A DNA stretch of 64,000 nucleotides, taken from Ectothiorhodospira sp. BSL-9 (GTDB lineage: Bacteria; Pseudomonadota; Gammaproteobacteria; Ectothiorhodospirales; Ectothiorhodospiraceae). The stretch is taken from assembly GCF_001632845.1 (NCBI RefSeq), contig NZ_CP011994.1, positions 744,001 to 808,000 of the forward strand, in the 5' to 3' direction. Under the pieces are notes generated by a model, which was not told the DNA's origin, searched no databases, and saw only the letters and a program-made list of their open reading frames with translations. A program made the position numbers and the translations under genes. Shown in pieces: positions 1-64,000 of this stretch (the stretch's first letter is position 1; each line of letters begins with the position of its first letter).

Positions 1-26
1 GAACCCGGTCATTCCGGGTTTTTTTG
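1..26 (+). terminator. Rho-independent terminator of an upstream gene
   Basis: Perfect 7-bp inverted repeat AACCCGG/CCGGGTT around a 5-base loop, running directly into a run of seven T on the + strand. It would end a + strand gene lying left of the window; that gene is not visible. murJ starts about 30 bases later. Confidence 0.8.
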
Positions 27-57
27 TACCCGGCCACCCGTGAGCTCGCGTCAACCG

Positions 58-1611
58 ATGAGCCGACTGCTCAAGTCCACTGCCGTCGTCAGCGCCATGA
101 CCCTGGTGTCGCGGCTGTTTGGCTATCTGCGGGACATGGTGCTGGCAGTGAGTTTCGGGGCCAGCGGGGCCACCGACGCCTTCTTTGTCGCCTTTCGCAT
201 TCCCAACTTCCTGCGCCGGTTGTTTGCCGAGGGGGCCTTCTCGCAGGCCTTCGTGCCGGTGTTTGCCGAGTTCCGCGAGCAACGCGGTCACCAGGCCCTG
301 AAGGATCTGGTGGATCATGTCAGCGGCGCCCTCACCCTGGTACTGTTCATCACCACCTTGCTGGGGGTGATTGCGGCGCCCCTTTTGATCAGCGTGTTTG
401 CCCCCGGATTTCACGGGGAGGATGGCCGTCATGCCCTGGCCACCGACATGCTGCGCATCACCTTCCCCTACCTGCTGTTCATCTCGCTCACCGCCATGGC
501 CGGGGGCATCCTCAATAGCCTGGGGCGGTTCGCCGTGCCGGCCTTCACGCCTGTGTTCCTGAACCTGTCCATGATCGCCGCCGCCGTCTGGGGGGCGCCG
601 CATTTCGAGGAGCCCGTGGTGGCCCTGGCCTGGGGCGTGTTTGTGGCCGGCATCGTTCAGCTGGCCTTCCAGGTGCCCTTCCTGATGCGCCATGGCCTGA
701 TGCCACGCCCCCGGCTGCGCCGGGCCCACGAGGGCGTGAAGCGCATCGCCAAGCTCATGCTCCCGGCCATCTTCGGCACCTCGGTGGTGCAGATCAATCT
801 GCTGGTGGACACCCTGATCGCCTCGTTCCTGGCCGCCGGCTCCATCACCTGGCTGTATTTCTCCGACCGCTTCGTGGAACTGCCCCTGGCCCTGTTCGGC
901 ATCGCCATCGGCACGGTGATCCTGCCGCGCCTCTCCGGAGAATATGCCCGCAAGGACCCGCAGGCCTTCAGCAAGACCCTGGACTGGGCCCTGCGTCTGT
1001 CCCTGCTCATCGCCCTGCCCTCGGCCCTGGGCCTGATCCTGCTCGCTGCCCCCATCCTCGCGGCACTCATCCAGTATCAGGAGTTCCTGGAGAGCGACAC
1101 CCGCATGGCCGCCCTGTCGCTGATGGCCTATGCCATGGGTCTGCCCGCCTTTATCCTGATCAAGATCCTGGCGCCGGGGTACTTCTCCCGCCAGGACACC
1201 AAGACCCCGGTGAAGGTGGCGGTGATTGCCATGCTGGCCAATATGGTGCTGAACCTGGCCATTGTCGTGCCCTGGGTGTGGATGGGCTGGCCCGGGCCCC
1301 ATGCCGGCCTGGCCCTGGCCACATCGCTGTCGGCCTACCTGAATGCCGGGCTGCTCTATCGCGGGCTGCGCCGCGATGGCATCCTGGTGATCCTGCCAGG
1401 CTGGCTGGGACTGTGGTGGCGCATGCTGCTGGCGGCCGGCCTGCTCACCCTGCTGTTGCTGCTGCTGACCCCGGAACTGAGCCAGTGGAGTGAATGGCCG
1501 GCGCTGACCCGGGTGAGCGCCCTGCTGGGCCTGATCGCCCTGGGTGGCGGGGCCTATGGGTTGGCACTGCTGGCCACGGGCGTACGACCGCGGGCGTTCC
1601 TGCTGAGGTGA
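58..1611 (+). CDS. murJ: Lipid II flippase MurJ (MviN)
   Basis: Inner-membrane MOP-superfamily flippase that moves lipid II to the periplasmic face for peptidoglycan synthesis. The 517-residue product is of normal family length and is strongly hydrophobic throughout, with the characteristic N-terminal region (SAMTLVSRLFGYLRDMVLA, then TDAFFVAFRIPNFLRRLFAEG) found in MurJ proteins. I chose the ATG at 58, which gives the usual MSRLLKS start; an in-frame GTG at 40 would add six residues. It is the first gene of the murJ-ribF-ileS-lspA-fkpB order common in gammaproteobacteria; ribF follows after 73 bases that contain a good promoter. Confidence 0.95.
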   Translation: MSRLLKSTAVVSAMTLVSRLFGYLRDMVLAVSFGASGATDAFFVAFRIPNFLRRLFAEGAFSQAFVPVFAEFREQRGHQALKDLVDHVSGALTLVLFITTLLGVIAAPLLISVFAPGFHGEDGRHALATDMLRITFPYLLFISLTAMAGGILNSLGRFAVPAFTPVFLNLSMIAAAVWGAPHFEEPVVALAWGVFVAGIVQLAFQVPFLMRHGLMPRPRLRRAHEGVKRIAKLMLPAIFGTSVVQINLLVDTLIASFLAAGSITWLYFSDRFVELPLALFGIAIGTVILPRLSGEYARKDPQAFSKTLDWALRLSLLIALPSALGLILLAAPILAALIQYQEFLESDTRMAALSLMAYAMGLPAFILIKILAPGYFSRQDTKTPVKVAVIAMLANMVLNLAIVVPWVWMGWPGPHAGLALATSLSAYLNAGLLYRGLRRDGILVILPGWLGLWWRMLLAAGLLTLLLLLLTPELSQWSEWPALTRVSALLGLIALGGGAYGLALLATGVRPRAFLLR

Positions 1612-1633
1612 CCCGCCGGGACGGCTGCGACCC

Positions 1634-1662
1634 TGTAAACGTTCCACCCCCCCACGTATAAT
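1634..1662 (+). promoter_or_regulatory. Putative sigma-70 promoter for ribF-ileS-lspA-fkpB
   Basis: A perfect TATAAT at 1657-1662 lies 22 bases before the ribF start. A weak -35 candidate, TGTAAA, sits 17 bases upstream. It lies between murJ and ribF, so the downstream genes could be transcribed independently of murJ. The -35 match is poor, so the call rests mainly on the -10. Confidence 0.5.
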
Positions 1663-1684
1663 CGAGGCTTTTGCGGCCAATCCC

Positions 1685-2638
1685 ATGGAACTGATTCGCG
1701 GTGCCCACAACCTGAGGCCCCGACACCGGGGCTCGGTGGTCACCATCGGCAACTTCGACGGTGTGCACCTGGGGCATCAGGCGGTGCTCGGGCAACTGGC
1801 CGAAAAGGGGGCCGAACTGGGCCTGCCCACCGTGGCGGTCACCTTCGAGCCCCTGCCACGGGAATACTTCATGGGCGAGCGCTCGCCGGCCCGGCTGCAA
1901 CGCTTCCGGGACAAGCTCCTGGCCATGCGCCGTTTTTCCATTAACCGGCTGCTGTGCCTGAACTTCAACCCGGCCCTGGCCGGGATGAGTGCCCAGGACT
2001 TCATCCGGGAACTGCTGGTGGAGCGCCTGGGTGTGCGTCACCTGGTGGTGGGTGATGACTTCCGCTTTGGCAAGGGCCGCGCCGGCAACTTCGAAACCCT
2101 GCGCGAGGCGGGGCGTGTGCATGGTTTCGATGTGGCGCACATGCACACCTTTCACATCGATGGGGCCCGGGTGAGCAGTACCCGCATTCGTGGCGCCCTG
2201 GCCGAAGGCCGCATGGACGAGGCCGAAAAACTCCTGGGCCGCCCCTATCGCATCAATGGGCGCGTGGCACATGGCGACAAGAAGGGCCACCTGCTGGGCT
2301 TCCCCACCGCCAACCTGCGCCTGGGCCCCTGCCCCATGGCAGTGCGCGGCGTGTTTGCGGTGGAGGTGTTCGGCCTGCCCGGCGAACCGGTGCAGGGCGT
2401 GGCCAACGCCGGCACCCGTCCCACGGTGGGGGGCATCCAGAACCGCCTGGAGGTGCATCTGTTCGATGTGGATGCCGACCTCTACGGAAAACACCTGCAT
2501 GTGGACCTGCTCCACCGCCTGCGGGATGAACAACGCTTCGCCTCCCTGGATGAGCTGCGCGCGCAGATCGCCCGGGACGCTGACCATGCCCGTGCATTCT
2601 TTCAGGTGCGGCCCAGCGACGCCCGTTCGCCGGACTGA
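1685..2638 (+). CDS. ribF: Bifunctional riboflavin kinase / FAD synthetase
   Basis: Cytoplasmic enzyme that phosphorylates riboflavin to FMN and adenylates FMN to FAD. The N-terminal nucleotidyltransferase domain carries [10 protein letters not shown] at residues 22-31 and VSSTRIR near residue 160. The C-terminal flavokinase domain (about 180-310) begins with the [17 protein letters not shown] segment and contains GFPTANL. At 317 residues it has full family length. It is followed by ileS after 16 bases, the conserved neighbour. Confidence 0.95.
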
Positions 2639-2654
2639 ATCGAGGATTTCCAGC

Positions 2655-5477
2655 TTGACCGACTATAAAGACACCCTGAACCTGCCCAAGACCGACTTCC
2701 CCATGCGCGGCAACCTGGCCAAGCGCGAGCCGGACATGCTGGCCACCTGGGAACAAGAGGGGCTGTACCAGCAGATCCGCCAGGCCAGCGCCGGTCGGCC
2801 CCGCTTCGTACTGGCCGACGGTCCGCCCTATGCCAATGGGGACATTCACATCGGTCATGCGGTGAACAAGATCCTCAAGGATGTCATCGTCAAGAGCCGC
2901 ACCCTGGCGGGCTACGACGCCCCCTACGTGCCCGGCTGGGATTGCCACGGCCTGCCCATCGAACTGCAGGTGGAGCGCAGCCAGGGCAAGGCCGGCAAGG
3001 GGGCGGACGCCCGTGCCTTCCGCGAGGCCTGTCGCCACTACGCCCAGGATCAGGTGAACCGCCAGCGCGAGGACTTCAAGCGCCTGGGCGTACTGGGTGA
3101 CTGGGAAAACCCCTACCTCACCATGGACTACGCCGTGGAGGCGGACATCATGCGCGCCCTGGGCCGCATCATCGACCGTGGCCACGTGATCCAGGGCAAC
3201 AAGCCGGTGCACTGGTGCGTGGACTGCGGTTCCGCCCTGGCCGAGGCTGAGGTGGAATACGAGGACAAGACCTCCCCGGCCATCGACGTGCGCTTCCGTG
3301 CCCTGGAAGACGAGGATCTGCTCAGACGCATGCATGTGGATGGTGATGCCGGCAGCGGCCCCATCAGCGTGGTTATCTGGACCACCACCCCCTGGACCCT
3401 GCCCGCCAACCAGGCCGTGGCCCTGAACGGGGAACTGGAGTACGCCCTGGTGGCCGTGAATGACGAGCGCCTGCTGGTGGCCACCGAACTGGTGGACAAC
3501 CTCATGCAGCGCTACGATCTGGAAGGGCACCACATCATCGGTCGTGCCCAGGGCGCAGCCCTGGAAGGCCTGCTGCTGCAGCACCCCTTCTACGACCGCC
3601 ACGTGCCTGTGATCCTGGGTGAGCACGTGAACCTGGAGGCCGGTACCGGCGCTGTGCATACCGCCCCGGGCCATGGTCAGGACGACTATATCGTCGGCCG
3701 CCGTTACGACCTGCCCGTGGAAAACCCGGTGGGGGGCGATGGCCGCTTCCTGCCCTCCACCGAGCTGTTCGCCGGGCTGAACGTGACCGAGGCCAACGGC
3801 CGCATCCTGGAAGTGCTCAAGGAACGCGAGGCGCTGGTGCATGTGGAGAAACTGCGCCACAGCTATCCCCATTGCTGGCGCCACAAGACCCCCATCATCT
3901 TCCGGGCCACCTCCCAGTGGTTCATCAGCATGGACAAGGCGGAACTGCGCGACGGCGCACTCAAGGCCATCGAGCAGGTGCAATGGGTGCCCGACTGGGG
4001 CCGCGCCCGCATCGAGGGCATGGTGGGCAACCGCCCGGACTGGTGCATCTCCCGACAGCGCAACTGGGGCGTGCCCATCCCCCTGTTCATCCACAAGGAA
4101 ACCGGCGCCCTGCACCCGGACACCCAGGCCCTGATCGAGGCCGTGGCCCAAAAGGTGGAGCAGGAAGGCATCGAGGCCTGGTTCTCGCTGGACCCGAAGG
4201 AACTGCTGGGAGAAGACGCCGAACGCTTCGAAAAGCTGAGCGACACCCTGGACGTGTGGTTCGATTCAGGCGTGACCCACACCACGGTGACCGAGCGTCG
4301 CCCGGGCCTGGGCCTGCCGGCGGACCTGTATCTGGAGGGCTCCGACCAGCACCGGGGCTGGTTCCAGTCGTCCCTGCTCACCTCCGTGGCCATGCGCGGT
4401 GCCGCACCCTACAAGGCGGTGCTCACCCACGGCTTCACCGTGGACGCCCAGGGCCAGAAGATGTCCAAGTCCAAGGGCAATGTGGTGGCCCCCCAGAAGG
4501 TGATGGACACCCTGGGGGCCGACATCCTGCGCCTGTGGGTGGCAGCCACCGACTTCAGTGGCGAGATGGCCGTATCCGACGAGATCCTCAAGCGCACCGC
4601 CGATGCCTATCGGCGCATGCGCAATACCGCCCGGTTCCTGCTGGCCAACCTCAACGGTTTCGATCCGGCCACCGACCTGCTGCCTGCCGAACGCATGCTG
4701 CCCCTGGACCGCTGGGCCGTGGACCAGGCCCTGCAGGTGCAGCAGCATGTCATCCGCGCCTACGAGCAATACCAGTTCCACCAGATCTACCAGCGGGTGC
4801 ATAATTTCTGCTCGGTGGAGATGGGCAGTTTCTACCTGGACGTGATCAAGGACCGTCAGTACACCACCCAGGCGGACAGCCGCGCGCGCCGCTCGGCGCA
4901 GACGGCCATGTACCACATCATCGAGGCCATGACCCGCTGGCTGACGCCCATCCTCTCCTTCACCGGCGAGGAGATCTGGCAGCAGATCCCCGGCGAGCGC
5001 AACGCCTCGGTGCTGCTCAACACCTGGTATGACGGTCTCTTCCCCCTGCAGGACGATGCGCCCCTGGGTGTGGAGGACTGGCGCCGGGTGCTGGAGGTGC
5101 GCCAGTGCGTGAGCCGTGAACTGGAAAAACTGCGCAACGAAGGCGGCATTGGAGCCTCCCTGGATGCCGAGGTGGATCTCTACTGCGATGCCGGCCTGCA
5201 GGAGATCCTCAGTCGCCTGGGGGATGAACTGCGGTTCGTGCTGATCACCTCCTACGCCCGGGTACATGCCCTGGGTCAGGCACCGGCCACGGCCGTGGCT
5301 TCCGCCCTGCCCGACGGCACCGCCCTGGCCATCCGCGCCCTGCGCTGCGAGCATGCCAAGTGTCCCCGCTGCTGGCATCATCGGGAGGATGTGGGCAGCA
5401 GCGCCGAACACCCGGAGTTGTGTGGACGCTGCGTGGAGAACGTGGCGGGCGAGGGGGAGCAACGGGCGTTTGCCTGA
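2655..5477 (+). CDS. ileS: Isoleucyl-tRNA synthetase
   Basis: Class I aminoacyl-tRNA synthetase charging tRNA-Ile, with an editing (CP1) domain. The protein starts [20 protein letters not shown], matching the usual bacterial IleS N-terminus, which requires a TTG start at 2655; GAGGA lies 8 bases upstream. Visible motifs are HIGH at residues 65-68, KMSKS at about 602-606, and two C-terminal cysteine pairs from about residue 898 (CEHAKCPRC and CGRC) that form the zinc site. The 940-residue length is typical. The reading frame remains open upstream to 2190 inside ribF, but that part has no IleS similarity. Confidence 0.96.
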
Positions 5478-5537
5478 CCGGGCCGCCGCTTGCCCTCCCC
5501 CCAGAAGACAACCCAAGGCAAACAGAGACCCAACAAC

Positions 5538-6014
5538 ATGCTCAAATGGCTATGGCTCTCCTTCGGCGTGATCGTGCTGGACCAGATCACCAAGCGTATC
5601 GCCGAATATCAACTCGTGCAGTTCGCCCCCATGGAGATCCTGCCCTTCCTGAACCTGGCCCTGGTCTACAACCAGGGCGCCGCCTTCAGCTTCCTCAGTG
5701 ACGCCGGGGGCTGGCAGCGCTGGTTCCTCACGGCCCTGGCACTGCTGGTCAGTGCCGTCATCATCTGGTGGCTGCATCGACTCCAGCGGGGCGAGACAGG
5801 CACCGCCATCAGCCTGGCGCTGATCCTGGGCGGTGCCATCGGCAATGTCATCGATCGGGTCCTGCACGGGCACGTGATCGACTTCATCGACGTTCACTAC
5901 GCCGGCTACCACTGGCCCACCTTCAACATCGCCGACAGCGCCATTACCGTGGGCGCCGTGATCCTCATCGCCACCAGCTTTCTACCCGCCTCCCGTCAGA
6001 GGCAGGGCTCGTGA
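5538..6014 (+). CDS. lspA: Lipoprotein signal peptidase (signal peptidase II)
   Basis: Inner-membrane aspartic protease that removes signal peptides from diacylglyceryl-modified prolipoproteins. The 158-residue protein has four hydrophobic segments and both catalytic-Asp regions: NVIDRVLHGHVIDFID and FNIADSAI. The ATG at 5538 gives MLKWLWLSFG, the usual type of start; an upstream in-frame start at 5490 would add an unlikely hydrophilic leader. The last four bases (GTGA) overlap the fkpB start, so the two are translationally coupled. Confidence 0.95.
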   Translation: MLKWLWLSFGVIVLDQITKRIAEYQLVQFAPMEILPFLNLALVYNQGAAFSFLSDAGGWQRWFLTALALLVSAVIIWWLHRLQRGETGTAISLALILGGAIGNVIDRVLHGHVIDFIDVHYAGYHWPTFNIADSAITVGAVILIATSFLPASRQRQGS

Positions 6015-6448
6015 TCGCCCCCGGCAGCCGGGTGCGGATGCACTACACCATCACCCTGGAAAACGGCCAGGTAGCCGACAGCACACGGGAAGATGACGGC
6101 GAGCCGGTGGAATTCACCGTCGGCGAGGGAGAGTTGCACGGCGCCCTGGAAGGACTGGTCACGGCGCTTTCGGAAGGGGCGTCGAGCACCACCACCCTCC
6201 CCCCGGAGCAGGCCTTCGGCTTCGCCACCGCCCAGGCGGTTCAGACCATGGAACGCAGCGACTTCCCCGAGGACATGCCCCTGGAACCCGGCCTGCTGGT
6301 GGGCTTCGACACCCCCAAGGGCGAGCAGATCCCGGGGCTCATCCGGGAGATGGAGGGGGACCGTGTCATTGTGGATTTCAACCACCCGCTGGCGGGACAC
6401 ACCATCACGGTGGAGATTGAGGTGCTGTCGGTGGAAACGCCGAACTGA
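6011..6448 (+). CDS. fkpB: FKBP-type peptidyl-prolyl isomerase FkpB (SlpA-like)
   Basis: SlyD/FkpB-family prolyl cis-trans isomerase and likely chaperone, 145 residues, close to the family norm. Starting at GTG 6011 it reads MIAPGSRVRMHYTITLENG, followed by the inserted-flap region and NHPLAGHTITVEIEV at the C-terminus, a motif diagnostic of this family. The GTG overlaps the lspA stop by four bases. The usual next gene, ispH, is displaced by a reversed small gene. Confidence 0.92.
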   Translation: MIAPGSRVRMHYTITLENGQVADSTREDDGEPVEFTVGEGELHGALEGLVTALSEGASSTTTLPPEQAFGFATAQAVQTMERSDFPEDMPLEPGLLVGFDTPKGEQIPGLIREMEGDRVIVDFNHPLAGHTITVEIEVLSVETPN

Positions 6449-6482
6449 ATCAGTAGTGGCCTGCCCACTCCACGAAATGTGA

Positions 6483-6764
6483 TCAGGAGAACAACTTCAC
6501 CAAAGTGGCCACCAGCGCAGCTTGAGCAAGCAGCAAACCTGCCATCCACTTGATCAGGTCCGCTTTCAATCGATGCTCCATCTCACGCACTTCGGATCTC
6601 ACCAGCGCGATATCCTCCTTGGTGGCAACCTCTGCCTCGCGTTGAGCATTTTTGAAAGCCAGCGCCACAGCTTCTGCTTGCTTCTCATCGAAGCCTGCCT
6701 TCTCAAGGGTCTTGATAAACTCGTGAGTGTCGAAGGTGATGCTTGCCAAAGCCTGTAGCCCCAT
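6483..6764 (-). CDS. Small DUF1640-like coiled-coil membrane protein
   Basis: A 93-residue protein reading MGLQALASITFDTHEFIKTL at the start, then an alanine/glutamate-rich helix with ATKEDIALVRSEVREMEHRL (coiled coil, about 45-66), and one C-terminal membrane segment (about 68-91). This architecture and the TFDTHEFIKTLEKAGF opening resemble the bacterial DUF1640/CCDC90 family of unknown function. I chose the ATG at 6764; a TTG at 6794 would add ten residues, and neither has a clear ribosome-binding site. It lies opposite to the surrounding fkpB-ispH genes, and its base composition is visibly less GC-rich, suggesting insertion. Confidence 0.7.
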   Translation of the reverse strand: MGLQALASITFDTHEFIKTLEKAGFDEKQAEAVALAFKNAQREAEVATKEDIALVRSEVREMEHRLKADLIKWMAGLLLAQAALVATLVKLFS

Positions 6765-6912
6765 GAACGAGCGGAGAATTCGAGGATAGTCCAATTTGCA
6801 TAAGGAGGACAGCCCCCTTTGCCCCCAAGCATCGCAGGCCCATTCGGCAGCCGCGCGCCGTTGTTGTAGGATATCGCCCTACCAGCCATCCTCACTCTCA
6901 GGCCAGAAGAAC

Positions 6913-7851
6913 ATGCATATCCTCCTCGCCAACCCCCGTGGATTCTGCGCCGGTGTCGACCGGGCCATCGAGATCGTGGAACGGGCCCTGGACCTGTTCG
7001 GCCAGCCCATCTATGTGCGCCACGAGGTGGTGCATAACCGCTACGTGGTCAACGAACTCAGGGGGAAGGGGGCCGTCTTCGTGGAGGAACTGGATCAGGT
7101 GCCCGATGGCGCCACGGTGATCTTCAGTGCCCACGGCGTGCCCCGAAGCGTGCGGGACGAAGCCGACAAGCGCGGCCTGCGGGTCTTTGACGCCACCTGC
7201 CCGCTGGTCACCAAGGTACACATGGAGGTGGCCCGCCATGCGGCCCGGGGTGAAGAAGTCATCCTCATCGGCCACGCCGGGCACCCGGAAGTGGATGGCA
7301 CCCTGGGGCAGTATGATCGCAGCAAAGGGGGCGAGATCTATCTGGTGGAGAACATCCAGCAGGCCCGGGAACTGCAAGTGAAGGACCCGGGCCGCCTGGC
7401 CTACGTGACCCAGACCACCCTCTCCATGGACGACACCCAGGGCATCTTCCAGGTTTTGCGGGAGCGTTTCCCCAACATCCAGGGGCAGCGCCGTGACGAC
7501 ATCTGCTACGCCACCCAGAACCGCCAGGATGCCATCAAGTCCCTGGCTGGGCAGTGCGACCTGATCCTGGTGGTGGGTTCGCCCAACAGTTCCAACTCCA
7601 ATCGCCTGCGGGAAATTGCCGAAAAGCTGGGAATACAGGCCTACCTCATCGACGGCGCCGAGGACATCGACGCCCGCTGGCTGGAAGGCCGTCAGCGCAT
7701 CGGCATCACCGCCGGCGCCTCCGCCCCGGAACTCCTGGTGCAACAGGTGGTGGATCACCTCAAGCCCCTGGGCGTGGAAACCTGCGTGGAACACGAAGGC
7801 CGCAGCGAGAAGGTGACCTTCTCCCTACCAAAAGAGCTGAGACCCACTTAA
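6913..7851 (+). CDS. ispH: 4-hydroxy-3-methylbut-2-enyl diphosphate reductase
   Basis: Last step of the MEP isoprenoid pathway: a [4Fe-4S] enzyme converting HMBPP to IPP and DMAPP. The 312-residue protein contains the three cluster cysteines in their usual contexts: [12 protein letters not shown] (C12), [11 protein letters not shown] and [11 protein letters not shown]. It also has [10 protein letters not shown] near the N-terminus and [13 protein letters not shown]. The start at 6913 gives the standard [12 protein letters not shown]. Its stop codon lies inside the first base pairs of a short repeat shared with the far side of ybiT. Confidence 0.96.
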
Positions 7852-7871
7852 AAGGGGACAGACACCTTTTT
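7850..7871. repeat. GACAGACACC repeat, copy 1
   Basis: A 22-base element with core GGGGACAGACACC flanked by A4 and T5. The near-identical element at 9595-9617 is its reverse complement with one substitution (GGTGACAGACACC) and one extra A. The two copies bracket the ybiT gene; this one overlaps the ispH stop codon. Confidence 0.85.
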
Positions 7872-7874
7872 CGC

Positions 7875-9464
7875 TCACACTGCCACGTCCAGCTCACGCA
7901 GATAGTCGTCGTAGGTGCCGTTGAAATCGGTCACGCCGTTTTCGTTCAGCTCGATGATGCGTGTTGCCAGACTGGAGACGAACTCGCGGTCATGGCTGAC
8001 GAAGATCAGCGTGCCGGGGTAGTTCTCCAGGGCCAGGTTCAGTGCCTCAATCGATTCCATGTCCAGGTGGTTGGTGGGTTCGTCCATGATCATCACATTG
8101 GGTTTTTGCAGGATCAGCTTGCCGAACAGCATGCGGCCCTGCTCACCACCGGAAATCACCTTCACCGATTTGAGGATGTCATCGTTGGAAAACAGCATGC
8201 GACCCAGGGTACCGCGCACCAATTGGTCGCCGCCGGTGGTCCACTGCGCCATCCAGTCGATCAGGGTCTCGTCGTTCTTGAAGTCGTCGGCGTGTTCCTG
8301 GGCAAAATAGCCCAGATCAGCGCTTTCGGCCCATTTGACCGTGCCCGTCATCGGTGGCAGTTCATTCACCAGGGTGCGTAGCAGCGTCGTCTTGCCGATG
8401 CCGTTGGGCCCAATGATCGCAACGCGCTCACCGGCCTCGATGTGCAGACTCAGGTTCTTGAACAACGGCTCGCCATCGAACCCCTGGCTGACCTTGTCGA
8501 GGATCACGGCCTGGCGGTGCAACTTCTTGTACTGATCGAAACGGATGAACGGGCTGACCCGACTCGAAGGCTTGACCTCATCCAGCTGGATCTTCTCGAT
8601 CTGCCGGGCGCGGCTGGTGGCCTGCTTGGATTTGGAGGCGTTGGCCGAGAAGCGGCTGACGAAGGTCTGCAGCTCGGCAATCTGGGCCTTCTTCTTCGCG
8701 TTGTCGGACAGCAAGCGCTCGCGGGCCTGAGTGGCGGCCGTCATGTATTCATCGTAGTTGCCGGGGAACAGGCGCAGTTCGCCAAAGTCCAGATCCGCCA
8801 TGTGCGTACAGACGCTGTTGAGAAAGTGGCGATCGTGGGAAATGATGACCATGGTGCTGTTGCGCGAGGTCAAAACGCCTTCCAGCCAGCGGATGGTGTT
8901 GATATCCAGGTGGTTGGTGGGCTCGTCCAGCAGCAGCACTTCCGGATCGGAAAACAGCGCCTGGGCCAGCAGGACGCGTAGCTTCCAGCCGGGCGCGATC
9001 TCGCTCATGGGCCCGTTGTGTTGCGCCAGCGGAATACCCAGGCCGAGCAGCAGCTCGCCAGCACGGGCTTCGGCGGTGTATCCGTCCATCTCGGCAAATT
9101 CGGTTTCCAGTTCGGCCACCTTCATGCCGTCTTCTTCGCTCATTTCCGCCAGGGAATAGATGCGGTCGCGCTCGGCACGCGTCTTCCACAGCGCCTCGTG
9201 ACCCATGATCACGGTGTCCAGCACGCTGTAGCTCTCATAGGCGAACTGGTCCTGACGCAGCTTGCCCAGGCGCACATTGGGCTCGAGCATCACCTGGCCG
9301 CCGGAAGGCTCGAGATCGCCCCCCAGGATTTTCATGAAGGTGGACTTGCCCGAGCCGTTGGCACCGATCAGGCCGTAACGGTTACCCCCGCCAAACTTGA
9401 CTGATACGTTCTCGAAGAGAGGCTTGGCCCCGAACTGCATGGTGATATTGGCGGTGGATATCAA
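7875..9464 (-). CDS. ybiT: ABC-F family ATP-binding protein, YbiT type
   Basis: Soluble duplicated-ATPase protein of the ABC-F family, whose members act on the ribosome. Two ABC domains are visible: Walker [10 protein letters not shown] and Walker [12 protein letters not shown] in the first; GPNGIGKTT, the ISGGEQ signature and [10 protein letters not shown] in the second. A charged interdomain linker lies between them. The best start is TTG at 9464 ([20 protein letters not shown]), with AGGA seven bases upstream; it gives 529 residues, the length of E. coli YbiT. The gene is convergent with ispH and is flanked by inverted GACAGACACC repeats. Its codon choice looks less GC-biased than its neighbours, consistent with acquisition. 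Confidence 0.93.
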
Positions 9465-9594
9465 AAGAATGTCCTGCGGAAAAAGGAGGGTGTGGTTGCC
9501 GGGCGGCGATGGGGAGGTCTGAAAACCCAACCGGGCATGGTACGGGCTCTGGGCCGTTATTGACAGGGTTGTCCGACGAGCGTAGGGCATGGTC

Positions 9595-9617
9595 AAAAAG
9601 GTGTCTGTCACCTTTTT
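9595..9617. repeat. GACAGACACC repeat, copy 2 (inverted)
   Basis: Core GGTGTCTGTCACC with A5 before and T5 after. It is the inverted partner of 7850-7871, placed about 130 bases upstream of the ybiT start. The element is itself nearly palindromic (AAAAAGGTG/CACCTTTTT) and could form a hairpin. Confidence 0.85.
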
Positions 9618-9647
9618 AGTCACCATACATTTTTACAGTTTGCCACC

Positions 9648-9739
9648 GCGGGAGCTGGCCTGCCGGCGATGCGCTGCGGCAGCAGCGCCCAGACCATGCC
9701 ATGTGCTCACCGCTTTCGCGGGCGGGGCCCGCTTCCACA
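9648..9739. repeat. REP-like inverted pair
   Basis: Two imperfect inverted units: GGGAGCTGGCCTGCCGGCGA at 9650-9669, and a rightward unit at 9716-9739 containing GGGCGGGGCCCGCTTCCACA. Both resemble the repetitive extragenic palindromes common in Pseudomonas, each with its own internal palindrome. They lie between ybiT and the amtB terminator. Together with the repeats around ybiT they fill the 368-base spacer (9465-9832), in which I see no gene. Confidence 0.6.
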
Positions 9740-9776
9740 GGGGGCAGGCTCAGATCGTCTCTATGCCTGGCGCACC

Positions 9777-9804
9777 AAAAAAAGCGGGCGCCTTAGGCGC
9801 CCGC
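9777..9804 (-). terminator. Rho-independent terminator of amtB operon
   Basis: Perfect 9-bp stem GCGGGCGCC/GGCGCCCGC with a 3-base loop, followed on the - strand by seven T. It lies 28 bases beyond the amtB stop codon and ends the porin-glnK-amtB transcript. Confidence 0.92.
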
Positions 9805-9832
9805 AACCACTTCACTCCCTGCAGAGGAGACT

Positions 9833-11086
9833 TTACTTACGACCGGCAGTGAACTCCGGGTAGGCCTCGAGGCCGCATTCGGCGATGTCCACGCCCCGCA
9901 TTTCATCCTCTTCGCTCACCCGAATACCGATGGTGTACTTGAGGATCAGCCAGAACAGCAGGCTGGCGGTGAAGACGAAGGCGAAGATGGAGAGCACACC
10001 CACCAACTGGGCCACGAAGGTGGCGTCCGGGTTGGAGAGCAGCACCGCGAACACACCCCAGATGCCAGCCGTACCATGGGCGGAGATGGCGCCTGCCGGG
10101 TCGTCGATCCGCACCTTGTCCAGCAGGACGATGGAGAAGACCACCAGCACACCACCGATGAAGCCGATCAGCACCGCCAGTGCCGGATGGGGCATGAGCG
10201 GTTCCGCGGTGATGGCCACCAGGCCTGCCAGGGCGCCGTTGAGACCCATGGTGAGGTCGGTCTTGCCGAACAGCAGACGGGAGGCGATGAGCGCGGCCAC
10301 CACACCACCGGCGGCAGAGAGGTTGGTGTTGGTGAAGACACGGGCCACGGCGTTGGCGGACTCAACATCCGACACCTTGAGCTCGGAACCACCGTTGAAG
10401 CCAAACCAGCCCATCCAGAGGATGAAGATGCCCAGGGTGGCCAGCGGCATGTTGGCACCCGGCAGGGCGTTGACCTGACCCTTGGGACCGTACTTGCCCT
10501 TACGAGCGCCGAGCAGCAGCACGCCGGCCAGGGCAGCCACGGCACCGGTCATGTGGACGATGCCGGAACCGGCGTAGTCCAGGTAGCCCAGCTGATCCAG
10601 GAAGCCTTCACCCCAGCTCCAGAAACCCTGGATGGGATAGATGAAGCCGGTGAGGACCACGCAGAAGGCCAGGAAGGCCCACAGCTTCATGCGCTCGGCT
10701 ACGGCACCGGAGACGATGGACATGGCCGTGGCCACGAAGACCACCTGGAAGAAGAAGTCGGCCATGTTGGAGTAGTAGATATCCCCACCGCTGGCGATGA
10801 CCTCTTCAGCCGTGTTGTCCATGGTGCTGAGCACGGGCCAGAAGCTGGGAATCAGGGCGTTGATGCCGCCACCGTACATGATGTTGTAGCCGATGATCAT
10901 GTACATGATGCAGGCGATGGAATACAGCGCGATGTTCTTGGTAAGAATCTCCACGGTGCTCTTGGAGCGGACCAGGCCCGCCTCGAGCATCGTGAACCCT
11001 GCGGCCATCCACATGACCAGGGCACCGGACACGAGGAAATAGAATGTGTCTAGCGCATATGCGACTTCTATGACTTGGTTTTCCAC
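9833..11086 (-). CDS. amtB: Ammonium transporter AmtB
   Basis: Inner-membrane ammonium channel of the Amt/Mep/Rh family, 417 residues with about eleven hydrophobic segments. The two pore histidines appear in their usual settings, GSGIVHMTGAVAAL and GAISAHGTAGIWGV. The N-terminal segment FTMLEAGLVRSKS is also typical. It lies 36 bases downstream of glnK, whose PII product normally blocks the channel under nitrogen sufficiency. It is the last gene of the operon and is followed by a strong terminator. Confidence 0.96.
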   Translation of the reverse strand: MENQVIEVAYALDTFYFLVSGALVMWMAAGFTMLEAGLVRSKSTVEILTKNIALYSIACIMYMIIGYNIMYGGGINALIPSFWPVLSTMDNTAEEVIASGGDIYYSNMADFFFQVVFVATAMSIVSGAVAERMKLWAFLAFCVVLTGFIYPIQGFWSWGEGFLDQLGYLDYAGSGIVHMTGAVAALAGVLLLGARKGKYGPKGQVNALPGANMPLATLGIFILWMGWFGFNGGSELKVSDVESANAVARVFTNTNLSAAGGVVAALIASRLLFGKTDLTMGLNGALAGLVAITAEPLMPHPALAVLIGFIGGVLVVFSIVLLDKVRIDDPAGAISAHGTAGIWGVFAVLLSNPDATFVAQLVGVLSIFAFVFTASLLFWLILKYTIGIRVSEEDEMRGVDIAECGLEAYPEFTAGRK

Positions 11087-11122
11087 AATGAATCCCCCGC
11101 CAAGTGAGTGTTTGTTCGTGAT

Positions 11123-12306
<1,184 letters not shown>

Positions 12307-12372
12307 GGATGTTTCCTCTCGCAGGTTCGTTGTTCACATCTGTGGTGTAAAAGTCACTGCCGGGAGGGTTTT

Positions 12373-12388
12373 AGCATTTGGCGTGCCA
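12373..12388 (-). promoter_or_regulatory. Sigma-54 (RpoN) promoter of the porin-glnK-amtB operon
   Basis: Read on the - strand the sequence is TGGCACGCCAAATGCT. It has the invariant GG and GC separated by exactly 10 bases and a near-perfect -24 element, TGGCACG. Transcription would begin near 12362, giving a leader of about 55 bases before the porin start. A possible NtrC site lies about 100 bases upstream. Confidence 0.82.
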
Positions 12389-12482
12389 GGTTGGTTTTTC
12401 TCTGTTTTTCAGGGCCTTGTGGATTGGTTCACGATTCTGGCCGTGGAGGGCGCCCTGTTTTGGGTGAGCGAGGGGGGATTCT

Positions 12483-12499
12483 TGCACCATTGTGGGGCA
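12483..12499. promoter_or_regulatory. Putative NtrC enhancer site
   Basis: TGCACCATTGTGGGGCA is a near-palindrome matching the NtrC consensus TGCACC-N5-GGTGCA with one mismatch. It sits about 100 bases upstream of the sigma-54 promoter, the usual range for enhancer binding. No second equally good site was seen, though 12448-12465 is a weak candidate. Confidence 0.6.
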
Positions 12500-12609
12500 G
12501 ACTTGAAAAGGGACTTCGGGGATGGGGGGCGGCGGGCGGGGTGCCTGCCCTTCGGCCCACTTAAGGCGTAAAATGGGCACGACATACGAACACGGCACGG
12601 AGGTGCACC

Positions 12610-12897
12610 ATGATCGACAACAAGAGCCTGGATGAAATGGTCCGCAAATTGAGCGGGATGATGCCCGAGTCCGTGCAGCATGTTCAGGCGGACATTGAGA
12701 AGAACCTCAAGGCCGGCCTGTCCGGTGCCTTCCATCGCATGGATCTGGTCACCCGTGAGGAGTTCGAGGTACAAGCCGCCATGCTGGAGCGCACCCGCGA
12801 ACGCCTCTCAGCCATGGAGGTACGGGTGAAGGCGCTGGAGAAGGAGTTTTTGGCACCCCGGGCACAGGGGGATGAGAACCCGGCGGGGGATTTGTAA
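12610..12897 (+). CDS. ubiK: UbiK (YqiC/BMFP-type) ubiquinone biosynthesis accessory factor
   Basis: A 95-residue protein reading MIDNKSLDEMVRKLSGMMPES, then a helical region (TREEFEVQAAMLERTRERLS) and a C-terminal coiled coil. This matches the YqiC/UbiK family, small trimeric proteins that assist the UbiJ-containing complex in ubiquinone synthesis under oxygen. A good ribosome-binding site (GGAGG) lies just before the ATG. It is divergent from the porin operon, and this glnK/amtB-ubiK neighbourhood recurs in gammaproteobacteria. Confidence 0.88.
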   Translation: MIDNKSLDEMVRKLSGMMPESVQHVQADIEKNLKAGLSGAFHRMDLVTREEFEVQAAMLERTRERLSAMEVRVKALEKEFLAPRAQGDENPAGDL

Positions 12898-12915
12898 CAC
12901 ACAACCACCCAAGCA

Positions 12916-12944
12916 GAACCGGGCGGGGGTCCCCTGCCCGGTTC
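12916..12944. terminator. Strong hairpin between convergent ubiK and CBS genes
   Basis: A 9-bp outer stem GAACCGGGC/GCCCGGTTC encloses further G/C pairs, directly after the ubiK stop and before the convergent CBS gene. There is no T run on either side, so it may terminate weakly in both directions or simply separate the transcripts. Confidence 0.45.
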
Positions 12945-12961
12945 GGCAACCCGCCACAAAC

Positions 12962-13555
12962 CTACCGATTCAACAACTTCTCGATCTGCGCAAAACTTTG
13001 CACCGGCCCCTCCGAGGTGATCTCCACCCCCAACTGCCGGCCGATCTGCGTCAGTGAGAACAACCCTCGCAACAACTCGCGGCGCCGCTCGTCATACTCC
13101 ACCACCAGGGCGTGCTGACGCCCCGCATCGCGCAGGGTGACCACCACATCCCCCACCCGGGCCGTGACCACATCGTAATGGTCCATCACGCTCAACTCGC
13201 CCCGGGGCGTCATCACATGCTGCACCAGCAGGGCGTTGTGGGAGATGCGCTCGTCCGAGACGGCCTTGACCGGCTTTTCCCCCATGATGTCCCGGGCGGT
13301 GACCACACCCCGCACACCGTCCTCGGGGTCCACCACAATCAACAACCGCACCCCGGCATGAATCATCTTCTGCAGGGCCGCGTCCATGGGCATCTCCGGT
13401 GGCGCGGTCACGGCTTCCACACGGCGGAAATCGGTCATCACGTCCCCGGCCGGATCCTCCATGGTCACCCGCGAGGGCAGACCCTGGCCAAACCGATGGA
13501 CGGTGACATGTTCAGACAGCGTGTGGGACGGAATCAGTGCATAGCGTGCAGCCAT
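12962..13555 (-). CDS. CBS-domain protein
   Basis: A 197-residue cytoplasmic protein with two CBS modules: roughly residues 38-95 (MTDFRRVEAVTAPPEMPMDA and LLIVVDPEDGVRGVVTARDI) and 110-185 (VQHVMTPRGELSVM, then ALVVEYDERRRELLRGLFSL). CBS pairs bind adenosyl ligands and regulate partners; no fused effector domain is present, so the target is unknown. The ATG at 13555 has an AAGGAG six bases upstream and is preferred over an upstream start at 13597. It ends facing ubiK. Confidence 0.82.
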   Translation of the reverse strand: MAARYALIPSHTLSEHVTVHRFGQGLPSRVTMEDPAGDVMTDFRRVEAVTAPPEMPMDAALQKMIHAGVRLLIVVDPEDGVRGVVTARDIMGEKPVKAVSDERISHNALLVQHVMTPRGELSVMDHYDVVTARVGDVVVTLRDAGRQHALVVEYDERRRELLRGLFSLTQIGRQLGVEITSEGPVQSFAQIEKLLNR

Positions 13556-13698
13556 GGCGGTCTCCTTTGGTATCGGGCTTTTGTTTATTCTCTCCACGCC
13601 CCGTTGGGGTGTGGGGTGCCTCGATGGTCAGGTTACGCCTGCCGGTGGCAGTTGTCGATTACCGGGCGGGGTGGTGGGTTTTTGGGATCGGGGTGCCT

Positions 13699-13791
13699 GT
13701 GGGAGCCGCCCCTGGCGGCGAAGGGCGGCGGGCAGTGAGGTCTGTTCGGGCAATGTGCCCGCCGCTATTCGCGGCCGAAGGCCGCTCCCAC
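13699..13791. repeat. REP-like inverted pair (BIME-like)
   Basis: GTGGGAGCCGCCCCTGGCGG begins at 13699. Its inverted counterpart, at 13768-13791, contains CGGCCGAAGGCCGCTCCCAC. Each half also contains its own palindrome. It fills the spacer between the CBS gene and the trpC stop. This is the same general REP type as 9648-9739. Confidence 0.7.
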
Positions 13792-13802
13792 GGTGCCCGG
13801 GG

Positions 13803-14612
13803 TCAGGTCCGGGCGAAGCCCATCACAGTAGCCAGCTCATGCCCCGGGTCCGGCACCTTCATGAAGGCCTCGCCGATCAGGAAGGCATGCACGCCCGCTG
13901 AACGCATCCGCTCCACGTCCGCACGGGTGTGAATGCCACTCTCGGTGACCAGCAGGCGGTCCGCAGGCACGCGCTCCACCAGGTCCAGGGTGGTTTCCAG
14001 ACGGGTTTCGAAGGTTCTGAGGCTGCGATTGTTGATGCCGATCAGAGTGGCATCCAGGGTGAGGGCCCGTTCCAGTTCCTCGGCGTCGTGCACCTCCACC
14101 AGGGCATTCATGCCCAACTCGTGGATGAGCAGCAACAGGTCCTTGAGGTTCACATCCCCCAGGGCCGAGACGATCAGCAGCACGCAATCGGCGCCCATCA
14201 CCCGGGCCTCGTAGACCTGATAGGGGTCGATGATGAAGTCCTTGCGCAGCACGGGGAGAGCGCAGGCAGCGCGGGCCTCCTGCAGGTAGGCCTCATGACC
14301 CTGGAAGAAATCATGATCGGTCAGCACCGACAGGCACGCCGCCCCGCCCTGCTCATAACTTCGGGCAATGGCCGCTGGGTCGAAATCCTCCCGCAACACC
14401 CCCTTGCTGGGGCTGGCCTTCTTCACCTCGGCAATCACCGCCGGATCACCCGCCTGAATGCGATCCCGGAGGGCCTGCAGGAAGGGACGCACGGCCGGGG
14501 CCGCGTCGGTGAAGCGGATCAGGTCGTCCAGTGGGGTGTGTCGGCGGCGTTCAGCCACTTCCTCGCGCTTGCGGGCGAGGATCTTCTTCAGGATATCCGG
14601 TGCGTCGCTCAC
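13803..14612 (-). CDS. trpC: Indole-3-glycerol phosphate synthase
   Basis: Fourth step of tryptophan synthesis: cyclises CdRP to indole-3-glycerol phosphate. The 269-residue monofunctional protein shows the TIM-barrel signatures [44 protein letters not shown] and [12 protein letters not shown]. Its ATG overlaps the trpD stop by four bases. It is the last gene of the trpGDC block and is followed by a REP-like repeat. Confidence 0.96.
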
Positions 14613-15628
14613 TGGATGGCCCCCGACAGCGATATCAGTTCGTCCATCTTGGCAGCCGCGCCACCATTGTCGATGACCTCGGCAGCCCGCTGGATACCCG
14701 CGTCCAGCGTTTCGGCCAGGCCAGCCACGTAGATGGCGGCACCGGCGTTGAGCAGGGTGATGTCCCTTGCCGGCCCGGGGCGACCCTCGAACACGCCCCG
14801 GATCAACGCCAGACTCTCCTCGGCGCTATCCACCCGCACGGCATCCAGGGGTGTACGTTCCATACCGAACGCCTCGGGAGCGATGATGCGGGTGGTGATT
14901 TCGCCATCGCGCAGTTCCGCCACCCGGGTGGGCGCGCCGATGCTGATCTCGTCCAGGCCGTCCTCGGCATGCACCACCATCACGTGGCGGCTGCCCAGCA
15001 ACTTGAGCACCTGGGCCAGGGGTTCCAGCCAGTGGGTGCTGAACACGCCCAGCACCTGATTGGGGGCGCCGGCCGGGTTGGTGAGCGGGCCGAGCACATT
15101 GAACAGGGTGCGTACACCCATCTCGCGCCGGGGGCCCACGGCGTGCTTCATGGCGCCATGGTGCCGGGGGGCGAACAGGAAGCCCACGCCCACCTGGTTG
15201 ATGCAGCGGGCCACCTGATCCGGGTCCAGGTCCAGGTTCACGCCGGCGCTCTCCAGCACATCGGCGCTGCCGGAACGGCTGGATACGGAGCGGTTGCCAT
15301 GCTTGGCCACCCGACCTCCGGCAGCGGCCACCACGAAGGCGGCGGCGGTGGAGATATTGAAGGTGCCGGAGGCATCGCCCCCCGTGCCGCAGGTGTCCAC
15401 CAGGTGTTTTGCGTCCACGTCCACCCGTGTGGCCAGTTCACGCATGACGGAAGCGGCGGCGGCGACTTCGTCCACCGTCTCGCCCTTCATGCGCAGCCCC
15501 ACCAGGAACCCGCCGATCTGCGCTGGCGTGGCCTCGCCGGTCATGATCTGGCGCATGACGGTGATCATTTCCTGCCCGGAGAGATCCCGGTGTTCGGTTA
15601 CGGCCCGGATGGCCTCCTGCATGTTCAT
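14609..15628 (-). CDS. trpD: Anthranilate phosphoribosyltransferase
   Basis: Second committed step of tryptophan synthesis: joins anthranilate to PRPP. The 339-residue protein carries [20 protein letters not shown] and [19 protein letters not shown], the phosphate- and anthranilate-binding signatures, then [20 protein letters not shown]. It overlaps trpG by four bases at its start and trpC by four at its end, so the block is tightly coupled. Confidence 0.97.
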
Positions 15629-16278
15629 GGTGTCGCCCGCCCCCTGTCGTGGTGTCTGGCGGGATTTTCACGGCCCCCGGGCGACCGGTCAACCACCAAA
15701 GGCGTGCGCAGGAAGTTCTGCAGCAGTTCGTGGCCCTGGCGGGTGAGGATGGATTCCGGATGAAATTGCACACCTTCAACGGCCAGTTCCCGGTGGCGCA
15801 CCCCCATGATCTCGTCCAGTTGACCGTCCGGCGTTTCGGTCCAGGCGGTCACTTCCAGGCAGTCGGGCAGGCGTGTCTTGTCGATCACCAGGGAGTGATA
15901 GCGGGTGGCTTCCAGGGGGTTCTCCAACCCATGAAACACGCCCATGTCCTTGTGATGCACCATGGAGGTCTTGCCATGCATGATCTCCCGGGCATGGATG
16001 ATGTGCCCGCCAAAGGCCTGTCCGATGCTCTGGTGCCCCAGACACACCCCCAGCAGCGGCACCCGGCCGGCGAATCGGCGGATCACCTGCAGGGAGATGC
16101 CGGCCTGATCGGGGGTGCAGGGGCCCGGTGAGATGACGATGCGTTCCGGGGCCATGGCCTCGATCTCGTCCACGGTGATGGCATCATTGCGATGCACCTC
16201 CACCTCGGCACCCAGTTCACCCAGGTACTGCACCAGGTTGTAGGTGAAGGAGTCGTAGTTATCAATCATCAACAGCAT
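15625..16278 (-). CDS. trpG: Anthranilate/aminodeoxychorismate synthase glutamine amidotransferase subunit
   Basis: Class I glutamine amidotransferase that supplies ammonia to TrpE (and possibly PabB). The 217-residue protein has [20 protein letters not shown], the ISPGPCTP segment, the nucleophile motif [15 protein letters not shown] and the His-Glu pair in VQFHPESI. Its position before trpD and trpC supports TrpG, although trpE is about 8 kb away. A shared TrpG/PabA role is possible. Confidence 0.94.
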
Positions 16279-16347
16279 GGTCTGGACGGGCTCCCGCAGC
16301 GGTCTGTTCGTGTGGTTAAAGGAGCATCGTGGATGCCCGGTTCCAGG

Positions 16348-17424
16348 TCAAGCCGGTCGGTGTCCACCAACGATCCGGTGGATCAGGGCCATCTTTTCCA
16401 TGGCCTTCAGGGACAGGATAAACGGATAGGCGGGGCTGTGGCCCATGCTGCGGTTGAGGCTGTTGAGGGCATAGGTGAGCGGTAGCCAGTGATCCATCAA
16501 GGGGGCGAATTCACCTTGTTCGTAGGGGTCGAAATCTGGCGCGGCGCGCAGTTGGCAGCCCTGGTCAATGCGCGGCCCCACCTCCAGCCCCCATTCATGG
16601 GCCGTCTCCAGGGTGTCCACGATGTGCAGATAGTGGGCCCAGGTCTCCGCCCAGTCTTCCCAGGGGTGACTGCTGGCATAGCTGGTGATGAAGTGTTGAC
16701 CCCAGTCTGACGGCGGCCCCTGCCGGTAATGCCGCTGCAGGGCCTGGGCATAATTCTCCCGCTCATCCCCGAACAGCGACCGGAAGGTCTCCAGCCAGGG
16801 TGAGTCCCTGATGAGCCGCTCCCAGTAGTAATGGCCGGACTCGTGCCGGAAATGCCCGAGGATGGTGCGATAGGGCTCGGCCATCTGTTCGCGCAGACGC
16901 TCGCGGGTGGCGGGGTCGGCCTCGGCGATGTTGATGGTGATCAGGCCCCGGGCGTGCCCGGTCATGACACGTTCGGTTTCGTAGAACTGGGGTTCCACAT
17001 CGGCCATGAAGGCAAAGGCCAGCCCCAGGGCGTCGCGGGTACGGGGCACAACGGGCAGTTTCAGGCGCAACAGGCTGTAGACCAGCCGACGCTTCTCCGT
17101 CTCCAGGCGATACCACAACTTTTTGTTGCCCGGCACGCTCAGATCCGGAATCACCTGGTTGAGACGGCAGGCGGCGCAGAACCGCTCATCCTCTTCGGCG
17201 GGCACCATCCAGTTGCACACCGCATCGCGGGCGTAGTGGTTGCACATGCGATAGCGCCTCTGGGATACCGCGCCCACCGGTCGCCACAATCCGCCCTCTT
17301 CCGGGCTCAGGGCCGCCACTTCCAGGGTATCGGGCAGGAATCCCAGGGTGTGGCCACAGCGGGTGCAACTGGTGTTTTCAAAATAGACCAATTGGCCGCA
17401 AGAGCCGCAGTTAAACAGTCTCAT
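16348..17424 (-). CDS. Putative zinc-binding metallopeptidase (Peptidase_Mx type)
   Basis: A 358-residue cytoplasmic-looking protein. An N-terminal zinc ribbon has cysteine pairs at C6/C9 and C20/C23. A second cysteine cluster lies at about 61-86 (CNHYARDAVC, then CAAC). A zincin-type HESGH motif occupies residues 194-198, in GHFRHESGHYYWERLI. The downstream WEDWAETWAHYLHI could supply the third ligand. This combination is that of uncharacterised zinc-ribbon plus metallopeptidase proteins; substrate unknown. It lies between the trehalose block and trpG on the same strand, 61 bases after the GH15 gene. Confidence 0.75.
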   Translation of the reverse strand: MRLFNCGSCGQLVYFENTSCTRCGHTLGFLPDTLEVAALSPEEGGLWRPVGAVSQRRYRMCNHYARDAVCNWMVPAEEDERFCAACRLNQVIPDLSVPGNKKLWYRLETEKRRLVYSLLRLKLPVVPRTRDALGLAFAFMADVEPQFYETERVMTGHARGLITINIAEADPATRERLREQMAEPYRTILGHFRHESGHYYWERLIRDSPWLETFRSLFGDERENYAQALQRHYRQGPPSDWGQHFITSYASSHPWEDWAETWAHYLHIVDTLETAHEWGLEVGPRIDQGCQLRAAPDFDPYEQGEFAPLMDHWLPLTYALNSLNRSMGHSPAYPFILSLKAMEKMALIHRIVGGHRPA

Positions 17425-17485
17425 GGAATTATCAGTGACCTTCTGATGGGCTCTTGATCATTGAGCATAGCGGATAGCATACGCC

Positions 17486-19309
17486 CTATGGAGCGGAGCG
17501 ACCGAATCCTGCCCGGGTCAGGTTGATGGCGCTGGAAATCACTCCCACGTGACTGAAGGCCTGGGGGAAGTTGCCCAGGAAGGCACCGCTGGCGGGGTCG
17601 ATCTGCTCCGGGAGCAACCCCAGGGGATTGGCGCGGTCGCAGAGGGAGTCGAACAGTTCCATGGCCTCGTCGTGGCGCCCCTGCCCCACGAGGTTGTCCA
17701 CCAGCCAGAAACTGCACAGCAGGAAGGCCCCCTCGTGACCGGTGAGGCCATCGGGGGATTCCTCCGGCAAGTAGCGATAGAGCAGCCCATGACCGGCGCC
17801 CAGATGTTTCGCGATGGCCGCCGTCGTGGCCACCATCTTCGGGTGGTCCGCCGGGATCACACCCCGCAGGGGCAGGGCCAGCAGGCTGGCATCAAGACCG
17901 CCTCCCCCCAGGTGCTCGGTGAGGGATTCCAGTTGAGGGTCCCAGGCGCTTTCCAGGATGGCCTCGCGGATGATCCGGGCCTCGGCGCGCCAGTGCTGCA
18001 CATCCCCGGGCATGTGATGGGCCTCGGCCAGGCGGGCGCCACGTTCCAGAGCAACGGCACACAGGGCGGCCGAATAGGTGAAGGGGCGGCCCGCAGTGCG
18101 CACCTCCCAGATGCCGTGATCCGGGTTGCGCCATTCCCGCGCGGCGGCCTCCACCAGGCGTTGCAGCTGTTCCCAGAGCCTGGTGTCCAGCGGTCCGCCC
18201 CACTGCACCCAGCGGTAGGCGCAATCCAGGATCTCGCCGAACACGTCATGCTGGCGCTGTTCCGCCGCGCCATTGCCCCAACGCACGGGTCGGGCGCCGC
18301 GATAGCCGCTCAGGTCCGGGTCTTCCCGTTCCGGGGGCGGCACATGGCCATCCACGTCATACAGCACCCGGGGCCAGCCGGCCCGGTCCACCGCGTCCAG
18401 CACCCAGCCGATGAAGCCTTCCGCCTCATGCTGCAGGCCGATGCGACCCATGGCGTAGACCGAGAAGGCAGCATCGCGGATCCACGCATAACGGTAGTCC
18501 CAGTTACGCGGCCCGCCCAGGGCCTCGGGCAGGGATGAGGTGGGGGCGGCGATCATGGCACCCGTGGCGGTATAGTCCATGAGCTTGAGGGTGATGGCGG
18601 AGCGCCGCACCATCGCCTCCCGTGGACCCTGGTAATCGAAATGGGTCATCCACCGACGCCAGACCTCCATGGTGGCTTCCAGGGTTTCCTCGGGGCGATG
18701 CAGGTGGTATCGGTGGGCATGGGCCCCCCAGGCAAGCACCAGGTGATGGGTGTCCCCTGCGCGCAGGTCGAAGCGCTGATCCAGCCCCTCCAGGGCCAGG
18801 CTTGAGGCAACGTGCAGTTCCAGGTCGGGGTGACGTGCGGGCCGCAGGGTCAGGCCGCCCCCATGGGGATCGCAGCGGGCCCCGCCCCGGGGGTGAATCC
18901 GCACACGCAGGCGCACCCTCCCACTGACCACCCGGATGTGACGCAGCAACTCACTGCGCCCCGCCGGGGCATCTTCCGACAGATCGGCCCTGGCCCGCAG
19001 GGTAAGCGCGTCGGTCACCTCCACGGTACCGTCGGGACCGCTCATGCGGGTGACCAGCACGCCGGTATCGGGCTCATAGTAGTGGCAGGCGCTGAGCAAG
19101 GGCTCGGGGGCCACGCTGAAGTCGCCCCCCTGTTCGTGGTCCAGCAGGCCGCAGAACAGGGGATCACTGTCGAAACGTGGCACACACAACCAGGAGATGG
19201 CACCGTCCCGGCCCACCAGGGCGGCAGTGGTGCCATCGCCGATGAGGCCATGATCCTCGATGGGGAGGTAATGGCCGCGGCGGGTGATGGGTTTTTCCTG
19301 ATGGGTCAT
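17486..19309 (-). CDS. Glycoside hydrolase family 15 protein (glucoamylase/trehalase-like)
   Basis: A 607-residue protein beginning MTHQEKPITRRGHYLPIEDH and continuing GLIGDGTTAALVGRDGAISW, the standard opening of bacterial GH15 proteins. RNWDYRYAWIRDAAFSVYA is the core substrate-binding motif, and DHGIWEVR probably carries a catalytic glutamate. The ATG at 19309 overlaps the treZ stop by four bases (ATGA), so it is coupled to treZ. Family members act on alpha-glucans or trehalose; the trehalose context suggests a glucan-trimming or trehalase role, which motifs do not settle. No signal peptide is seen. Confidence 0.85.
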   Translation of the reverse strand: MTHQEKPITRRGHYLPIEDHGLIGDGTTAALVGRDGAISWLCVPRFDSDPLFCGLLDHEQGGDFSVAPEPLLSACHYYEPDTGVLVTRMSGPDGTVEVTDALTLRARADLSEDAPAGRSELLRHIRVVSGRVRLRVRIHPRGGARCDPHGGGLTLRPARHPDLELHVASSLALEGLDQRFDLRAGDTHHLVLAWGAHAHRYHLHRPEETLEATMEVWRRWMTHFDYQGPREAMVRRSAITLKLMDYTATGAMIAAPTSSLPEALGGPRNWDYRYAWIRDAAFSVYAMGRIGLQHEAEGFIGWVLDAVDRAGWPRVLYDVDGHVPPPEREDPDLSGYRGARPVRWGNGAAEQRQHDVFGEILDCAYRWVQWGGPLDTRLWEQLQRLVEAAAREWRNPDHGIWEVRTAGRPFTYSAALCAVALERGARLAEAHHMPGDVQHWRAEARIIREAILESAWDPQLESLTEHLGGGGLDASLLALPLRGVIPADHPKMVATTAAIAKHLGAGHGLLYRYLPEESPDGLTGHEGAFLLCSFWLVDNLVGQGRHDEAMELFDSLCDRANPLGLLPEQIDPASGAFLGNFPQAFSHVGVISSAINLTRAGFGRSAP

Positions 19310-21098
19310 GGTGTGTTCTGGTTTTTGTGGGTGTGCGGAGGGTGGACAGGGAGAAGGGAGTGATCCGGGTCGGGTGTTTGCAGGATGACCACCGACTCTT
19401 CTGGCAGATACACGCCGCCGGCCTCGACGGTCACCCCCGGCGCCGAGGAAAGCAGCACGCCGCCGGCCTCCTCCGGCAACGGTACCCGTTGCCCTGCGGG
19501 GGCCAGGTTGCAGGCCACCAAGATACCGGGGCGGGACATCATCCACCAGCGGGCCTGCTCATCGCCGTGGGCCGTCACCCGGTCCAGCCGGTCGTCGCCG
19601 AAGGCGGGATGATGCCGGCGCAGATGAATCAGGTCCCGGTGCCATTGCAGCAGGTCCCGGTGCGGCTCACGGTCAGGCTCTTCCCAGTCCAGACGTGAGC
19701 GTTCAAAGGTCTCCCGTGCCTGGGGATCGGGGACCTGCTCCGGGTCCCAGCCGAAGGCAGCGAACTCCCGGCGGCGCCCTTCCCTCACGGCCTCGGCCAG
19801 CTCCGGCTCCTGGTGATCGGTGAAGTACAAAAACGGCGTCCCTGCACCCCACTCTTCCCCCTGGAACAGCATGGGCACGAAGGGGGCGGTGAGCACGATG
19901 GCCGCGCCCACCTTGAGCAGGCCGGTGGACAGGAGCTGGGTGCTGCGATCACCCACGGCCCGGTTGCCGATCTGGTCATGATTCTGCAGGCACCCCACGA
20001 AACAGCGCCCCGGCAGATCGGCGGCGCTGCGGCCGTGATGGCGGCGCCGGTAAGTGGAATACTGCCCGGCATAGCAGAATCCCCGGGTTACCGCACGACT
20101 CAGATGCGCCAGGTCGCCGAAGTCCTCGTAATAGCCCTGACGTTCCCCGGTCAGGGCGGCATGCAGGGCGTGATGGAAATCCTCATTCCACTGGGCATGC
20201 AGCCCGAAGCCGCCTACGGCCCGGGGGCGGAGGATGCGCGGGTCGTTCAGGTCGCTCTCGGCGATCAGGGTGAGGTGGCGGCCCAGACGGGCCTGCAATC
20301 GGTCCACCTCTTCAGCGAGCGTCTCCAGAAAATGCAGGGCGGAGGTATCGATGATGGCGTGCACCGCGTCAATGCGCAGACCATCCATGTGATAGTGCTC
20401 CAGCCAGTGCAGGGCGTTGTCCAGGAAGAACCGGCGCACCTGGGGGCTGTCGGCCCGGTCCAGGTTGACGGCATCCCCCCAGGGGGTGTGATAGGCATCG
20501 GTGAAGTAGGGGCCGAACTGCCCCAGATAGTTGCCGCTGGGCCCCAGATGGTTGTAGACCACGTCCAGCAGCACGGCCAGGCCCTTGCCATGGCAGGCGT
20601 CCACCAGGCGCTTGAGCCCCTCGGGGCCACCATAGGGTTCGTGGGGGCAAACAGGGCCGCACCGTCATAGCCCCAGCCCTGCCGGCCCGGAAAGGCGGCC
20701 ACGGGCATGAGTTCCACATGGGTGATGCCCAGGCCTCGCAGATGATCCAGTCGGGGGATGATGGCCTCGAAGGTGCCCTCAGGGGTGTAGGTCCCCACGT
20801 GGATCTCCTGGATCACGGCACTGGCCAGGGGCGGTGCCTGCCAGCCCGCGTCCTGCCAGGTGAAGCGGTCATGATCCAACCAGCGGGATGGCCCATGCAC
20901 CCCCTGGGGTTGCCAGGGGGAGCGGGGGTCCGGGAAAGGCCCTTCGCCGTCCACGAGGAAGGCGTAGTCGGTGCCATGGGTCAGTGGCCCGCCGCCGGAC
21001 CACCAGCCGTCACCCAGGGGCTTCAGGGGGCGGCGTTCACCCTGGCAGTCCAGATCGACCTGATGGGCGCGGGGGGCCCAGACACGGAGAATATTCAT
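19306..21098 (-). pseudogene. treZ: Maltooligosyltrehalose trehalohydrolase, frameshifted
   Basis: Enzyme releasing trehalose from maltooligosyl-trehalose. The N-terminal part (MNILRVWAPRAHQVDLDCQG to GWGYDGAALFAP) and the remainder (LKRLVDACHGKGLAVLLDVV onward) lie in different frames. The junction is a run of five G on the + strand at 20643-20647; one extra base would restore APHEPYGGPEGLKRLVDACH, which fits the family. The repaired product would be 597 residues with the GH13 motifs GLRIDAVHAI, LIAESDLND and NHDQIGNRA. The cause could be real inactivation or a homopolymer sequencing error. A TTG at 21110 is an alternative start. It follows treY after 128 bases and overlaps the GH15 gene by four. 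Confidence 0.88.
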
Positions 21099-21147
21099 TT
21101 GGGTTGTCAACCGGTTGCCTTAAAATGAAACGACCCATTCAGCTACA

Positions 21148-21227
21148 AATACTCCCCTCTCCCCCGGGGGAGAGGGGCTTGTATCGTTCATCACCGGTGA
21201 TGACTCGCCACCGTGATGCATGAGCGT
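21148..21227. repeat. 80-base intergenic repeat, copy 1 (left of treY)
   Basis: Contains the palindrome CCCCTCTCCCCCGGGGGAGAGGGG and, further right, the segment CACCGTGATGCATGAGCGT. The whole unit recurs in inverted form at 24097-24178. It lies between treY and treZ, and its right end reaches the treY stop codon. The GC-rich palindrome could also act as a weak terminator after treY. Confidence 0.8.
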
Positions 21228-23965
21228 CAGCTGGACTCTCGATTCTGCCCGGGTGCCGGGGGCGGTGCCGACGCAAGCAGTGCCACGGGAAAGCGCGCCA
21301 GCAGGTCCGCCACTGTGTGCTCGCCGCCCTCCAGGGTGTCGCCGGTGAGCCAGTGGTACCAGCGCCCCCTGGGCAGGGTCAGCCGGGTGTCGGACCATGC
21401 CCCGCCCAGACGCAGGGCGAGGCGTGGCGCGATGACCACCACGCCCTCGGCATGATCAGCCCCGCCCGGATCCGGCCCGCGCCGGTAGGCGACCACATGA
21501 TCCTGCCGGTCCCCCTTGGCATGCAGCGGACCATACCCGGCCTGATCATTGAACCAGTGTGGATGATGGGCCCGCAGGACCAGGGTCTGATGGGTTACCC
21601 AGAGTTTGGGCAGGCCCGCTTCCATATCTTCAAGAATGCGCTCGGGCGTGGGGCTGGCTCGGCACACCTCCAGCAACCGCTGCCTTGCGGCAAAATCCAC
21701 CTCGCGGCGATTGTCCGGGTCCACCATGCTCAGATCCCACAGCTCCGTGCCCTGATAGATATCCGGAACCCCGGGTGCTGTCAGCTTGATCAGGGTCTGG
21801 GCCAGACTGTTCACCCGTCCCGGTTCGATCAGGGGGGCCACGAAGGCCTGCACCTGCCGCAGGAAGGCTTCATCATTCAGCGTGGCCTTGACGAACTGCT
21901 GCACGGCCTGCTCGTATTCCAGGTTGTTGCGGGTCCAGGAGGTGTGCTGCCTGGCCTCTCTGGCGGCCTTTTCCATGAAACCCTGCAGACGGGGTAGCAG
22001 CGCCCTGGTGGCCTGTTCATCCACCTGACCGGGCCAGATACCCACCAGGGTCTGGTAGTACAGATACTCGATGGCGGGACCGGGCCCCTCTGGTGAGCGG
22101 TGCCGGGCGTTGTGAGCCATGAACCCCCTGACGGCCGCATCCCAGCCCTCGGGCACCTCCGAGAGCAGGCACAGGCGAGCGCGCACGTCCTCGCTGCGCT
22201 TGGTGTCGTGGGTGGAGGTGGCCAGCATGGCCTGGGGGTGGCGGCGATGGGCCTCGGCGCAGGCCGCATGGAAGTCCTCGAGTGGGAGACCGAACCGGCC
22301 CGGGTCGCCGCCTACCTCGTTCAGGGCGATCAGCCGGTGGTGGCGGTAGAACACGGTGTCCTCCACCCCCTTGGCCATGGCTGGACCAGTGAGCTGCTGG
22401 AAGCGCAGCGCCAGTTCCGTCTCCAGGGTACCCTCGCGGGTCAGGGTGAGCAGGGCCTGGAGAAAATCGAGCAGTTCCACATCCAGGTCGGATCGCCGCG
22501 CCTTCACCTGGGTCAGGGCCTGCTGGATGTGCTCGTGATCCATGGGGAGGGCAGGCTCGCCAGCGCGCACATAGCTGCGATACACGGGGAAGCAGCAGGC
22601 CGCCTCCAGCAACACCTGCTGGAGCTGATGCCGGGTGTAGTCCCGGTGGCGGCGCTGACCCTCGCAGATGCTGACGAACAGGGAGGTGAGGCGGTTCAGT
22701 TCGCTGCCCAGCAGATCCTGCAGCACCTGGCGCTTGGCCTGATAGACCTGATCCCCGAAGGGCTCGGTCTCGCCGGTCAGTTCTACCCAAAGGGCCGTCA
22801 GCGGCGCTTCGCCCGCCGGGTCCACCCACAGGCCCTGCACACGGTTGAGGAAGTCATAGCCGGTGGTGCCGGCGATGGGCCAGTCCTCGGGCAGCTGTTC
22901 GCCGGGCTCGAGGATCTTTTCCGCCACCACCCAGGCCCCGGGGCAGGCCTGGGCCAGTCGCTGAAAGTACTGGGCCGGGTCGCGCAATCCATCCGGATGA
23001 TCGATGCGCAGGCCTTGCACACTGCCCTCCTGATACCAGCGCAGAGGCAGCTGATGAATGGCCTCGAAGACCTCCTCGTCCTCCACCCGCAGGCCGGCCA
23101 GATCCTTGATGTCGAAGAAACGCCGGTAACCCAGATCCCGGTCGGCGGTGCGCCACCAGGCCAGGCGGTAGTTCTGGTGTTCGATGAGGGCGTCCAGGGT
23201 GTCCGGGTCCCGGTTGATGCGGTCCACCCGGGCCAGGATGGCCGCCTGGGCATCCGGTTCGTCGCGGCAGGCGCCGGCCAGCAATTGGTGGATCACCGCC
23301 TTGTCCCGGTGACGCCGTTCCCGCTGGCCGCCGGTGGCCGAGCCCGGACGTGGCAGGCGGGCGCAGGATTCCGCCAGAAAGCCCAGCAGTTCGCTGCCGC
23401 TGTCCTGGTGGGCGCCCCCCAGGATGCCGGCCAGCGACCAGGGGTCCAGCGGGAAGCTGTGCTCGTGGTAATTCAGGGTGAAGTGGCCTGCCTGGAAACG
23501 GACTTCCAACTCGCTGTTTTCCAGGATGCGGCCATAGTGGTCCCCCAGCACCGGCAGCAGCACCTTGTTGGGCCAGCGCTCCTCCGAAGCCTCCCAGTCC
23601 ACATCGAAATACGGGGCATAGCGGCTGGCGGGGCCGTTTTCCAGCACGTCCCACCACCAGGGGTTCTGGTCGCCGGCCACCGCCATGTGGTTGGGGACAA
23701 TATCCAGCACCTGGCTCATGCCATGGGCCTTGAGGGCCTGGCAGAGGCGCTGGCGGGCAGGCTCGCCCCCCAACTCCGCGTTCACCCGGGAGGGGTCCAC
23801 CACGTCGTAGCCATGGGTGCTGCCGGGGGTGGCCTGCAGGCAGGGGGAGAGATAGACGTGACTGATGCCCAGCCTGGCCAGGTAGGGCACCTGGGCAGCG
23901 GCATCGTCCAGGGTGAAATCCGGTCTCAGTTGCAGGCGATAGGTGGCGGCGGGAGTCTTGGCCAT
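21227..23965 (-). CDS. treY: Maltooligosyltrehalose synthase
   Basis: GH13 enzyme that isomerises the reducing end of maltooligosaccharide to a trehalose unit. The 912-residue protein begins MAKTPAATYRLQLRPDFTLD, the usual TreY opening, and contains YLSPCLQATPGSTHGYDVVD, QVLDIVPNHMAV, GLRIDHPDGL, ATSTHDTKRSEDVRARL and LTAPGVPDIYQGTELWDLSM. With treZ downstream it would form the TreY-TreZ route to trehalose, a common compatible solute. It is bracketed by inverted copies of an 80-base repeat, and its stop codon lies at the edge of one. Confidence 0.95.
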   Translation of the reverse strand: MAKTPAATYRLQLRPDFTLDDAAAQVPYLARLGISHVYLSPCLQATPGSTHGYDVVDPSRVNAELGGEPARQRLCQALKAHGMSQVLDIVPNHMAVAGDQNPWWWDVLENGPASRYAPYFDVDWEASEERWPNKVLLPVLGDHYGRILENSELEVRFQAGHFTLNYHEHSFPLDPWSLAGILGGAHQDSGSELLGFLAESCARLPRPGSATGGQRERRHRDKAVIHQLLAGACRDEPDAQAAILARVDRINRDPDTLDALIEHQNYRLAWWRTADRDLGYRRFFDIKDLAGLRVEDEEVFEAIHQLPLRWYQEGSVQGLRIDHPDGLRDPAQYFQRLAQACPGAWVVAEKILEPGEQLPEDWPIAGTTGYDFLNRVQGLWVDPAGEAPLTALWVELTGETEPFGDQVYQAKRQVLQDLLGSELNRLTSLFVSICEGQRRHRDYTRHQLQQVLLEAACCFPVYRSYVRAGEPALPMDHEHIQQALTQVKARRSDLDVELLDFLQALLTLTREGTLETELALRFQQLTGPAMAKGVEDTVFYRHHRLIALNEVGGDPGRFGLPLEDFHAACAEAHRRHPQAMLATSTHDTKRSEDVRARLCLLSEVPEGWDAAVRGFMAHNARHRSPEGPGPAIEYLYYQTLVGIWPGQVDEQATRALLPRLQGFMEKAAREARQHTSWTRNNLEYEQAVQQFVKATLNDEAFLRQVQAFVAPLIEPGRVNSLAQTLIKLTAPGVPDIYQGTELWDLSMVDPDNRREVDFAARQRLLEVCRASPTPERILEDMEAGLPKLWVTHQTLVLRAHHPHWFNDQAGYGPLHAKGDRQDHVVAYRRGPDPGGADHAEGVVVIAPRLALRLGGAWSDTRLTLPRGRWYHWLTGDTLEGGEHTVADLLARFPVALLASAPPPAPGQNRESS

Positions 23966-24096
23966 GGGGCGCCCGGGGTGACCTGTTCGAGGCCTCTAAT
24001 ATGCATGGCCAGCCCCTATCTGGGAAGGGGAGGATTGCTGAGGCGCCGTATCCGCTGGTGGGAAGACCCCCTGGTGTTTTTCCCACTTTCGACCTA

Positions 24097-24178
24097 ACGC
24101 TCATGCATCACGGTGGTGAGTCACCCCAGATGATGAAAGATACGTTACAAGCCCCTCTCCCCTCAGGGGAGAGGGGTT
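24097..24178. repeat. 80-base intergenic repeat, copy 2 (right of treY)
   Basis: Inverted partner of 21148-21227. It shares ACGCTCATGCATCACGGTGG, a TGATGAA-GATAC segment and AAGCCCCTCTCCCC in the same order. Three extra bases (GTT) and a seven-base substitution distinguish the copies. It continues into TTGGGGTGAGGGGCGAGGGCC and then directly into the vapB remnant. The spacer 23966-24225 holds nothing else I can identify. Confidence 0.8.
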
Positions 24179-24225
24179 GGGGTGAGGGGCGAGGGCCAGC
24201 ACAGTGCCTCCCCCCACCCATCGAC

Positions 24226-24327
24226 AAAAGGGAATTGGCCAGGAAGCGCCTTGATGAGCTGGCTGCCACCGCCAGGACTCACGATGTCACCAGCCCCACA
24301 GGCGCTGAGTGGGATGCCATGCAGTGA
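24226..24327 (+). pseudogene. 3' remnant of a VapB-type antitoxin
   Basis: The last 33 residues before a stop (KRELARKRLDELAATARTHD, then VTSPTGAEWDAMQ) look like the C-terminal end of a small antitoxin paired with PIN-domain toxins. No N-terminal DNA-binding part remains, because the frame runs upstream into the intergenic repeat. The stop codon overlaps the start of the toxin remnant by four bases (GTGA), as in intact vapBC pairs. Confidence 0.5.
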
Positions 24328-24524
24328 TCCTTCTCGACACCTGTGCCATCGTGTGGGACGCCCTGGACCGGGACCGGTTGACTGACAAGGCCAAGCTTGC
24401 AATTGCACGAGCGGATGAGAACCGGGCCTTGATCATCTCACCGGAGATTGCCGAGTTGTCGGTGAACTTTGGGACGGACATCAACAGCGATCCAGCCGAC
24501 CGGATCATAGCGGCCAGCTTGTAA
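24324..24524 (+). pseudogene. Internally deleted VapC-type PIN-domain toxin
   Basis: A 66-residue product opens VILLDTCAIVWDALDRDRLT, the PIN-domain N-terminus with its first acidic residue. It then jumps directly to PEIAELSVNFGTDINSDPAD, a C-terminal PIN segment with the last acidic residues, and stops at IIAASL. The central half, including the conserved internal glutamate, is missing; intact relatives are roughly twice as long. The locus is therefore a decayed toxin-antitoxin pair. Confidence 0.65.
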
Positions 24525-24582
24525 CAGCCGACACAAAACTTCGCCAGAGCAGTCTCATCGATTCGGTCTGGTGAGCAATGCC

Positions 24583-26061
24583 TCAGCCGGACTGAACCTC
24601 CAGCCCGGCCTCCACCATGGCCACGGCGCGGAAAATGGCGCGGCCCTTGTTCATGGTTTCGGCCCATTCGTTGTCGGGGAGGGAGTCGTGGACGATGCCG
24701 GCGCCGGCCTGGATGTGCAGGGTTTCGTCCTTGATCACCGCCGTGCGGATGGCGATGGCCGTGTCCATGTTGCCTTGCCAGGACCAGTAACCCACTGAGC
24801 CGGAGTAGATGCCCCGCTTCACCGGCTCCAGTTCGTGGATGATCTCCATGGCGCGGATCTTGGGGGCACCGCTTACGGTGCCTGCCGGGAAGGTGGCGCG
24901 CAGCACGTCCATGGCGCTCAGGCCCGGGCGCAGGCGTCCGGTCACGTTGGAGACGATGTGCATCACGTGGGAATAACGCTCCACCACCATGCGCTCGGTG
25001 AGGGCCACACTGCCAATCTGTGAGACGCGGCCCGCGTCGTTACGGCCCAGGTCGATGAGCATCAGGTGCTCGGCCAGCTCCTTGGGGTCGGCCAGCAGGT
25101 CCTGTTCCAGGGCCCGGTCGGCGGCCTCGTCCTCGCCCCGGGGGCGGGTGCCGGCGATGGGGCGCACGGTGACCACGTCGTCCTCCAGGCGCACCAGGAT
25201 CTCCGGCGAGGAGCCGACCACGTGGTGGTCACCCAGGTCCAGATAGAACATGTAAGGCGAAGGGTTGAGGCTGCGCAGGGCCCGATAAAGGTCCAGCGGG
25301 CGAGCGCTGTAGGGGATGGACAAACGCTGCGAGAGCACCACCTGCATGACGTCGCCATCGACGATATAGCGCTTGCAGCGCTCCACGGCCTCTTTGAACC
25401 CGGCCTCGGTGAAGCCGGACACGAAATCCGACTCCTGCACCCGGCGAGTGCTCCCGGGCACCCCGGGACTGGCCGAGGCCTGGCGCAATTCGGCCTGCAA
25501 TGCGTCCAGCCGGCGCTCGCCTGCCTCCCGCTCGCCGGGGCCGGCATGCACCACCAGGTACAGCCGTCCGGCCAGGTTGTCGTAGGCTACCACCTCATCG
25601 CAGACCATGAGCAGGATGTCGGGCACCCCCAGGGGGTCGGCCTTGTCGCCATCGGCCAGGCGCGGCTCGATGTAGCCGATGGTGTCGTAACCGAAATAGC
25701 CCACCAGGCCTCCGCTGAAGCGGGGCAGATCCGGCAGGTCCGGCACCCGATAACGGGCCTGGAAGGACTCAAGCCACTGCAAGGGATCATCCACCCGCAG
25801 GGACTCGGTGACCTCACCGCCCTCCTCTACCTGAACCTCCTTGCCCGTGACCCGCACCACCTTGCGGGCCGGCAGGCCGATGAAGGAATAACGCCCCCAC
25901 TTCTCGCCCCCCTGCACCGATTCCAGCAAACAGGAATACGGCTTGGCCGCCAGCTTCATGTAGACACTCAAGGGGGTGTCCAGGTCGGCCAGCACCTCCC
26001 GCACCAGCGGGATTCGGTTATAGCCCTGGGAGATCAGGTGGTCGAAGTGTTCAGGGGTCAT
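24583..26061 (-). CDS. trpE: Anthranilate synthase component I
   Basis: Converts chorismate to anthranilate using ammonia from TrpG; normally feedback-inhibited by tryptophan. The 492-residue protein starts [20 protein letters not shown], 13 bases after the gph stop. It has the allosteric-site motif [18 protein letters not shown] and the chorismate-binding segments [35 protein letters not shown] and [18 protein letters not shown]. Last gene of rpe-gph-trpE. An upstream start at 26121 would overlap gph and is unlikely. Confidence 0.96.
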
Positions 26062-26074
26062 CGGGGATTCGTCA

Positions 26075-26755
26075 TCAGGCGGTCCGAGCCATGAGGTCGG
26101 GCAGTTCGGTGAGGCTATCAATCACCGCGTCGGGGCGCTGCTCGCGGATATCGCCGCCATGGTTGTAGCCATAGCTGACGCAGACGATGGCAAATCCGGC
26201 AGCTCGGGCAGCCGTCACATCACTGCGCGAGTCGCCCACCATCAGGGCGTCCTCCGGTGCCACATCGAACTGCTCCGCGGCAAACAGCAAGGGGGCTGGG
26301 TCCGGCTTTTTCTGTGGCAGCGTGTCGCCGGCCACCACCACCTCGAAATAGCGGTCGATGTCCATGGCCCGCAGCAGCGGCGCCGTGAAGCGGGCGGGTT
26401 TGTTGGTGACGCAGCCGATGCGCACATCATCCCGGGCCAGGGCCTCCAGACCCTCCCGGACGCCGGGGTACAGGTGACTGCGCTTGGCGTTGTTTTCCCG
26501 GTAGATCTCGGTGAACGCCGCCAGGGCACGCTCATAGAGTGCCGGCTCCGGCTCGCCGTCCAGGTTGTTGGTGAGCGCCCGCTTGACCAGGCGCTCGACA
26601 CCGTTACCGACCCAGTTGCGCACCTTGGCCTCGCCGCGTACCGGCATGTCCAGGCGCTCCATCATGCGATCCACGCTGAAGGCCAGATCAGGCACGCTGT
26701 CCACCAGGGTGCCGTCCAGGTCGATGAGAATCATCTTGGGGGCTTGAAGGGTCAT
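26075..26755 (-). CDS. gph: Phosphoglycolate phosphatase
   Basis: HAD-superfamily phosphatase that clears 2-phosphoglycolate. The 226-residue protein has motif [17 protein letters not shown], motif II-type [14 protein letters not shown], the lysine in [12 protein letters not shown] and motif [18 protein letters not shown]. It sits between rpe and trpE with gaps of 8 and 13 bases, the conserved rpe-gph-trpE arrangement of many gammaproteobacteria. Confidence 0.94.
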
Positions 26756-26763
26756 GGTCGCAC

Positions 26764-27453
26764 TCAGGCCTTGGCCAGTTCCGCGCGCATCTTGTTGATG
26801 ATGCTGTCGTAATGATGGGGGTCTTCGCTGCGTGCGGCGCCGAAGATGGCCGATCCCGCCACAAAGGTGTCGGCGCCCGCGGCCTTGATCTCGGCGATGT
26901 TGTCGGCCTTGACGCCGCCATCGATCTCCAGACGGATGTCCAGACCGGACTCGTCGATACGACGGCGGGCCTCGCGCAGCTTGTCCAGGGTGGCAGGGAT
27001 GAAACTCTGCCCCCCAAAACCGGGGTTCACGGACATCAGCAGGATCATGTCCACCTTGTCCATCACGTAGTCCAGGTAGGACAGGGGGGTGGCAGGGTTG
27101 AACACCAGACCGGCCTTGCAGCCCTCGGAGCGGATCAGCTGCAGGCTGCGATCGATGTGATCGGAGGCCTCCGGATGAAAGGTGATGTAGTCAGCACCCG
27201 CCTTGGCAAAGTCCGGGATGATGCGGTCCACCGGCTTCACCATCAGGTGCACATCGATGGGGGCGGTGACCCCATGCTTGCGCAGGGCTTCGCAGACCAG
27301 CGGGCCGATGGTGAGGTTGGGGACATAGTGGTTGTCCATCACGTCAAAGTGGACGATGTCAGCGCCGGCCGCCAGCACGTGGGTCACCTCTTCGCCCAGA
27401 CGGGCAAAGTCGGCGGACAGGATGGACGGTGCAATCAGATCGGCTTGGGCCAT
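26764..27453 (-). CDS. rpe: Ribulose-phosphate 3-epimerase
   Basis: Pentose-phosphate/Calvin-cycle enzyme interconverting ribulose 5-phosphate and xylulose 5-phosphate. The 229-residue TIM-barrel protein shows [50 protein letters not shown] and [21 protein letters not shown], with all metal and catalytic residues. First gene of the rpe-gph-trpE operon. Confidence 0.97.
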
Positions 27454-27599
27454 GGGTCTTGCCTCGTTATCGGTGATACCCGTTGGCGGTATCGTTAGTT
27501 ATGTCGGTATGACTTCCTCGGTGGTTCGGGCAATGTACCTTATGGCGCCGGGAAAATTAACCCGGTACTCAAATGCCCCATGGGCGGGGCGGTGATTCA

Positions 27600-28190
27600 T
27601 CACTCGGGCTTGCGGGCCATGGCCACGGTGTATTCCCGGCCCTGCTTCACCTTGTCGTAGTGACCAAAGACTTCCTTGAAGGCACGCTCAATGAAGCGGC
27701 GCAGGCCGGTGATGGTGACCACGTAGATGCGCCCCCCCGGATGAAGGTGCTCGAAGGCATCGTACAGGTAGAGGTAGAGCATCTCCTTGCCCACCTTGGC
27801 GGGGAGGTTGGAGGTCACCAGGTGAAAGCGGCGATCCCCCGCATGGGAAAACCCGTTGCTGAGGAAGGCCTCGGCGTTGGTGATGCCGTTGCGGGCCGCA
27901 TTGGTATTGGTGTACTCCACGGCCACGAAGTCCTTGTCCACCAGCATGGTCTGACCCTTGGGCGCCAGGCGAGCCAGGGTGAGGCCGATGGGGCCATAAC
28001 CGCAGCCCAGATCAAAGCAGTCGTCGGTCTCCTGGACTTCCATGTGATCCAGCAGCAGGCGGGTGCCGGCGTCTATTCCCCGGGGCGAGAACAGGCCCCA
28101 GGTGGTTCGGTAATCAAGGGTGTGTCCGCGCAGGGTCTCTGAGAACGTGATGTCCTCCCGCAAGGACTGGATGTACTGGGCGCGTTCCAA
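27600..28190 (-). CDS. Class I SAM-dependent methyltransferase (MTS/RsmC-like)
   Basis: A 196-residue methyltransferase. The SAM-binding motif is CFDLGCGYGPIGLTLARLAP, followed by MLVDKDFVAVEYTNTNAARN and LVTSNLPAKVGKEM, where SNLP replaces the NPPF of typical MTS enzymes. The upstream segment TWGLFSPRGIDAGTRLLLDH is typical of MTS-type rRNA/tRNA methyltransferases. I chose a TTG at 28190 with GGAG upstream, 16 bases after purK. An ATG at 28259 would overlap purK by 53 bases. The substrate is not determinable from sequence. Confidence 0.78.
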   Translation of the reverse strand: MERAQYIQSLREDITFSETLRGHTLDYRTTWGLFSPRGIDAGTRLLLDHMEVQETDDCFDLGCGYGPIGLTLARLAPKGQTMLVDKDFVAVEYTNTNAARNGITNAEAFLSNGFSHAGDRRFHLVTSNLPAKVGKEMLYLYLYDAFEHLHPGGRIYVVTITGLRRFIERAFKEVFGHYDKVKQGREYTVAMARKPE

Positions 28191-28206
28191 GGTGGGCTCC
28201 GGGGGG

Positions 28207-29349
28207 TCAGTCGTCCGTCTGTCCGGCCAGTAATTCACCGAACAATCGTTCTGCGTCATCGATGGCCCTGTCCTGCTCGGTGTCCAGGACGCAGAAATGT
28301 CCCATCTTGCGGCCAGGGCGGGCCTCTTCCTTGCCGTAGAGGTGCAACTTGGCGCTCGGGTGGGACAGCAGGCGCCCCCAGTCGGGCTCCCCATCCACCC
28401 ACAGGTCCCCGAGCAGATTGACCATCACCACGGGCGAAAGCAGGCGGGTGTCGCCAAAGGGCAGACCGCACACCGCCCGGACCTGCTGCTCGAACTGGGA
28501 GGTGACGCAGGCATCCAGGGTGAAGTGACCGCTGTTGTGGGGGCGCGGGGCCACCTCGTTCACCAGCAACTGACCGTCGGTGGTGATGAAGAATTCCACG
28601 GCCATCAGGCCCACGTAATCCAGGGCCACGGCCAGGGCGATGGCCGCCTCGCAGGCCTCGCGGACCGTGGCATCCGGCACCCGGGCAGGGACGATGCTCA
28701 TGTGCAGGATGCCGCCCCGATGAATGTTCTCGGCCACCGGATAACACTGGCAGGCGCCATCGCTGCCACGGCTGAGCACCACCGAAACCTCCACGGCCAG
28801 GTCCAGCTTTTGCTCCAGCACACAGGGCACGCGCCCGAGCCGCTCGAAGGCCTGGCGGCAGGCCTCGGCACTGTCCACGGGGATCTGCCCCTTGCCGTCG
28901 TAGCCCAGGGCGGCACGCTTGAGGATCGCGGGGCCACCCACGGACTGGAAGGCCGCCTCCACCTGCTCCACCGACTCCACCACCTCGAAGGGGGCGGTGG
29001 CCAGCCCGGCGCGGCGGATCATGTGCTTTTCCCGGGCCCGATTCTGGGTGTGCTCCAGGGCCTCTGCACCCGGGCGCACCGGCACATTGCCGGCCAGGTA
29101 GCGCAGGGTGTCGGCGGGGATGTTCTCGAACTCGGTGGTGATGGCGGCGCAACGCTGTGCCAGTTGATCCAGGGCCCAGCCATCCCCGTAGGCGGCGTGC
29201 ACATGATCATCGGCCATGCGACCGGCCGGACTGCCCGGATCCGGGTCCAGCACCATCACGCGATAGCCCAGCGTGCGTGCGGCCACGGTGAACATGCGGC
29301 CCAGCTGGCCGCCGCCCAGCATCCCCAGAGTGTGGCCAGGCAGGATCAT
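28207..29349 (-). CDS. purK: 5-(carboxyamino)imidazole ribonucleotide synthase
   Basis: ATP-grasp enzyme of purine synthesis that carboxylates AIR to N5-CAIR. The 380-residue protein opens [20 protein letters not shown] and includes [45 protein letters not shown] and [18 protein letters not shown]. Its ATG overlaps the purE stop by four bases. Confidence 0.96.
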
Positions 29350-29846
29350 GACGACGGCGGCAGTTGCATGGCCAGCACCGTGTCGCGCTGCTCGGCACGG
29401 AAGCGGGCCAGTTGCTCCGCCAGCGCCGCGTCATCGGTGGCCAGCATGGAGACAGCAAACAGCCCGGCGTTGGCAGCCCCCGCCTCGCCGATGGCGAAGG
29501 TGGCCACGGGGATGCCCTTGGGCATTTGCACAATGGAAAGCAGGGAGTCCTCCCCCTTGAGATAGCGGGAGGGCACCGGTACACCCAGCACCGGCACGGT
29601 GGTCTTGGCCGCCAGCATGCCCGGCAGGTGGGCGGCGCCACCCGCACCAGCGATGATGCAGCGAAGCCCCCGCTCGGCGGCCTGCTCCGCGTACTCGAAC
29701 AGCAGGTCCGGGGTACGGTGGGCCGAAACCACGCGGGCCTCGTGAGGCACGCCAAAGGCGTGCAGCTGATTGACGGCGTGCTGCATGACGGGCCAGTCGC
29801 TCTGGCTGCCCATCACCACGCCCACGATGGGGGATTGATTTGGCAT
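29346..29846 (-). CDS. purE: N5-carboxyaminoimidazole ribonucleotide mutase
   Basis: Converts N5-CAIR to CAIR. The 166-residue protein begins [20 protein letters not shown] and carries [18 protein letters not shown] and [15 protein letters not shown], the active-site segments of class I PurE. The frame extends upstream to 30056, but that part has no PurE similarity. It is divergent from purC; the 154-base spacer shows no convincing PurR operator. Confidence 0.96.
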
Positions 29847-30000
29847 CGGCGAAGGGTAATGGAACCGGGTTTGAGTTGAAAGATAAAATTCCAAAGATAC
29901 AAGATATTGGCGGGGGCGGTCACGCGCGACAGCCGGCGGGTGCATCCGCTCACGGCAGGTCGTACACTGCGTGCCTGATCCACATTTGTGCGAAGCCTCC

Positions 30001-30897
30001 ATGCCTGCCCTGTTTGAAAGCCAAGTGTCGTCCCTGCCCCTGATCCACAAGGGCAAGGTGCGTGATATCTACGCTGTGGATGACCATCACATGCTCATCG
30101 TCACCACCGACCGCCTGTCGGCCTTCGACGTGATCCTGCCCACGCCCATCCCGGACAAGGGCCGCGTGCTCACACAGATCTCCGCATTCTGGTTTGACCG
30201 CCTCTCTCACGTGGTGCCCAACCAGCTCTGCGCGCTCACCCTGGCGGATGTGATCCCTGATGCCGCCGAGCGTGCGCCGCTACAAGGGCGCAGCGTGGTG
30301 GTGAAACGTCTCAAGGCCCTGCCTGTGGAGGCGGTGGTGCGCGGCTATCTTATCGGCTCGGGCTGGAAGAGCTACCAGGCCGACGGCACGGTGTGCGGCA
30401 TCACCCTGCCCCCCGGCCTGAAAATGGCCGACCGGCTGCCCGAGCCCATCTATACCCCCTCCACCAAGGCGGAGGTGGGCGCCCACGACGAGAACGTGGA
30501 CTATGCCCACACGGAACGCACCCTGGGCCCCGAGGTGGCGGCCCAGGTTCGGGACACGGCCCTGGCCCTCTATAAGGAGGCGGCGGCCCACGCCCTGGAG
30601 CGCGGCATCATCATTGCCGACACCAAGTTCGAGTTCGGCCTGGATGAACAGGGCGTACTGCATCTGATTGACGAGGCCCTCACGCCTGACTCCTCGCGTT
30701 TCTGGCCAGCGGACACCTATGCACCCGGGATGAGCCCGCCCTCCTTCGACAAGCAGTATCTGCGCGACTACCTGGAAACCCTGGACTGGGACAAGACCGA
30801 CCCGGGTCCAACGCTACCCGAGGAAGTGGTCTCTCAGGTGGCAGCTCGCTACCAGGAGGCCCTGGAGCGGCTGACGGGGCAGACACTGGCAGGCTGA
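30001..30897 (+). CDS. purC: Phosphoribosylaminoimidazole-succinocarboxamide synthase
   Basis: SAICAR synthase of purine biosynthesis. The 298-residue protein is the longer form and includes [55 protein letters not shown] and [19 protein letters not shown]. The ATG at 30001 is preferred over an upstream in-frame start at 29971. It is transcribed away from purEK, a sensible pairing of pathway genes. bioD follows after 42 bases. Confidence 0.96.
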
Positions 30898-30939
30898 CGG
30901 CCAGACGTTCGGCTGAAAAGAACCAGGAGGCAGGAAACC

Positions 30940-31632
30940 ATGAGCAGTCTCATGTCCGGCACAGGGCTTTTCGTTACCGGCACCGATACCGGCGTGGGCA
31001 AGACGGTTGTGGGCTGCGCCCTCCTGCGGGCCTTGCGGGCCCGGGGTGTGAACGTCACCCCCCGCAAGCCCGTGGAATCGGGTTGCCGGGAAGAGCATGG
31101 GGGGCTGTGGCCGGAGGATGGAGCGCGACTCATGGAGGCCGCAGGAGGCGGCAGTCTGGAGCAAATCACGCCGTGGCGCTTTGCCCATGCCCTGGCACCG
31201 GACCGGGCCGCGCGCCTGGCACGCACCCGGATCATGCTGGATGCGCTGGAATCCGCCTGCCAGCCCACACCGGGAGAGGAAGGATTCCGACTGGTGGAAG
31301 GGGCTGGCGGCTTCCTGTCGCCTCTGGCGGAGGACGGCCTCAATGCCGACCTGGCCATGCGCCTGGGCCTGCCGGTGCTGCTGGTGGCCCCCGATCGGCT
31401 GGGGGTGCTCAATCACATCCTGCTGACCGCCGAGGCCATCAAGCGCCGTCAGCTGCACCTGGCCGGAGTCGTGCTCAATGACTGCGCCGGACCGGGTCCG
31501 GAGGGAATGGATAACCGGCAGGATCTGGCGCGCAGACTGCAGGTACCTACCTGGTCGTTTGCGGCGGTGGAGGACGGGGAACTGCCATCGGACCTGGATG
31601 GACTGGCCGACTGGGTGAGGGGCATTTTGTAA
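30940..31632 (+). CDS. bioD: Dethiobiotin synthase
   Basis: Closes the ureido ring of biotin from DAPA, CO2 and ATP. The 230-residue protein has the P-loop GLFVTGTDTGVGKTVVGCAL, the PRKPVESGC substrate loop, LVEGAGGFLSPLAEDG and GVVLNDC. A GGAGG lies upstream of the ATG. No other biotin gene is in the window. It faces the TorD-like gene with a 6-base gap and no clear terminator between them. Confidence 0.94.
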   Translation: MSSLMSGTGLFVTGTDTGVGKTVVGCALLRALRARGVNVTPRKPVESGCREEHGGLWPEDGARLMEAAGGGSLEQITPWRFAHALAPDRAARLARTRIMLDALESACQPTPGEEGFRLVEGAGGFLSPLAEDGLNADLAMRLGLPVLLVAPDRLGVLNHILLTAEAIKRRQLHLAGVVLNDCAGPGPEGMDNRQDLARRLQVPTWSFAAVEDGELPSDLDGLADWVRGIL

Positions 31633-31638
31633 GCTCCC

Positions 31639-32169
31639 TCAATGCCTGGTGTTTCGCTCGCTGAACAGCATCTCCAACCGCGCCCCCAGGGCGCGGTAGA
31701 GCTCCACCTCAGCCTGGGATTGCAGACACCGGGCGAAGGGAGGCACCCAGCCCGAGAGATGATGCCAGATCACCCGCCAGCCAGCCGGTGCATTGGATAG
31801 ATCCTGCTCCAGATACCAGGCCGCGTAGATGAGCTCCATGGCCAGGGAATCGGGCTCGCGCCCCTGCAGGGAGATCCCTGCCTGGCGATACAGGCGTTCC
31901 AGATTCGTCCCTCCGCCCGCCAGAACCTGTGAACTCCAGGCCGATTCCCGGGCAGGGCAGTCATCCGTCACCAACAGGCGATCGTACTCCCGGCGCAAGG
32001 CCGGGAGCCCCAGATGACGAATCTCCATGACCGCGGGTGACAGCCAGGACCAGCCCCTGGCCATTTCCTCCAGCGCATCAACGGTCTCCTGGGTGGGCGG
32101 CGAGAGCAATCCACTCAGTATGCAGAGCTCGTCCACATCCAGTTCATCACCGGGCAAGTCGTTTACCAT
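31639..32169 (-). CDS. TorD-family chaperone-like protein
   Basis: A 176-residue, all-helical-looking cytoplasmic protein. The C-terminal half contains EPDSLAMELIYAAWYLEQ, then HHLSGWVPPFARCLQSQAEV and ELYRALGARLEMLF. This spacing of H-x3-W-x2-F and a following YRALG is characteristic of TorD/DmsD/NarJ proteins that assist molybdoenzyme maturation. No molybdoenzyme gene is nearby, so any partner lies elsewhere. I chose ATG 32169; ATG 32214 is an alternative. Confidence in family is moderate. Confidence 0.6.
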   Translation of the reverse strand: MVNDLPGDELDVDELCILSGLLSPPTQETVDALEEMARGWSWLSPAVMEIRHLGLPALRREYDRLLVTDDCPARESAWSSQVLAGGGTNLERLYRQAGISLQGREPDSLAMELIYAAWYLEQDLSNAPAGWRVIWHHLSGWVPPFARCLQSQAEVELYRALGARLEMLFSERNTRH

Positions 32170-32340
32170 CAGTCGATTTCCATACGGCGGCCACTCACGG
32201 CCGTCAGGCATCAATCAACCTGCGGAACCATGAGCCGGGAGAGGTAGCCTCACCCCGAGCCCGATCCTGGCCGCAGGCCACGACTATGCGACCGGGGCTA
32301 ACGGGAGGAAAATCGAAAACGCTCCGGATGTTGAGCCGGG

Positions 32341-32378
32341 TCAAGAAAGAGGAACCGCCACGGCAAGGTTGCGGTTCC
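32341..32378 (-). terminator. Terminator of the coiled-coil gene
   Basis: An 8-bp stem GGAACCGC/GCGGTTCC with a 12-base loop, followed on the - strand by TCTTTCTT. It lies 22 bases beyond the stop codon of the coiled-coil gene at 32400. Confidence 0.65.
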
Positions 32379-32399
32379 AGAAGAGAGACGTATCGGGAA

Positions 32400-33140
32400 T
32401 CAGGAGGCCTTGGTGGCCTCAGCAGCCTGCTCGACGGCCTCCAGCACCTGCTCATCCATCTCGGGCAGTTCAGGCGCCTGTTCACCGCTGGCCTTCACCT
32501 GCTCAATCAGGGATTCAGACACCTTGCGCAACTCGCGATATTGTTCGGCCAGTTTTGCACTGCCTTCCAGGACTGCCTGTAGCTGCGTGAGTTTTTCGTC
32601 GGCCTCCCGCTTGTCCTTGCGCAAAGTGCTGAGCTGAGCCTCCACCTGCTTGCGGGCATCCGACTCTTCGTTCTTCTGCTTCTTGAGCTGCTTGAGCTTC
32701 TTGACCACGTTTTCGGGGGTATCGGCCAGCGACTTGTTGATCGCCTTGAGGGCCTTTTCCTTTTCCACCAGAGAAGCCTTGATGGCCTTCATTTCCTTGG
32801 TGTGGGCCACACGCTCTGCGGCCATGTCCTGTTCCCCGCTTTCCAGCTTGGCCTGGGCCTCGACGCGGGCGGCTTCCGCCTGCTTCTGGGCCTTTTCACT
32901 GGCCTTCACCTTCTTCTCCATGGCGTCGATGGCTTCCTTGGCCTGCTCATTGGTCTGCTTGATCTTGCGGTCTGCTTCGTTACCCTTCTGGATGGCAACA
33001 TCCAGGGCGACCTTGAGTTCGTCGGCACTGCAATCCGGGTCCAGACCCAGGGCGTCTGTTGCGCCCTTCATCAGTACTTGCTTGCTGACGGCAAGTTCTT
33101 TCCAGACTTTCAGCTGTAATTCTGATTCTGCTTGGTTCAC
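32400..33140 (-). CDS. Long coiled-coil protein of unknown function
   Basis: A 246-residue soluble protein, almost entirely heptad-like helix rich in Lys, Glu, Ala and Gln (for example EADRKIKQTNEQAKEAIDAM and KKLKQLKKQKNEESDARKQV), with an acidic tail ending EQAAEATKAS. The first 50 residues (QLKVWKELAVSKQVLMKGAT, LGLDPDCSADELKVALDVAI) may be a small folded head. GTG start at 33140 with AGGAG six bases upstream. It follows the coiled-coil/winged-helix gene on the same strand after 154 bases and ends at its own terminator. No known family was recognised. Confidence 0.75.
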   Translation of the reverse strand: MNQAESELQLKVWKELAVSKQVLMKGATDALGLDPDCSADELKVALDVAIQKGNEADRKIKQTNEQAKEAIDAMEKKVKASEKAQKQAEAARVEAQAKLESGEQDMAAERVAHTKEMKAIKASLVEKEKALKAINKSLADTPENVVKKLKQLKKQKNEESDARKQVEAQLSTLRKDKREADEKLTQLQAVLEGSAKLAEQYRELRKVSESLIEQVKASGEQAPELPEMDEQVLEAVEQAAEATKAS

Positions 33141-33294
33141 ATATCACTCCTGCTAACGCATATGCATGTCAATTGATGGGTGTCGCCATTCGTGGGCGCG
33201 CATTCTATCTCATCTGGAAAGCGAATGCTGCACCCGAAGTCAAGCACCGCGGACCGCCCCCTGGGCCGGCCCGGCGGCTTCACCCATCGGTCGT

Positions 33295-33729
33295 TCAGGC
33301 GGCCCGATAAACGCCGCGACGCGGTGAGTCCAGCTTGCCCTGGCGCTTCAGGTAGCCCAGGGTCTGGCTGATGTTCTTGACGTTCAGACCGGCCTGCTCC
33401 GCCTGAGCACGAATCTCACTGATGGTCATCTCGCCCTGATTGGATACGATCTGGCACAGCACCTGGCTGGGACCCGCTTCGGAAGCGGCGCGACCGGCAC
33501 CATTGCCACGACCGCTGACACGGCCACCCAGCTTTCTGATTTCCCGATCCAGCGCTGCCAGTTCCTTGCGATGCTGCTTCACCAATTCACGGCGTTTCTC
33601 ACGCAGGGCCTCACGCTCCTCACGACGGGCCTCTTCCTTCTCGGCGGCCTCCTGTTCTTCACGCTGACGCGCCAGCGCAAAGAGTTCTTCAGACGACATC
33701 TCGTGGGGGTTCTTCATCTGCTCGGTCAT
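33295..33729 (-). CDS. Coiled-coil protein with C-terminal winged-helix-like domain
   Basis: A 144-residue basic protein. Residues 12-70 form an Arg/Glu-rich coiled coil (EEREALREKRRELVKQHRKE). A short Gly/Arg linker (GGRVSGRGNGAGR) follows. The C-terminal 55 residues (ILCQIVSNQGEMTISEI-like helix, AEQAGLNVKNISQTLGYLKR, then SPRRGVYRAA) look like a winged helix. This architecture suggests an oligomerising DNA-binding, possibly nucleoid-associated, protein, reminiscent in layout of H-NS-type proteins but without their motif. A GGAGAG precedes the ATG. Function is inferred. Confidence 0.7.
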   Translation of the reverse strand: MTEQMKNPHEMSSEELFALARQREEQEAAEKEEARREEREALREKRRELVKQHRKELAALDREIRKLGGRVSGRGNGAGRAASEAGPSQVLCQIVSNQGEMTISEIRAQAEQAGLNVKNISQTLGYLKRQGKLDSPRRGVYRAA

Positions 33730-34111
33730 TCTTCTCTCCAGAATCTTATTGAATACATGTTCAACGCAAGCGCCCGGACCATCGGGCCCGGGCGCCTTTT
33801 CTTATCCTCGGTCATCCATGCCTGGCGCCTTGATCACTCCAGACACGATCCCGTGTGCCGGGCGGATTATGGCATAGAGTGAAAACACTTTCATATTTTT
33901 ATCATCCCCGAATTGCAAGGCTCTCGAGTCTTTCGAGTGCAACTTTCTAACGTTGCTCAATGGCGTTTACACATGCATGCACTGATCGCCACCATGCCCG
34001 GATTTGATATTTGCTTCCGCAAAGGCGCCCCACATCAGCGGGCGGCGTGTTGCATGAATATCAGCAAACGCTTATTTTGAAAGGCAGACACAAGATACCA
34101 AGGAGGCATCC
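33730..34111. other. Divergent intergenic region, AT-rich
   Basis: A 382-base gap between the winged-helix gene and the flavoprotein gene. It holds an 8-bp GC hairpin (GCGCCCGG at 33770 with CCGGGCGC at 33788, then TTTT), a 14-base palindrome TGAAAACACTTTCA at 33880-33893 that could be an operator, and a long lower-GC stretch. No tRNA or reading frame with coding character was seen. Confidence 0.5.
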
Positions 34112-35530
34112 ATGCCCCAGGATATTCAAACCGACGTCGCCATCATCGGCGCAGGCACCGCCGGCCTGTTCGCCATGAAGCAGGTTCGCATGGCCGGCAA
34201 GTCGGTGACGGTGATAGACCCGGGCCCACTGGGCACCACCTGCGCCCGGGTTGGCTGCATGCCCTCGAAGGTTGCCCTGCACGCCGCCCACCTATGGCAT
34301 CAGCGGCAGGAGATGGCCGAGTATGGCGCCCAGGGCATTGAGCAACTATCGCTGGACCGGGACGCGGCCTGGGCCCGGGTCAGCGCCATGCGCGACCGAT
34401 TCGCCGCGAAGACAGAGGAGAACGCTCGCAAGGCCATGGGCGAAAACCTGCTGGAGGGACCGGCCCGCTTCGTGGAACCCACCGTGCTTGAGGTGGAACT
34501 CCCGGGCGGCGATCGCCAGGTGGTGCGCGCCCAGGCCGTGGTCATTGCCAATGGCTCCCGCCCGGTGGTGCCCGAGTGGCTCGAACCCTTGGGTGACCGG
34601 GTAGTGACCACCGACACCCTGTTCGATGTCAAACACATCCCCGACTCGGTGGGCGTACTGGGCCTCGGTGCCATCGGCCTGGAAATGGGCCTGGCCCTGT
34701 CACGCCTTGGGGTGCGCGTCGTGGGCGCCGACATTGCCAGGCTGCCCGCAGGCATCAGCGACCCGGAACTGGGGCAGCGCGTGATCGAGCAATTCAGTGC
34801 GGAGTTCCCCCTGTGGCTGGGCGAGAGCGCCGAATTGAGCAAGGAAGCGGACGGGATCCTGATGAAGACATCCCAGGGACAGGAAAAGGTGGACATGATC
34901 CTGGCCTCCCTGGGGCGCCGCCCCAACACCGACACCCTCAACCTGGCCGAAGCAGGCTTCGAACTGGACGACAAGGGTCAACTGCGCTTCGATCCGGCCA
35001 CCCAGCAGGTTCAGGATTTTCCCGTATTTGTGGCAGGCGACGTGAACGGCCACCGCCCCCTGCAGCATGAAGCGGGAGACGAAGGCACCATCGCCGGCTT
35101 CAACGCAGCCCGGGGCATCACCCGCTTTCGCCGCCGTACACCCCTGAGCATTGCCTTCACTCATCCGGACATCGCCGTGATCGGTGAGCGCCAGGAGGAC
35201 ATGGACCCCAACGAGATCATTACCGGTTCAGCCGATGGCAGCGGCAATGGCCGCTCCGTCATCCTGGGCGCGCAGAGCAATCTGATTCGTCTTCATGCCG
35301 ATGCAAAGACCGGTCGCTTGCGAGGCGCATCGCTGATGGCCACACACGGCGAACACCTGGCTCATTTACTGGCCTGGGCCATCCAGCGTGGAGAAACGGC
35401 GCAGGGCCTTCTCGCGATGCCCTTTTATCATCCTGTGGTGGAAGAAATACTCCCCGATGCACTGCAGGAAATCGTCTCCAGGCTCCCGGAAACACATGAC
35501 CTGCCCAAAGGATTTCGCCGCGAGGAATGA
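34112..35530 (+). CDS. lpd: Dihydrolipoamide dehydrogenase-like flavoprotein
   Basis: A 472-residue member of the class I pyridine nucleotide-disulfide oxidoreductases. It has the FAD-binding VAIIGAGTAGLFAMKQVRMA, the redox disulfide in TTCARVGCMPSKVALHAAH, the NAD-binding VLGLGAIGLEMGLALSRLG and FVAGDVNGHRPLQHEAGDEG. The C-terminal FYHPVVEEILPDAL supplies the His-Glu catalytic pair. It most resembles the Lpd3 branch with ARVGCMPSK rather than the NVGCIPSK of the dehydrogenase complexes, so its electron acceptor is uncertain. A strong AAGGAGG precedes the ATG. No complex subunits are adjacent. Confidence 0.85.
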   Translation: MPQDIQTDVAIIGAGTAGLFAMKQVRMAGKSVTVIDPGPLGTTCARVGCMPSKVALHAAHLWHQRQEMAEYGAQGIEQLSLDRDAAWARVSAMRDRFAAKTEENARKAMGENLLEGPARFVEPTVLEVELPGGDRQVVRAQAVVIANGSRPVVPEWLEPLGDRVVTTDTLFDVKHIPDSVGVLGLGAIGLEMGLALSRLGVRVVGADIARLPAGISDPELGQRVIEQFSAEFPLWLGESAELSKEADGILMKTSQGQEKVDMILASLGRRPNTDTLNLAEAGFELDDKGQLRFDPATQQVQDFPVFVAGDVNGHRPLQHEAGDEGTIAGFNAARGITRFRRRTPLSIAFTHPDIAVIGERQEDMDPNEIITGSADGSGNGRSVILGAQSNLIRLHADAKTGRLRGASLMATHGEHLAHLLAWAIQRGETAQGLLAMPFYHPVVEEILPDALQEIVSRLPETHDLPKGFRREE

Positions 35531-35605
35531 ACAACGTTTTCACTGATTTGACGGGGTCTTTCCTGCCCGATGACCGTATTGTGATCGGGCGTGAAAACCC
35601 CCGGG

Positions 35606-35634
35606 TGTGATTTTTCCAGTGAATGCGCTATACT
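35606..35634 (+). promoter_or_regulatory. Putative ahcY promoter
   Basis: TATACT at 35629-35634 is a good -10; a weak -35 lies about 17 bases upstream. Transcription would begin near 35641, immediately before the riboswitch, which supports the call. Confidence 0.5.
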
Positions 35635-35644
35635 TTGCTGCTCT

Positions 35645-35710
35645 GTCTGAGGAGCGCTGCAACGGATCATCGAATCCGCCAGGCTCAGACACCTCCTAAA
35701 ACGGCGCTCG
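35645..35710 (+). promoter_or_regulatory. S-adenosylhomocysteine (SAH) riboswitch
   Basis: The conserved core GAGGAGCGCTGCAAC, GCCAGGCTC and AACGGCGCTC appear in order. Three pairings are visible: GTCTGAG (35645-35651) with CTCAGAC (35684-35690), CGGAT (35663) with ATCCG (35674), and GAGCGC (35652-35657) with GCGCTC (35704-35709). This matches the SAH riboswitch class, which raises expression of SAH-recycling genes when SAH accumulates. The 75 bases between it and the AAGGAG at 35785 form the expression platform. Confidence 0.93.
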
Positions 35711-35797
35711 CTGTACCCGCGAAAGTGGTCGGCGAGCTAAAAGTTTTGCTCCCTTCCGACCGCTTCGCACTCGCCCAAAGATTTAAGGAGTGTGTTC

Positions 35798-37213
35798 ATG
35801 AACGCAGTCGTTGATAGCCAGAACCACGATTACGCCGTAGCCGATATCAACCAGGCCGATTTCGGCCGTAAGGAAATCGCCATCGCCGAGACCGAAATGC
35901 CCGGTCTGATGGCCACCCGCGAAGAATACGCCAAGTCCCAGCCGCTGAAGGGCGCCCGCATCGCCGGCAGCCTGCACATGACCATTCAGACGGCCGTGCT
36001 GATCGAAACCCTGAAGGCCCTCGGCGCAGACGTGCGCTGGGCTTCCTGCAACATCTTCTCCACCCAGGACCACGCTGCTGCGGCCATCGCTGCCGGCGGC
36101 ACCCCCGTGTTCGCCTACAAGGGCGAAACCCTGGAAGAGTACTGGGACTACTGCCACAAGATCTTCGAATGGTCCGACGGCGGCACCCCCAACATGATCC
36201 TGGACGATGGCGGTGACGCCACCCTGCTGATCCACCTGGGCGCCCGCGCCGAGAAGGATCTGTCCCTGGTGGACAACCCCACCAACGACGAAGAGCGCGT
36301 GCTGTTCGCCCAGATCAAGGAACGCGTCAAGAGCCAGCCGGGCTGGTACTCCAAGGTCCTGAAGAACATCCAGGGCGTGACCGAAGAAACCACCACGGGC
36401 GTGCATCGCCTGTACCAGATGGCGAAGGAAGGCTCCCTGCCGTTCCCGGCCATCAACGTGAACGACTCGGTGACCAAGTCCAAGTTCGACAACCTGTATG
36501 GCTGCCGTGAGTCCACCGTGGACGCCATCAAGCGCGCCACCGACGTGATGATCGCCGGCAAGACCGCCGTGGTCTGCGGTTATGGTGACGTGGGCAAGGG
36601 CGCTGCCCAGTCCCTGCGTGCGCTGTCCGCCGAAGTGTGGATCACCGAAATCGACCCGATCTGCGCCCTGCAGGCAGCGATGGAAGGTTACCGCGTGGTC
36701 ACCATGGATGACGCCTGTGACAAGGCCGACATCTTCGTGACCGCCACCGGCAACAAGGACGTGATCACCGCCGATCACATGTCCCGCATGAGAGACCAGG
36801 CCATCGTCTGCAACATCGGTCACTTCGACTCCGAGATCGACGTGGCTGGCCTGCGCAAGTACGAGTGGGACAACATCAAGCCCCAGGTGGACCACATCAT
36901 CTTCCCGAAGGGCAACCGCATCATCCTGCTGGCTGAAGGCCGCCTGGTGAACCTGGGTTGCGGCACGGGCCACCCGAGCTTCGTGATGTCCAACTCCTTC
37001 ACCAACCAGACCCTGGCCCAGATCGAGCTGTGGGTGCATGGCGACAAGTACAAGAACGACGTGTACGTCCTGCCCAAGCACCTGGACGAGAAGGTGGCTT
37101 CCCTGCACCTGGGCAAGATCGGCGCCAAGCTGACCAAGCTGACGGACGACCAGGCTCAGTACCTGGGTCTGCCGATCGAAGGCCCGTACAAGCCGGAACA
37201 CTACCGGTACTGA
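35798..37213 (+). CDS. ahcY: Adenosylhomocysteinase
   Basis: NAD-dependent enzyme that hydrolyses S-adenosylhomocysteine to homocysteine and adenosine, sustaining SAM-dependent methylation. The 471-residue protein contains [37 protein letters not shown], the NAD-binding [14 protein letters not shown] and the C-terminal [20 protein letters not shown] ending HYRY. Length and the roughly 40-residue insertion are as in the bacterial long form. AAGGAG at 35785 serves the ATG at 35798. It sits directly behind a SAH riboswitch and 360 bases before metF. Confidence 0.97.
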
Positions 37214-37575
37214 TTGCGGCGCCGTGGGCTTGGGGTGCCTTCGTGCCCCCTGGCACGGCACGCGAGCCAGGCAGCGCCCTCCGGGGCGCTGCCACTGGGT
37301 GGCCCCGGACTCCGGGGCCTTCCCGTGTCAGCGGCTTCCATAGCGTGTTCGCGCAGCCCTGCCCCGCCCTTTTGAATTTCCTTCCCTTGATCGTATTCAT
37401 CCGGCAAGACTCAAGCATCGACGCCGGCACTGGATGGCGAGAACCCGAACAGGTCGATAAAACCTCCTGAAAAGGCCCCAGCCCATCAGGCCACGAGGAA
37501 TCCTGCCCATCCATACCCACGTCACCCGTCTGCCAACGATCGAATGCCTTCCCGCACCACATGCGAGGACCTGAC
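37214..37575. other. ahcY-metF spacer with two GC-rich hairpins
   Basis: Two consecutive perfect hairpins lie after ahcY: a 10-bp stem GGCAGCGCCC/GGGCGCTGCC (37270-37293) and an 8-bp stem GGCCCCGG/CCGGGGCC (37301-37319). Neither is followed by a T run, so they may slow or partly terminate transcription. The remaining 250 bases show no gene and no second riboswitch. Confidence 0.6.
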
Positions 37576-38439
37576 ATGAAGACCCAGAAACAGCACGAAC
37601 GCACGTTCAGTTTCGAATTCTTCCCGCCCAAGAACGACGAGGGCGCGAAGAAACTAAAGGACACCTGGACCGAACTGGCCAAGCTGGAACCCCGATTCTT
37701 CTCGGTGACCTATGGCGCCGGCGGCTCCACCCAGGCCCGCACCCTGGAAACGGTGCTGGATATCCACAAGAACTCCGGCGTCGATGCCGCGCCTCATCTG
37801 TCCTGCATCGACTCCACTGCCGAGCAGATGCGCGGCATCCTGCAACTCTACAAGGACAACGGCCTGCGCCACATCGTGGCCCTGCGCGGCGACCTGCCCT
37901 CGGGCATGCGCGACCCGGGCGAGTTCCGCTACGCCAATGAGCTGGTGGAATTCATTCGCAAGGAGACAGGCGATCACTTCACCCTGGAAGTGGCGGCTTA
38001 TCCGGAGTTCCATCCCCAGGCACCCAATGCCCTGAAGGACCTGCAGAACTTCAAGCGCAAGGTGGATGCCGGCGCAGACTCGGCCATCACCCAGTATTTC
38101 TACACGGCTGAGGCGTATTTCCGTTTCGTGGAAGACTGCGAGAAGCTGGACATCAACATCCCCATCGTGCCGGGCATCATGCCCATCACCAACTACAAGC
38201 AGCTGGCCCGTTTCTCGGATGCCTGCGGCGCCGAGATTCCTCGCTGGATCCGCAAGCGCCTGGAAGCCTATGGCGAGGATACGGCGTCCATCAAGGCCTT
38301 CGGGGAAGAGGTGGTCACCGACATGTGTGCCCAGCTGCTGAAGGCTGGCGCACCGGGCCTGCACTTCTACACCATGAACCAGGCCGGCCCCATCCAGGCC
38401 ATCTGGAAGAACCTGGGGCTGAAGCCGGAACCGAAGTAA
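37576..38439 (+). CDS. metF: 5,10-methylenetetrahydrofolate reductase
   Basis: FAD enzyme producing 5-methyl-THF for methionine synthesis, so it works with AhcY in the activated-methyl cycle. The 287-residue protein includes FSFEFFPPKNDEGAKKL, FFSVTYGAGGSTQARTLE, HIVALRGDLPSG, DSAITQYFYTAEAYFRFVED and APGLHFYTMNQ. The ATG at 37576 has GAGGA six bases upstream. A perfect terminator follows the stop. Confidence 0.96.
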   Translation: MKTQKQHERTFSFEFFPPKNDEGAKKLKDTWTELAKLEPRFFSVTYGAGGSTQARTLETVLDIHKNSGVDAAPHLSCIDSTAEQMRGILQLYKDNGLRHIVALRGDLPSGMRDPGEFRYANELVEFIRKETGDHFTLEVAAYPEFHPQAPNALKDLQNFKRKVDAGADSAITQYFYTAEAYFRFVEDCEKLDINIPIVPGIMPITNYKQLARFSDACGAEIPRWIRKRLEAYGEDTASIKAFGEEVVTDMCAQLLKAGAPGLHFYTMNQAGPIQAIWKNLGLKPEPK

Positions 38440-38468
38440 GGTCCGAAGGCCCGCAGCCCTCACCCCAA

Positions 38469-38499
38469 CGCCTCTCCCGCAAGCGGGAGAGGCGTTTTT
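38469..38499 (+). terminator. Rho-independent terminator of metF
   Basis: A 12-bp perfect stem CGCCTCTCCCGC/GCGGGAGAGGCG with an AA loop, followed by five T. It lies between the convergent metF and typA stops and could also serve typA in part. Confidence 0.9.
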
Positions 38500-38506
38500 G
38501 CTTGTA

Positions 38507-40324
38507 TCAGCCTGCCGAACGCGCGGCGCGTTTGCGCTCGTGCTCCAGCAGCAGCTTCTTGCGCAGGCGGATGGAGGTGGGGGTCACCTCCACCAATTCA
38601 TCGTCCTCGATGAACTCCAGGGCCTGCTCCAGTGACAGGCGCAGGGGCGGGGTGAGGATGATGTTCTCATCGGAGCCGGCCGCGCGGATGTTGGTGAGCT
38701 GCTTGGCCTTGAGGGGGTTCACCACCAGATCGTTATCCCGACTGTGGATACCGATGACCATGCCCTCGTACACCTCCTCACCGGGGCCGATGAACATGCG
38801 GCCCCGATCCTGAAGGTTGAACAGGGCAAAGCCCAGAGCCTTGCCGGCACCGTTGGCGATCAGCACGCCATTGTTACGTGGTGCCACCGCGCCGGGGCGG
38901 TAGGGGCCGTAGCTGTCGAACACGTGATGCAGGATACCGGTGCCCGAGGTGGCGGTGAGAAACTCCGTCTGAAAACCGATCAGGCCACGAGAGGGCACCC
39001 GGTAGTCCAGACGTACCCGGCCCTTGCCATCCGGGATCATGTCCAGCAACTCGCCGCGGCGGCTGCCCAGCTTCTCCATGATGGCGCCCTGGTGCTGCTC
39101 CTCCACATCCACGGTGACCATCTCGTAAGGCTCTTCCTTCTCCCCATCCTTCTCGCGCACGATGACCTCAGGGCGCGACACGCCCAGCTCATAGCCCTCG
39201 CGACGCATGTTCTCGATGAGGATGGACAGGTGCAGCTCGCCCCGCCCGGAGACGCGGAATTTGTCCGGGTCTTCCGTTTCCTCCACCCGCAGGGCCACAT
39301 TGTGCTTCAGCTCTTCCTGAAGCCGGTCACGGATGTTGCGGGAGGTGACGTACTTGCCATCACGGCCGGCAAAGGGGGAGGTGTTCACCTGGAAGGTCAT
39401 GTTCACCGTGGGTTCATCCACGATGAGCGCCTTGAGGGGCTCGATGGCGGAGGGGTCGCACAGGGTGTCGGAGATATAGAGCTCGTCCATGCCGGTGAAG
39501 GAGATGATGTCACCGGCGCTGGCCTCGGGCACTTCCACGCGCTCCAGCCCCTTGAAACCCAGGATCTGCAGCACGCGCCCATTACGGACGTTGCTTTCCC
39601 GGTCCATCACCTTCACAGGAGTATTGGTCTTGATGCGCCCCCGCTTGATGCGGCCGATGCCAATCAGACCCTGGTAGGAGTTGTAGTCCAGGGACGACAC
39701 CTGCAACTGGAACGGACCATCCGGGTCCACGGAGGGCGGCGGCACCTTGTCGACGATGGTCTGGAACAAGGGTGTCATGTCGCCTTCGGTGACATCATGC
39801 TCCAGGCCGGCGAAGCCCTTCAGGGCCGAGCAGTACACCACCGGGAAGTCCAGCTGTTCCTCATCGGCACCCAGGCGATCGAACAGGTCGAAGATCTGAT
39901 CCACCACCCAATGGGGCCGGGCGCCGGGGCGATCCACCTTGTTGATCACCACGATGGGCTTGAAGCCCATGGCGAAGGCCTTGGCCGTCACGAAGCGGGT
40001 CTGAGGCATGGGGCCGTCCACGGCGTCCACCAGCAGCAGCACCGAATCCACCATGGAGAGCACACGCTCCACCTCGCCACCGAAGTCGGCGTGTCCGGGG
40101 GTGTCCACCACGTTGATGCGGTAGCCCTGCCAGTCCAGAGCGGTGTTCTTGGCGAGGATGGTGATCCCACGCTCCTTTTCCAGGGCGTTGGAGTCCATCA
40201 TGCGTTCCACCACCTGGGCCCGAGCATCGAGGGTACCCGACTGCTGCAGCAATTTGTCCACGAGGGTGGTCTTGCCGTGGTCCACGTGGGCGATGATGGC
40301 GATATTGCGAAGCTTGTCGGTCAT
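38507..40324 (-). CDS. typA: Translational GTPase TypA/BipA
   Basis: Ribosome-binding GTPase implicated in stress and cold-temperature ribosome assembly. The 605-residue protein has the G-motifs [24 protein letters not shown] and VVINKVDRP, then the domain II-V sequence including [20 protein letters not shown] and [20 protein letters not shown]. Length is normal. It is divergent from a cupin gene with 128 bases between. Confidence 0.97.
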
Positions 40325-40452
40325 GAAACGTTCGGCCTTCCGGGGGTGCGGTCATTGCAGGGTGAGAGATTATACTCCCCATTGCCGGGCGGGGATATGC
40401 GCGTCATGGCATGATAGACATCACCGTCCGCGCGCCGGATAGGAGAAATGAC

Positions 40453-40812
40453 ATGAAAACCCGATATCAGGACATTGCCGCCTACGAGACCAAGGATGGC
40501 TCGGAGATCCGTGAACTCATGCACCCCCGGCTGCATGGCGACGGGGCACAGAGCCTGGCGGAGGCGTTGGTGCACGCGGGCGCTTGCACTGCCCTGCATC
40601 GTCACCCCATCACGGAGGAGATCTATCACTTCACTCAGGGCGGGGGCATGATGCAAATGGACTCGGAGGAATTCCCGGTCACTACTGGAGATACCGTGCG
40701 TATCCCGCCAGGCACGGCACATCGGGTGCGCAATACCGGCAACATTCCCATGCGCATCCTGTGCGCCTGCACGCCGCCCTATAGCCACGAAGACACGGAA
40801 CTCCTGGAGTAG
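40453..40812 (+). CDS. Small cupin-domain protein
   Basis: A 119-residue single-domain cupin. Metal-binding motif 1 is LHRHPITEEIYHFTQGGGMM (two His and a Glu in usual spacing); motif 2 is PGTAHRVRNTG with a third His. AGGAG lies seven bases upstream of the ATG at 40453. It could be an isomerase- or dioxygenase-like enzyme or a sensor; the sequence does not decide. The stop lies 6 bases from the convergent ycgL stop. Confidence 0.85.
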   Translation: MKTRYQDIAAYETKDGSEIRELMHPRLHGDGAQSLAEALVHAGACTALHRHPITEEIYHFTQGGGMMQMDSEEFPVTTGDTVRIPPGTAHRVRNTGNIPMRILCACTPPYSHEDTELLE

Positions 40813-40817
40813 AACCG

Positions 40818-41066
40818 CTACGCCGGCCGATCGTTCTCTGGCGGCATCTGTAGATGAAAGCCCTGATTCTTGAGATTGGCGAGCACCTGCATGGGATCTT
40901 CTCGGGCCAGCCGGCGATCCGGGCTGAGCACCAACTCCAGGGCGAACTCCGGCTTGCCAAATACATTCAGCAACGCTTGAGGGATGTTGGAGAAATCATC
41001 CTTGGCGGGCAGATAGACGTAGGTGTCCTGCCGTCGGGGGCTGCGATAAACGTAGCACTGCATCAT
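40818..41066 (-). CDS. ycgL: YcgL-domain protein
   Basis: An 82-residue protein beginning MMQCYVYRSPRRQDTYVYLP and continuing FSNIPQALLNVFGKPEFALE. This is the YcgL family, small conserved gammaproteobacterial proteins of unknown molecular function. The start shares one base with the stop of the membrane protein gene upstream (TGATG), so it is coupled to it. ATG at 41063 is an equally possible start. Confidence 0.88.
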   Translation of the reverse strand: MMQCYVYRSPRRQDTYVYLPAKDDFSNIPQALLNVFGKPEFALELVLSPDRRLAREDPMQVLANLKNQGFHLQMPPENDRPA

Positions 41067-41833
41067 CAGTCCTCGGTGGATTGCAATTCTTCAAAGATCA
41101 CTTCAGGTTCCGGCAGCGCTTCCACGGGATCGGGACGGGGCTGCACCCGTGGCGAAGCGCCCTCCACGTCCCAGACCTCCATGCGCCGCACATCGTCACG
41201 ACGGTATTCAAAGGCCACATGACCGCCCTGCACCACCTGCTGGACAAATAGAGAACGGCCGGTCACGGCAATGAGATTGCCCTCACGCACCGCGCCTCCA
41301 GCCAGGGTCAGGCGCACACGCTCACCCTCCAGTTCACCCCATTCGACAGCGATGGCCTCCCGGTAGGCCCGCTGCGCACGCTGGCCATCCGGCGCCAGCC
41401 GGAAACTCTCCGCCGGCGGCAGCGGTCGGGCCGTGGTGGGGCCGAAGGGGTCGAACTCAACGATCTCCAGGGGCTCGCCGGTCTCTGCCTCGATCTGCCG
41501 CACCAGGGCCTGATTGGGCAGTTCCTCGTCCCAGGGACGCGTCACCGGCATCTGAATATCCACGCCGATGTCATGCCGGGCCAGTTTTTCCTCGACGGTG
41601 CGGTCTGCACCGCCATACAGGGCGGCGGCCACCACCACCAGCCCCATCAGGCTGACGATAAAACCCAGCCGGGCCCGCCGCCAGTGCAACAGCAAAAAGG
41701 CCAGCGAGACGCCAGGCACCAGATTGATCACCCCCCAGAGGAATTCCCGGCGAAACCCGGCCACCACCACGAGGGCGTAGCCCAGAAGCGTGAGCGCTGC
41801 ACCCAACAGCAGGGCGCCGTCCTCCACTGTCAT
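41066..41833 (-). CDS. Membrane protein of unknown function
   Basis: A 255-residue protein with three N-terminal membrane helices (about 8-28, 32-50 and 56-75) and a soluble C-terminal region of about 180 residues rich in acidic and Arg residues. The soluble part contains ERVRLTLAGGAVREGNLIAV, then FVQQVVQGGHVAFEYRRDDV and RRMEVWD, a possible small beta domain. No family was recognised. It is translationally coupled to ycgL through a TGATG overlap, so the two may act together. Confidence 0.75.
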   Translation of the reverse strand: MTVEDGALLLGAALTLLGYALVVVAGFRREFLWGVINLVPGVSLAFLLLHWRRARLGFIVSLMGLVVVAAALYGGADRTVEEKLARHDIGVDIQMPVTRPWDEELPNQALVRQIEAETGEPLEIVEFDPFGPTTARPLPPAESFRLAPDGQRAQRAYREAIAVEWGELEGERVRLTLAGGAVREGNLIAVTGRSLFVQQVVQGGHVAFEYRRDDVRRMEVWDVEGASPRVQPRPDPVEALPEPEVIFEELQSTED

Positions 41834-41966
41834 GTACCTACCCTCATCATGGTCGGGGAATCGAACAGGCCCAGAGTATAGCGCGACTGCGTTGCGGTCC
41901 GCTCACGCCGGGGTTAACCTCGGGGACCAAAGGGAATGTTCATTGCAACCTCAAGGAGAGAGGCCC

Positions 41967-42482
41967 ATGCCCAGGGATCATGGCATCACACTGGTGGAAC
42001 TACTGGTCACACTCGCGGTGGCCATCGTTCTGGCCACGGTCGCGCTGCCCGGCTTTGCCGGCCTGCTACAGGAGCAGCGACTGGTCACCACCACCAACGA
42101 TTTCATGGCAAGCCTTCGTCTGGCCCGGTCCGAAGCCGTGCAGCGGGGCGAAGGTGTGCTGATCTGCCCCTCGGCGGATGGCAGCCACTGCCAGGAAGAT
42201 GGGTACACCGTGGGTTGGATCGTGCGCGTGGCGCCTGAGTACCCGGCGGACATCTCCGAGCCGGGCGAGGTGTTACGGGTGCACGGTGGTCCACCGGCTG
42301 CCGTGAGCATCGAGGCGAACGGCACCATGAGCCAGTACATTGCCTATCGGCCGGACGGGCAAACCCGGCAGATCAACGGTGGCCTGCAGATGGGCACGGT
42401 GTCTTTATGTCATGGAGACAAGGGGCGGCGGATCATCATCAGCCGCACCGGGCGGGCTCGGGTGGAGGAAGTGGAATGCTGA
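41967..42482 (+). CDS. FimT/GspH-type minor pseudopilin
   Basis: A 171-residue type IV pilin-like protein. The prepilin motif is MPRDHG followed by ITLVELLVTLAVAIVLATVA, with cleavage expected after Gly6 and the conserved Glu at +5. The first mature residue is Ile instead of the usual Phe. A GspH/FimT-type C-terminus with a cysteine pair (LICPSADGSHCQEDGYTVGW) follows. AAGGAGAG precedes the ATG. No other pilus gene is adjacent; it stands alone beside the HiPIP gene, 14 kb from the gsp operon. Confidence 0.82.
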   Translation: MPRDHGITLVELLVTLAVAIVLATVALPGFAGLLQEQRLVTTTNDFMASLRLARSEAVQRGEGVLICPSADGSHCQEDGYTVGWIVRVAPEYPADISEPGEVLRVHGGPPAAVSIEANGTMSQYIAYRPDGQTRQINGGLQMGTVSLCHGDKGRRIIISRTGRARVEEVEC

Positions 42483-42555
42483 GGGGGGCAATGGGCCGCT
42501 CCCACGGGGTTCTCCTGGGGTCCGGAGTCGGGGAGGCGGCCCTGTTGCCTGTGGA

Positions 42556-42879
42556 TCAGCCTACCCAGGCGCTGCACCAGCCGCCTTCGGCGACCAGCTT
42601 GCCGGGGAATACGGCGCAGGGGCCCCAGTCCTCGGCGCTGGGATCCGTCCAGAGATCGCAATTGCTGCAGATCTGGCCTTCCTCGTAGGAGGGGTGGTCG
42701 GCGTCGGCGGCGTCATGCACATAGTCCAGTGCCTGAGCCTCGGCGGAGTCCTCCTCCAGACGCTCCATGGCCTTGGCTTGGGTGCTCCAGCCCAGGCCGG
42801 CCACCGGCACGGCCAGCAGGCCATAGGCGCCCAACTTCAGAAAACCGCGGCGGCTGGCGTTATGGTCACGATCTTTCAT
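42556..42879 (-). CDS. High-potential iron-sulfur protein (HiPIP)
   Basis: A 107-residue precursor with a twin-arginine signal peptide (ASRRGFLKLGAYGLLAVPVA, cleaved near TQAKA). The roughly 70-residue mature protein has four cysteines in CSNC, GPC and GGWCSAW spacing, the [4Fe-4S] pattern of HiPIPs. These soluble periplasmic carriers donate electrons to reaction centres or oxidases in purple bacteria and relatives. GGAGGAGAG lies just before the ATG at 42879. It is divergent from speA. Confidence 0.92.
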   Translation of the reverse strand: MKDRDHNASRRGFLKLGAYGLLAVPVAGLGWSTQAKAMERLEEDSAEAQALDYVHDAADADHPSYEEGQICSNCDLWTDPSAEDWGPCAVFPGKLVAEGGWCSAWVG

Positions 42880-43123
42880 GTCTCTCCTCCTGCAATGTGC
42901 TTGAGTTGAAGCTGAAAATCGATGCCCGCCCGGGCGTGTGGCCTGTGACTCCTCTATCATCCTGCGTAGCATCTCCCTGCGCGACCACAGTGTGTCGCTG
43001 GACGTGACATTCGGTTCACACCCTATCGAAACGGGTATTTCGCTGCAACTCGCACCCGACGTGAATAACGCTCCCCTCACCTGCGTTATCATGGCCCCCG
43101 CATAAAGACCTGAAGAATCCCCC

Positions 43124-45004
43124 ATGACAGATTGGACCACGGAATCCGCCCGCCAGACCTACAACATTGATCACTGGAATGGTGGCTATTTCCATATCAA
43201 TGATGAGGGTCGAGTGATCGTCAGGCCGCCGGCCCATGCGGGACACCCCGGCGTGGACCTGTATGAGCTGATCTCCCGGGTGAAACCCATGAATATCGAC
43301 GTGCCGGTGCTGGTGCGCTTTCCCGACATCCTCACCGACCGGGTGGAACGCCTCACGCAGGCCTTCCGGCAGGCCTTCGAGGAGACCGACTATCCCGGGC
43401 GCTACACCGCCGTTTATCCCATCAAGGTGAATCAGCAGCGCAGCGTGGTGGAGCGCATCCTCACCTACGGGGTGGACAAGGTGGGCCTGGAGGCAGGCAG
43501 CAAGCCGGAACTCATGGCCGTGCTGGCCCTGTCGCGCCCGGGCGGGGTGATCGTGTGCAATGGCTACAAGGACAGGGAATACCTGCGCCTGGCCATGATC
43601 GGCCAGATGCTGGGGCATCGGGTGTACATCGTCATCGAGAAGCCCTCGGAGCTCAAGGGCGTGATTGCCGCCGCCCGGGATCTGGGCGTGAAACCCTGCC
43701 TGGGGATGCGCGTGCGCCTGGCCTCGGTGGGCAAGGGCAAGTGGCAGAACACCGGGGGCGAGAAGGCCAAGTTCGGGCTCTCCTCCGCCCAGTGCCTGCA
43801 ACTGCTGGAGCAACTCCGCGCCCACGACATGCTGGACTGCATGCAACTGCTGCATTTCCACATGGGCTCACAGATCGCCAACATCCGCGACATACAGGCG
43901 GGGATGTTCGAGGCCTCCCGGTTCTTTGCCGAACTGCACCGACTGGGTGCGCCCATCCAGGTGGTGGACGTGGGCGGCGGCCTGGCGGTGGACTACGAGG
44001 GCACCCGCTCGCGCAACCTGTGCTCCATGAACTACAGCCTGCAGGACTATGCCAATAGCGTGGTGCGCATCCTGGCTAACACCTGCCGGGAATATGACCT
44101 GCCTCACCCGGAGGTATTCACCGAGTCGGGTCGTGGCACCACCGCCCACCATGCGGTGCTCATCACCGATGTGATCGATACCGAACGGGCACCGGTGGCC
44201 GCCGACATCCAGCCCCCGGATGAGGATGCTCCGGCCGTGCTGCTGGACATGTGGCGCCTGTTCGAGCAGACCGAAGACAACGCTCCCACCGAGGTCTTCC
44301 ACAACATGCTGGACTGGCTGGGGGAGGTGCGCTCCATGTTCTCCCATGGCCTGCTGGACCTGGAGCACCGAGCCCTGGCCGAGCAGATCTACTTCGCCAC
44401 ATGCCGGCGGCTGCTGTCTACCCGGGCGGATCGCCTGCCCCGGGACATCGGTGATGAACTCAACGAGAAGCTCTCGGACAAGTACTTCTGCAACTTCTCT
44501 GTGTTCCAGTCCATTCCCGATGCCTGGGCCATCGACCAGATCTTCCCCATCATGCCCTTGCATCGATTGAATGAGCGCCCCACGCGCCGGGCCGTGCTGC
44601 AGGATCTCACCTGTGATTCAGACGGACATGTGGATCGCTACGTGGACGGCGAGACCACGGCCCCCAGCCTGCCGCTGCATGAGCTGCGCGAGCATGAGCA
44701 TTACCTGCTGGGCATCTTCATGGTGGGGGCGTATCAGGAGATCCTGGGGGATCTGCACAACCTCTTCGGGGACACCGACGCCATCAACGTGGTGCTCAAG
44801 GAGGATGGGGGCTACGAGGTGGTGGAGCCGGAACAGGGTGACACGGTGGCCGAACTGCTTCGCTATGTGCACTACGACACCGAACTGCTGGCAGGGGCCT
44901 ACCGGCAGAAAGTGGCGGATTCCGGGCTGAACCAGGCGCGTCAGGAGCAGATCCTGGCGGAGCTGGATCATGGGTTGTCGGGGTATACCTACCTGGAAGA
45001 ATGA
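43124..45004 (+). CDS. speA: Biosynthetic arginine decarboxylase
   Basis: PLP enzyme converting arginine to agmatine, the first step of the ADC route to putrescine. The 626-residue protein has the PLP-lysine motif AVYPIKVNQQRSVVERIL, CNGYKDREYLRLA, LQLLHFHMGSQIANIRDIQ-type sequence, VDVGGGLAVDYEGTRS and ESGRGTTAHHAVLIT. Length is standard for SpeA. No agmatinase gene follows in this window. Confidence 0.96.
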   Translation: MTDWTTESARQTYNIDHWNGGYFHINDEGRVIVRPPAHAGHPGVDLYELISRVKPMNIDVPVLVRFPDILTDRVERLTQAFRQAFEETDYPGRYTAVYPIKVNQQRSVVERILTYGVDKVGLEAGSKPELMAVLALSRPGGVIVCNGYKDREYLRLAMIGQMLGHRVYIVIEKPSELKGVIAAARDLGVKPCLGMRVRLASVGKGKWQNTGGEKAKFGLSSAQCLQLLEQLRAHDMLDCMQLLHFHMGSQIANIRDIQAGMFEASRFFAELHRLGAPIQVVDVGGGLAVDYEGTRSRNLCSMNYSLQDYANSVVRILANTCREYDLPHPEVFTESGRGTTAHHAVLITDVIDTERAPVAADIQPPDEDAPAVLLDMWRLFEQTEDNAPTEVFHNMLDWLGEVRSMFSHGLLDLEHRALAEQIYFATCRRLLSTRADRLPRDIGDELNEKLSDKYFCNFSVFQSIPDAWAIDQIFPIMPLHRLNERPTRRAVLQDLTCDSDGHVDRYVDGETTAPSLPLHELREHEHYLLGIFMVGAYQEILGDLHNLFGDTDAINVVLKEDGGYEVVEPEQGDTVAELLRYVHYDTELLAGAYRQKVADSGLNQARQEQILAELDHGLSGYTYLEE

Positions 45005-45083
45005 GGCGGTGTCAATAAGTCCGCAGGGGCCGTTGATGAACAGCCCCTGCGGGATGTGGCCTGGTCGTCAACTGTCGGTCAGA

Positions 45084-45674
45084 TCACTCCGGATCCGAGG
45101 GCGGCATCTGCAACCCACCCTCTTCGTCGTCATCCGACGGCGCCCCCATGCCGTCCGGGGGCTCGGGGGGTTCGCCCATGGCACCACCGGGTTGATCACC
45201 TGGTGCCGGCGGCGGTGGCGGCGCGCCAGCCCCCCCACCTGCCGGAGGCTCGGGTGGTTGCCCCATATCTCCGCCTGGCTGCCCGCCCGGCGGGGGTGCG
45301 GCACCATCCGGAGGTGCCCCAGCTCCGCCACCCGGCGGTGGCGGCTCGGCACCGCCGGGGGGTGCACCGGCCCCGCCACCGGGGGGTGGGGGCTCAGTGC
45401 CACCCGGGGGTGGAGCGGCACCATCTCCGGGAGGTGGCGCGGCCCCTCCACCCGGCGGGGGCGCGGGCTGTCCACCACCGGGGGGTGGCGCCGCGCCGCC
45501 GGGGGGCTCCGTGCCACCGGCCGGGGGCGCGCTATCGGCACCTGGGGTATCGAATCCGCCGCCTGGCGGTTGCTGTTCCATCGCCTCTCGGTCGGCGGGC
45601 TCAAAGCCCTGCCCGGCCATCACTGCAAACGGCACCACCGCCAGCAGGGCCAGACCTTTCGCTGAATGTCTCAT
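45084..45674 (-). CDS. Secreted Pro/Gly-rich repeat protein
   Basis: A 196-residue protein. A Sec-type signal peptide (about 1-21, LALLAVVPFAVMAG) is followed by a low-complexity region of PPPGGG, GGAAPPPGGG, GGTEPPGG and PPEPPAGGG units (about 36-175) and an acidic tail, DDDEEGGLQMPPSDPE. Such sequence is probably disordered. It follows the DUF4168 gene on the same strand after 25 bases, with GGGAGG before its ATG, so the two form an operon. No enzymatic domain is visible; function unknown. Low-complexity DNA also leaves other frames open here. Confidence 0.75.
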   Translation of the reverse strand: MRHSAKGLALLAVVPFAVMAGQGFEPADREAMEQQPPGGGFDTPGADSAPPAGGTEPPGGAAPPPGGGQPAPPPGGGAAPPPGDGAAPPPGGTEPPPPGGGAGAPPGGAEPPPPGGGAGAPPDGAAPPPGGQPGGDMGQPPEPPAGGGAGAPPPPPAPGDQPGGAMGEPPEPPDGMGAPSDDDEEGGLQMPPSDPE

Positions 45675-45699
45675 GACTGACCTCCCAACGTTGTGGTGA

Positions 45700-46107
45700 T
45701 TACTGACGTTCCTCGGCCATCTGGACCACCTGGTCCAGCAGTTCCGGGTCGTTCTGCAACGCCATGGCCACTTCGTTGTATTCCTCCACGTTCATGCCGG
45801 TGCCTTCAACGGCCTGCACCATCTCCTCCTGGGCTTCCTGATGCAGGGCCTGGGCCTCTTCGGCATCCGCGGCGTTCTCCAGGCGCTGGGCGAAATCATC
45901 GTTCACCTTCTGCACTTCCACGAAGGCATCCACGAAAGCGTCAATCGTGTCATCGGACAGATCCACATCCGCCCCAGGCATGGCACCCTGCTGCTCCGGC
46001 GGCGGCGCGCCACCTTCCTGGCCGCCCCAGTCCTGAGCGTAGGCGACGCCGGACACGGCAAACAGGCTGGCGAAGGCGAAGGTGAGTGCTGTCTTGCGAA
46101 ATTCCAT
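45700..46107 (-). CDS. DUF4168-type exported protein
   Basis: A 135-residue protein with a signal peptide (about 1-24, SLFAVSGVAYA) and a short PPPEQQG segment. A helical domain follows, DLSDDTIDAFVDAFVEVQKV to YNEVAMALQNDPELLDQVVQ, which fits the DUF4168 family of periplasmic proteins of unknown function. GGAGGA lies directly before the ATG. First gene of a two-gene unit with the Pro/Gly-rich protein. A perfect 8-bp hairpin at 46154-46173 lies in its upstream region. Confidence 0.78.
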   Translation of the reverse strand: MEFRKTALTFAFASLFAVSGVAYAQDWGGQEGGAPPPEQQGAMPGADVDLSDDTIDAFVDAFVEVQKVNDDFAQRLENAADAEEAQALHQEAQEEMVQAVEGTGMNVEEYNEVAMALQNDPELLDQVVQMAEERQ

Positions 46108-46153
46108 AGGGTCCTCCAGAGGGAAATGATCAGGATGTGGAGGACATGCTGCA

Positions 46154-46173
46154 CGGGTTATGCCAATAACCCG
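46154..46173. promoter_or_regulatory. 8-bp hairpin upstream of DUF4168 gene
   Basis: CGGGTTAT and ATAACCCG form a perfect inverted repeat around GCCA, 47 bases upstream of the start codon. It could be an operator or a leader hairpin; nothing further supports a choice. Confidence 0.35.
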
Positions 46174-46363
46174 ACAAAGACGGGAAAAAACTTTCAGAAC
46201 AAGACATTAAGAAACAATCACGGCTCGACTGACCATCCCCCCACCCCAGTGCGAAGATGTATCAAAAAAACACATGGGCCAGGCCGTCGGTGTCACATTG
46301 GCATGAGAGGCCAGAGCCGCAGCCCGGGCAGGCCCTCCGGGTTATCTTTGCAGACAGCGATGG

Positions 46364-47107
46364 TCAATCCCCTCGCGGGATATCCGGCGCCCGGCGTCGG
46401 AGCCTCTCGGCCCCCGCCTCATCCCCGCGCGCCTCCAGCACATCAGCCATCAGAAAAAGGGCCTGCCCCTGTGCCCGGGTAGCACGAAAATGCTCGTTCA
46501 CATACTCTGCCCTGGCCATGGCCTGCTGGTGGTCCCCCTGCTCAAAACGGGCACGGGCGATCCGCAGTTCCGCCTGAGCCAGGCCCTCACGCAATTCCAT
46601 CAGATGCGGTGCCACTTCATCACGATACTCGGACTCCGGGAACTCTCGCACCAGATCACGGAACAACGCGAAGGCCTCCCGGGCGGCGGCTGAATCCTGA
46701 TCCGGATCCGGCACCTGTTCCCCCTCATGCAGGGCCTGCCAAGCGGCAAACCGGGACAGGCCCGCCAGGTAATAGCCATAATCAGCATGAGGGTGATCCC
46801 CGAATGCTCTCAGGAAGGCCGTGCTCTGCTCCCAGGCGGTCTCGAATGCGCCATCCGCAAGACACAGATAGGCCACCTCCAGTCGAGCATCGGCCATCAC
46901 CGCCGCCTGGGTCCCCTGCTGACGGGTGAGCCCATCCATGGCCTGAGTCGCAGCCTCGCAGTCCTGCTCGTTCAGGGCGCGCTCAAGAGGCGAGTAATCC
47001 ACCTCGCCGGGTTCGTCCCGGGGCACGCTGGCGCAACCCGCCAGTACCAGGCTCATCATGAGCAGGGCGATCAAGGGAAGGGGGAGATTCGGGAGTGATG
47101 ATTTCAT
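46364..47107 (-). CDS. BamD-like outer-membrane lipoprotein
   Basis: A 247-residue lipoprotein with a lipobox LVLAGC (Cys25). The rest follows the BamD/YfiO pattern of TPR-like repeats: ARLEVAYLCLADGAFETAWE, FLRAFGDHPHADYGYYLAGL, then FALFRDLVREFPESEYRDEV and ARARFEQGDHQQAMARAEYV. It is divergent from standard BamD in the N-terminal segment, so it may be a paralogue rather than the essential BAM subunit. No bam genes adjoin it; it is divergent from the S8 protease gene. Confidence 0.72.
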   Translation of the reverse strand: MKSSLPNLPLPLIALLMMSLVLAGCASVPRDEPGEVDYSPLERALNEQDCEAATQAMDGLTRQQGTQAAVMADARLEVAYLCLADGAFETAWEQSTAFLRAFGDHPHADYGYYLAGLSRFAAWQALHEGEQVPDPDQDSAAAREAFALFRDLVREFPESEYRDEVAPHLMELREGLAQAELRIARARFEQGDHQQAMARAEYVNEHFRATRAQGQALFLMADVLEARGDEAGAERLRRRAPDIPRGD

Positions 47108-47308
47108 GGGATCGGGGGAGCGTCAGCCAAGCCGGCGACACCTTAGCATGCCACGATGACAGGAACAGTAGTGGATCGGGCATGCGGGCGGCGCGGGGAC
47201 TGTATGCCCCTGCGTGGCTGACACGGTCACTGCTTGCTATATTGGGATTCTCGTCCGCACACCAACGGCTGGCAGGTGCTGTCAGCACCAACCATCGGAG
47301 CCTTGCCC

Positions 47309-49501
47309 ATGCGCATCCGCTGGCCAGCTCTCACCCACACGCTCCTGTGGGCACTCCTGGTTGCAGGACTCCCGGCGGCTGTCCTGAGCAGCGGGCCCAC
47401 CATCGCTCAGACCGATGACCCAACAGGCCTGCCGCAGGAAGCGATCACAGACGAACTGCTGGTACGCACCCAACCCCACATGGGGCAAGCGCGGGCGCTT
47501 TCAGCGCCACGCACAGGCCCCGGCCTGCGATCCCAGGGCTGGCAACGCGTGAAGATCCCCGATGGCATGGACCTGGACGAGGCCCTTGAGTGGCAGCGCC
47601 AACAGGTGGGCGTGGTTCATGTGGAGCCCAATTACCGGGTCAAGCTCGTTTCAGTCCTCCCGGATGACCCGGCGCTTTACGAGCAATGGGCCCTGGGTAC
47701 CAACGTAAACCGCGCAACGCCCTCTGGTGACATCAATGCGCCTCCTGCATGGGCACGGACCACCGGGAGTCGGGAGATCGTCGTGGCCCTGCTGGATTCC
47801 GGTGTCGATCTGGGACACGAGGATCTGGCCGCGAACATCTGGGTGAACCCCACGCCGCAAGCCCCCGACACCTGTCCGACGCCGGATTCGGGCCAGGCCT
47901 GCTACCCGGGTGACCAAAACGGCTGGAACTTCATAGACAACAAGCCTGACCCCACGGACGATCACGGCCATGGCACTCACGTGGCCGGCATCGTGGGCGC
48001 CGTGGGCAACAACGGCATCGGCGTGGCGGGAATCAACTGGGAAGTGAGCCTCATGCCGCTCAAGTTCCTGGATGAACGCGGCAACGGACGTATCTCGGAT
48101 GTCATCGACGCCATTCACTATGCTGTGGACAACGGCGCCCATGTGATCAACGCCAGCTATTCCACCCCAGGCGAGTCCGTCGCCGAGCGTGAAGCCATTG
48201 AATATGCCCGGGACGCAGGTGTGCTCTTCGTGGCGGCCGGCGGTAACGATCGCCGCAACCTGGATGAACGCCCCATCTATCCGGCTGCCCACCAGCTGGA
48301 GAATGTGATCGCCGTAGGCTCCAGCACTCGCAACGGCACCCTTTCCTCCACTTCCAACACCGGCCCGAACACCCTGCACCTGGCGGCACCGGGCGAAGGC
48401 ATCCTGAGCACATGGCCCAAGGGCATCTCCTGTGCCGGCAACACCGACGCCTCATACTGCCTGGTGAGTGGCACATCCATGTCGGCTCCCATGGTCACCG
48501 GCGCCGCTGCCCTTCTCTGGTCTCAGATGGACATGGATGATCCCACCACGTGGAGACGCGTACGCGAGCGCATCCTCACCACCACCCGCACGGAGGGAGG
48601 CGCTCATCACACCCTGACGGGCGGCATTCTGGATCTGGACCGATTACTGAATGCGGACCCAGCCACCCTGCCCCCTTTCCAGCCCACGCATCTTGAAGTC
48701 CGCTCGGGTGATAGCGGTATGGAACTGAGCTGGTTGAACAACTCCGCCATTGCCACAGGCCAGAGCCTTGAGCGTTGCGCAGCTCATGAACTGAATCAGG
48801 GCCAATGCGCCGAGGGCGACTTCCAGCCTTTGGGACCTGCGCCCCCCCAGGCCAGCCAGTTCACGGACATGGGCACCCAGGGACAGGAAGGGACCCTCTA
48901 CACCTACCGGGTCCGCGCCTCCAGCGACCAGGGAGAATCCCCCTGGTCCAACATGGCACAGATCTCCACGCCCCCGCTGGCCCCTACCGATCTCAACGCC
49001 ACCCGTTTCAGTGACGGCATTCGCCTCACCTGGACCAACCGCTCCCAGACGGCCGAGCGCCTCCGCCTGGAGCGGTCGCGCGATGGAGATAATTTCTCAG
49101 AGATCGCCGAACTCCCCCGAGACGCCGAACGCTATGAAGACACGCTCACCCGGGAAGGTGACTACCGATATCGTCTATGCGCCGACCATGGCATCACCGG
49201 TTGTTCAGACTACGCCACCACGGCCGCAGTGCAATTTCGTCTGAGAGTTTCCTCCAACGGCAGCACCTGCCTGGTGAACTCCGCCACCGCCGGACTACCG
49301 GCCCAGGAACGGGATACCGTGCTCACCGCCCTGCGGGAGGTGCGGGATGAGAGGCTCACGCCCCATGCACCTGGCCGGTGGCTGGTAGCCACCTATTATC
49401 GCGCCAGCCCCACTTTGGTGGAGTGGATGCAGGGGTCGGAGAGGCGGGAGCAGGTGGTATTGGGGATGATTCTCAAAACCTGGGAGTGGGTGGCCGAATA
49501 G
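47309..49501 (+). CDS. Secreted subtilisin-like (S8) protease with Fn3-like and CFI-box-like C-terminus
   Basis: A 730-residue exported protease. Signal peptide about 1-34, then a propeptide-like region (about 45-110, ending GVVHVEPNYRVKL). The catalytic domain shows all three residues: Asp163 (LLDSGVDLGH), His221 (DHGHGTHVAG) and Ser390 (SGTSMSAPMVTGAA). Two Fn3-like domains follow (about 475-650). The last 70 residues (CLVNSATAGL, then LREVRDERLTPHAPGRWLVA) resemble the CFI-box C-terminal domain with its usual CFIATAAYG core altered. ATG at 47309 has GGAG upstream. A likely type II secretion client given the gsp operon nearby (inference). Confidence 0.88.
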   Translation: MRIRWPALTHTLLWALLVAGLPAAVLSSGPTIAQTDDPTGLPQEAITDELLVRTQPHMGQARALSAPRTGPGLRSQGWQRVKIPDGMDLDEALEWQRQQVGVVHVEPNYRVKLVSVLPDDPALYEQWALGTNVNRATPSGDINAPPAWARTTGSREIVVALLDSGVDLGHEDLAANIWVNPTPQAPDTCPTPDSGQACYPGDQNGWNFIDNKPDPTDDHGHGTHVAGIVGAVGNNGIGVAGINWEVSLMPLKFLDERGNGRISDVIDAIHYAVDNGAHVINASYSTPGESVAEREAIEYARDAGVLFVAAGGNDRRNLDERPIYPAAHQLENVIAVGSSTRNGTLSSTSNTGPNTLHLAAPGEGILSTWPKGISCAGNTDASYCLVSGTSMSAPMVTGAAALLWSQMDMDDPTTWRRVRERILTTTRTEGGAHHTLTGGILDLDRLLNADPATLPPFQPTHLEVRSGDSGMELSWLNNSAIATGQSLERCAAHELNQGQCAEGDFQPLGPAPPQASQFTDMGTQGQEGTLYTYRVRASSDQGESPWSNMAQISTPPLAPTDLNATRFSDGIRLTWTNRSQTAERLRLERSRDGDNFSEIAELPRDAERYEDTLTREGDYRYRLCADHGITGCSDYATTAAVQFRLRVSSNGSTCLVNSATAGLPAQERDTVLTALREVRDERLTPHAPGRWLVATYYRASPTLVEWMQGSERREQVVLGMILKTWEWVAE

Positions 49502-49567
49502 GCTGGTCGCTCGCGAAGTATCGTGCCGAAACCTCCCAAACTTATCCTGAGGCATACCTCTACACCC

Positions 49568-49597
49568 AAGGCTTGTAGGAATATCCCTACAAGCCTT
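49568..49597. terminator. 12-bp perfect hairpin after the S8 protease gene
   Basis: AAGGCTTGTAGG and CCTACAAGCCTT pair perfectly around AATATC, 66 bases after the protease stop. No T run follows, so it is either an inefficient terminator or a repeat. It marks the left edge of a lower-GC stretch. Confidence 0.45.
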
Positions 49598-49757
49598 GCG
49601 ATCAATGCGCCCATTTCCCTGACGAAGCGCATGGAAATACAACCTCAATTTTTTCAGACTTTATTCACCTATTGGAGAACTCTCATCAACAGGTCAATCA
49701 GTCACCATTGCAGCCATCAAGCCAATACTTGCCATAGCTGATCTAAAGGGAAGACTC

Positions 49758-51902
49758 ATGCAAAAACAACAACCGGGATACTTTACCCGCTCCTGCTTAG
49801 TCGTTGCCTGTGCCGCCGCATTTTCCGTCCCACTCTCGGGATGCCTTGGAAGCTCATCAAGCAGCACCACATCGCCAACGGATCCTATAACAAGCGAACC
49901 AGACGCGTTGCCCACCATCACCGGTACAGTGGATATTCCTGAAGCCAACTTCCAGCCCACAATAAGCCAATCCAGGCACCAAAATGCTGTCCGGCTCGCA
50001 GGTGACTTCCTCATTGGGACGGCAAACGCACAAGCAGGCCCGGGCCCCTATTGGATTGAGTTAATCCGCGTAAATCCCCATAGAGACGACGATGTAATAT
50101 CAGGCATCGATGGTCAGCAATTGAGATCACCAATATCCGACGATGGCACCTACACGATCGAGATCCCACAAGATATCGAAATAAGCACGAGATTGGTACT
50201 TCGGGTTATCCAAGATGGTGAAAGCGAACCGGTCCTCCGCGCGATTGTCACCGGAGACCGAGTGAACGTCGATCCGATTTCAGAGTTCATAACCGCAGCA
50301 CTCATGGACAGTCAAGTCCAATTGGACCAAATCTCTGTTGACGAAGTAATGAACCTTCGCGCGGCCGCAGAATCGGTGAGCATTGACGAGGCCGATCGCG
50401 GCACCACCGAAAGTTGGATTAATGCCCTCAAGGCGTCCGCAGGAAATATCGTCAATAGTGAAATTACTGAACTGAGCCTAGCCCCAGCGGATTATAGCTC
50501 CCTGGGCACCCACTATAAGACGTACCACATTGGCAAAGGGCTAGGCTTTGAAAGTGAAATGCCTCGAGTGGCCACACAATTCGAAGAGGGACACGGATTC
50601 TCCTTCCGCTCCGACTCCAACGGTGAAGCCGAGCTTGCTGAATCCACATTTTATGTCAACGTCACTGACTTGTCACTCAATGAAAACCAATTGAATTCAT
50701 ACACGACCAATGAACCCCCACACATTGTAACCGGGCTACGCTTCAGACAAGGAGGCGCATTAAGCGTGGCCATGCCTGGTGAAACAAACTACGAGCAACT
50801 GGATCACGGTACTTTTGCTGCTGTACATGCGCCAGGCACCTTCCGACTTCAAAGTATACCGGCGATACCAACAGACAGCTCCATCGAATGGGATGAGCCT
50901 TATGCCTTTGTGGGGCTCAATCGAGACTCTCAAAGACATTATTACCAATCTGGCGCCCAGGGACCGGAAGATCTCGACCTTGAGTCTGAAGCCGACCTTC
51001 AGGGATGGCGCGAATCCCTGGCTTTAGATCTTATGGTTGCGAGCGGCACCCGCCCTGAACTGCGAGAGAGTTACGGCTTGGTGCGAATCGCACACGAACT
51101 CGGTAACAATGGATGCAATGGCATTCGAACTGAGGCCATGCTTGCACAGAATCCCGACGGTGAGGGAGGTTATAGCATCGGGGAAGTGTTATCAGAAGGA
51201 TTCATTCATGCTGGCTGTAACGATGTTTCCATAGATCCGCCACCGGAAACAATTAGACTAATTGCACTACAAAATGGTCGTGGCGAAATGATGCTGCAGG
51301 TCGATGGAACAGATATCAGCATGACTGGACATGGCGAGCCCGAAGGGCGTCTCTGGGTGATACCAGAGCGCGATGTCGCGAAGAGCGGGGACGATTACAC
51401 CTTCATTGAAGAATCCCTCTTGATCGGCATGGCGGTGGACCCCGGCTTTCCTGACGTTGCAAAAACAACATGGCAGTTTTTCGGATACGAGTCTACGTAT
51501 GACACATCGTCGTCAGGCCCCATCAGGATCAGCGGCTTGCTAGGCGGCCAAGTTGGTTTCTGCGGAGAGGTTGATCACGTAAGTCGCCTCGCCTTTTATC
51601 CGAACCGCGAGGCGCAAGTCAGTCGAGTTGGCTCGGGTGAAATCAACCTCGAACATGCTGATCCTAGTAAGGTAATTTATGAAGATTCGGCCCAAGTCGC
51701 TTATGAACAGAATGGCGGCATCACCATCACGATCCCCGGAGACAATGACTCAGGGCGTTGGGAAGCTAAGGGTTTCGTCAGTGCCGATGGAGAGATGATG
51801 CTTTTGGTTAGCCGTGAGTATGCTACTGACAACACCTTGAAGGGCACGGGCATCATGATCGCGGTTAAAAACGAGGAGCGAGAGGATCCCTGCTCACAAT
51901 AA
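49758..51902 (+). CDS. Lipoprotein of unknown function in lower-GC DNA
   Basis: A 714-residue predicted lipoprotein with signal segment CLVVACAAAFSVPLSG followed by Cys29 and a serine-rich linker (SSSSSTTSPTDP). The first part (about 50-240) includes ITGTVDIPEANFQ and TYTIEIPQDIEISTRLVLRV, a beta-rich segment seen in carboxypeptidase-regulatory-like or adhesin lipoproteins. The rest (about 250-700) shows no recognised domain; repeated RLIALQNGRGEMMLQVDG-type strands suggest beta structure. Codon use and GC content are visibly lower than the surroundings, a sign of recent acquisition. AAGGGA lies before the ATG. Function unknown. Confidence 0.75.
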   Translation: MQKQQPGYFTRSCLVVACAAAFSVPLSGCLGSSSSSTTSPTDPITSEPDALPTITGTVDIPEANFQPTISQSRHQNAVRLAGDFLIGTANAQAGPGPYWIELIRVNPHRDDDVISGIDGQQLRSPISDDGTYTIEIPQDIEISTRLVLRVIQDGESEPVLRAIVTGDRVNVDPISEFITAALMDSQVQLDQISVDEVMNLRAAAESVSIDEADRGTTESWINALKASAGNIVNSEITELSLAPADYSSLGTHYKTYHIGKGLGFESEMPRVATQFEEGHGFSFRSDSNGEAELAESTFYVNVTDLSLNENQLNSYTTNEPPHIVTGLRFRQGGALSVAMPGETNYEQLDHGTFAAVHAPGTFRLQSIPAIPTDSSIEWDEPYAFVGLNRDSQRHYYQSGAQGPEDLDLESEADLQGWRESLALDLMVASGTRPELRESYGLVRIAHELGNNGCNGIRTEAMLAQNPDGEGGYSIGEVLSEGFIHAGCNDVSIDPPPETIRLIALQNGRGEMMLQVDGTDISMTGHGEPEGRLWVIPERDVAKSGDDYTFIEESLLIGMAVDPGFPDVAKTTWQFFGYESTYDTSSSGPIRISGLLGGQVGFCGEVDHVSRLAFYPNREAQVSRVGSGEINLEHADPSKVIYEDSAQVAYEQNGGITITIPGDNDSGRWEAKGFVSADGEMMLLVSREYATDNTLKGTGIMIAVKNEEREDPCSQ

Positions 51903-51987
51903 TAACGCTTGCGGTAACATCAGATGGCTTCCATAAGTGCTAGTGAGTGACACCATGACTTCTTAGTATCGAACAACGAAGCCAATT

Positions 51988-52015
51988 CCGTGGGTGGGGT
52001 TGACCCCACCCACGG
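51988..52015. terminator. 12-bp perfect GC hairpin between convergent genes
   Basis: CCGTGGGTGGGG and CCCCACCCACGG pair around TTGA, between the lipoprotein gene and the convergent beta-helix gene. A run of eight T starts 25 bases later on the + strand. It probably acts as a terminator for the lipoprotein gene. The rest of 51903-52175 shows no gene. Confidence 0.55.
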
Positions 52016-52175
52016 TGCCTTAGCAACTGCAACAGAACAATTTTTTTTGGATGCCCCTGTACAGGTCGCGCTCTAGGAACGCCAGAAACGTGAAGGAAAT
52101 CCTGGGCGCGCACCATGGCGGGTCAAACCTGCCACCTCACTCCTCAGAGCCACACCACAGAATAACCTCACGGAG

Positions 52176-53342
52176 TCAGTCGACAGCCAAGTCCGTGAGA
52201 ATCACCCCACGTGCCGAGAAGGTATTGGGCTCGATGGAAAACACCTGACCCACATTCGACAGATCGCCCAGACCATGTGCGTAGATGAAACCTCCATCGG
52301 AAACCTGCATGGCAGTGCCGGTGTTTGCCAGATTAGCGCTCAACAGGTTGATCTGCCCGCCCCGGAAAGCATTGGCAGCGATGGCACGCTGATTGATCAC
52401 CGCGCCATGGGCTTCGATCAGACTCACGTTGTCGGCACGCAGGCCTTCGCCCGATCCATGACCGGATAAATCCGCAGCACGGGCATCAATGCGCGAAGCC
52501 CGGCGCGCCCAGGCCCCGATGTCTCCACCGTCCAGTCTTGCGGACCGCAGATTGGCATCGCTCATGTGGCGGGCATGGATTGCCCAGCGGGAACCCTGCA
52601 ATGTGGAAAACCGGCCCGTCAGGGTCGAGCCGTTATTGACAGTGGCCCCGTCCCGGAACCCCACAAACCCACCATTGGGGGTCAACACGGCACTGGAGCC
52701 CCTGTTGGCCAGCAGGCCCACGGCATCACCGCCAGCCACCTGCTCAAAAATCACGTCAATTTTCGGTGACTCACTGCCGAACTGGAGGTTGAAGAATGGC
52801 GCGCTACCGCGGTCATCGTCCGCATTGGCGAAGCCGGTAGTATCCACCATGACCGGGCTATTGCCGGTCAGACGAATGTGGGACAGATCGGTGTTATGCA
52901 TATTGACCTGTTCATTGAGCACCACGCCCTCCAGGATCGTCACCACGACGCCCTCACCACGCTCGCCGCTGTGCCGGCTTCTCACGGCAGAGGCCACGCC
53001 CAGCGCCTCGTTCAAGGACTGGAAGTGACCATTGGCGCCCACAGTGAACTCCACGCCCCCATCGACAACCACCACGCCCTGATCCTGGTTGGCAAAAGGC
53101 CGCCCCGGCGGCTGAGAACCCCGCGGCAGGCGTGAGTTCACCTGATCCCGGATTTGCTCGGAGAGGAGATGCGATGCTCCTCGATCATCAATCCAGTAGA
53201 GGCCAGGCACTCCCGGTCCTGAGGCCTGCACCTGCAGTGACCAGGCAAATGCCAACAGGGCAAACACCAATGCCATGCTTCCTGGAAACAACCCACCAAT
53301 GCTCCAACCCGCGGCGATCCTACGATGATTCCTGCGTGCCAT
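52176..53342 (-). CDS. Exported beta-helix-like protein
   Basis: A 388-residue protein with an N-terminal hydrophobic export segment (about 18-40, SMALVFALLAFAWSLQVQAS). FTVGANGHFQSLNEALGVAS, then VVVTILEGVVLNEQVNMHNT, resembles the opening of pectin-lyase-fold proteins. Repeated short strands with Asn/Gly turns (GATVNNGSTLTGRFSTLQGS, NLRSARLDGGDIGAWARRAS) point to a right-handed beta-helix. No catalytic motif was recognised; it may be an adhesin or passenger-like protein. It is encoded next to other exported proteins. Confidence 0.65.
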   Translation of the reverse strand: MARRNHRRIAAGWSIGGLFPGSMALVFALLAFAWSLQVQASGPGVPGLYWIDDRGASHLLSEQIRDQVNSRLPRGSQPPGRPFANQDQGVVVVDGGVEFTVGANGHFQSLNEALGVASAVRSRHSGERGEGVVVTILEGVVLNEQVNMHNTDLSHIRLTGNSPVMVDTTGFANADDDRGSAPFFNLQFGSESPKIDVIFEQVAGGDAVGLLANRGSSAVLTPNGGFVGFRDGATVNNGSTLTGRFSTLQGSRWAIHARHMSDANLRSARLDGGDIGAWARRASRIDARAADLSGHGSGEGLRADNVSLIEAHGAVINQRAIAANAFRGGQINLLSANLANTGTAMQVSDGGFIYAHGLGDLSNVGQVFSIEPNTFSARGVILTDLAVD

Positions 53343-53660
53343 GATATGCCCTCCTCAGAGCCAATCGTTAAGCGAGAATGGCCAGGCCCGGTGGCCCGGC
53401 CGGCAGGCCGTGCCCCGGGTTTTCATTCCTGGAAAAACCCTTAAGGGCAGCAGCGCCCCCAGGCTTTCATGGCAACGTGTCTCCCGGATGAAGCGTGGCT
53501 GAAGCTTTTGTGGCGATGAGGTGCTGATCACCCCTGACATGACGGCATGGGACTGCATGAACCCAGGGGAAGAGCAAACCTGCCCCCCCCACTGGCCTCA
53601 AAGCCCGCTTGCCCTGTATCTTGTGGGACTTTCCCGAGCCCACGAGATGCTGAGCCTCAG
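53343..53660. other. Divergent spacer, beta-helix gene to MFS gene
   Basis: A 318-base region with no convincing gene. It contains a 7-bp hairpin GGGTTTT/AAAACCC (53417-53440) in the leader of the beta-helix gene, and a run of eight C near 53582. No clear promoter match was found. Confidence 0.4.
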
Positions 53661-55064
53661 ATGACCCAGACCACCGCATCCGAACCACCGCACAGTGCCC
53701 ACCGGATCGGGCCCATCTATCTGGCGCCCGGGGTCATGCCGTTTCATGGCTGGACCTTCTTCTACGCGGGATTCGTGTCCATCGGCCTGATCGTGTTCAT
53801 CACCATCGGGCAGACGTACATCCTCAACGAGCACCTGAACATCCCCATCGAGGAGCAGGGCACGCTCAGCGGGGATCTGGTGTTCTGGACCGAGGTGGTG
53901 GCGCTGCTGCTGTTCATACCGGCAGGGATACTCATCGACAAGATCGGGCGAAGGCCGATCTACATCGCCGGGTTCATGCTGATTGCCGCCTGCTACGTGC
54001 TCTATCCCATGGCGGGCTCGGCGGAAGACCTGTTCATCTACCGCATCTTCTACGCCATGGGCATCGTGGCCATTGCCGGGGCCTTGTCCACGGTGCTGGC
54101 GGACTACCCGGCTGAGCGCTCACGGGGCAAGCTGGTGGCCGTCATCGGCATGCTCAATGGGCTGGGTATCGTGATCATCGGGCAGATGTTCGGGGCCTTC
54201 CCCGACATCTTCACCAGCCGTGGCGTGAGCGGCACCGATGCCGGTCTTTACACATTCCTCATGGTGGCAGCTCTGGCGGTGATCTCCGCCGTCATCATTG
54301 GTTTCGGGCTCAAGCCGGGCGTACCCGCGTCCCGGGAGCCCCAGCCGCCGGTGCGGGAGCTGCTGGTGACCGGCTTTGCGCAGGCAAGAAATCCCCGCAT
54401 CCTGCTCTCCTACGGCGCCGCGTTCATTGCCCGGGGGGATCAGTCCATCAATGCCACCTTCGTGGTGCTGTGGGGCACCACCGTCGGCATCGGCCTGGGG
54501 ATGAGTACGGGCGAGGCGGTGATGCAGGGAACCATCATCTTCATCGTCACACAGGTGGCAGCCCTGGTGTCGGCACCCTTCCTGGGGCCCATCATTGATC
54601 GCCTCAACCGGGTGACCGCCCTGGGCGTGTGCATGGCCATCGCGGCTGCGGGCAACCTGGCCATGATCTTCCTGACCAACCCCCTGGCCACCTATGCCTA
54701 TGCCTTCTTCATCCTGATGGGCATTGGTCAGATGGCCGTGTTCCTGGGGGCCCAGTCGCTGATCGGCCAGGAGGCGCCCAAGCCCAAGCGGGGTTCGGTG
54801 CTGGCGGCCTTCAATATCAGCGGGGCACTGGGCATCCTGCTGATCGTGCTCATCGGCGGGCGACTGTTCGACCAGATCGACCCGCGGGCGCCATTCATCC
54901 TGGTGGGCATCATCAACTTCCTGCTGATCTTCGCCAGCCTGTGGGTGCGCATCAAGTCACCGGGAAGGACCATCACCCAGGTGGAACTGGATCGGGATAC
55001 AGGCCTGGGCGCGGAGGATGATCCGTGGATCGATCCCACCCATCGGCCCGGCGGCGGCGCTTAA
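53661..55064 (+). CDS. Major facilitator superfamily transporter
   Basis: A 467-residue inner-membrane transporter with about twelve hydrophobic segments. The MFS A-motif appears as GILIDKIGRRPIYIAGFMLI between helices 2 and 3, and a related GPIIDRLNRVTALG in the second half. RIFYAMGIVAIAGALSTVLA and PAERSRGKLVAVIGMLNGLG are also typical. Substrate unknown. The ATG at 53661 is preferred over an upstream frame extension. The C-terminal tail is hydrophilic, ending WIDPTHRPGGGA. Confidence 0.85.
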   Translation: MTQTTASEPPHSAHRIGPIYLAPGVMPFHGWTFFYAGFVSIGLIVFITIGQTYILNEHLNIPIEEQGTLSGDLVFWTEVVALLLFIPAGILIDKIGRRPIYIAGFMLIAACYVLYPMAGSAEDLFIYRIFYAMGIVAIAGALSTVLADYPAERSRGKLVAVIGMLNGLGIVIIGQMFGAFPDIFTSRGVSGTDAGLYTFLMVAALAVISAVIIGFGLKPGVPASREPQPPVRELLVTGFAQARNPRILLSYGAAFIARGDQSINATFVVLWGTTVGIGLGMSTGEAVMQGTIIFIVTQVAALVSAPFLGPIIDRLNRVTALGVCMAIAAAGNLAMIFLTNPLATYAYAFFILMGIGQMAVFLGAQSLIGQEAPKPKRGSVLAAFNISGALGILLIVLIGGRLFDQIDPRAPFILVGIINFLLIFASLWVRIKSPGRTITQVELDRDTGLGAEDDPWIDPTHRPGGGA

Positions 55065-55066
55065 CC

Positions 55067-55166
55067 TGAAAGAACCAAGTTACTGTGAAAGAACCAGAGT
55101 TCAGCTACAGCCACTCCCTTCTCCCCCTCGGGGGATAAGGGCTGGGGGTGAGGGGATGAGGGGGTG
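55067..55166. repeat. Intergenic repeat with CCCTTCTCCCCC palindrome
   Basis: TGAAAGAACCA occurs twice (55067 and 55085). It is followed by TTCAGCTACAGCCACTCCCT, which also appears in altered form at 21137 beside the treY repeat, and then a palindrome of C-rich and G-rich arms (about 55116-55141) and GTGAGGGG units. It lies between the convergent MFS and gspN genes and may serve as a terminator. Confidence 0.6.
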
Positions 55167-55209
55167 AGGGCCAGGAGATCCCAAAGGGTTCACCAGTGCG
55201 GGCCGCGCC

Positions 55210-55989
55210 TCAGAGCCTTCCGCTCAGGTTGAGCGGGATGCGACCCTCGCTGTCCTCCCGACCCATGAGGCTCAGTGCCTGACCCAGTCCGGGTTCGGCC
55301 TGGTCACGCGCGCCCAGTCGGCCCTGGATCTGCCAGGGCCCCACCGGGCTCAGGCGAGCGGTGGCCTCCAGGAACAGCGGGCCTCCATGGTCACGGGCCA
55401 CGGCCCGGAGCCAGCCGTTATCGTCGGTGCTCAGTTCGGCACGCAGGTCGCCCAGGGGGATGGCCTGGGGCAGCCCCGAAGCGGCCCCCAGCCAGCCCAG
55501 GGTGCCTTCGGCCCGGGTGAAGCCTGCCTCGTGATGGACATGCACCACCGGAATGTCGGCCAGAATGCGCCCCTCGACGATCACCGGAAAATCCACAAAG
55601 GCATCGGCCAGGTAGGCGGCTGGCAGGTCTGCCCGCAGGTTTTGCAGACGCATCCCGGTGGTGCGCAGACCCAGTTGCGCACTGCCCCCACTCCCGGGCC
55701 GGGCGAACTGGATGTGTGTGCGCAACTCGCCGCGCAACAGCGGCCAGGCAGACACCTGCCAGGCCACCCCCTGTAATGACAGCTCTTCCCAGCGCAGTTG
55801 CTGCACCTCGCCGGACCACACGGAACCGGACAGGCCTTCCACAGCCAGTTCCGGCGGCAGCCAGCCCCGGTCGCGGGCGAGATCGTGGGCCAGGGTGGCG
55901 GGCAATGTAACCATTAGGAAGACGAGGTAGGCGATGAGGCCCGCCAGGACGTAATGCCAGGGCTTGAGAACGAGGCTTTTCAGGGGCAC
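55210..55989 (-). CDS. gspN: Type II secretion system protein N
   Basis: A 259-residue bitopic inner-membrane protein with one N-terminal helix (about 12-32, HYVLAGLIAYLVFLMVTLPA) and a periplasmic region. LSGSVWSGEVQQLRWEELSL and ASAWPLLRGEL-type segments are characteristic of the GspN family. It follows gspM after 67 bases and is the last gene of the gsp operon. Confidence 0.85.
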   Translation of the reverse strand: MPLKSLVLKPWHYVLAGLIAYLVFLMVTLPATLAHDLARDRGWLPPELAVEGLSGSVWSGEVQQLRWEELSLQGVAWQVSAWPLLRGELRTHIQFARPGSGGSAQLGLRTTGMRLQNLRADLPAAYLADAFVDFPVIVEGRILADIPVVHVHHEAGFTRAEGTLGWLGAASGLPQAIPLGDLRAELSTDDNGWLRAVARDHGGPLFLEATARLSPVGPWQIQGRLGARDQAEPGLGQALSLMGREDSEGRIPLNLSGRL

Positions 55990-56056
55990 GTGACTAGGGA
56001 GACTCTATCGTAGGGAATGGAAGCAGGGTTCAGGCTTACCGAAGGTAAGCGGGCCG

Positions 56057-56542
56057 TCAACTCTCCAGCACAAGGCGCACGTTCACCCGCCCACCGGCGG
56101 ACTGGCGATCCACCACCAGGCTGCTGACCTGGATGCCGTACTGGCGACGTAGTTCGTCCAGCCACAGCAGCATGTCATCGAAGGGGGTGTTCTCCATCCA
56201 CACGCGCACCGTATGACCACCCTCGGGCTGGACGCGCCGCAGGGTACCTGCCAAGGGGCCGGATTGGGCGGTGGCGTCGATGATGCCCAGCAGGGATTGT
56301 CCGCCCATGTCGGCGGGGGCCGCCTGGGTCTGGCCACGGGCGCTGCGGATCTGACTGGCAGCCTGCTCCATCCAGGCCAGGTCGGCCTGCAGACGGGCCA
56401 CGTCCTGCTCCATGGCGGCTACCCGGTCACTCAGCGGCAGCCAGATCAGCCAATAGGGCAAGGCCACGCAGAGGAAGAGACCACCCACCACAAGGATGCG
56501 CCGGTCCCGCACCGACTGTTCACGCCACCATGCCTTGATCAT
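56057..56542 (-). CDS. gspM: Type II secretion system protein M
   Basis: A 161-residue inner-membrane protein of the secretion platform: one N-terminal helix (about 16-36, ILVVGGLFLCVALPYWLIWL), then a coiled coil and a small periplasmic ferredoxin-like domain ending VNVRLVLES. It partners GspL. Its ATG overlaps the gspL stop by four bases. Confidence 0.88.
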   Translation of the reverse strand: MIKAWWREQSVRDRRILVVGGLFLCVALPYWLIWLPLSDRVAAMEQDVARLQADLAWMEQAASQIRSARGQTQAAPADMGGQSLLGIIDATAQSGPLAGTLRRVQPEGGHTVRVWMENTPFDDMLLWLDELRRQYGIQVSSLVVDRQSAGGRVNVRLVLES

Positions 56543-57783
56543 GATCCCGAACTCCTGATCAGAATGCGACTCTCCACCCGGTCGTTCCGGGCGCTGGCCG
56601 ACTGGATATCCACGGCCCAGCCCGCTTCCTGTTCCAGTTTCTGCTTGAGCCGGTCCAGGCCCTGCAGGTCACGCAAGTGCAGGTCCAGATCCAGCCGACC
56701 CGCCTGATAGCGCAGGCCCTGGATGCTCAGACCCTCCTCCCCCGCCAGGGCCGGTGCGGCCCGGGTGAGCAGATTCTGAAGGTCAGAACCCGACCCATCG
56801 GGGCCGGATGACAGACCCCGCAGGGCCGTTTCCATCTGACGTCGGGGGTCAACGATACGGCCGCCGGGGAAGGTCTGCTGGTAGACCTCGATCATGCGTT
56901 CCTCCAGGGCGGTCTGTTCGGCCCCCAGGGACTGCAGGTTCCAGCCCAGGCCGACAAACTGGATTACCACCCAGGCCAGCAGCACACTGGCAGCGATCCG
57001 CCAGGACCGCCACAGGTGGTCCATGGAATCCCGGGGGCTGTAGGGGCCGCATAGCAGGTTGAGCGGGGGGCGGGCAGGCCAGTGCGCCGCCAGGTGTTCC
57101 AGCAGACTGGATGGGCTCTCGCTCAGCGTGAGCTCCATACCATGACTATCCTCCTGAAGGGTCCGAAGCGCATCATCGCCGGGCCGGCCAGACCCATGGC
57201 GCAGGACCTTCAGGTGCTGCGGGCGTTCCCCCTCCGGGGTCTCCTCCAGGCAGCGACGCAGCAGAAAAGCGGCGTTGTCCCGCTCCAGGGTCGTGCCCCT
57301 GCCCTCACCCATGGACAGCCAGCCGCCCTCGCCTTCCAGCCACAAGACCCAGGCATCCGCCTCGGCAGGCAGCACGGCGGTGTCCGGGATCATCGCCGCG
57401 GGCTGGATGCCGGCCCCGCGCAGGCCATCCAGCCAGGCCTGCATGTCCGCCTGGGAGACCACGGCCACCGTCAGGTCGCCATTGGCGCGGCGGGTGCCGG
57501 GGGCAAAATGCAGGATCTCCACGTCGTCCGCCAACTGATCTTCCAGGGCATAGGGCAGCGCCCGGCGAAGTGCCCTGGGGTTGCGGGTGGGGATGCGGGC
57601 CTGGGTCAGCAGGACCCGGGCGCCGGGGGCCAGTACCCGGCAGGCGGCATCCGGGGCCTGGGCCCGCAGGGCATCCAGCGTGTCGGTGCCCAGGGGCGTA
57701 AGTCTGCCATCGGACGCCTGGAGCACACCCTGCCAGGTGCTGTCTTCCGGGTGGGGCCTGAGGATGAGGTGACGCTGTGTCAA
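56539..57783 (-). CDS. gspL: Type II secretion system protein L
   Basis: A 414-residue bitopic protein linking the cytoplasmic ATPase GspE to the platform. The cytoplasmic actin-like domain comes first (LTQRHLILRPHPEDSTWQGV, RALPYALEDQLADDVEILHF). A single membrane helix lies at about 255-275 (SVLLAWVVIQFVGLGW), followed by a periplasmic ferredoxin-like domain. The start is taken as TTG at 57783, preceded by AGGAG. That TTG overlaps the stop of the upstream protease by four bases (TTGA). The longer ATG start at 57819 would lie inside the protease gene. Confidence 0.88.
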   Translation of the reverse strand: MTQRHLILRPHPEDSTWQGVLQASDGRLTPLGTDTLDALRAQAPDAACRVLAPGARVLLTQARIPTRNPRALRRALPYALEDQLADDVEILHFAPGTRRANGDLTVAVVSQADMQAWLDGLRGAGIQPAAMIPDTAVLPAEADAWVLWLEGEGGWLSMGEGRGTTLERDNAAFLLRRCLEETPEGERPQHLKVLRHGSGRPGDDALRTLQEDSHGMELTLSESPSSLLEHLAAHWPARPPLNLLCGPYSPRDSMDHLWRSWRIAASVLLAWVVIQFVGLGWNLQSLGAEQTALEERMIEVYQQTFPGGRIVDPRRQMETALRGLSSGPDGSGSDLQNLLTRAAPALAGEEGLSIQGLRYQAGRLDLDLHLRDLQGLDRLKQKLEQEAGWAVDIQSASARNDRVESRILIRSSGS

Positions 57784-60425
57784 TGGATCGGGCTCCTGGG
57801 GCGATGGCCCCCTATCCATTCAGCGATGGTGGGATCAGCTGTATCCATCTGGATATCCTCGGAAGTGTTCCGGATGGCCATGGGCAGGCTCAGGCTACGG
57901 CCGGCACCCTCGACCTCGGTCAGCACCACAGAACCATAATGAAAGGTGTCCAACTCATCGCCTTGGTATCGGGTTTCAATGCTCAGATACACGCTCTGAC
58001 CCGGGGCCAGGGAAAAACTATGGGGTGAGGCCTGTGCGAAGCGTCCGTCCTCCATCTGGGCGACCACATCCCAATGGGTGATTTCCCCAGAGACATTGGT
58101 CAAGCGGCGGGTCCACCCACAGTCATGGACGCAGGCCCCATGCCCGAGACTGGCCAGGTTCAAACGGCTCGGATCACCCGCACCTGGAGGGCCATGTTCC
58201 CCGCGCAGGCTCGGGTTTGCCGCTTCATAGGCTGATCGGGACTCGTCCAGAAGCAGCGGTGCACTGACCGCCCTCACGGTATCCACCCGCCCGCTGCCTC
58301 GGTCAAAGGGTGTGGCCGGCTGACCTTGATGGTCCCGGATACCCTCCCACCGGGCCGTGGTCATGACCGCGGAGCGGGCCTGCGCTGGCGTCCAGTTCCG
58401 ATGCAGGGATGTGATCAATGCCATCAGACCTGCCACATGAGGGCTGGCCATGGAGGTGCCATTCCAGATGGCGTAGCCTACGCCGTCCACCACCGGGGCC
58501 AGGATGGCCGACCCGGGCGCCACCACATCGGGCTTGATCACGTCGGGCGCCTGCCGGTTCCACCCACGCGAACTGTACGATGCTACGCGGTCCGCAGCGG
58601 CGGGGTCATGACGGACTTCAGTCCCCGAGAGGCTGCCCATCAAGGGTTTACCGCCTTCCCGTGCCTCACTCATCCACTGCGCCAGACGTTGGGCGTCCTT
58701 TTGGGTGATATGCACGGCAGGCAATACGTGTGCATCCAGCACCAGCGCCGATTCATCGCCTGGATCCACCTCGGCCAGGATCATCCCGGCACCACCATTC
58801 TCCCTGACATATTGTCCCTTCTCCACGCGGGCATTTTCACCACGATCGCAGATCACGATCTCACCATTGAAACGGCCCTCAAACTTCCCTTCACAGTAGC
58901 GATCCTGGACATCCTTTGCGTGGATGATCGGGGCGCGGTCGAGGCCCCGGGTCAAGGCCACCCCCGTGATCCTCTCGTTTTCATCACCCCAGGCCACCTG
59001 CAAGTGGTTGACGTAACTCAGTGCGTGCGTGCTGGAACCCACCGTGAAGACCCAGGGTGCATCACCGGGAGTATCCACGGTGGCTGCGTCTGGTCCGGAG
59101 TTGCCTGCGGCGACCACCACATGGATCCCCAGGTCGATGGCCGTCAGCAACGGGAGGCCCAGCACGGAATCCTCCCAGGGGTTGTAGTCCGCGCCGCCCA
59201 GCGAGAGATTGAGCACATCCACCCCATCCATGACGGCCTGTTCCACGGCGGCGATGAGGGCCGAATCACGAAAAAAACCATCCTCGTTGGAATAGGCATG
59301 ATAGGCGATGAGGTTGGCGTGGGGCGCCACGCCCGAGATATTGGCGTTCAGGCGCAGCCCCGAGGGGGCGTATACCGTGACCTCCCGAACAAAATTCCCC
59401 ACCGCCGTGGCGGCCACATGGGTGCCATGACCATCGCGGTCCATGGCGTTCAACCCTGGATCATCCAGTACCCAGGCACCAATCAATTTATTGTTACAAG
59501 AGAAATTAGGATTGTAGAGGCGATCGTTGCGAGGATCGCACACCCCGTAAAAATGACCACGGGGGTTGTCATGCACATAGCCATCATCACCGACTTGCGC
59601 AAATGAGGGACTGTGTGGATTGATGCCGGTATCGATGATACCCACCACAATGCCCTCACCCATGGTGGGCGGCAGCCCCGGATGGGCCTTGCCCGACCAG
59701 ATGGCGGGCGCACCGATCAGGGCTGCACCGGGAGATACGAATTCTGCCCCAGGCACGTTGAGGTTGATGCTGCCGCCACCGGAGCTGAAGCAGGCCGGAA
59801 GGACGAGGGAAACCCCCGCCGTCGTCAGCAGAATGACGGTGGTGCGTGGACCTCCATGACGCCGATAGGCCCAGAAGGCCACGATGAGGATCAGCAAGGG
59901 AAGGCCCAGCCACCTCCATGACCACACGAACGCCCAAGGCGCATCTTGTTGGCCTTCGTATGGCCATACCGTGTCGTCCGCCGCCCCATGCATCCTCGTG
60001 AAGCCTTCGGGCTCCACGGCCAGGATGTCGGGATGCTCCCGAATACGCCCTGCCTCGGATGCACTCAAGTGAACGGCCAGCCCATGCATTGTGACGTCGT
60101 ATTCCCGGACAATGGTCAGGGGTCTTTCCAGATCGGATTCCAGATCCCGGATGATGCGTTGTCGCTCCCCCCGGAGGTATTCACGGTACTGCCTGACCGT
60201 GGCTTGCTCCATGTCCAGTCGTACTGCGCCGGCCACTCTTGGGTGGGTGGCGGGATAACCCGGAACACCCCCTTCATAGCGAGCGATGGGCTCCCCGGAA
60301 AGCGTGACGATATGAATCGACTGTTCCTCGGCCAGGGCCATGAGGGGCAGGAGCCATAACGCCATGAAAATACACCATTGCCTCACTTGCCGGGGCAGGA
60401 TCACAGCCTCAACACATGCCTTCAT
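57780..60425 (-). CDS. Membrane-anchored subtilisin-like (S8) protease within the gsp operon
   Basis: An 881-residue protease with an N-terminal hydrophobic segment (19-32) and an I9-type propeptide-like domain (about 70-145). Two closely spaced membrane segments follow (172-188 and 196-212), with a charged YRRHGGPR stretch between them. The catalytic domain carries Asp265 (GIIDTGINPH), His333 (DRDGHGTHVAAT) and Ser658 (NGTSMASPHVAG). A protease-associated domain is inserted at about 490-580. It sits between gspK (117 bases away) and gspL (4-base TTGA overlap), so it is translationally coupled to a secretion-platform gene. A standard gsp operon has no such gene. It could be a secretion client, a processing enzyme or a surface protease; none is proven. 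Confidence 0.88.
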   Translation of the reverse strand: MKACVEAVILPRQVRQWCIFMALWLLPLMALAEEQSIHIVTLSGEPIARYEGGVPGYPATHPRVAGAVRLDMEQATVRQYREYLRGERQRIIRDLESDLERPLTIVREYDVTMHGLAVHLSASEAGRIREHPDILAVEPEGFTRMHGAADDTVWPYEGQQDAPWAFVWSWRWLGLPLLILIVAFWAYRRHGGPRTTVILLTTAGVSLVLPACFSSGGGSINLNVPGAEFVSPGAALIGAPAIWSGKAHPGLPPTMGEGIVVGIIDTGINPHSPSFAQVGDDGYVHDNPRGHFYGVCDPRNDRLYNPNFSCNNKLIGAWVLDDPGLNAMDRDGHGTHVAATAVGNFVREVTVYAPSGLRLNANISGVAPHANLIAYHAYSNEDGFFRDSALIAAVEQAVMDGVDVLNLSLGGADYNPWEDSVLGLPLLTAIDLGIHVVVAAGNSGPDAATVDTPGDAPWVFTVGSSTHALSYVNHLQVAWGDENERITGVALTRGLDRAPIIHAKDVQDRYCEGKFEGRFNGEIVICDRGENARVEKGQYVRENGGAGMILAEVDPGDESALVLDAHVLPAVHITQKDAQRLAQWMSEAREGGKPLMGSLSGTEVRHDPAAADRVASYSSRGWNRQAPDVIKPDVVAPGSAILAPVVDGVGYAIWNGTSMASPHVAGLMALITSLHRNWTPAQARSAVMTTARWEGIRDHQGQPATPFDRGSGRVDTVRAVSAPLLLDESRSAYEAANPSLRGEHGPPGAGDPSRLNLASLGHGACVHDCGWTRRLTNVSGEITHWDVVAQMEDGRFAQASPHSFSLAPGQSVYLSIETRYQGDELDTFHYGSVVLTEVEGAGRSLSLPMAIRNTSEDIQMDTADPTIAEWIGGHRPRSPIH

Positions 60426-60542
60426 TTGTGGTTACATCCATCGCCGACTGATCGCATTTCAGACGATAACACAGCCCCGCTGACCGGGATGCCACGGGAC
60501 AGCGCCCGAACCCAGGACCACCTTCAGGGCACATGAAGGCCC

Positions 60543-61382
60543 TCATGGGCCACAGGGGATCTGCTCACGCAGGATCACTCGCTGCTCGGCGATATCCAGC
60601 AGGCTGCAGAGCAGGAAGCGGCGGCCGGCCAGTTCGGTGCGCACGGCCAGACGATAGTAGCGGGACGTAAACTCTGTCTCCTCATCATCATCCGCGTCCG
60701 CCTCGCCGAAGACCTCGCGAAGGATCTCCGGCGCCTCGGCCAGGTTCATGCCGGCCCCCGTGCCGGGCAGTGCCGTCAGGTAAGGGGCCACCGCCCGCCA
60801 GACCTCGTCGTTCACCCCCTGCACCAGCCGCAGTTCCGTGGGACTGAGCATGAGCTGGTTACCGCTCAGATAGGGTGGCTCCTGGCTGTGATAGCCGGGG
60901 TCGTCGGTCTCCGGGTCCAGCCAGTCGATGATGCTGCGGGTGAGGCCGTCGCTGTCCAGGGTGACACCCTGGGCCTCCAGGGACACCGCGTCCAGCAGTT
61001 GCACGAAGCGTTCGTGCACGGATTCATCCTCGGTGGCCAGATCATTGATATTGAACCGGCAGTGCATATCCTCCAGCCACACGGTGAGATCGGCATCCTC
61101 CAGGACCACGGGGATGGGAGGGGAAACGCAGCCCTCCCAGGGCAGGTCCACATCATCATCCTGGTGTACCTCACCCAGCAGTCGCAGGGCATAGGCCTCG
61201 GCACCCAGGGACAACTGGTAGGCCTGGTCGTGGGTGAACACATTGGTGGTGCGGCGGATGTCCATGTGCTGTCGGGTGGCCATGGACACCGCCGCGATGG
61301 TGGCCAGCGTCACCACCAGCAGGGCGGTGAGCAGCGCCACCCCCCGCTGTCTGGCCGGTGACTGGAAGGTTCGGCGCGCCAT
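60543..61382 (-). CDS. gspK: Type II secretion system minor pseudopilin K
   Basis: A 279-residue large pseudopilin at the tip of the pseudopilus. Its prepilin segment QRGVALLTALLVVTLATIAA lacks the Glu at +5, as is normal for GspK. It has the typical VWLEDMHCRFNINDLATEDE and IDWLDPETDDPGYHSQEPPY. Its start codon shares one base with the gspJ stop. Confidence 0.92.
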   Translation of the reverse strand: MARRTFQSPARQRGVALLTALLVVTLATIAAVSMATRQHMDIRRTTNVFTHDQAYQLSLGAEAYALRLLGEVHQDDDVDLPWEGCVSPPIPVVLEDADLTVWLEDMHCRFNINDLATEDESVHERFVQLLDAVSLEAQGVTLDSDGLTRSIIDWLDPETDDPGYHSQEPPYLSGNQLMLSPTELRLVQGVNDEVWRAVAPYLTALPGTGAGMNLAEAPEILREVFGEADADDDEETEFTSRYYRLAVRTELAGRRFLLCSLLDIAEQRVILREQIPCGP

Positions 61383-62008
61383 CAGCGCACCGCGTACAGG
61401 CGGGAGACCCGGCCCATGCCGTCCAGGTCCAGGATGACCTCCACCGCCAGGGGCAGGCTGGCCAGGCCGCCCTCCTGGCCGGCGGGGGGCCAGTAGTCCA
61501 GGGCTGACGTCCCGTCGCCCTCCCGGAAATGGAAGCGTACCTCCCAGTCCCGCAGGGCGGCCGCGCCCTCCCGGCTCAGCAGGGGCATGCGCCCGGTGGG
61601 TTCTTCATGGCCACCATCCAGGGCGGACCAGTAAAGCCGGTACAGCGTGCCCTCCTGCATTTCCCAGGCAACGCGCTGCAGGCTGCTGCGCCCCGTGCCG
61701 CTGCGGGCCCCGGCGCGGATCAGCTCCAGGCGCGGCGGCTCACGCAGGCCGGAAAAGCGCAGCGGTGGTCGAAGGTCTCCATAACCGTCCCTGGCAGATC
61801 GCTGAGCGATCTGTTCAAGATCACGCCCCATCAGGGTGAAGGCCAGCTGCACCTGGCCCAGACGCTCGGCGGAGGCCGAGGTGATGGCCTGGGAGTCCAG
61901 AACCGTGCGCAGTCCTCCGTAGGCCATCACCGACACCAGGGCAAAGATGCCCAGGGTGACCACCAGTTCCAGAAGGGTGAAACCCCGCTGCCCGTGCCTG
62001 CTCGTCAT
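61382..62008 (-). CDS. gspJ: Type II secretion system minor pseudopilin J
   Basis: A 208-residue pseudopilin with prepilin motif QRGFTLLELVVTLGIFALVS; the Phe after the cleaved Gly and Glu at +5 are present. AFTLMGRDLEQIAQRSARDG follows, typical of GspJ. The ATG at 62008 overlaps the gspI stop by four bases. Confidence 0.93.
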   Translation of the reverse strand: MTSRHGQRGFTLLELVVTLGIFALVSVMAYGGLRTVLDSQAITSASAERLGQVQLAFTLMGRDLEQIAQRSARDGYGDLRPPLRFSGLREPPRLELIRAGARSGTGRSSLQRVAWEMQEGTLYRLYWSALDGGHEEPTGRMPLLSREGAAALRDWEVRFHFREGDGTSALDYWPPAGQEGGLASLPLAVEVILDLDGMGRVSRLYAVR

Positions 62009-62412
62009 GGATTGAGGAACCCCGTGAGCCGGGCCAGGTAGGGTGTGCCCGGGTCGTCCTCGGCGCGCACTGTCACCTGGATGCGGGGCACGGCCCCCAG
62101 GGTGTAGCCGGCCACGTCCAGGTCCCGGGGCTGGATCTCCACCTCCCAGTACCATTCCCGTTCCGCCATGATCACTGCACCGCGTCGTGTGCCCCGGGCG
62201 GGCTCTTCCATGCCCGCGCGATAGCGCGCCATCACGTTGCTGGCCACCCAGTGAGCATGGGTGCGATCCCGCAGGTAGGCGGCATTACGGGCGTTTTCGC
62301 TGGCCACCTTGATGATGGCGCCCATGGCCACCGCCAGGATGGTCACGGCCACCAGCACCTCCAGGAGGGTGAAGCCTGATTGCCGGCGTGCCTTGGTGGG
62401 AGTGGCCCTCAT
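62005..62412 (-). CDS. gspI: Type II secretion system minor pseudopilin I
   Basis: A 135-residue pseudopilin; prepilin motif RRQSGFTLLEVLVAVTILAV. ASENARNAAYLRDRTHAHWV and the C-terminal LARLTGFLNP are family features. Start at ATG 62412, overlapping the gspH stop by four bases; the frame upstream of it is a chance extension. Confidence 0.93.
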   Translation of the reverse strand: MRATPTKARRQSGFTLLEVLVAVTILAVAMGAIIKVASENARNAAYLRDRTHAHWVASNVMARYRAGMEEPARGTRRGAVIMAEREWYWEVEIQPRDLDVAGYTLGAVPRIQVTVRAEDDPGTPYLARLTGFLNP

Positions 62413-62945
62413 AGCCGGTCCTCCGGGCGTTTCACCTGGATACGGCCATTGGGCTGCCCCTCGATGATGAAATAGGGGCGGCGGGTTCGGTCGGCATGCA
62501 GGTGCAGTTCGAAGGGGGTGATCTCGCCAGTGATGCCCAGGTAGACGTGGGGGGCCGGATTGTCCAGGGTGCGATCCAGGCTCACGGCGATGCCCTCCAG
62601 ATGCAGCTCCAGTTGGATGTCCAGGTCCTCCAGTCTGCGTTCCCGGAACTGGCGGTCCGTCTCCAGGGGCAGCCATTCATAGGTACGCTCCCCCACCTCG
62701 AACTCCCGCAGAAAGGTGTAGCCGTGGCGGGAAAAACCCACCGCCGTCTCCTCGGCGGTGAGGATGCCTTCGTCCCGGGCCAGATCCATCAGGGCCACGA
62801 TGCGACGCGCTTCCTGCTCGATCATGCGATCACGGCCCCCATCCCCCACGGCGATCACTGCAAAGGTGAACATGATGCCGATGATGAACAGCACCACCAC
62901 CAGTTCCAGCAGGGTGAAGCCCCGGCTGCGATGAATCTCAGTCAC
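62409..62945 (-). CDS. gspH: Type II secretion system minor pseudopilin H
   Basis: A 178-residue pseudopilin with prepilin motif RGFTLLELVVVLFIIGIMFT and a GspH-type body (VALMDLARDEGILTAEETAV, SRHGYTFLREFEVGERTYEW). It overlaps the gspG end by eight bases. The orphan FimT/GspH gene at 41967 is a separate relative. Confidence 0.93.
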   Translation of the reverse strand: MTEIHRSRGFTLLELVVVLFIIGIMFTFAVIAVGDGGRDRMIEQEARRIVALMDLARDEGILTAEETAVGFSRHGYTFLREFEVGERTYEWLPLETDRQFRERRLEDLDIQLELHLEGIAVSLDRTLDNPAPHVYLGITGEITPFELHLHADRTRRPYFIIEGQPNGRIQVKRPEDRL

Positions 62946-63372
62946 CCCAGTTGCCGATCTCCGCGTTCATGCCTTCGCCGCCTGGGCGTCCATCGGCCCC
63001 GAAGGTGTAAAGGTCAAAATCCCCCCGGGAGCCGGGATGCAGGTACTGATACTCGTTGCCCCACGGGTCCCGGGGCAGGCGGTCGATGTAGCCGCCCTGG
63101 CGCCAGTTCCGTGCCTCGGGCTGACCGGAGGGGCGTTCCACCAGGGCCTGCAGTCCCTGATCAGTGCTGGGATAGTTGAAGTTATCCAGCCGATAAAGGT
63201 TCAGGGCACTCTCCAGGGCGCGGATATCATTCTGGGCCTTGGTGATGCGGGCATCGTCGGGGCGGTCCATGACGCGGGGGACGACGATGGCGGCCAGGAT
63301 GCCCAGGATGACCACCACCACCATGACCTCGATGAGGGTGAAGCCCTGTTGGGCGTGTCTGCGGAATGTCAT
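62938..63372 (-). CDS. gspG: Type II secretion system major pseudopilin G
   Basis: A 144-residue major pseudopilin. Prepilin motif QQGFTLIEVMVVVVILGILA, then IVVPRVMDRPDDARITKAQN, and the conserved C-terminal GYIDRLPRDPWGNEYQYLHP and DLYTFGADGRPGGEGMNAEI (calcium-binding region). Spacing of 44 bases to gspF. Confidence 0.96.
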   Translation of the reverse strand: MTFRRHAQQGFTLIEVMVVVVILGILAAIVVPRVMDRPDDARITKAQNDIRALESALNLYRLDNFNYPSTDQGLQALVERPSGQPEARNWRQGGYIDRLPRDPWGNEYQYLHPGSRGDFDLYTFGADGRPGGEGMNAEIGNWGD

Positions 63373-63416
63373 GGGTTCAAGTCTCCTTTTGCAGAGGAAC
63401 GGATGGGGCCGGTCCG

Positions 63417-64000
63417 TCAGGTGACCAGCTGGTTGAGTTCGAAGATGGGCAGCAGGATGGCCAGGACGATGATCAGGACCACCACGGCCATCACCAGGAT
63501 CAGCAGGGGTTCGAGCACACCCATGAGCATGGCGATGCGGGTTTCCAGTTCCCGTTCCTGATTGGCCGCCGCCCGGTCCAGCATGTCGTCCAGGGCACCG
63601 CTGGCCTCGCCGCTGCGGATGAGGTGTACGGTCATGGGCGGGAAGTAGCCACTGCGTTCCAGGGCCACGCCGATGCCCGAGCCCTCGCGCACCCGCTGGG
63701 CCACGGCCTCCACCGCCGCGCGCATGGGGCGGTTGGCCATCACCTGGGCGGCAATGCGCAGCGCCTCCAGCACCGTCACACCACTGGCGGAAAGGATGGA
63801 CAGGGTACGGGCAAAGCGTGCGGTATTGATGCCTCGGGTGAGCCGGCCGATCAAGGGCAGACGCAGCAGGAATCGGTGCCAGGCATGCAGGGGCCCTGGG
63901 CGACGCAGCAGGCGTTCGACCGCCAGGGCACCGAGGGCCAGCCCGCCCAGTAAATACAGGCCGTAATCCCTGAGACCATCACTGACAGCGATCAACGTGC
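63417..64000 (-). CDS. gspF: Type II secretion system inner-membrane protein F (5' end beyond window)
   Basis: The last 194 residues of GspF, the polytopic platform protein. Segments include TARFARTLSILSASGVTVLE, FPPMTVHLIRSGEASGALDD and LEPLLILVMAVVVLIIVLAI, all standard for the C-terminal half with its final membrane helices. The gene continues past the right edge of the window on the - strand, so its start is not visible. Confidence 0.93.
   Translation of the reverse strand, partial: TLIAVSDGLRDYGLYLLGGLALGALAVERLLRRPGPLHAWHRFLLRLPLIGRLTRGINTARFARTLSILSASGVTVLEALRIAAQVMANRPMRAAVEAVAQRVREGSGIGVALERSGYFPPMTVHLIRSGEASGALDDMLDRAAANQERELETRIAMLMGVLEPLLILVMAVVVLIIVLAILLPIFELNQLVT

Follow-up and report, generated by a model that had tools for sequence, protein, structure and literature searches.

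The presence of a gene for a subtilisin-like S8 protease inside a type II secretion (gsp) operon raises the question of whether this protease is part of the secretion machine or only lodges in its operon, and what its unusual domain layout may mean. The window, by which we mean the whole analysed stretch of 64,000 nucleotides from Ectothiorhodospira sp. BSL-9, carries the gene as an intact open reading frame of 881 amino acids at 57780-60425 on the minus strand, according to the ORF list and Pfam matches. We judge it probable, taking both statements together, that the S8 gene rides in the gsp operon as a passenger and belongs to a clade with an internal lipoprotein signal in front of the protease. 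The parts of the locus that bear on the first statement are these:

55210..55989, minus strand: gspN (PF01203, 4.5e-51)
56539..57783, minus strand: gspL, with its native TTG start and AGGAG (profile matches, comparison with congeners)
57780..60425, minus strand: S8 subtilase gene of the hairpin family described below, its product shortened at the C-terminus (ORF calls, Pfam, 1098-aa relative)
57783..57842, minus strand: C-terminal tail (862-881), made up of the junction and the native leader of gspL (the E. lacustris alignment stops at 861)
57802..60541, no strand: stretch inserted between gspK and gspL, at its widest (blastn breaks; ends approximate)
57867..58160, minus strand: Fn3-like domain, residues about 756-853, the last domain left (strands in the model; fn3_6 in relatives)
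60462..60474, minus strand: CTGTGTTATCGTC, a 13-base element and possible own promoter of the S8 gene (12 of 13 bases identical in E. lacustris at the same offset)
60543..61382, minus strand: gspK (profile matches)

The original prediction had placed the gene between gspK and gspL with its stop overlapping the gspL start, and both statements agree with our data: the ORF is intact, its neighbours are by profile those claimed (order G-H-I-J-K-[S8]-L-M-N), and the TGA stop at 57782-57780 overlaps the TTG at 57783-57781 of gspL, an ORF that has an additional ATG at 57819. Its further claims, that the protease is built into type II secretion and that its translation is tied to gspL, did not survive comparison with other genomes. 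The S8 gene was absent between gspK and gspL in all eight other gspL-bearing Ectothiorhodospira genomes, as seen by tblastn on both strands, and in all 25 loci of the bacterial family with gspK upstream of gspL, surveyed on the coding strand and including those eight congeners (30 loci, from 33 genomes with a gspL match, minus the window and four without gspK in the stretch). On these loci we reject the idea of S8 as a common gene of gsp operons. The search for other gsp operons with an S8 gene in this position had been named in the prediction as a check, and by its refutation test the gene is, on sequence comparison, a chance insertion. Likewise, no gsp gene was found in ten stretches around other hairpin carriers (the E. 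lacustris stretch counting twice, in two copies), and in E. lacustris the nearest relative lies on a different contig from gspL. The S8 gene lacks the conserved place in gsp operons that is expected of a type II secretion system (T2SS) component.

The overlap of stop and start proved to be older than the S8 gene. Two S8-less congeners (G001 and G004) have TTGACC after CCAGGAGCC at gspL, and because TTGA stands at gspL in both, it is by this comparison the ancestral gspL start, and on this ground we reject translational coupling of S8 and gspL. As a caution, a stop-start overlap may come from a neighbour's old start codon and does not imply coupling. A functional role of the protein within the T2SS, as a processing enzyme for pseudopilins or exported clients that is translationally coupled to GspL, would draw on the operon position with its TTGA overlap, on the intact ORF and on a rate relative to E. 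lacustris that is not clearly raised. With the gene absent from the congeners' gsp operons, TTGA ancestral, the other carriers having their genes away from gsp and gspL retaining its own AGGAG, this reading is largely contradicted by the comparison, and we regard it as highly improbable. Thus the description as a membrane-anchored S8 protease stands, while that of a machine part built into a secretion operon falls, and the proposed link to type II secretion appears mostly wrong.

Comparison with two congeners also indicates the insertion itself, since blastn homology breaks at 57801 and 60542, homology to the G001 and G004 gspL leaders beginning at 57801. In addition, dS of the S8 gene is 0.52 versus 0.64-1.06 for nine neighbour genes, which we counted for insertion, and gsp operons of Ectothiorhodospira hold four further, unrelated inserts. 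By this comparison an S8 gene, probably of horizontal origin and bringing a little upstream sequence, landed in this lineage just 5' of the gspL ribosome-binding site; the landing appears to have cost the gene its C-terminal region, its ORF now reading into the old gspL leader up to the TGA overlapping the TTG. Timing and donor of this event we infer; a search for plasmid relatives gave 83 tblastn records, none covering 80% and all below 60% identity. Upstream of the gene, the match of CTGTGTTATCGTC to E. lacustris at the same offset was equalled in 1 of 2000 shuffles; a free local alignment of the two upstream regions, which 5 of 500 shuffles equalled, gave a less clear result. A consensus scan found no sigma-70 promoter of the S8 gene, and at 60489-60475 there is a single weak stem of terminator type, against 0.1 expected.

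The original prediction had missed that the C-terminus of the window protein is shorter than that of its nearest relative, the E. lacustris protein of 1098 amino acids, which is 217 residues longer and matches at 76% over residues 1-861. The window copy thus looks truncated by its landing. Beyond its stop point, six of the eight complete relatives scanned match PPC, only one of them over the Pfam cut-off; the two without a match, E. lacustris among them, were counted against. The domain preceding the break was not called as fn3_6 in the window protein; in E. lacustris this profile reached 24.9 bits, below its cut-off of 26.4, and it scored 34.0-42.7 bits in six Desulfuromonas-order members, with no match in Saccharospirillum, and the fold match of the window model to cucumisin-type enzymes runs to 853-854. 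The loss of the C-terminal region, together with a tree branch of 0.13 for the window versus 0.07 for E. lacustris, might suggest a decaying, non-functional fragment. However, the break falls directly after the Fn3-like domain, the catalytic triad is intact, relative-rate counts gave no significant window-only excess (chi-square 0.06 to 2.12 with four outgroup choices), and the overall dN/dS is 0.285, though the divergence may mostly predate the insertion; decay is accordingly a reading to which we give little credit.

Turning to the protein itself, the layout that the original prediction had called unusual, a propeptide followed by two close membrane segments around YRRHGGPR and an S8 domain with a PA insert, was confirmed and is conserved in a distinct clade. 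Its elements, and one further gene of the same genome, are as follows:

60327..60425, minus strand: putative N-terminal signal peptide, roughly residues 1-33 (begins hydrophobic; modelled helix 12-31)
59985..60326, minus strand: I9-type propeptide, residues 34-147 (PF05922, Inhibitor_I9, at 99-145; pLDDT 86-98 over 31-140)
59868..59918, minus strand: first membrane segment TM1, residues 170-186 (Kyte-Doolittle 1.73; modelled helix 165-190)
59838..59867, minus strand: loop of basic character, YRRHGGPRTT (187-196), predicted to lie in the cytoplasm (each of the 11 members has 3 to 5 Arg/Lys)
59793..59837, minus strand: second hydrophobic segment (197-211), which we read as the h-region of an internal lipoprotein signal (sequence, model)
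59790..59792, minus strand: Cys212, where we propose lipidation and the cut by LspA (nine members share no other residue throughout 148-232)
59769..59789, minus strand: FSSGGGS, Gly/Ser-rich stretch after the Cys, residues 213-219 (motif comparison with PMC12802150)
58332..59660, minus strand: Peptidase_S8 catalytic domain, residues 256-698 (PF00082, 3.8e-50)
58683..58898, minus strand: PA domain (510-581), an insert within the catalytic domain (PF02225, 1.8e-11)
5490..6014, plus strand: lspA, signal peptidase II (PF01252, 4e-45 on 5535-6014)

The Inhibitor_I9, Peptidase_S8 and PA matches all exceed their Pfam cut-offs. PF00082 scores 171.3 bits against a cut-off of 21.8, which assigns the protein to the S8 family with Asp265, His333, Asn442 and Ser658 all in place, and PF02225 scores 44.4 bits against 23.9, the PA insert being that of cucumisin-type S8 enzymes. 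What the original prediction had missed is that the second hydrophobic segment (197-209 by hydrophobicity, 197-211 up to the Cys, helix 193-212 in the model) ends in a lipobox-like LPAC whose last residue is Cys212.

This arrangement recurs in 11 proteins from nine genomes of Ectothiorhodospira, Saccharospirillum and the Desulfuromonas order, all of which have TM1, a loop with 3 to 5 Arg/Lys, a short hydrophobic stretch and a Cys between propeptide and protease, the TM1 of the window protein being the weakest of the eleven (Kyte-Doolittle 1.73). The Cys lies at 212 in the window protein, at 212-250 in nine others and at 352 in one ORF with a long predicted start. Over the 85 residues 148-232 it is the only invariant residue among nine sequences, the count leaving out the broken L174 and a partial third Desulfuromonas copy; while the Cys in the 11 members was located by the motifs read, the invariance in nine is independent of that choice. 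Six rows of the 46-row alignment A6 have the segment and the other 40 lack it; A6 comprises 43 of 65 surveyed loci (ten having been dropped because the filter gave no ORF), two more L066 copies and the window. On catalytic domains alone, in a tree that excludes L174, the ten hairpin carriers form one clade among 50 rows (100/99). In a phylum sample of 398 genomes, only the window's genome matched through the hairpin, with at most seven candidates scored per genome, and 8 of 369 genomes of a class sample matched at E <= 1e-40 (at most two candidates scored in each), the seven besides the window's genome from residue 232 or later only. Within the order of the Desulfuromonas metagenome-assembled genome, 6 of 136 genomes, that one included, match through the hairpin. 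L174, also a hairpin carrier, is a broken gene or sequence and was counted on the negative side.

A structure model had also been suggested in the original prediction. A model built from the 46-row alignment reached a pLDDT of 88.1 (an earlier one from five sequences, at 41.6, was not used), and in it the two hydrophobic segments come out as a helical hairpin, 165-190 and 193-212. Pro-subtilisin E (PDB 3whi), in which the propeptide is likewise docked on the protease, aligned over 349 of 355 residues at 2.2 A with model residues 34-721, and residue 1 of mature subtilisin corresponds in most subtilisin rows to model residues 221-223, 9-11 residues past Cys212. In the model, then, the hairpin is at the pro/mature junction; unlike in pro-subtilisin E, this junction crosses a predicted membrane hairpin that ends in a lipobox-like Cys.

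The second segment with its Cys reads as an internal lipoprotein signal for signal peptidase II, about 10 residues before the start of mature subtilisin: a basic n-region, a hydrophobic h-region and the Cys are found in all 11 members. The Cys lies mid-protein and not in the N-terminal placement of a lipoprotein signal. The lipobox reads LPAC in the two Ectothiorhodospira members, where Pro at -2 falls outside the usual lipobox patterns, and TAAC, LAGC, ASAC, MAAC or TTAC in the other nine. In the layout that we propose, a signal peptide and the I9 propeptide would be followed by TM1 running from outside to inside, the basic loop, the internal lipoprotein signal, the Cys and the protease, which would put propeptide and protease both outside the cytoplasm. 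Lipidation of Cys212 by Lgt would be followed by an LspA cut just in front of this residue, the presence of lspA in the same genome counting for this model. Subtilisins mature by self-cleavage, and signal peptidase II would here make, or duplicate, that pro/mature cut, releasing a lipid-anchored protease, which we infer to act in the envelope or at the surface, and a separate membrane-bound propeptide that would first fold the enzyme and then might inhibit it. That signal peptidase II is thus the activating protease of a zymogen, with Sec export, lipidation and activation in one step and the propeptide staying tethered in the membrane, where it would help folding and inhibit the enzyme, is an idea that we entertain tentatively, holding it at a little under an even chance. 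To our knowledge, internal lipoprotein signals are not established and LspA might not cut there, and among the papers listed by searches of open-licence PMC text no title or abstract describes a protein of this kind, near-synonym matches being unrelated by title and abstract. Also counted against an internal signal is that dN/dS between the two Ectothiorhodospira copies rises from 0.211 in the catalytic part to 0.553 in the hairpin region. As far as we know, lipoprotein prediction looks at N-termini; that the clade's one invariant residue is a Cys behind an internal segment, first basic and then hydrophobic, suggests possible processing of mid-protein signals by LspA, in which case lipoprotein maturation could double as zymogen activation and lipoprotein signals would not be confined to the precursor N-terminus.

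Two other readings of this segment have to be weighed. The hairpin could be a plain two-helix anchor in the inner membrane that LspA never cuts, the protein cleaving itself in the linker or staying one chain and the Cys being kept for a disulfide, a metal or another role. The modelling of the hydrophobic helices as a hairpin and the Pro at -2 in two members would fit such an anchor, which, however, needs no terminal Cys, does not account for a Cys that is invariant where no other residue of the segment is, and leaves aside that in 10 of 11 members the second stretch runs through the Cys into Gly/Ser/Asp/Asn-rich letters, as past lipoprotein signals; we find it doubtful. The other reading takes the S8 protein as a T2SS client, a surface lipoprotein exported through GspD with the aid of GspN, for which the gsp position would be useful even if reached by chance. 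Lipoproteins exported by the T2SS bear Gly/Ser, Asn/Asp or Gly/Asp motifs according to PMC12802150, and similar letters follow the Cys in 10 of the 11 members (FSSGGGS, FNSGGGG, SNSSSHS in three, GSDDGSP, GSGGD in three, and GGGDSHN), at least five of the seven P2'-P8' residues being G/S/D/N, in line with the motif reported there. The surface lipoproteins PulA and InvL described there have a comparable Gly/Ser/Asp-rich stretch past the lipidated Cys (lipidation being a proposal in the hairpin family), but their lipobox lies in an N-terminal signal peptide, and no link to GspN was seen for the hairpin family. While gspN lies in the same operon as the S8 gene, GspN (PF01203) was over the cut-off in three, below it in two and undetected in three of the eight other genomes with the hairpin family, it exceeded the cut-off in 8 of 20 listed genomes without the family, and the ten stretches around other carriers hold no gsp match. 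Moreover, at least five Gly/Ser follow the Cys also in one of ten lipoproteins that a strict pattern found in the Ectothiorhodospira DNA examined, and this pattern missed the window ORF at 49758 (LGSSSSS), so the motif is not special. A link through GspN we reject for lack of co-occurrence with the hairpin family in these genomes. The suggestion of a privileged client thus keeps the resemblance of the post-Cys stretch to a sorting motif and loses its GspN partner; it stays weakly open, and we think it unlikely.

Among known systems, the fold is closest to cucumisin/SBT3-type subtilases (PDB 3vta, 4yn3, 3i6s, 7eox), which share the S8 fold, the PA insert and, putatively, the Fn3-like domain with the window protein and match its model with Z 44.6-46.9 and 27-30% identity over 559-582 residues. 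The hairpin family differs by 66-88 residues between propeptide and protease, which none of the 40 other bacterial rows has. We know of no membrane hairpin or lipobox at this point in plant cucumisin-type enzymes. The NalP and SphB1 autotransporters are subtilases made as envelope lipoproteins, with the lipobox in the N-terminal signal peptide and a beta-barrel, whereas in the hairpin family the lipobox-like Cys is internal. T7SS mycosins are membrane-anchored S8 proteases in secretion operons; the window protein scores 98.7 with TIGR03921 against a cut-off of 278.75, and its place in the operon is not conserved. Unlike the GlyGly-CTERM proteases processed by rhombosortase, the window protein has no such C-terminus; a like tail is seen by eye in its relative L022, where a GlyGly-like motif is followed by a hydrophobic stretch and Arg at the C-terminus.

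The window contains an intact open reading frame of 881 amino acids, flanked by GspK and GspL within the gspG-N operon, in whose product Pfam places three domains:

57780-60425, minus strand: S8 protease gene
residues 99-145: Inhibitor_I9
residues 256-698: Peptidase_S8
residues 510-581: PA domain

The TGA stop of this gene (57782-57780) overlaps the TTG of gspL (57783-57781), and the original prediction of an S8 gene between gspK and gspL with its stop on the gspL TTG was thus seen in reading frame, domains and base positions alike. The unusual layout, two membrane segments around YRRHGGPR, was also recovered: in a hairpin region placed between propeptide and protease, TM1 (170-186) is followed by YRRHGGPRTT, then by another hydrophobic stretch (197-209) and by LPAC, which ends in Cys212. 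Among nine genes compared with the congeners G004 and G001, gspL (56539-57783) is the most diverged, with amino acid identities of 79.7% and 77.9%, the other genes lying at 81.6-96.3%.

Comparison with relatives indicates that the S8 gene came to lie in this operon by accident, in the window's lineage. A match at E <= 1e-30 was obtained in only two of 47 family genomes, the window's own (a single contig of 3.55 Mb) and that of E. lacustris, where the S8 gene lies on contig 17, with a CysA-type ABC transporter gene on one side and a glucose/sorbosone dehydrogenase-family gene on the other, and gspL on contig 12. In the genus Ectothiorhodospira, gspL is present in nine of ten genomes, and none of the other eight has an S8 gene between gspK and gspL, which speaks against the protease being part of the secretion machine. 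Across 30 family gspL loci, 25 (these eight congeners included) have gspK upstream in the stretch and no S8 gene, one is the window and four lack gspK in the stretch examined; this agrees with the claim that a standard gsp operon has no protease at this place, and the suggested search for further operons with one found none in these 25. DNA homology to two close congeners stops at 60542 and restarts at 57801, in a gspL leader with CCAGGAGCC and TTGAC. Because G001 and G004 have TTGACC at the same place of gspL without any protease there, the stop-start overlap is the old gspL start codon, read in the S8 frame, and the proposed translational tie to gspL loses its ground.

The window copy also appears to be shortened, since its local alignment with the 1098-amino acid E. 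lacustris protein stops at residue 861 and its final residues stem from junction DNA and gspL leader sequence. Beyond residue 861, a PPC domain was matched in six of eight complete relatives scanned (one over the Pfam cut-off, five below) and unmatched in the E. lacustris and G831 proteins. As the break lies after the Fn3-like domain, the catalytic part is whole. The two S8 copies differ by a dS of 0.52, lower than each of nine neighbouring genes in the same genome pair (0.64-1.06), which suggests, by a modest margin in dS, a transfer after the split of the two lineages. Over the whole length their dN/dS was 0.285, with 0.553 for the hairpin region and 0.211 for the catalytic part; in relative-rate counts with four outgroup choices, the window copy showed no significant excess of changes. 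Other gsp loci of the genus carry inserts of their own:

L016 (E. lacustris) 11607-13174: CheB and PAS-GGDEF reading frames between gspJ and gspK
L017 (congener G008) 7685-8170: GNAT gene between gspJ and gspK
L019 (congener G006) 6041-7097: Xre-RES pair between gspI and gspJ
L019 (congener G006) 8690-9679: YhgA-like Transposase_31 gene between gspK and gspL

The gsp operon often serves as a landing place for inserts, and that of the genus seems tolerant of single-gene inserts, mutually unrelated.

The conserved layout, not the operon place, is the real find. A genome-contig scan yielded 65 related loci, 55 with a reading frame by the filter used, and two extra hydrophobic segments stood at the hairpin place in three of the 55 (E. 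lacustris, a Desulfuromonas MAG and a Saccharospirillum MAG); a 46-row alignment has 66-88 residues there in six rows and none in 40. When a profile of the hairpin region was run on 398 sampled genomes of the phylum, with at most seven candidates scored per genome, the window's genome alone matched through the hairpin; in another 20 the match was confined to the propeptide part. Of 136 genomes from the order to which the Desulfuromonas MAG belongs, six gave a full match, five of them new, bringing the members to 11 proteins in nine genomes. TM1, the basic loop, the short hydrophobic stretch and the Cys are present in all 11, the loop having three to five Arg/Lys and no more than one acidic residue, and the residues up to the Cys read LPAC (2), TAAC (3), LAGC, ASAC, MAAC (3) and TTAC. 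Cys212 is the sole invariant residue over positions 148-232 (1 of 85, nine members); in the catalytic part of the same nine, 138 of 468 positions are invariant. On a tree of catalytic domains alone (50 rows), the ten tested carriers form one branch (100/99), and the two Ectothiorhodospira copies group with three Desulfuromonas-order proteins. Given this single branch, the segment probably has a single origin and was retained thereafter, and we infer that transfer probably lies behind the Ectothiorhodospira gene. The Desulfuromonas MAG has three hairpin subtilases in tandem (L066 143-9169), the third truncated at the edge of the contig, and in another carrier (L174 4886-7717) the gene extends over at least two reading frames, being broken or affected by a sequencing error.

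An AlphaFold2 model (46 rows; pLDDT 88.1, pTM 0.87, 609 of 881 residues scoring at least 90) predicted the membrane segments, for which a structure model had been proposed, as two helices, 165-190 and 193-212, the linker 148-171 being unsure. Of the 355 residues of pro-subtilisin E, 349 could be aligned with the model, between model positions 34 and 721. In most of the subtilisin rows the first residue of the mature enzyme corresponds to model 221-223; this puts the modelled hairpin at the pro/mature junction, with the Cys about 10 residues ahead of the mature start. With an N-terminal signal peptide and the basic loop in the cytoplasm, propeptide and protease would both be periplasmic. The second segment resembles an internally located lipoprotein signal: Lgt would place a lipid on Cys212, LspA (signal peptidase II; lspA, window 5490-6014) would cut before it, and the cut would free a lipid-anchored protease from the membrane-bound propeptide. 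A main doubt on this lipidation reading is the Pro at -2 in the two Ectothiorhodospira members. By its modelled fold the window protein is an S8 protease of the cucumisin/SBT3 type; a mycosin identity was rejected (98.7 bits, cut-off 278.75). Among the open-access papers listed in literature searches, none describes an internal lipobox in a protein of this kind.

T2SS-dependent lipoproteins of Acinetobacter have Gly/Ser or Asn/Asp motifs after the Cys, and most of those of Burkholderia and Shewanella have Gly/Asp hybrid motifs, according to the relevant passages of PMC12802150. The hairpin members are similarly rich, five or more of the seven post-Cys residues being Gly, Ser, Asp or Asn in 10 of 11, and GspN was therefore considered as a candidate partner. 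This candidate was dropped: it scored over the cut-off in three of eight other carrier genomes, below it in two and was undetected in three, and exceeded it in eight of 20 listed non-carriers. Ten stretches of 9 to 20 kb surrounding the other carriers yielded no gsp gene, and three carriers of the Desulfuromonas order have the S8 gene directly 3' of acetolactate decarboxylase and amidohydrolase genes. The window protein is possibly a T2SS client in its own genome; the hairpin family, taken as a whole, has no tie to T2SS on this evidence. In L171, L172 and L173, from three genomes, the order is amidohydrolase, alpha-acetolactate decarboxylase, hairpin subtilase, the decarboxylase stop overlapping the protease start in all three, and a sodium symporter lies upstream, with a Pfam match in L171 only.

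A second S8 gene of the window (47234-49501, plus strand), unmatched in the stretches examined around gsp of congeners, ends in a CFI-box-CTERM tail, which scores 45.3 bits with NF041770 (cut-off 40). Adjoining it, a 714-amino acid protein with no Pfam match (49758-51902, plus strand) carries a lipobox-like LSGC followed by LGSSSSS.
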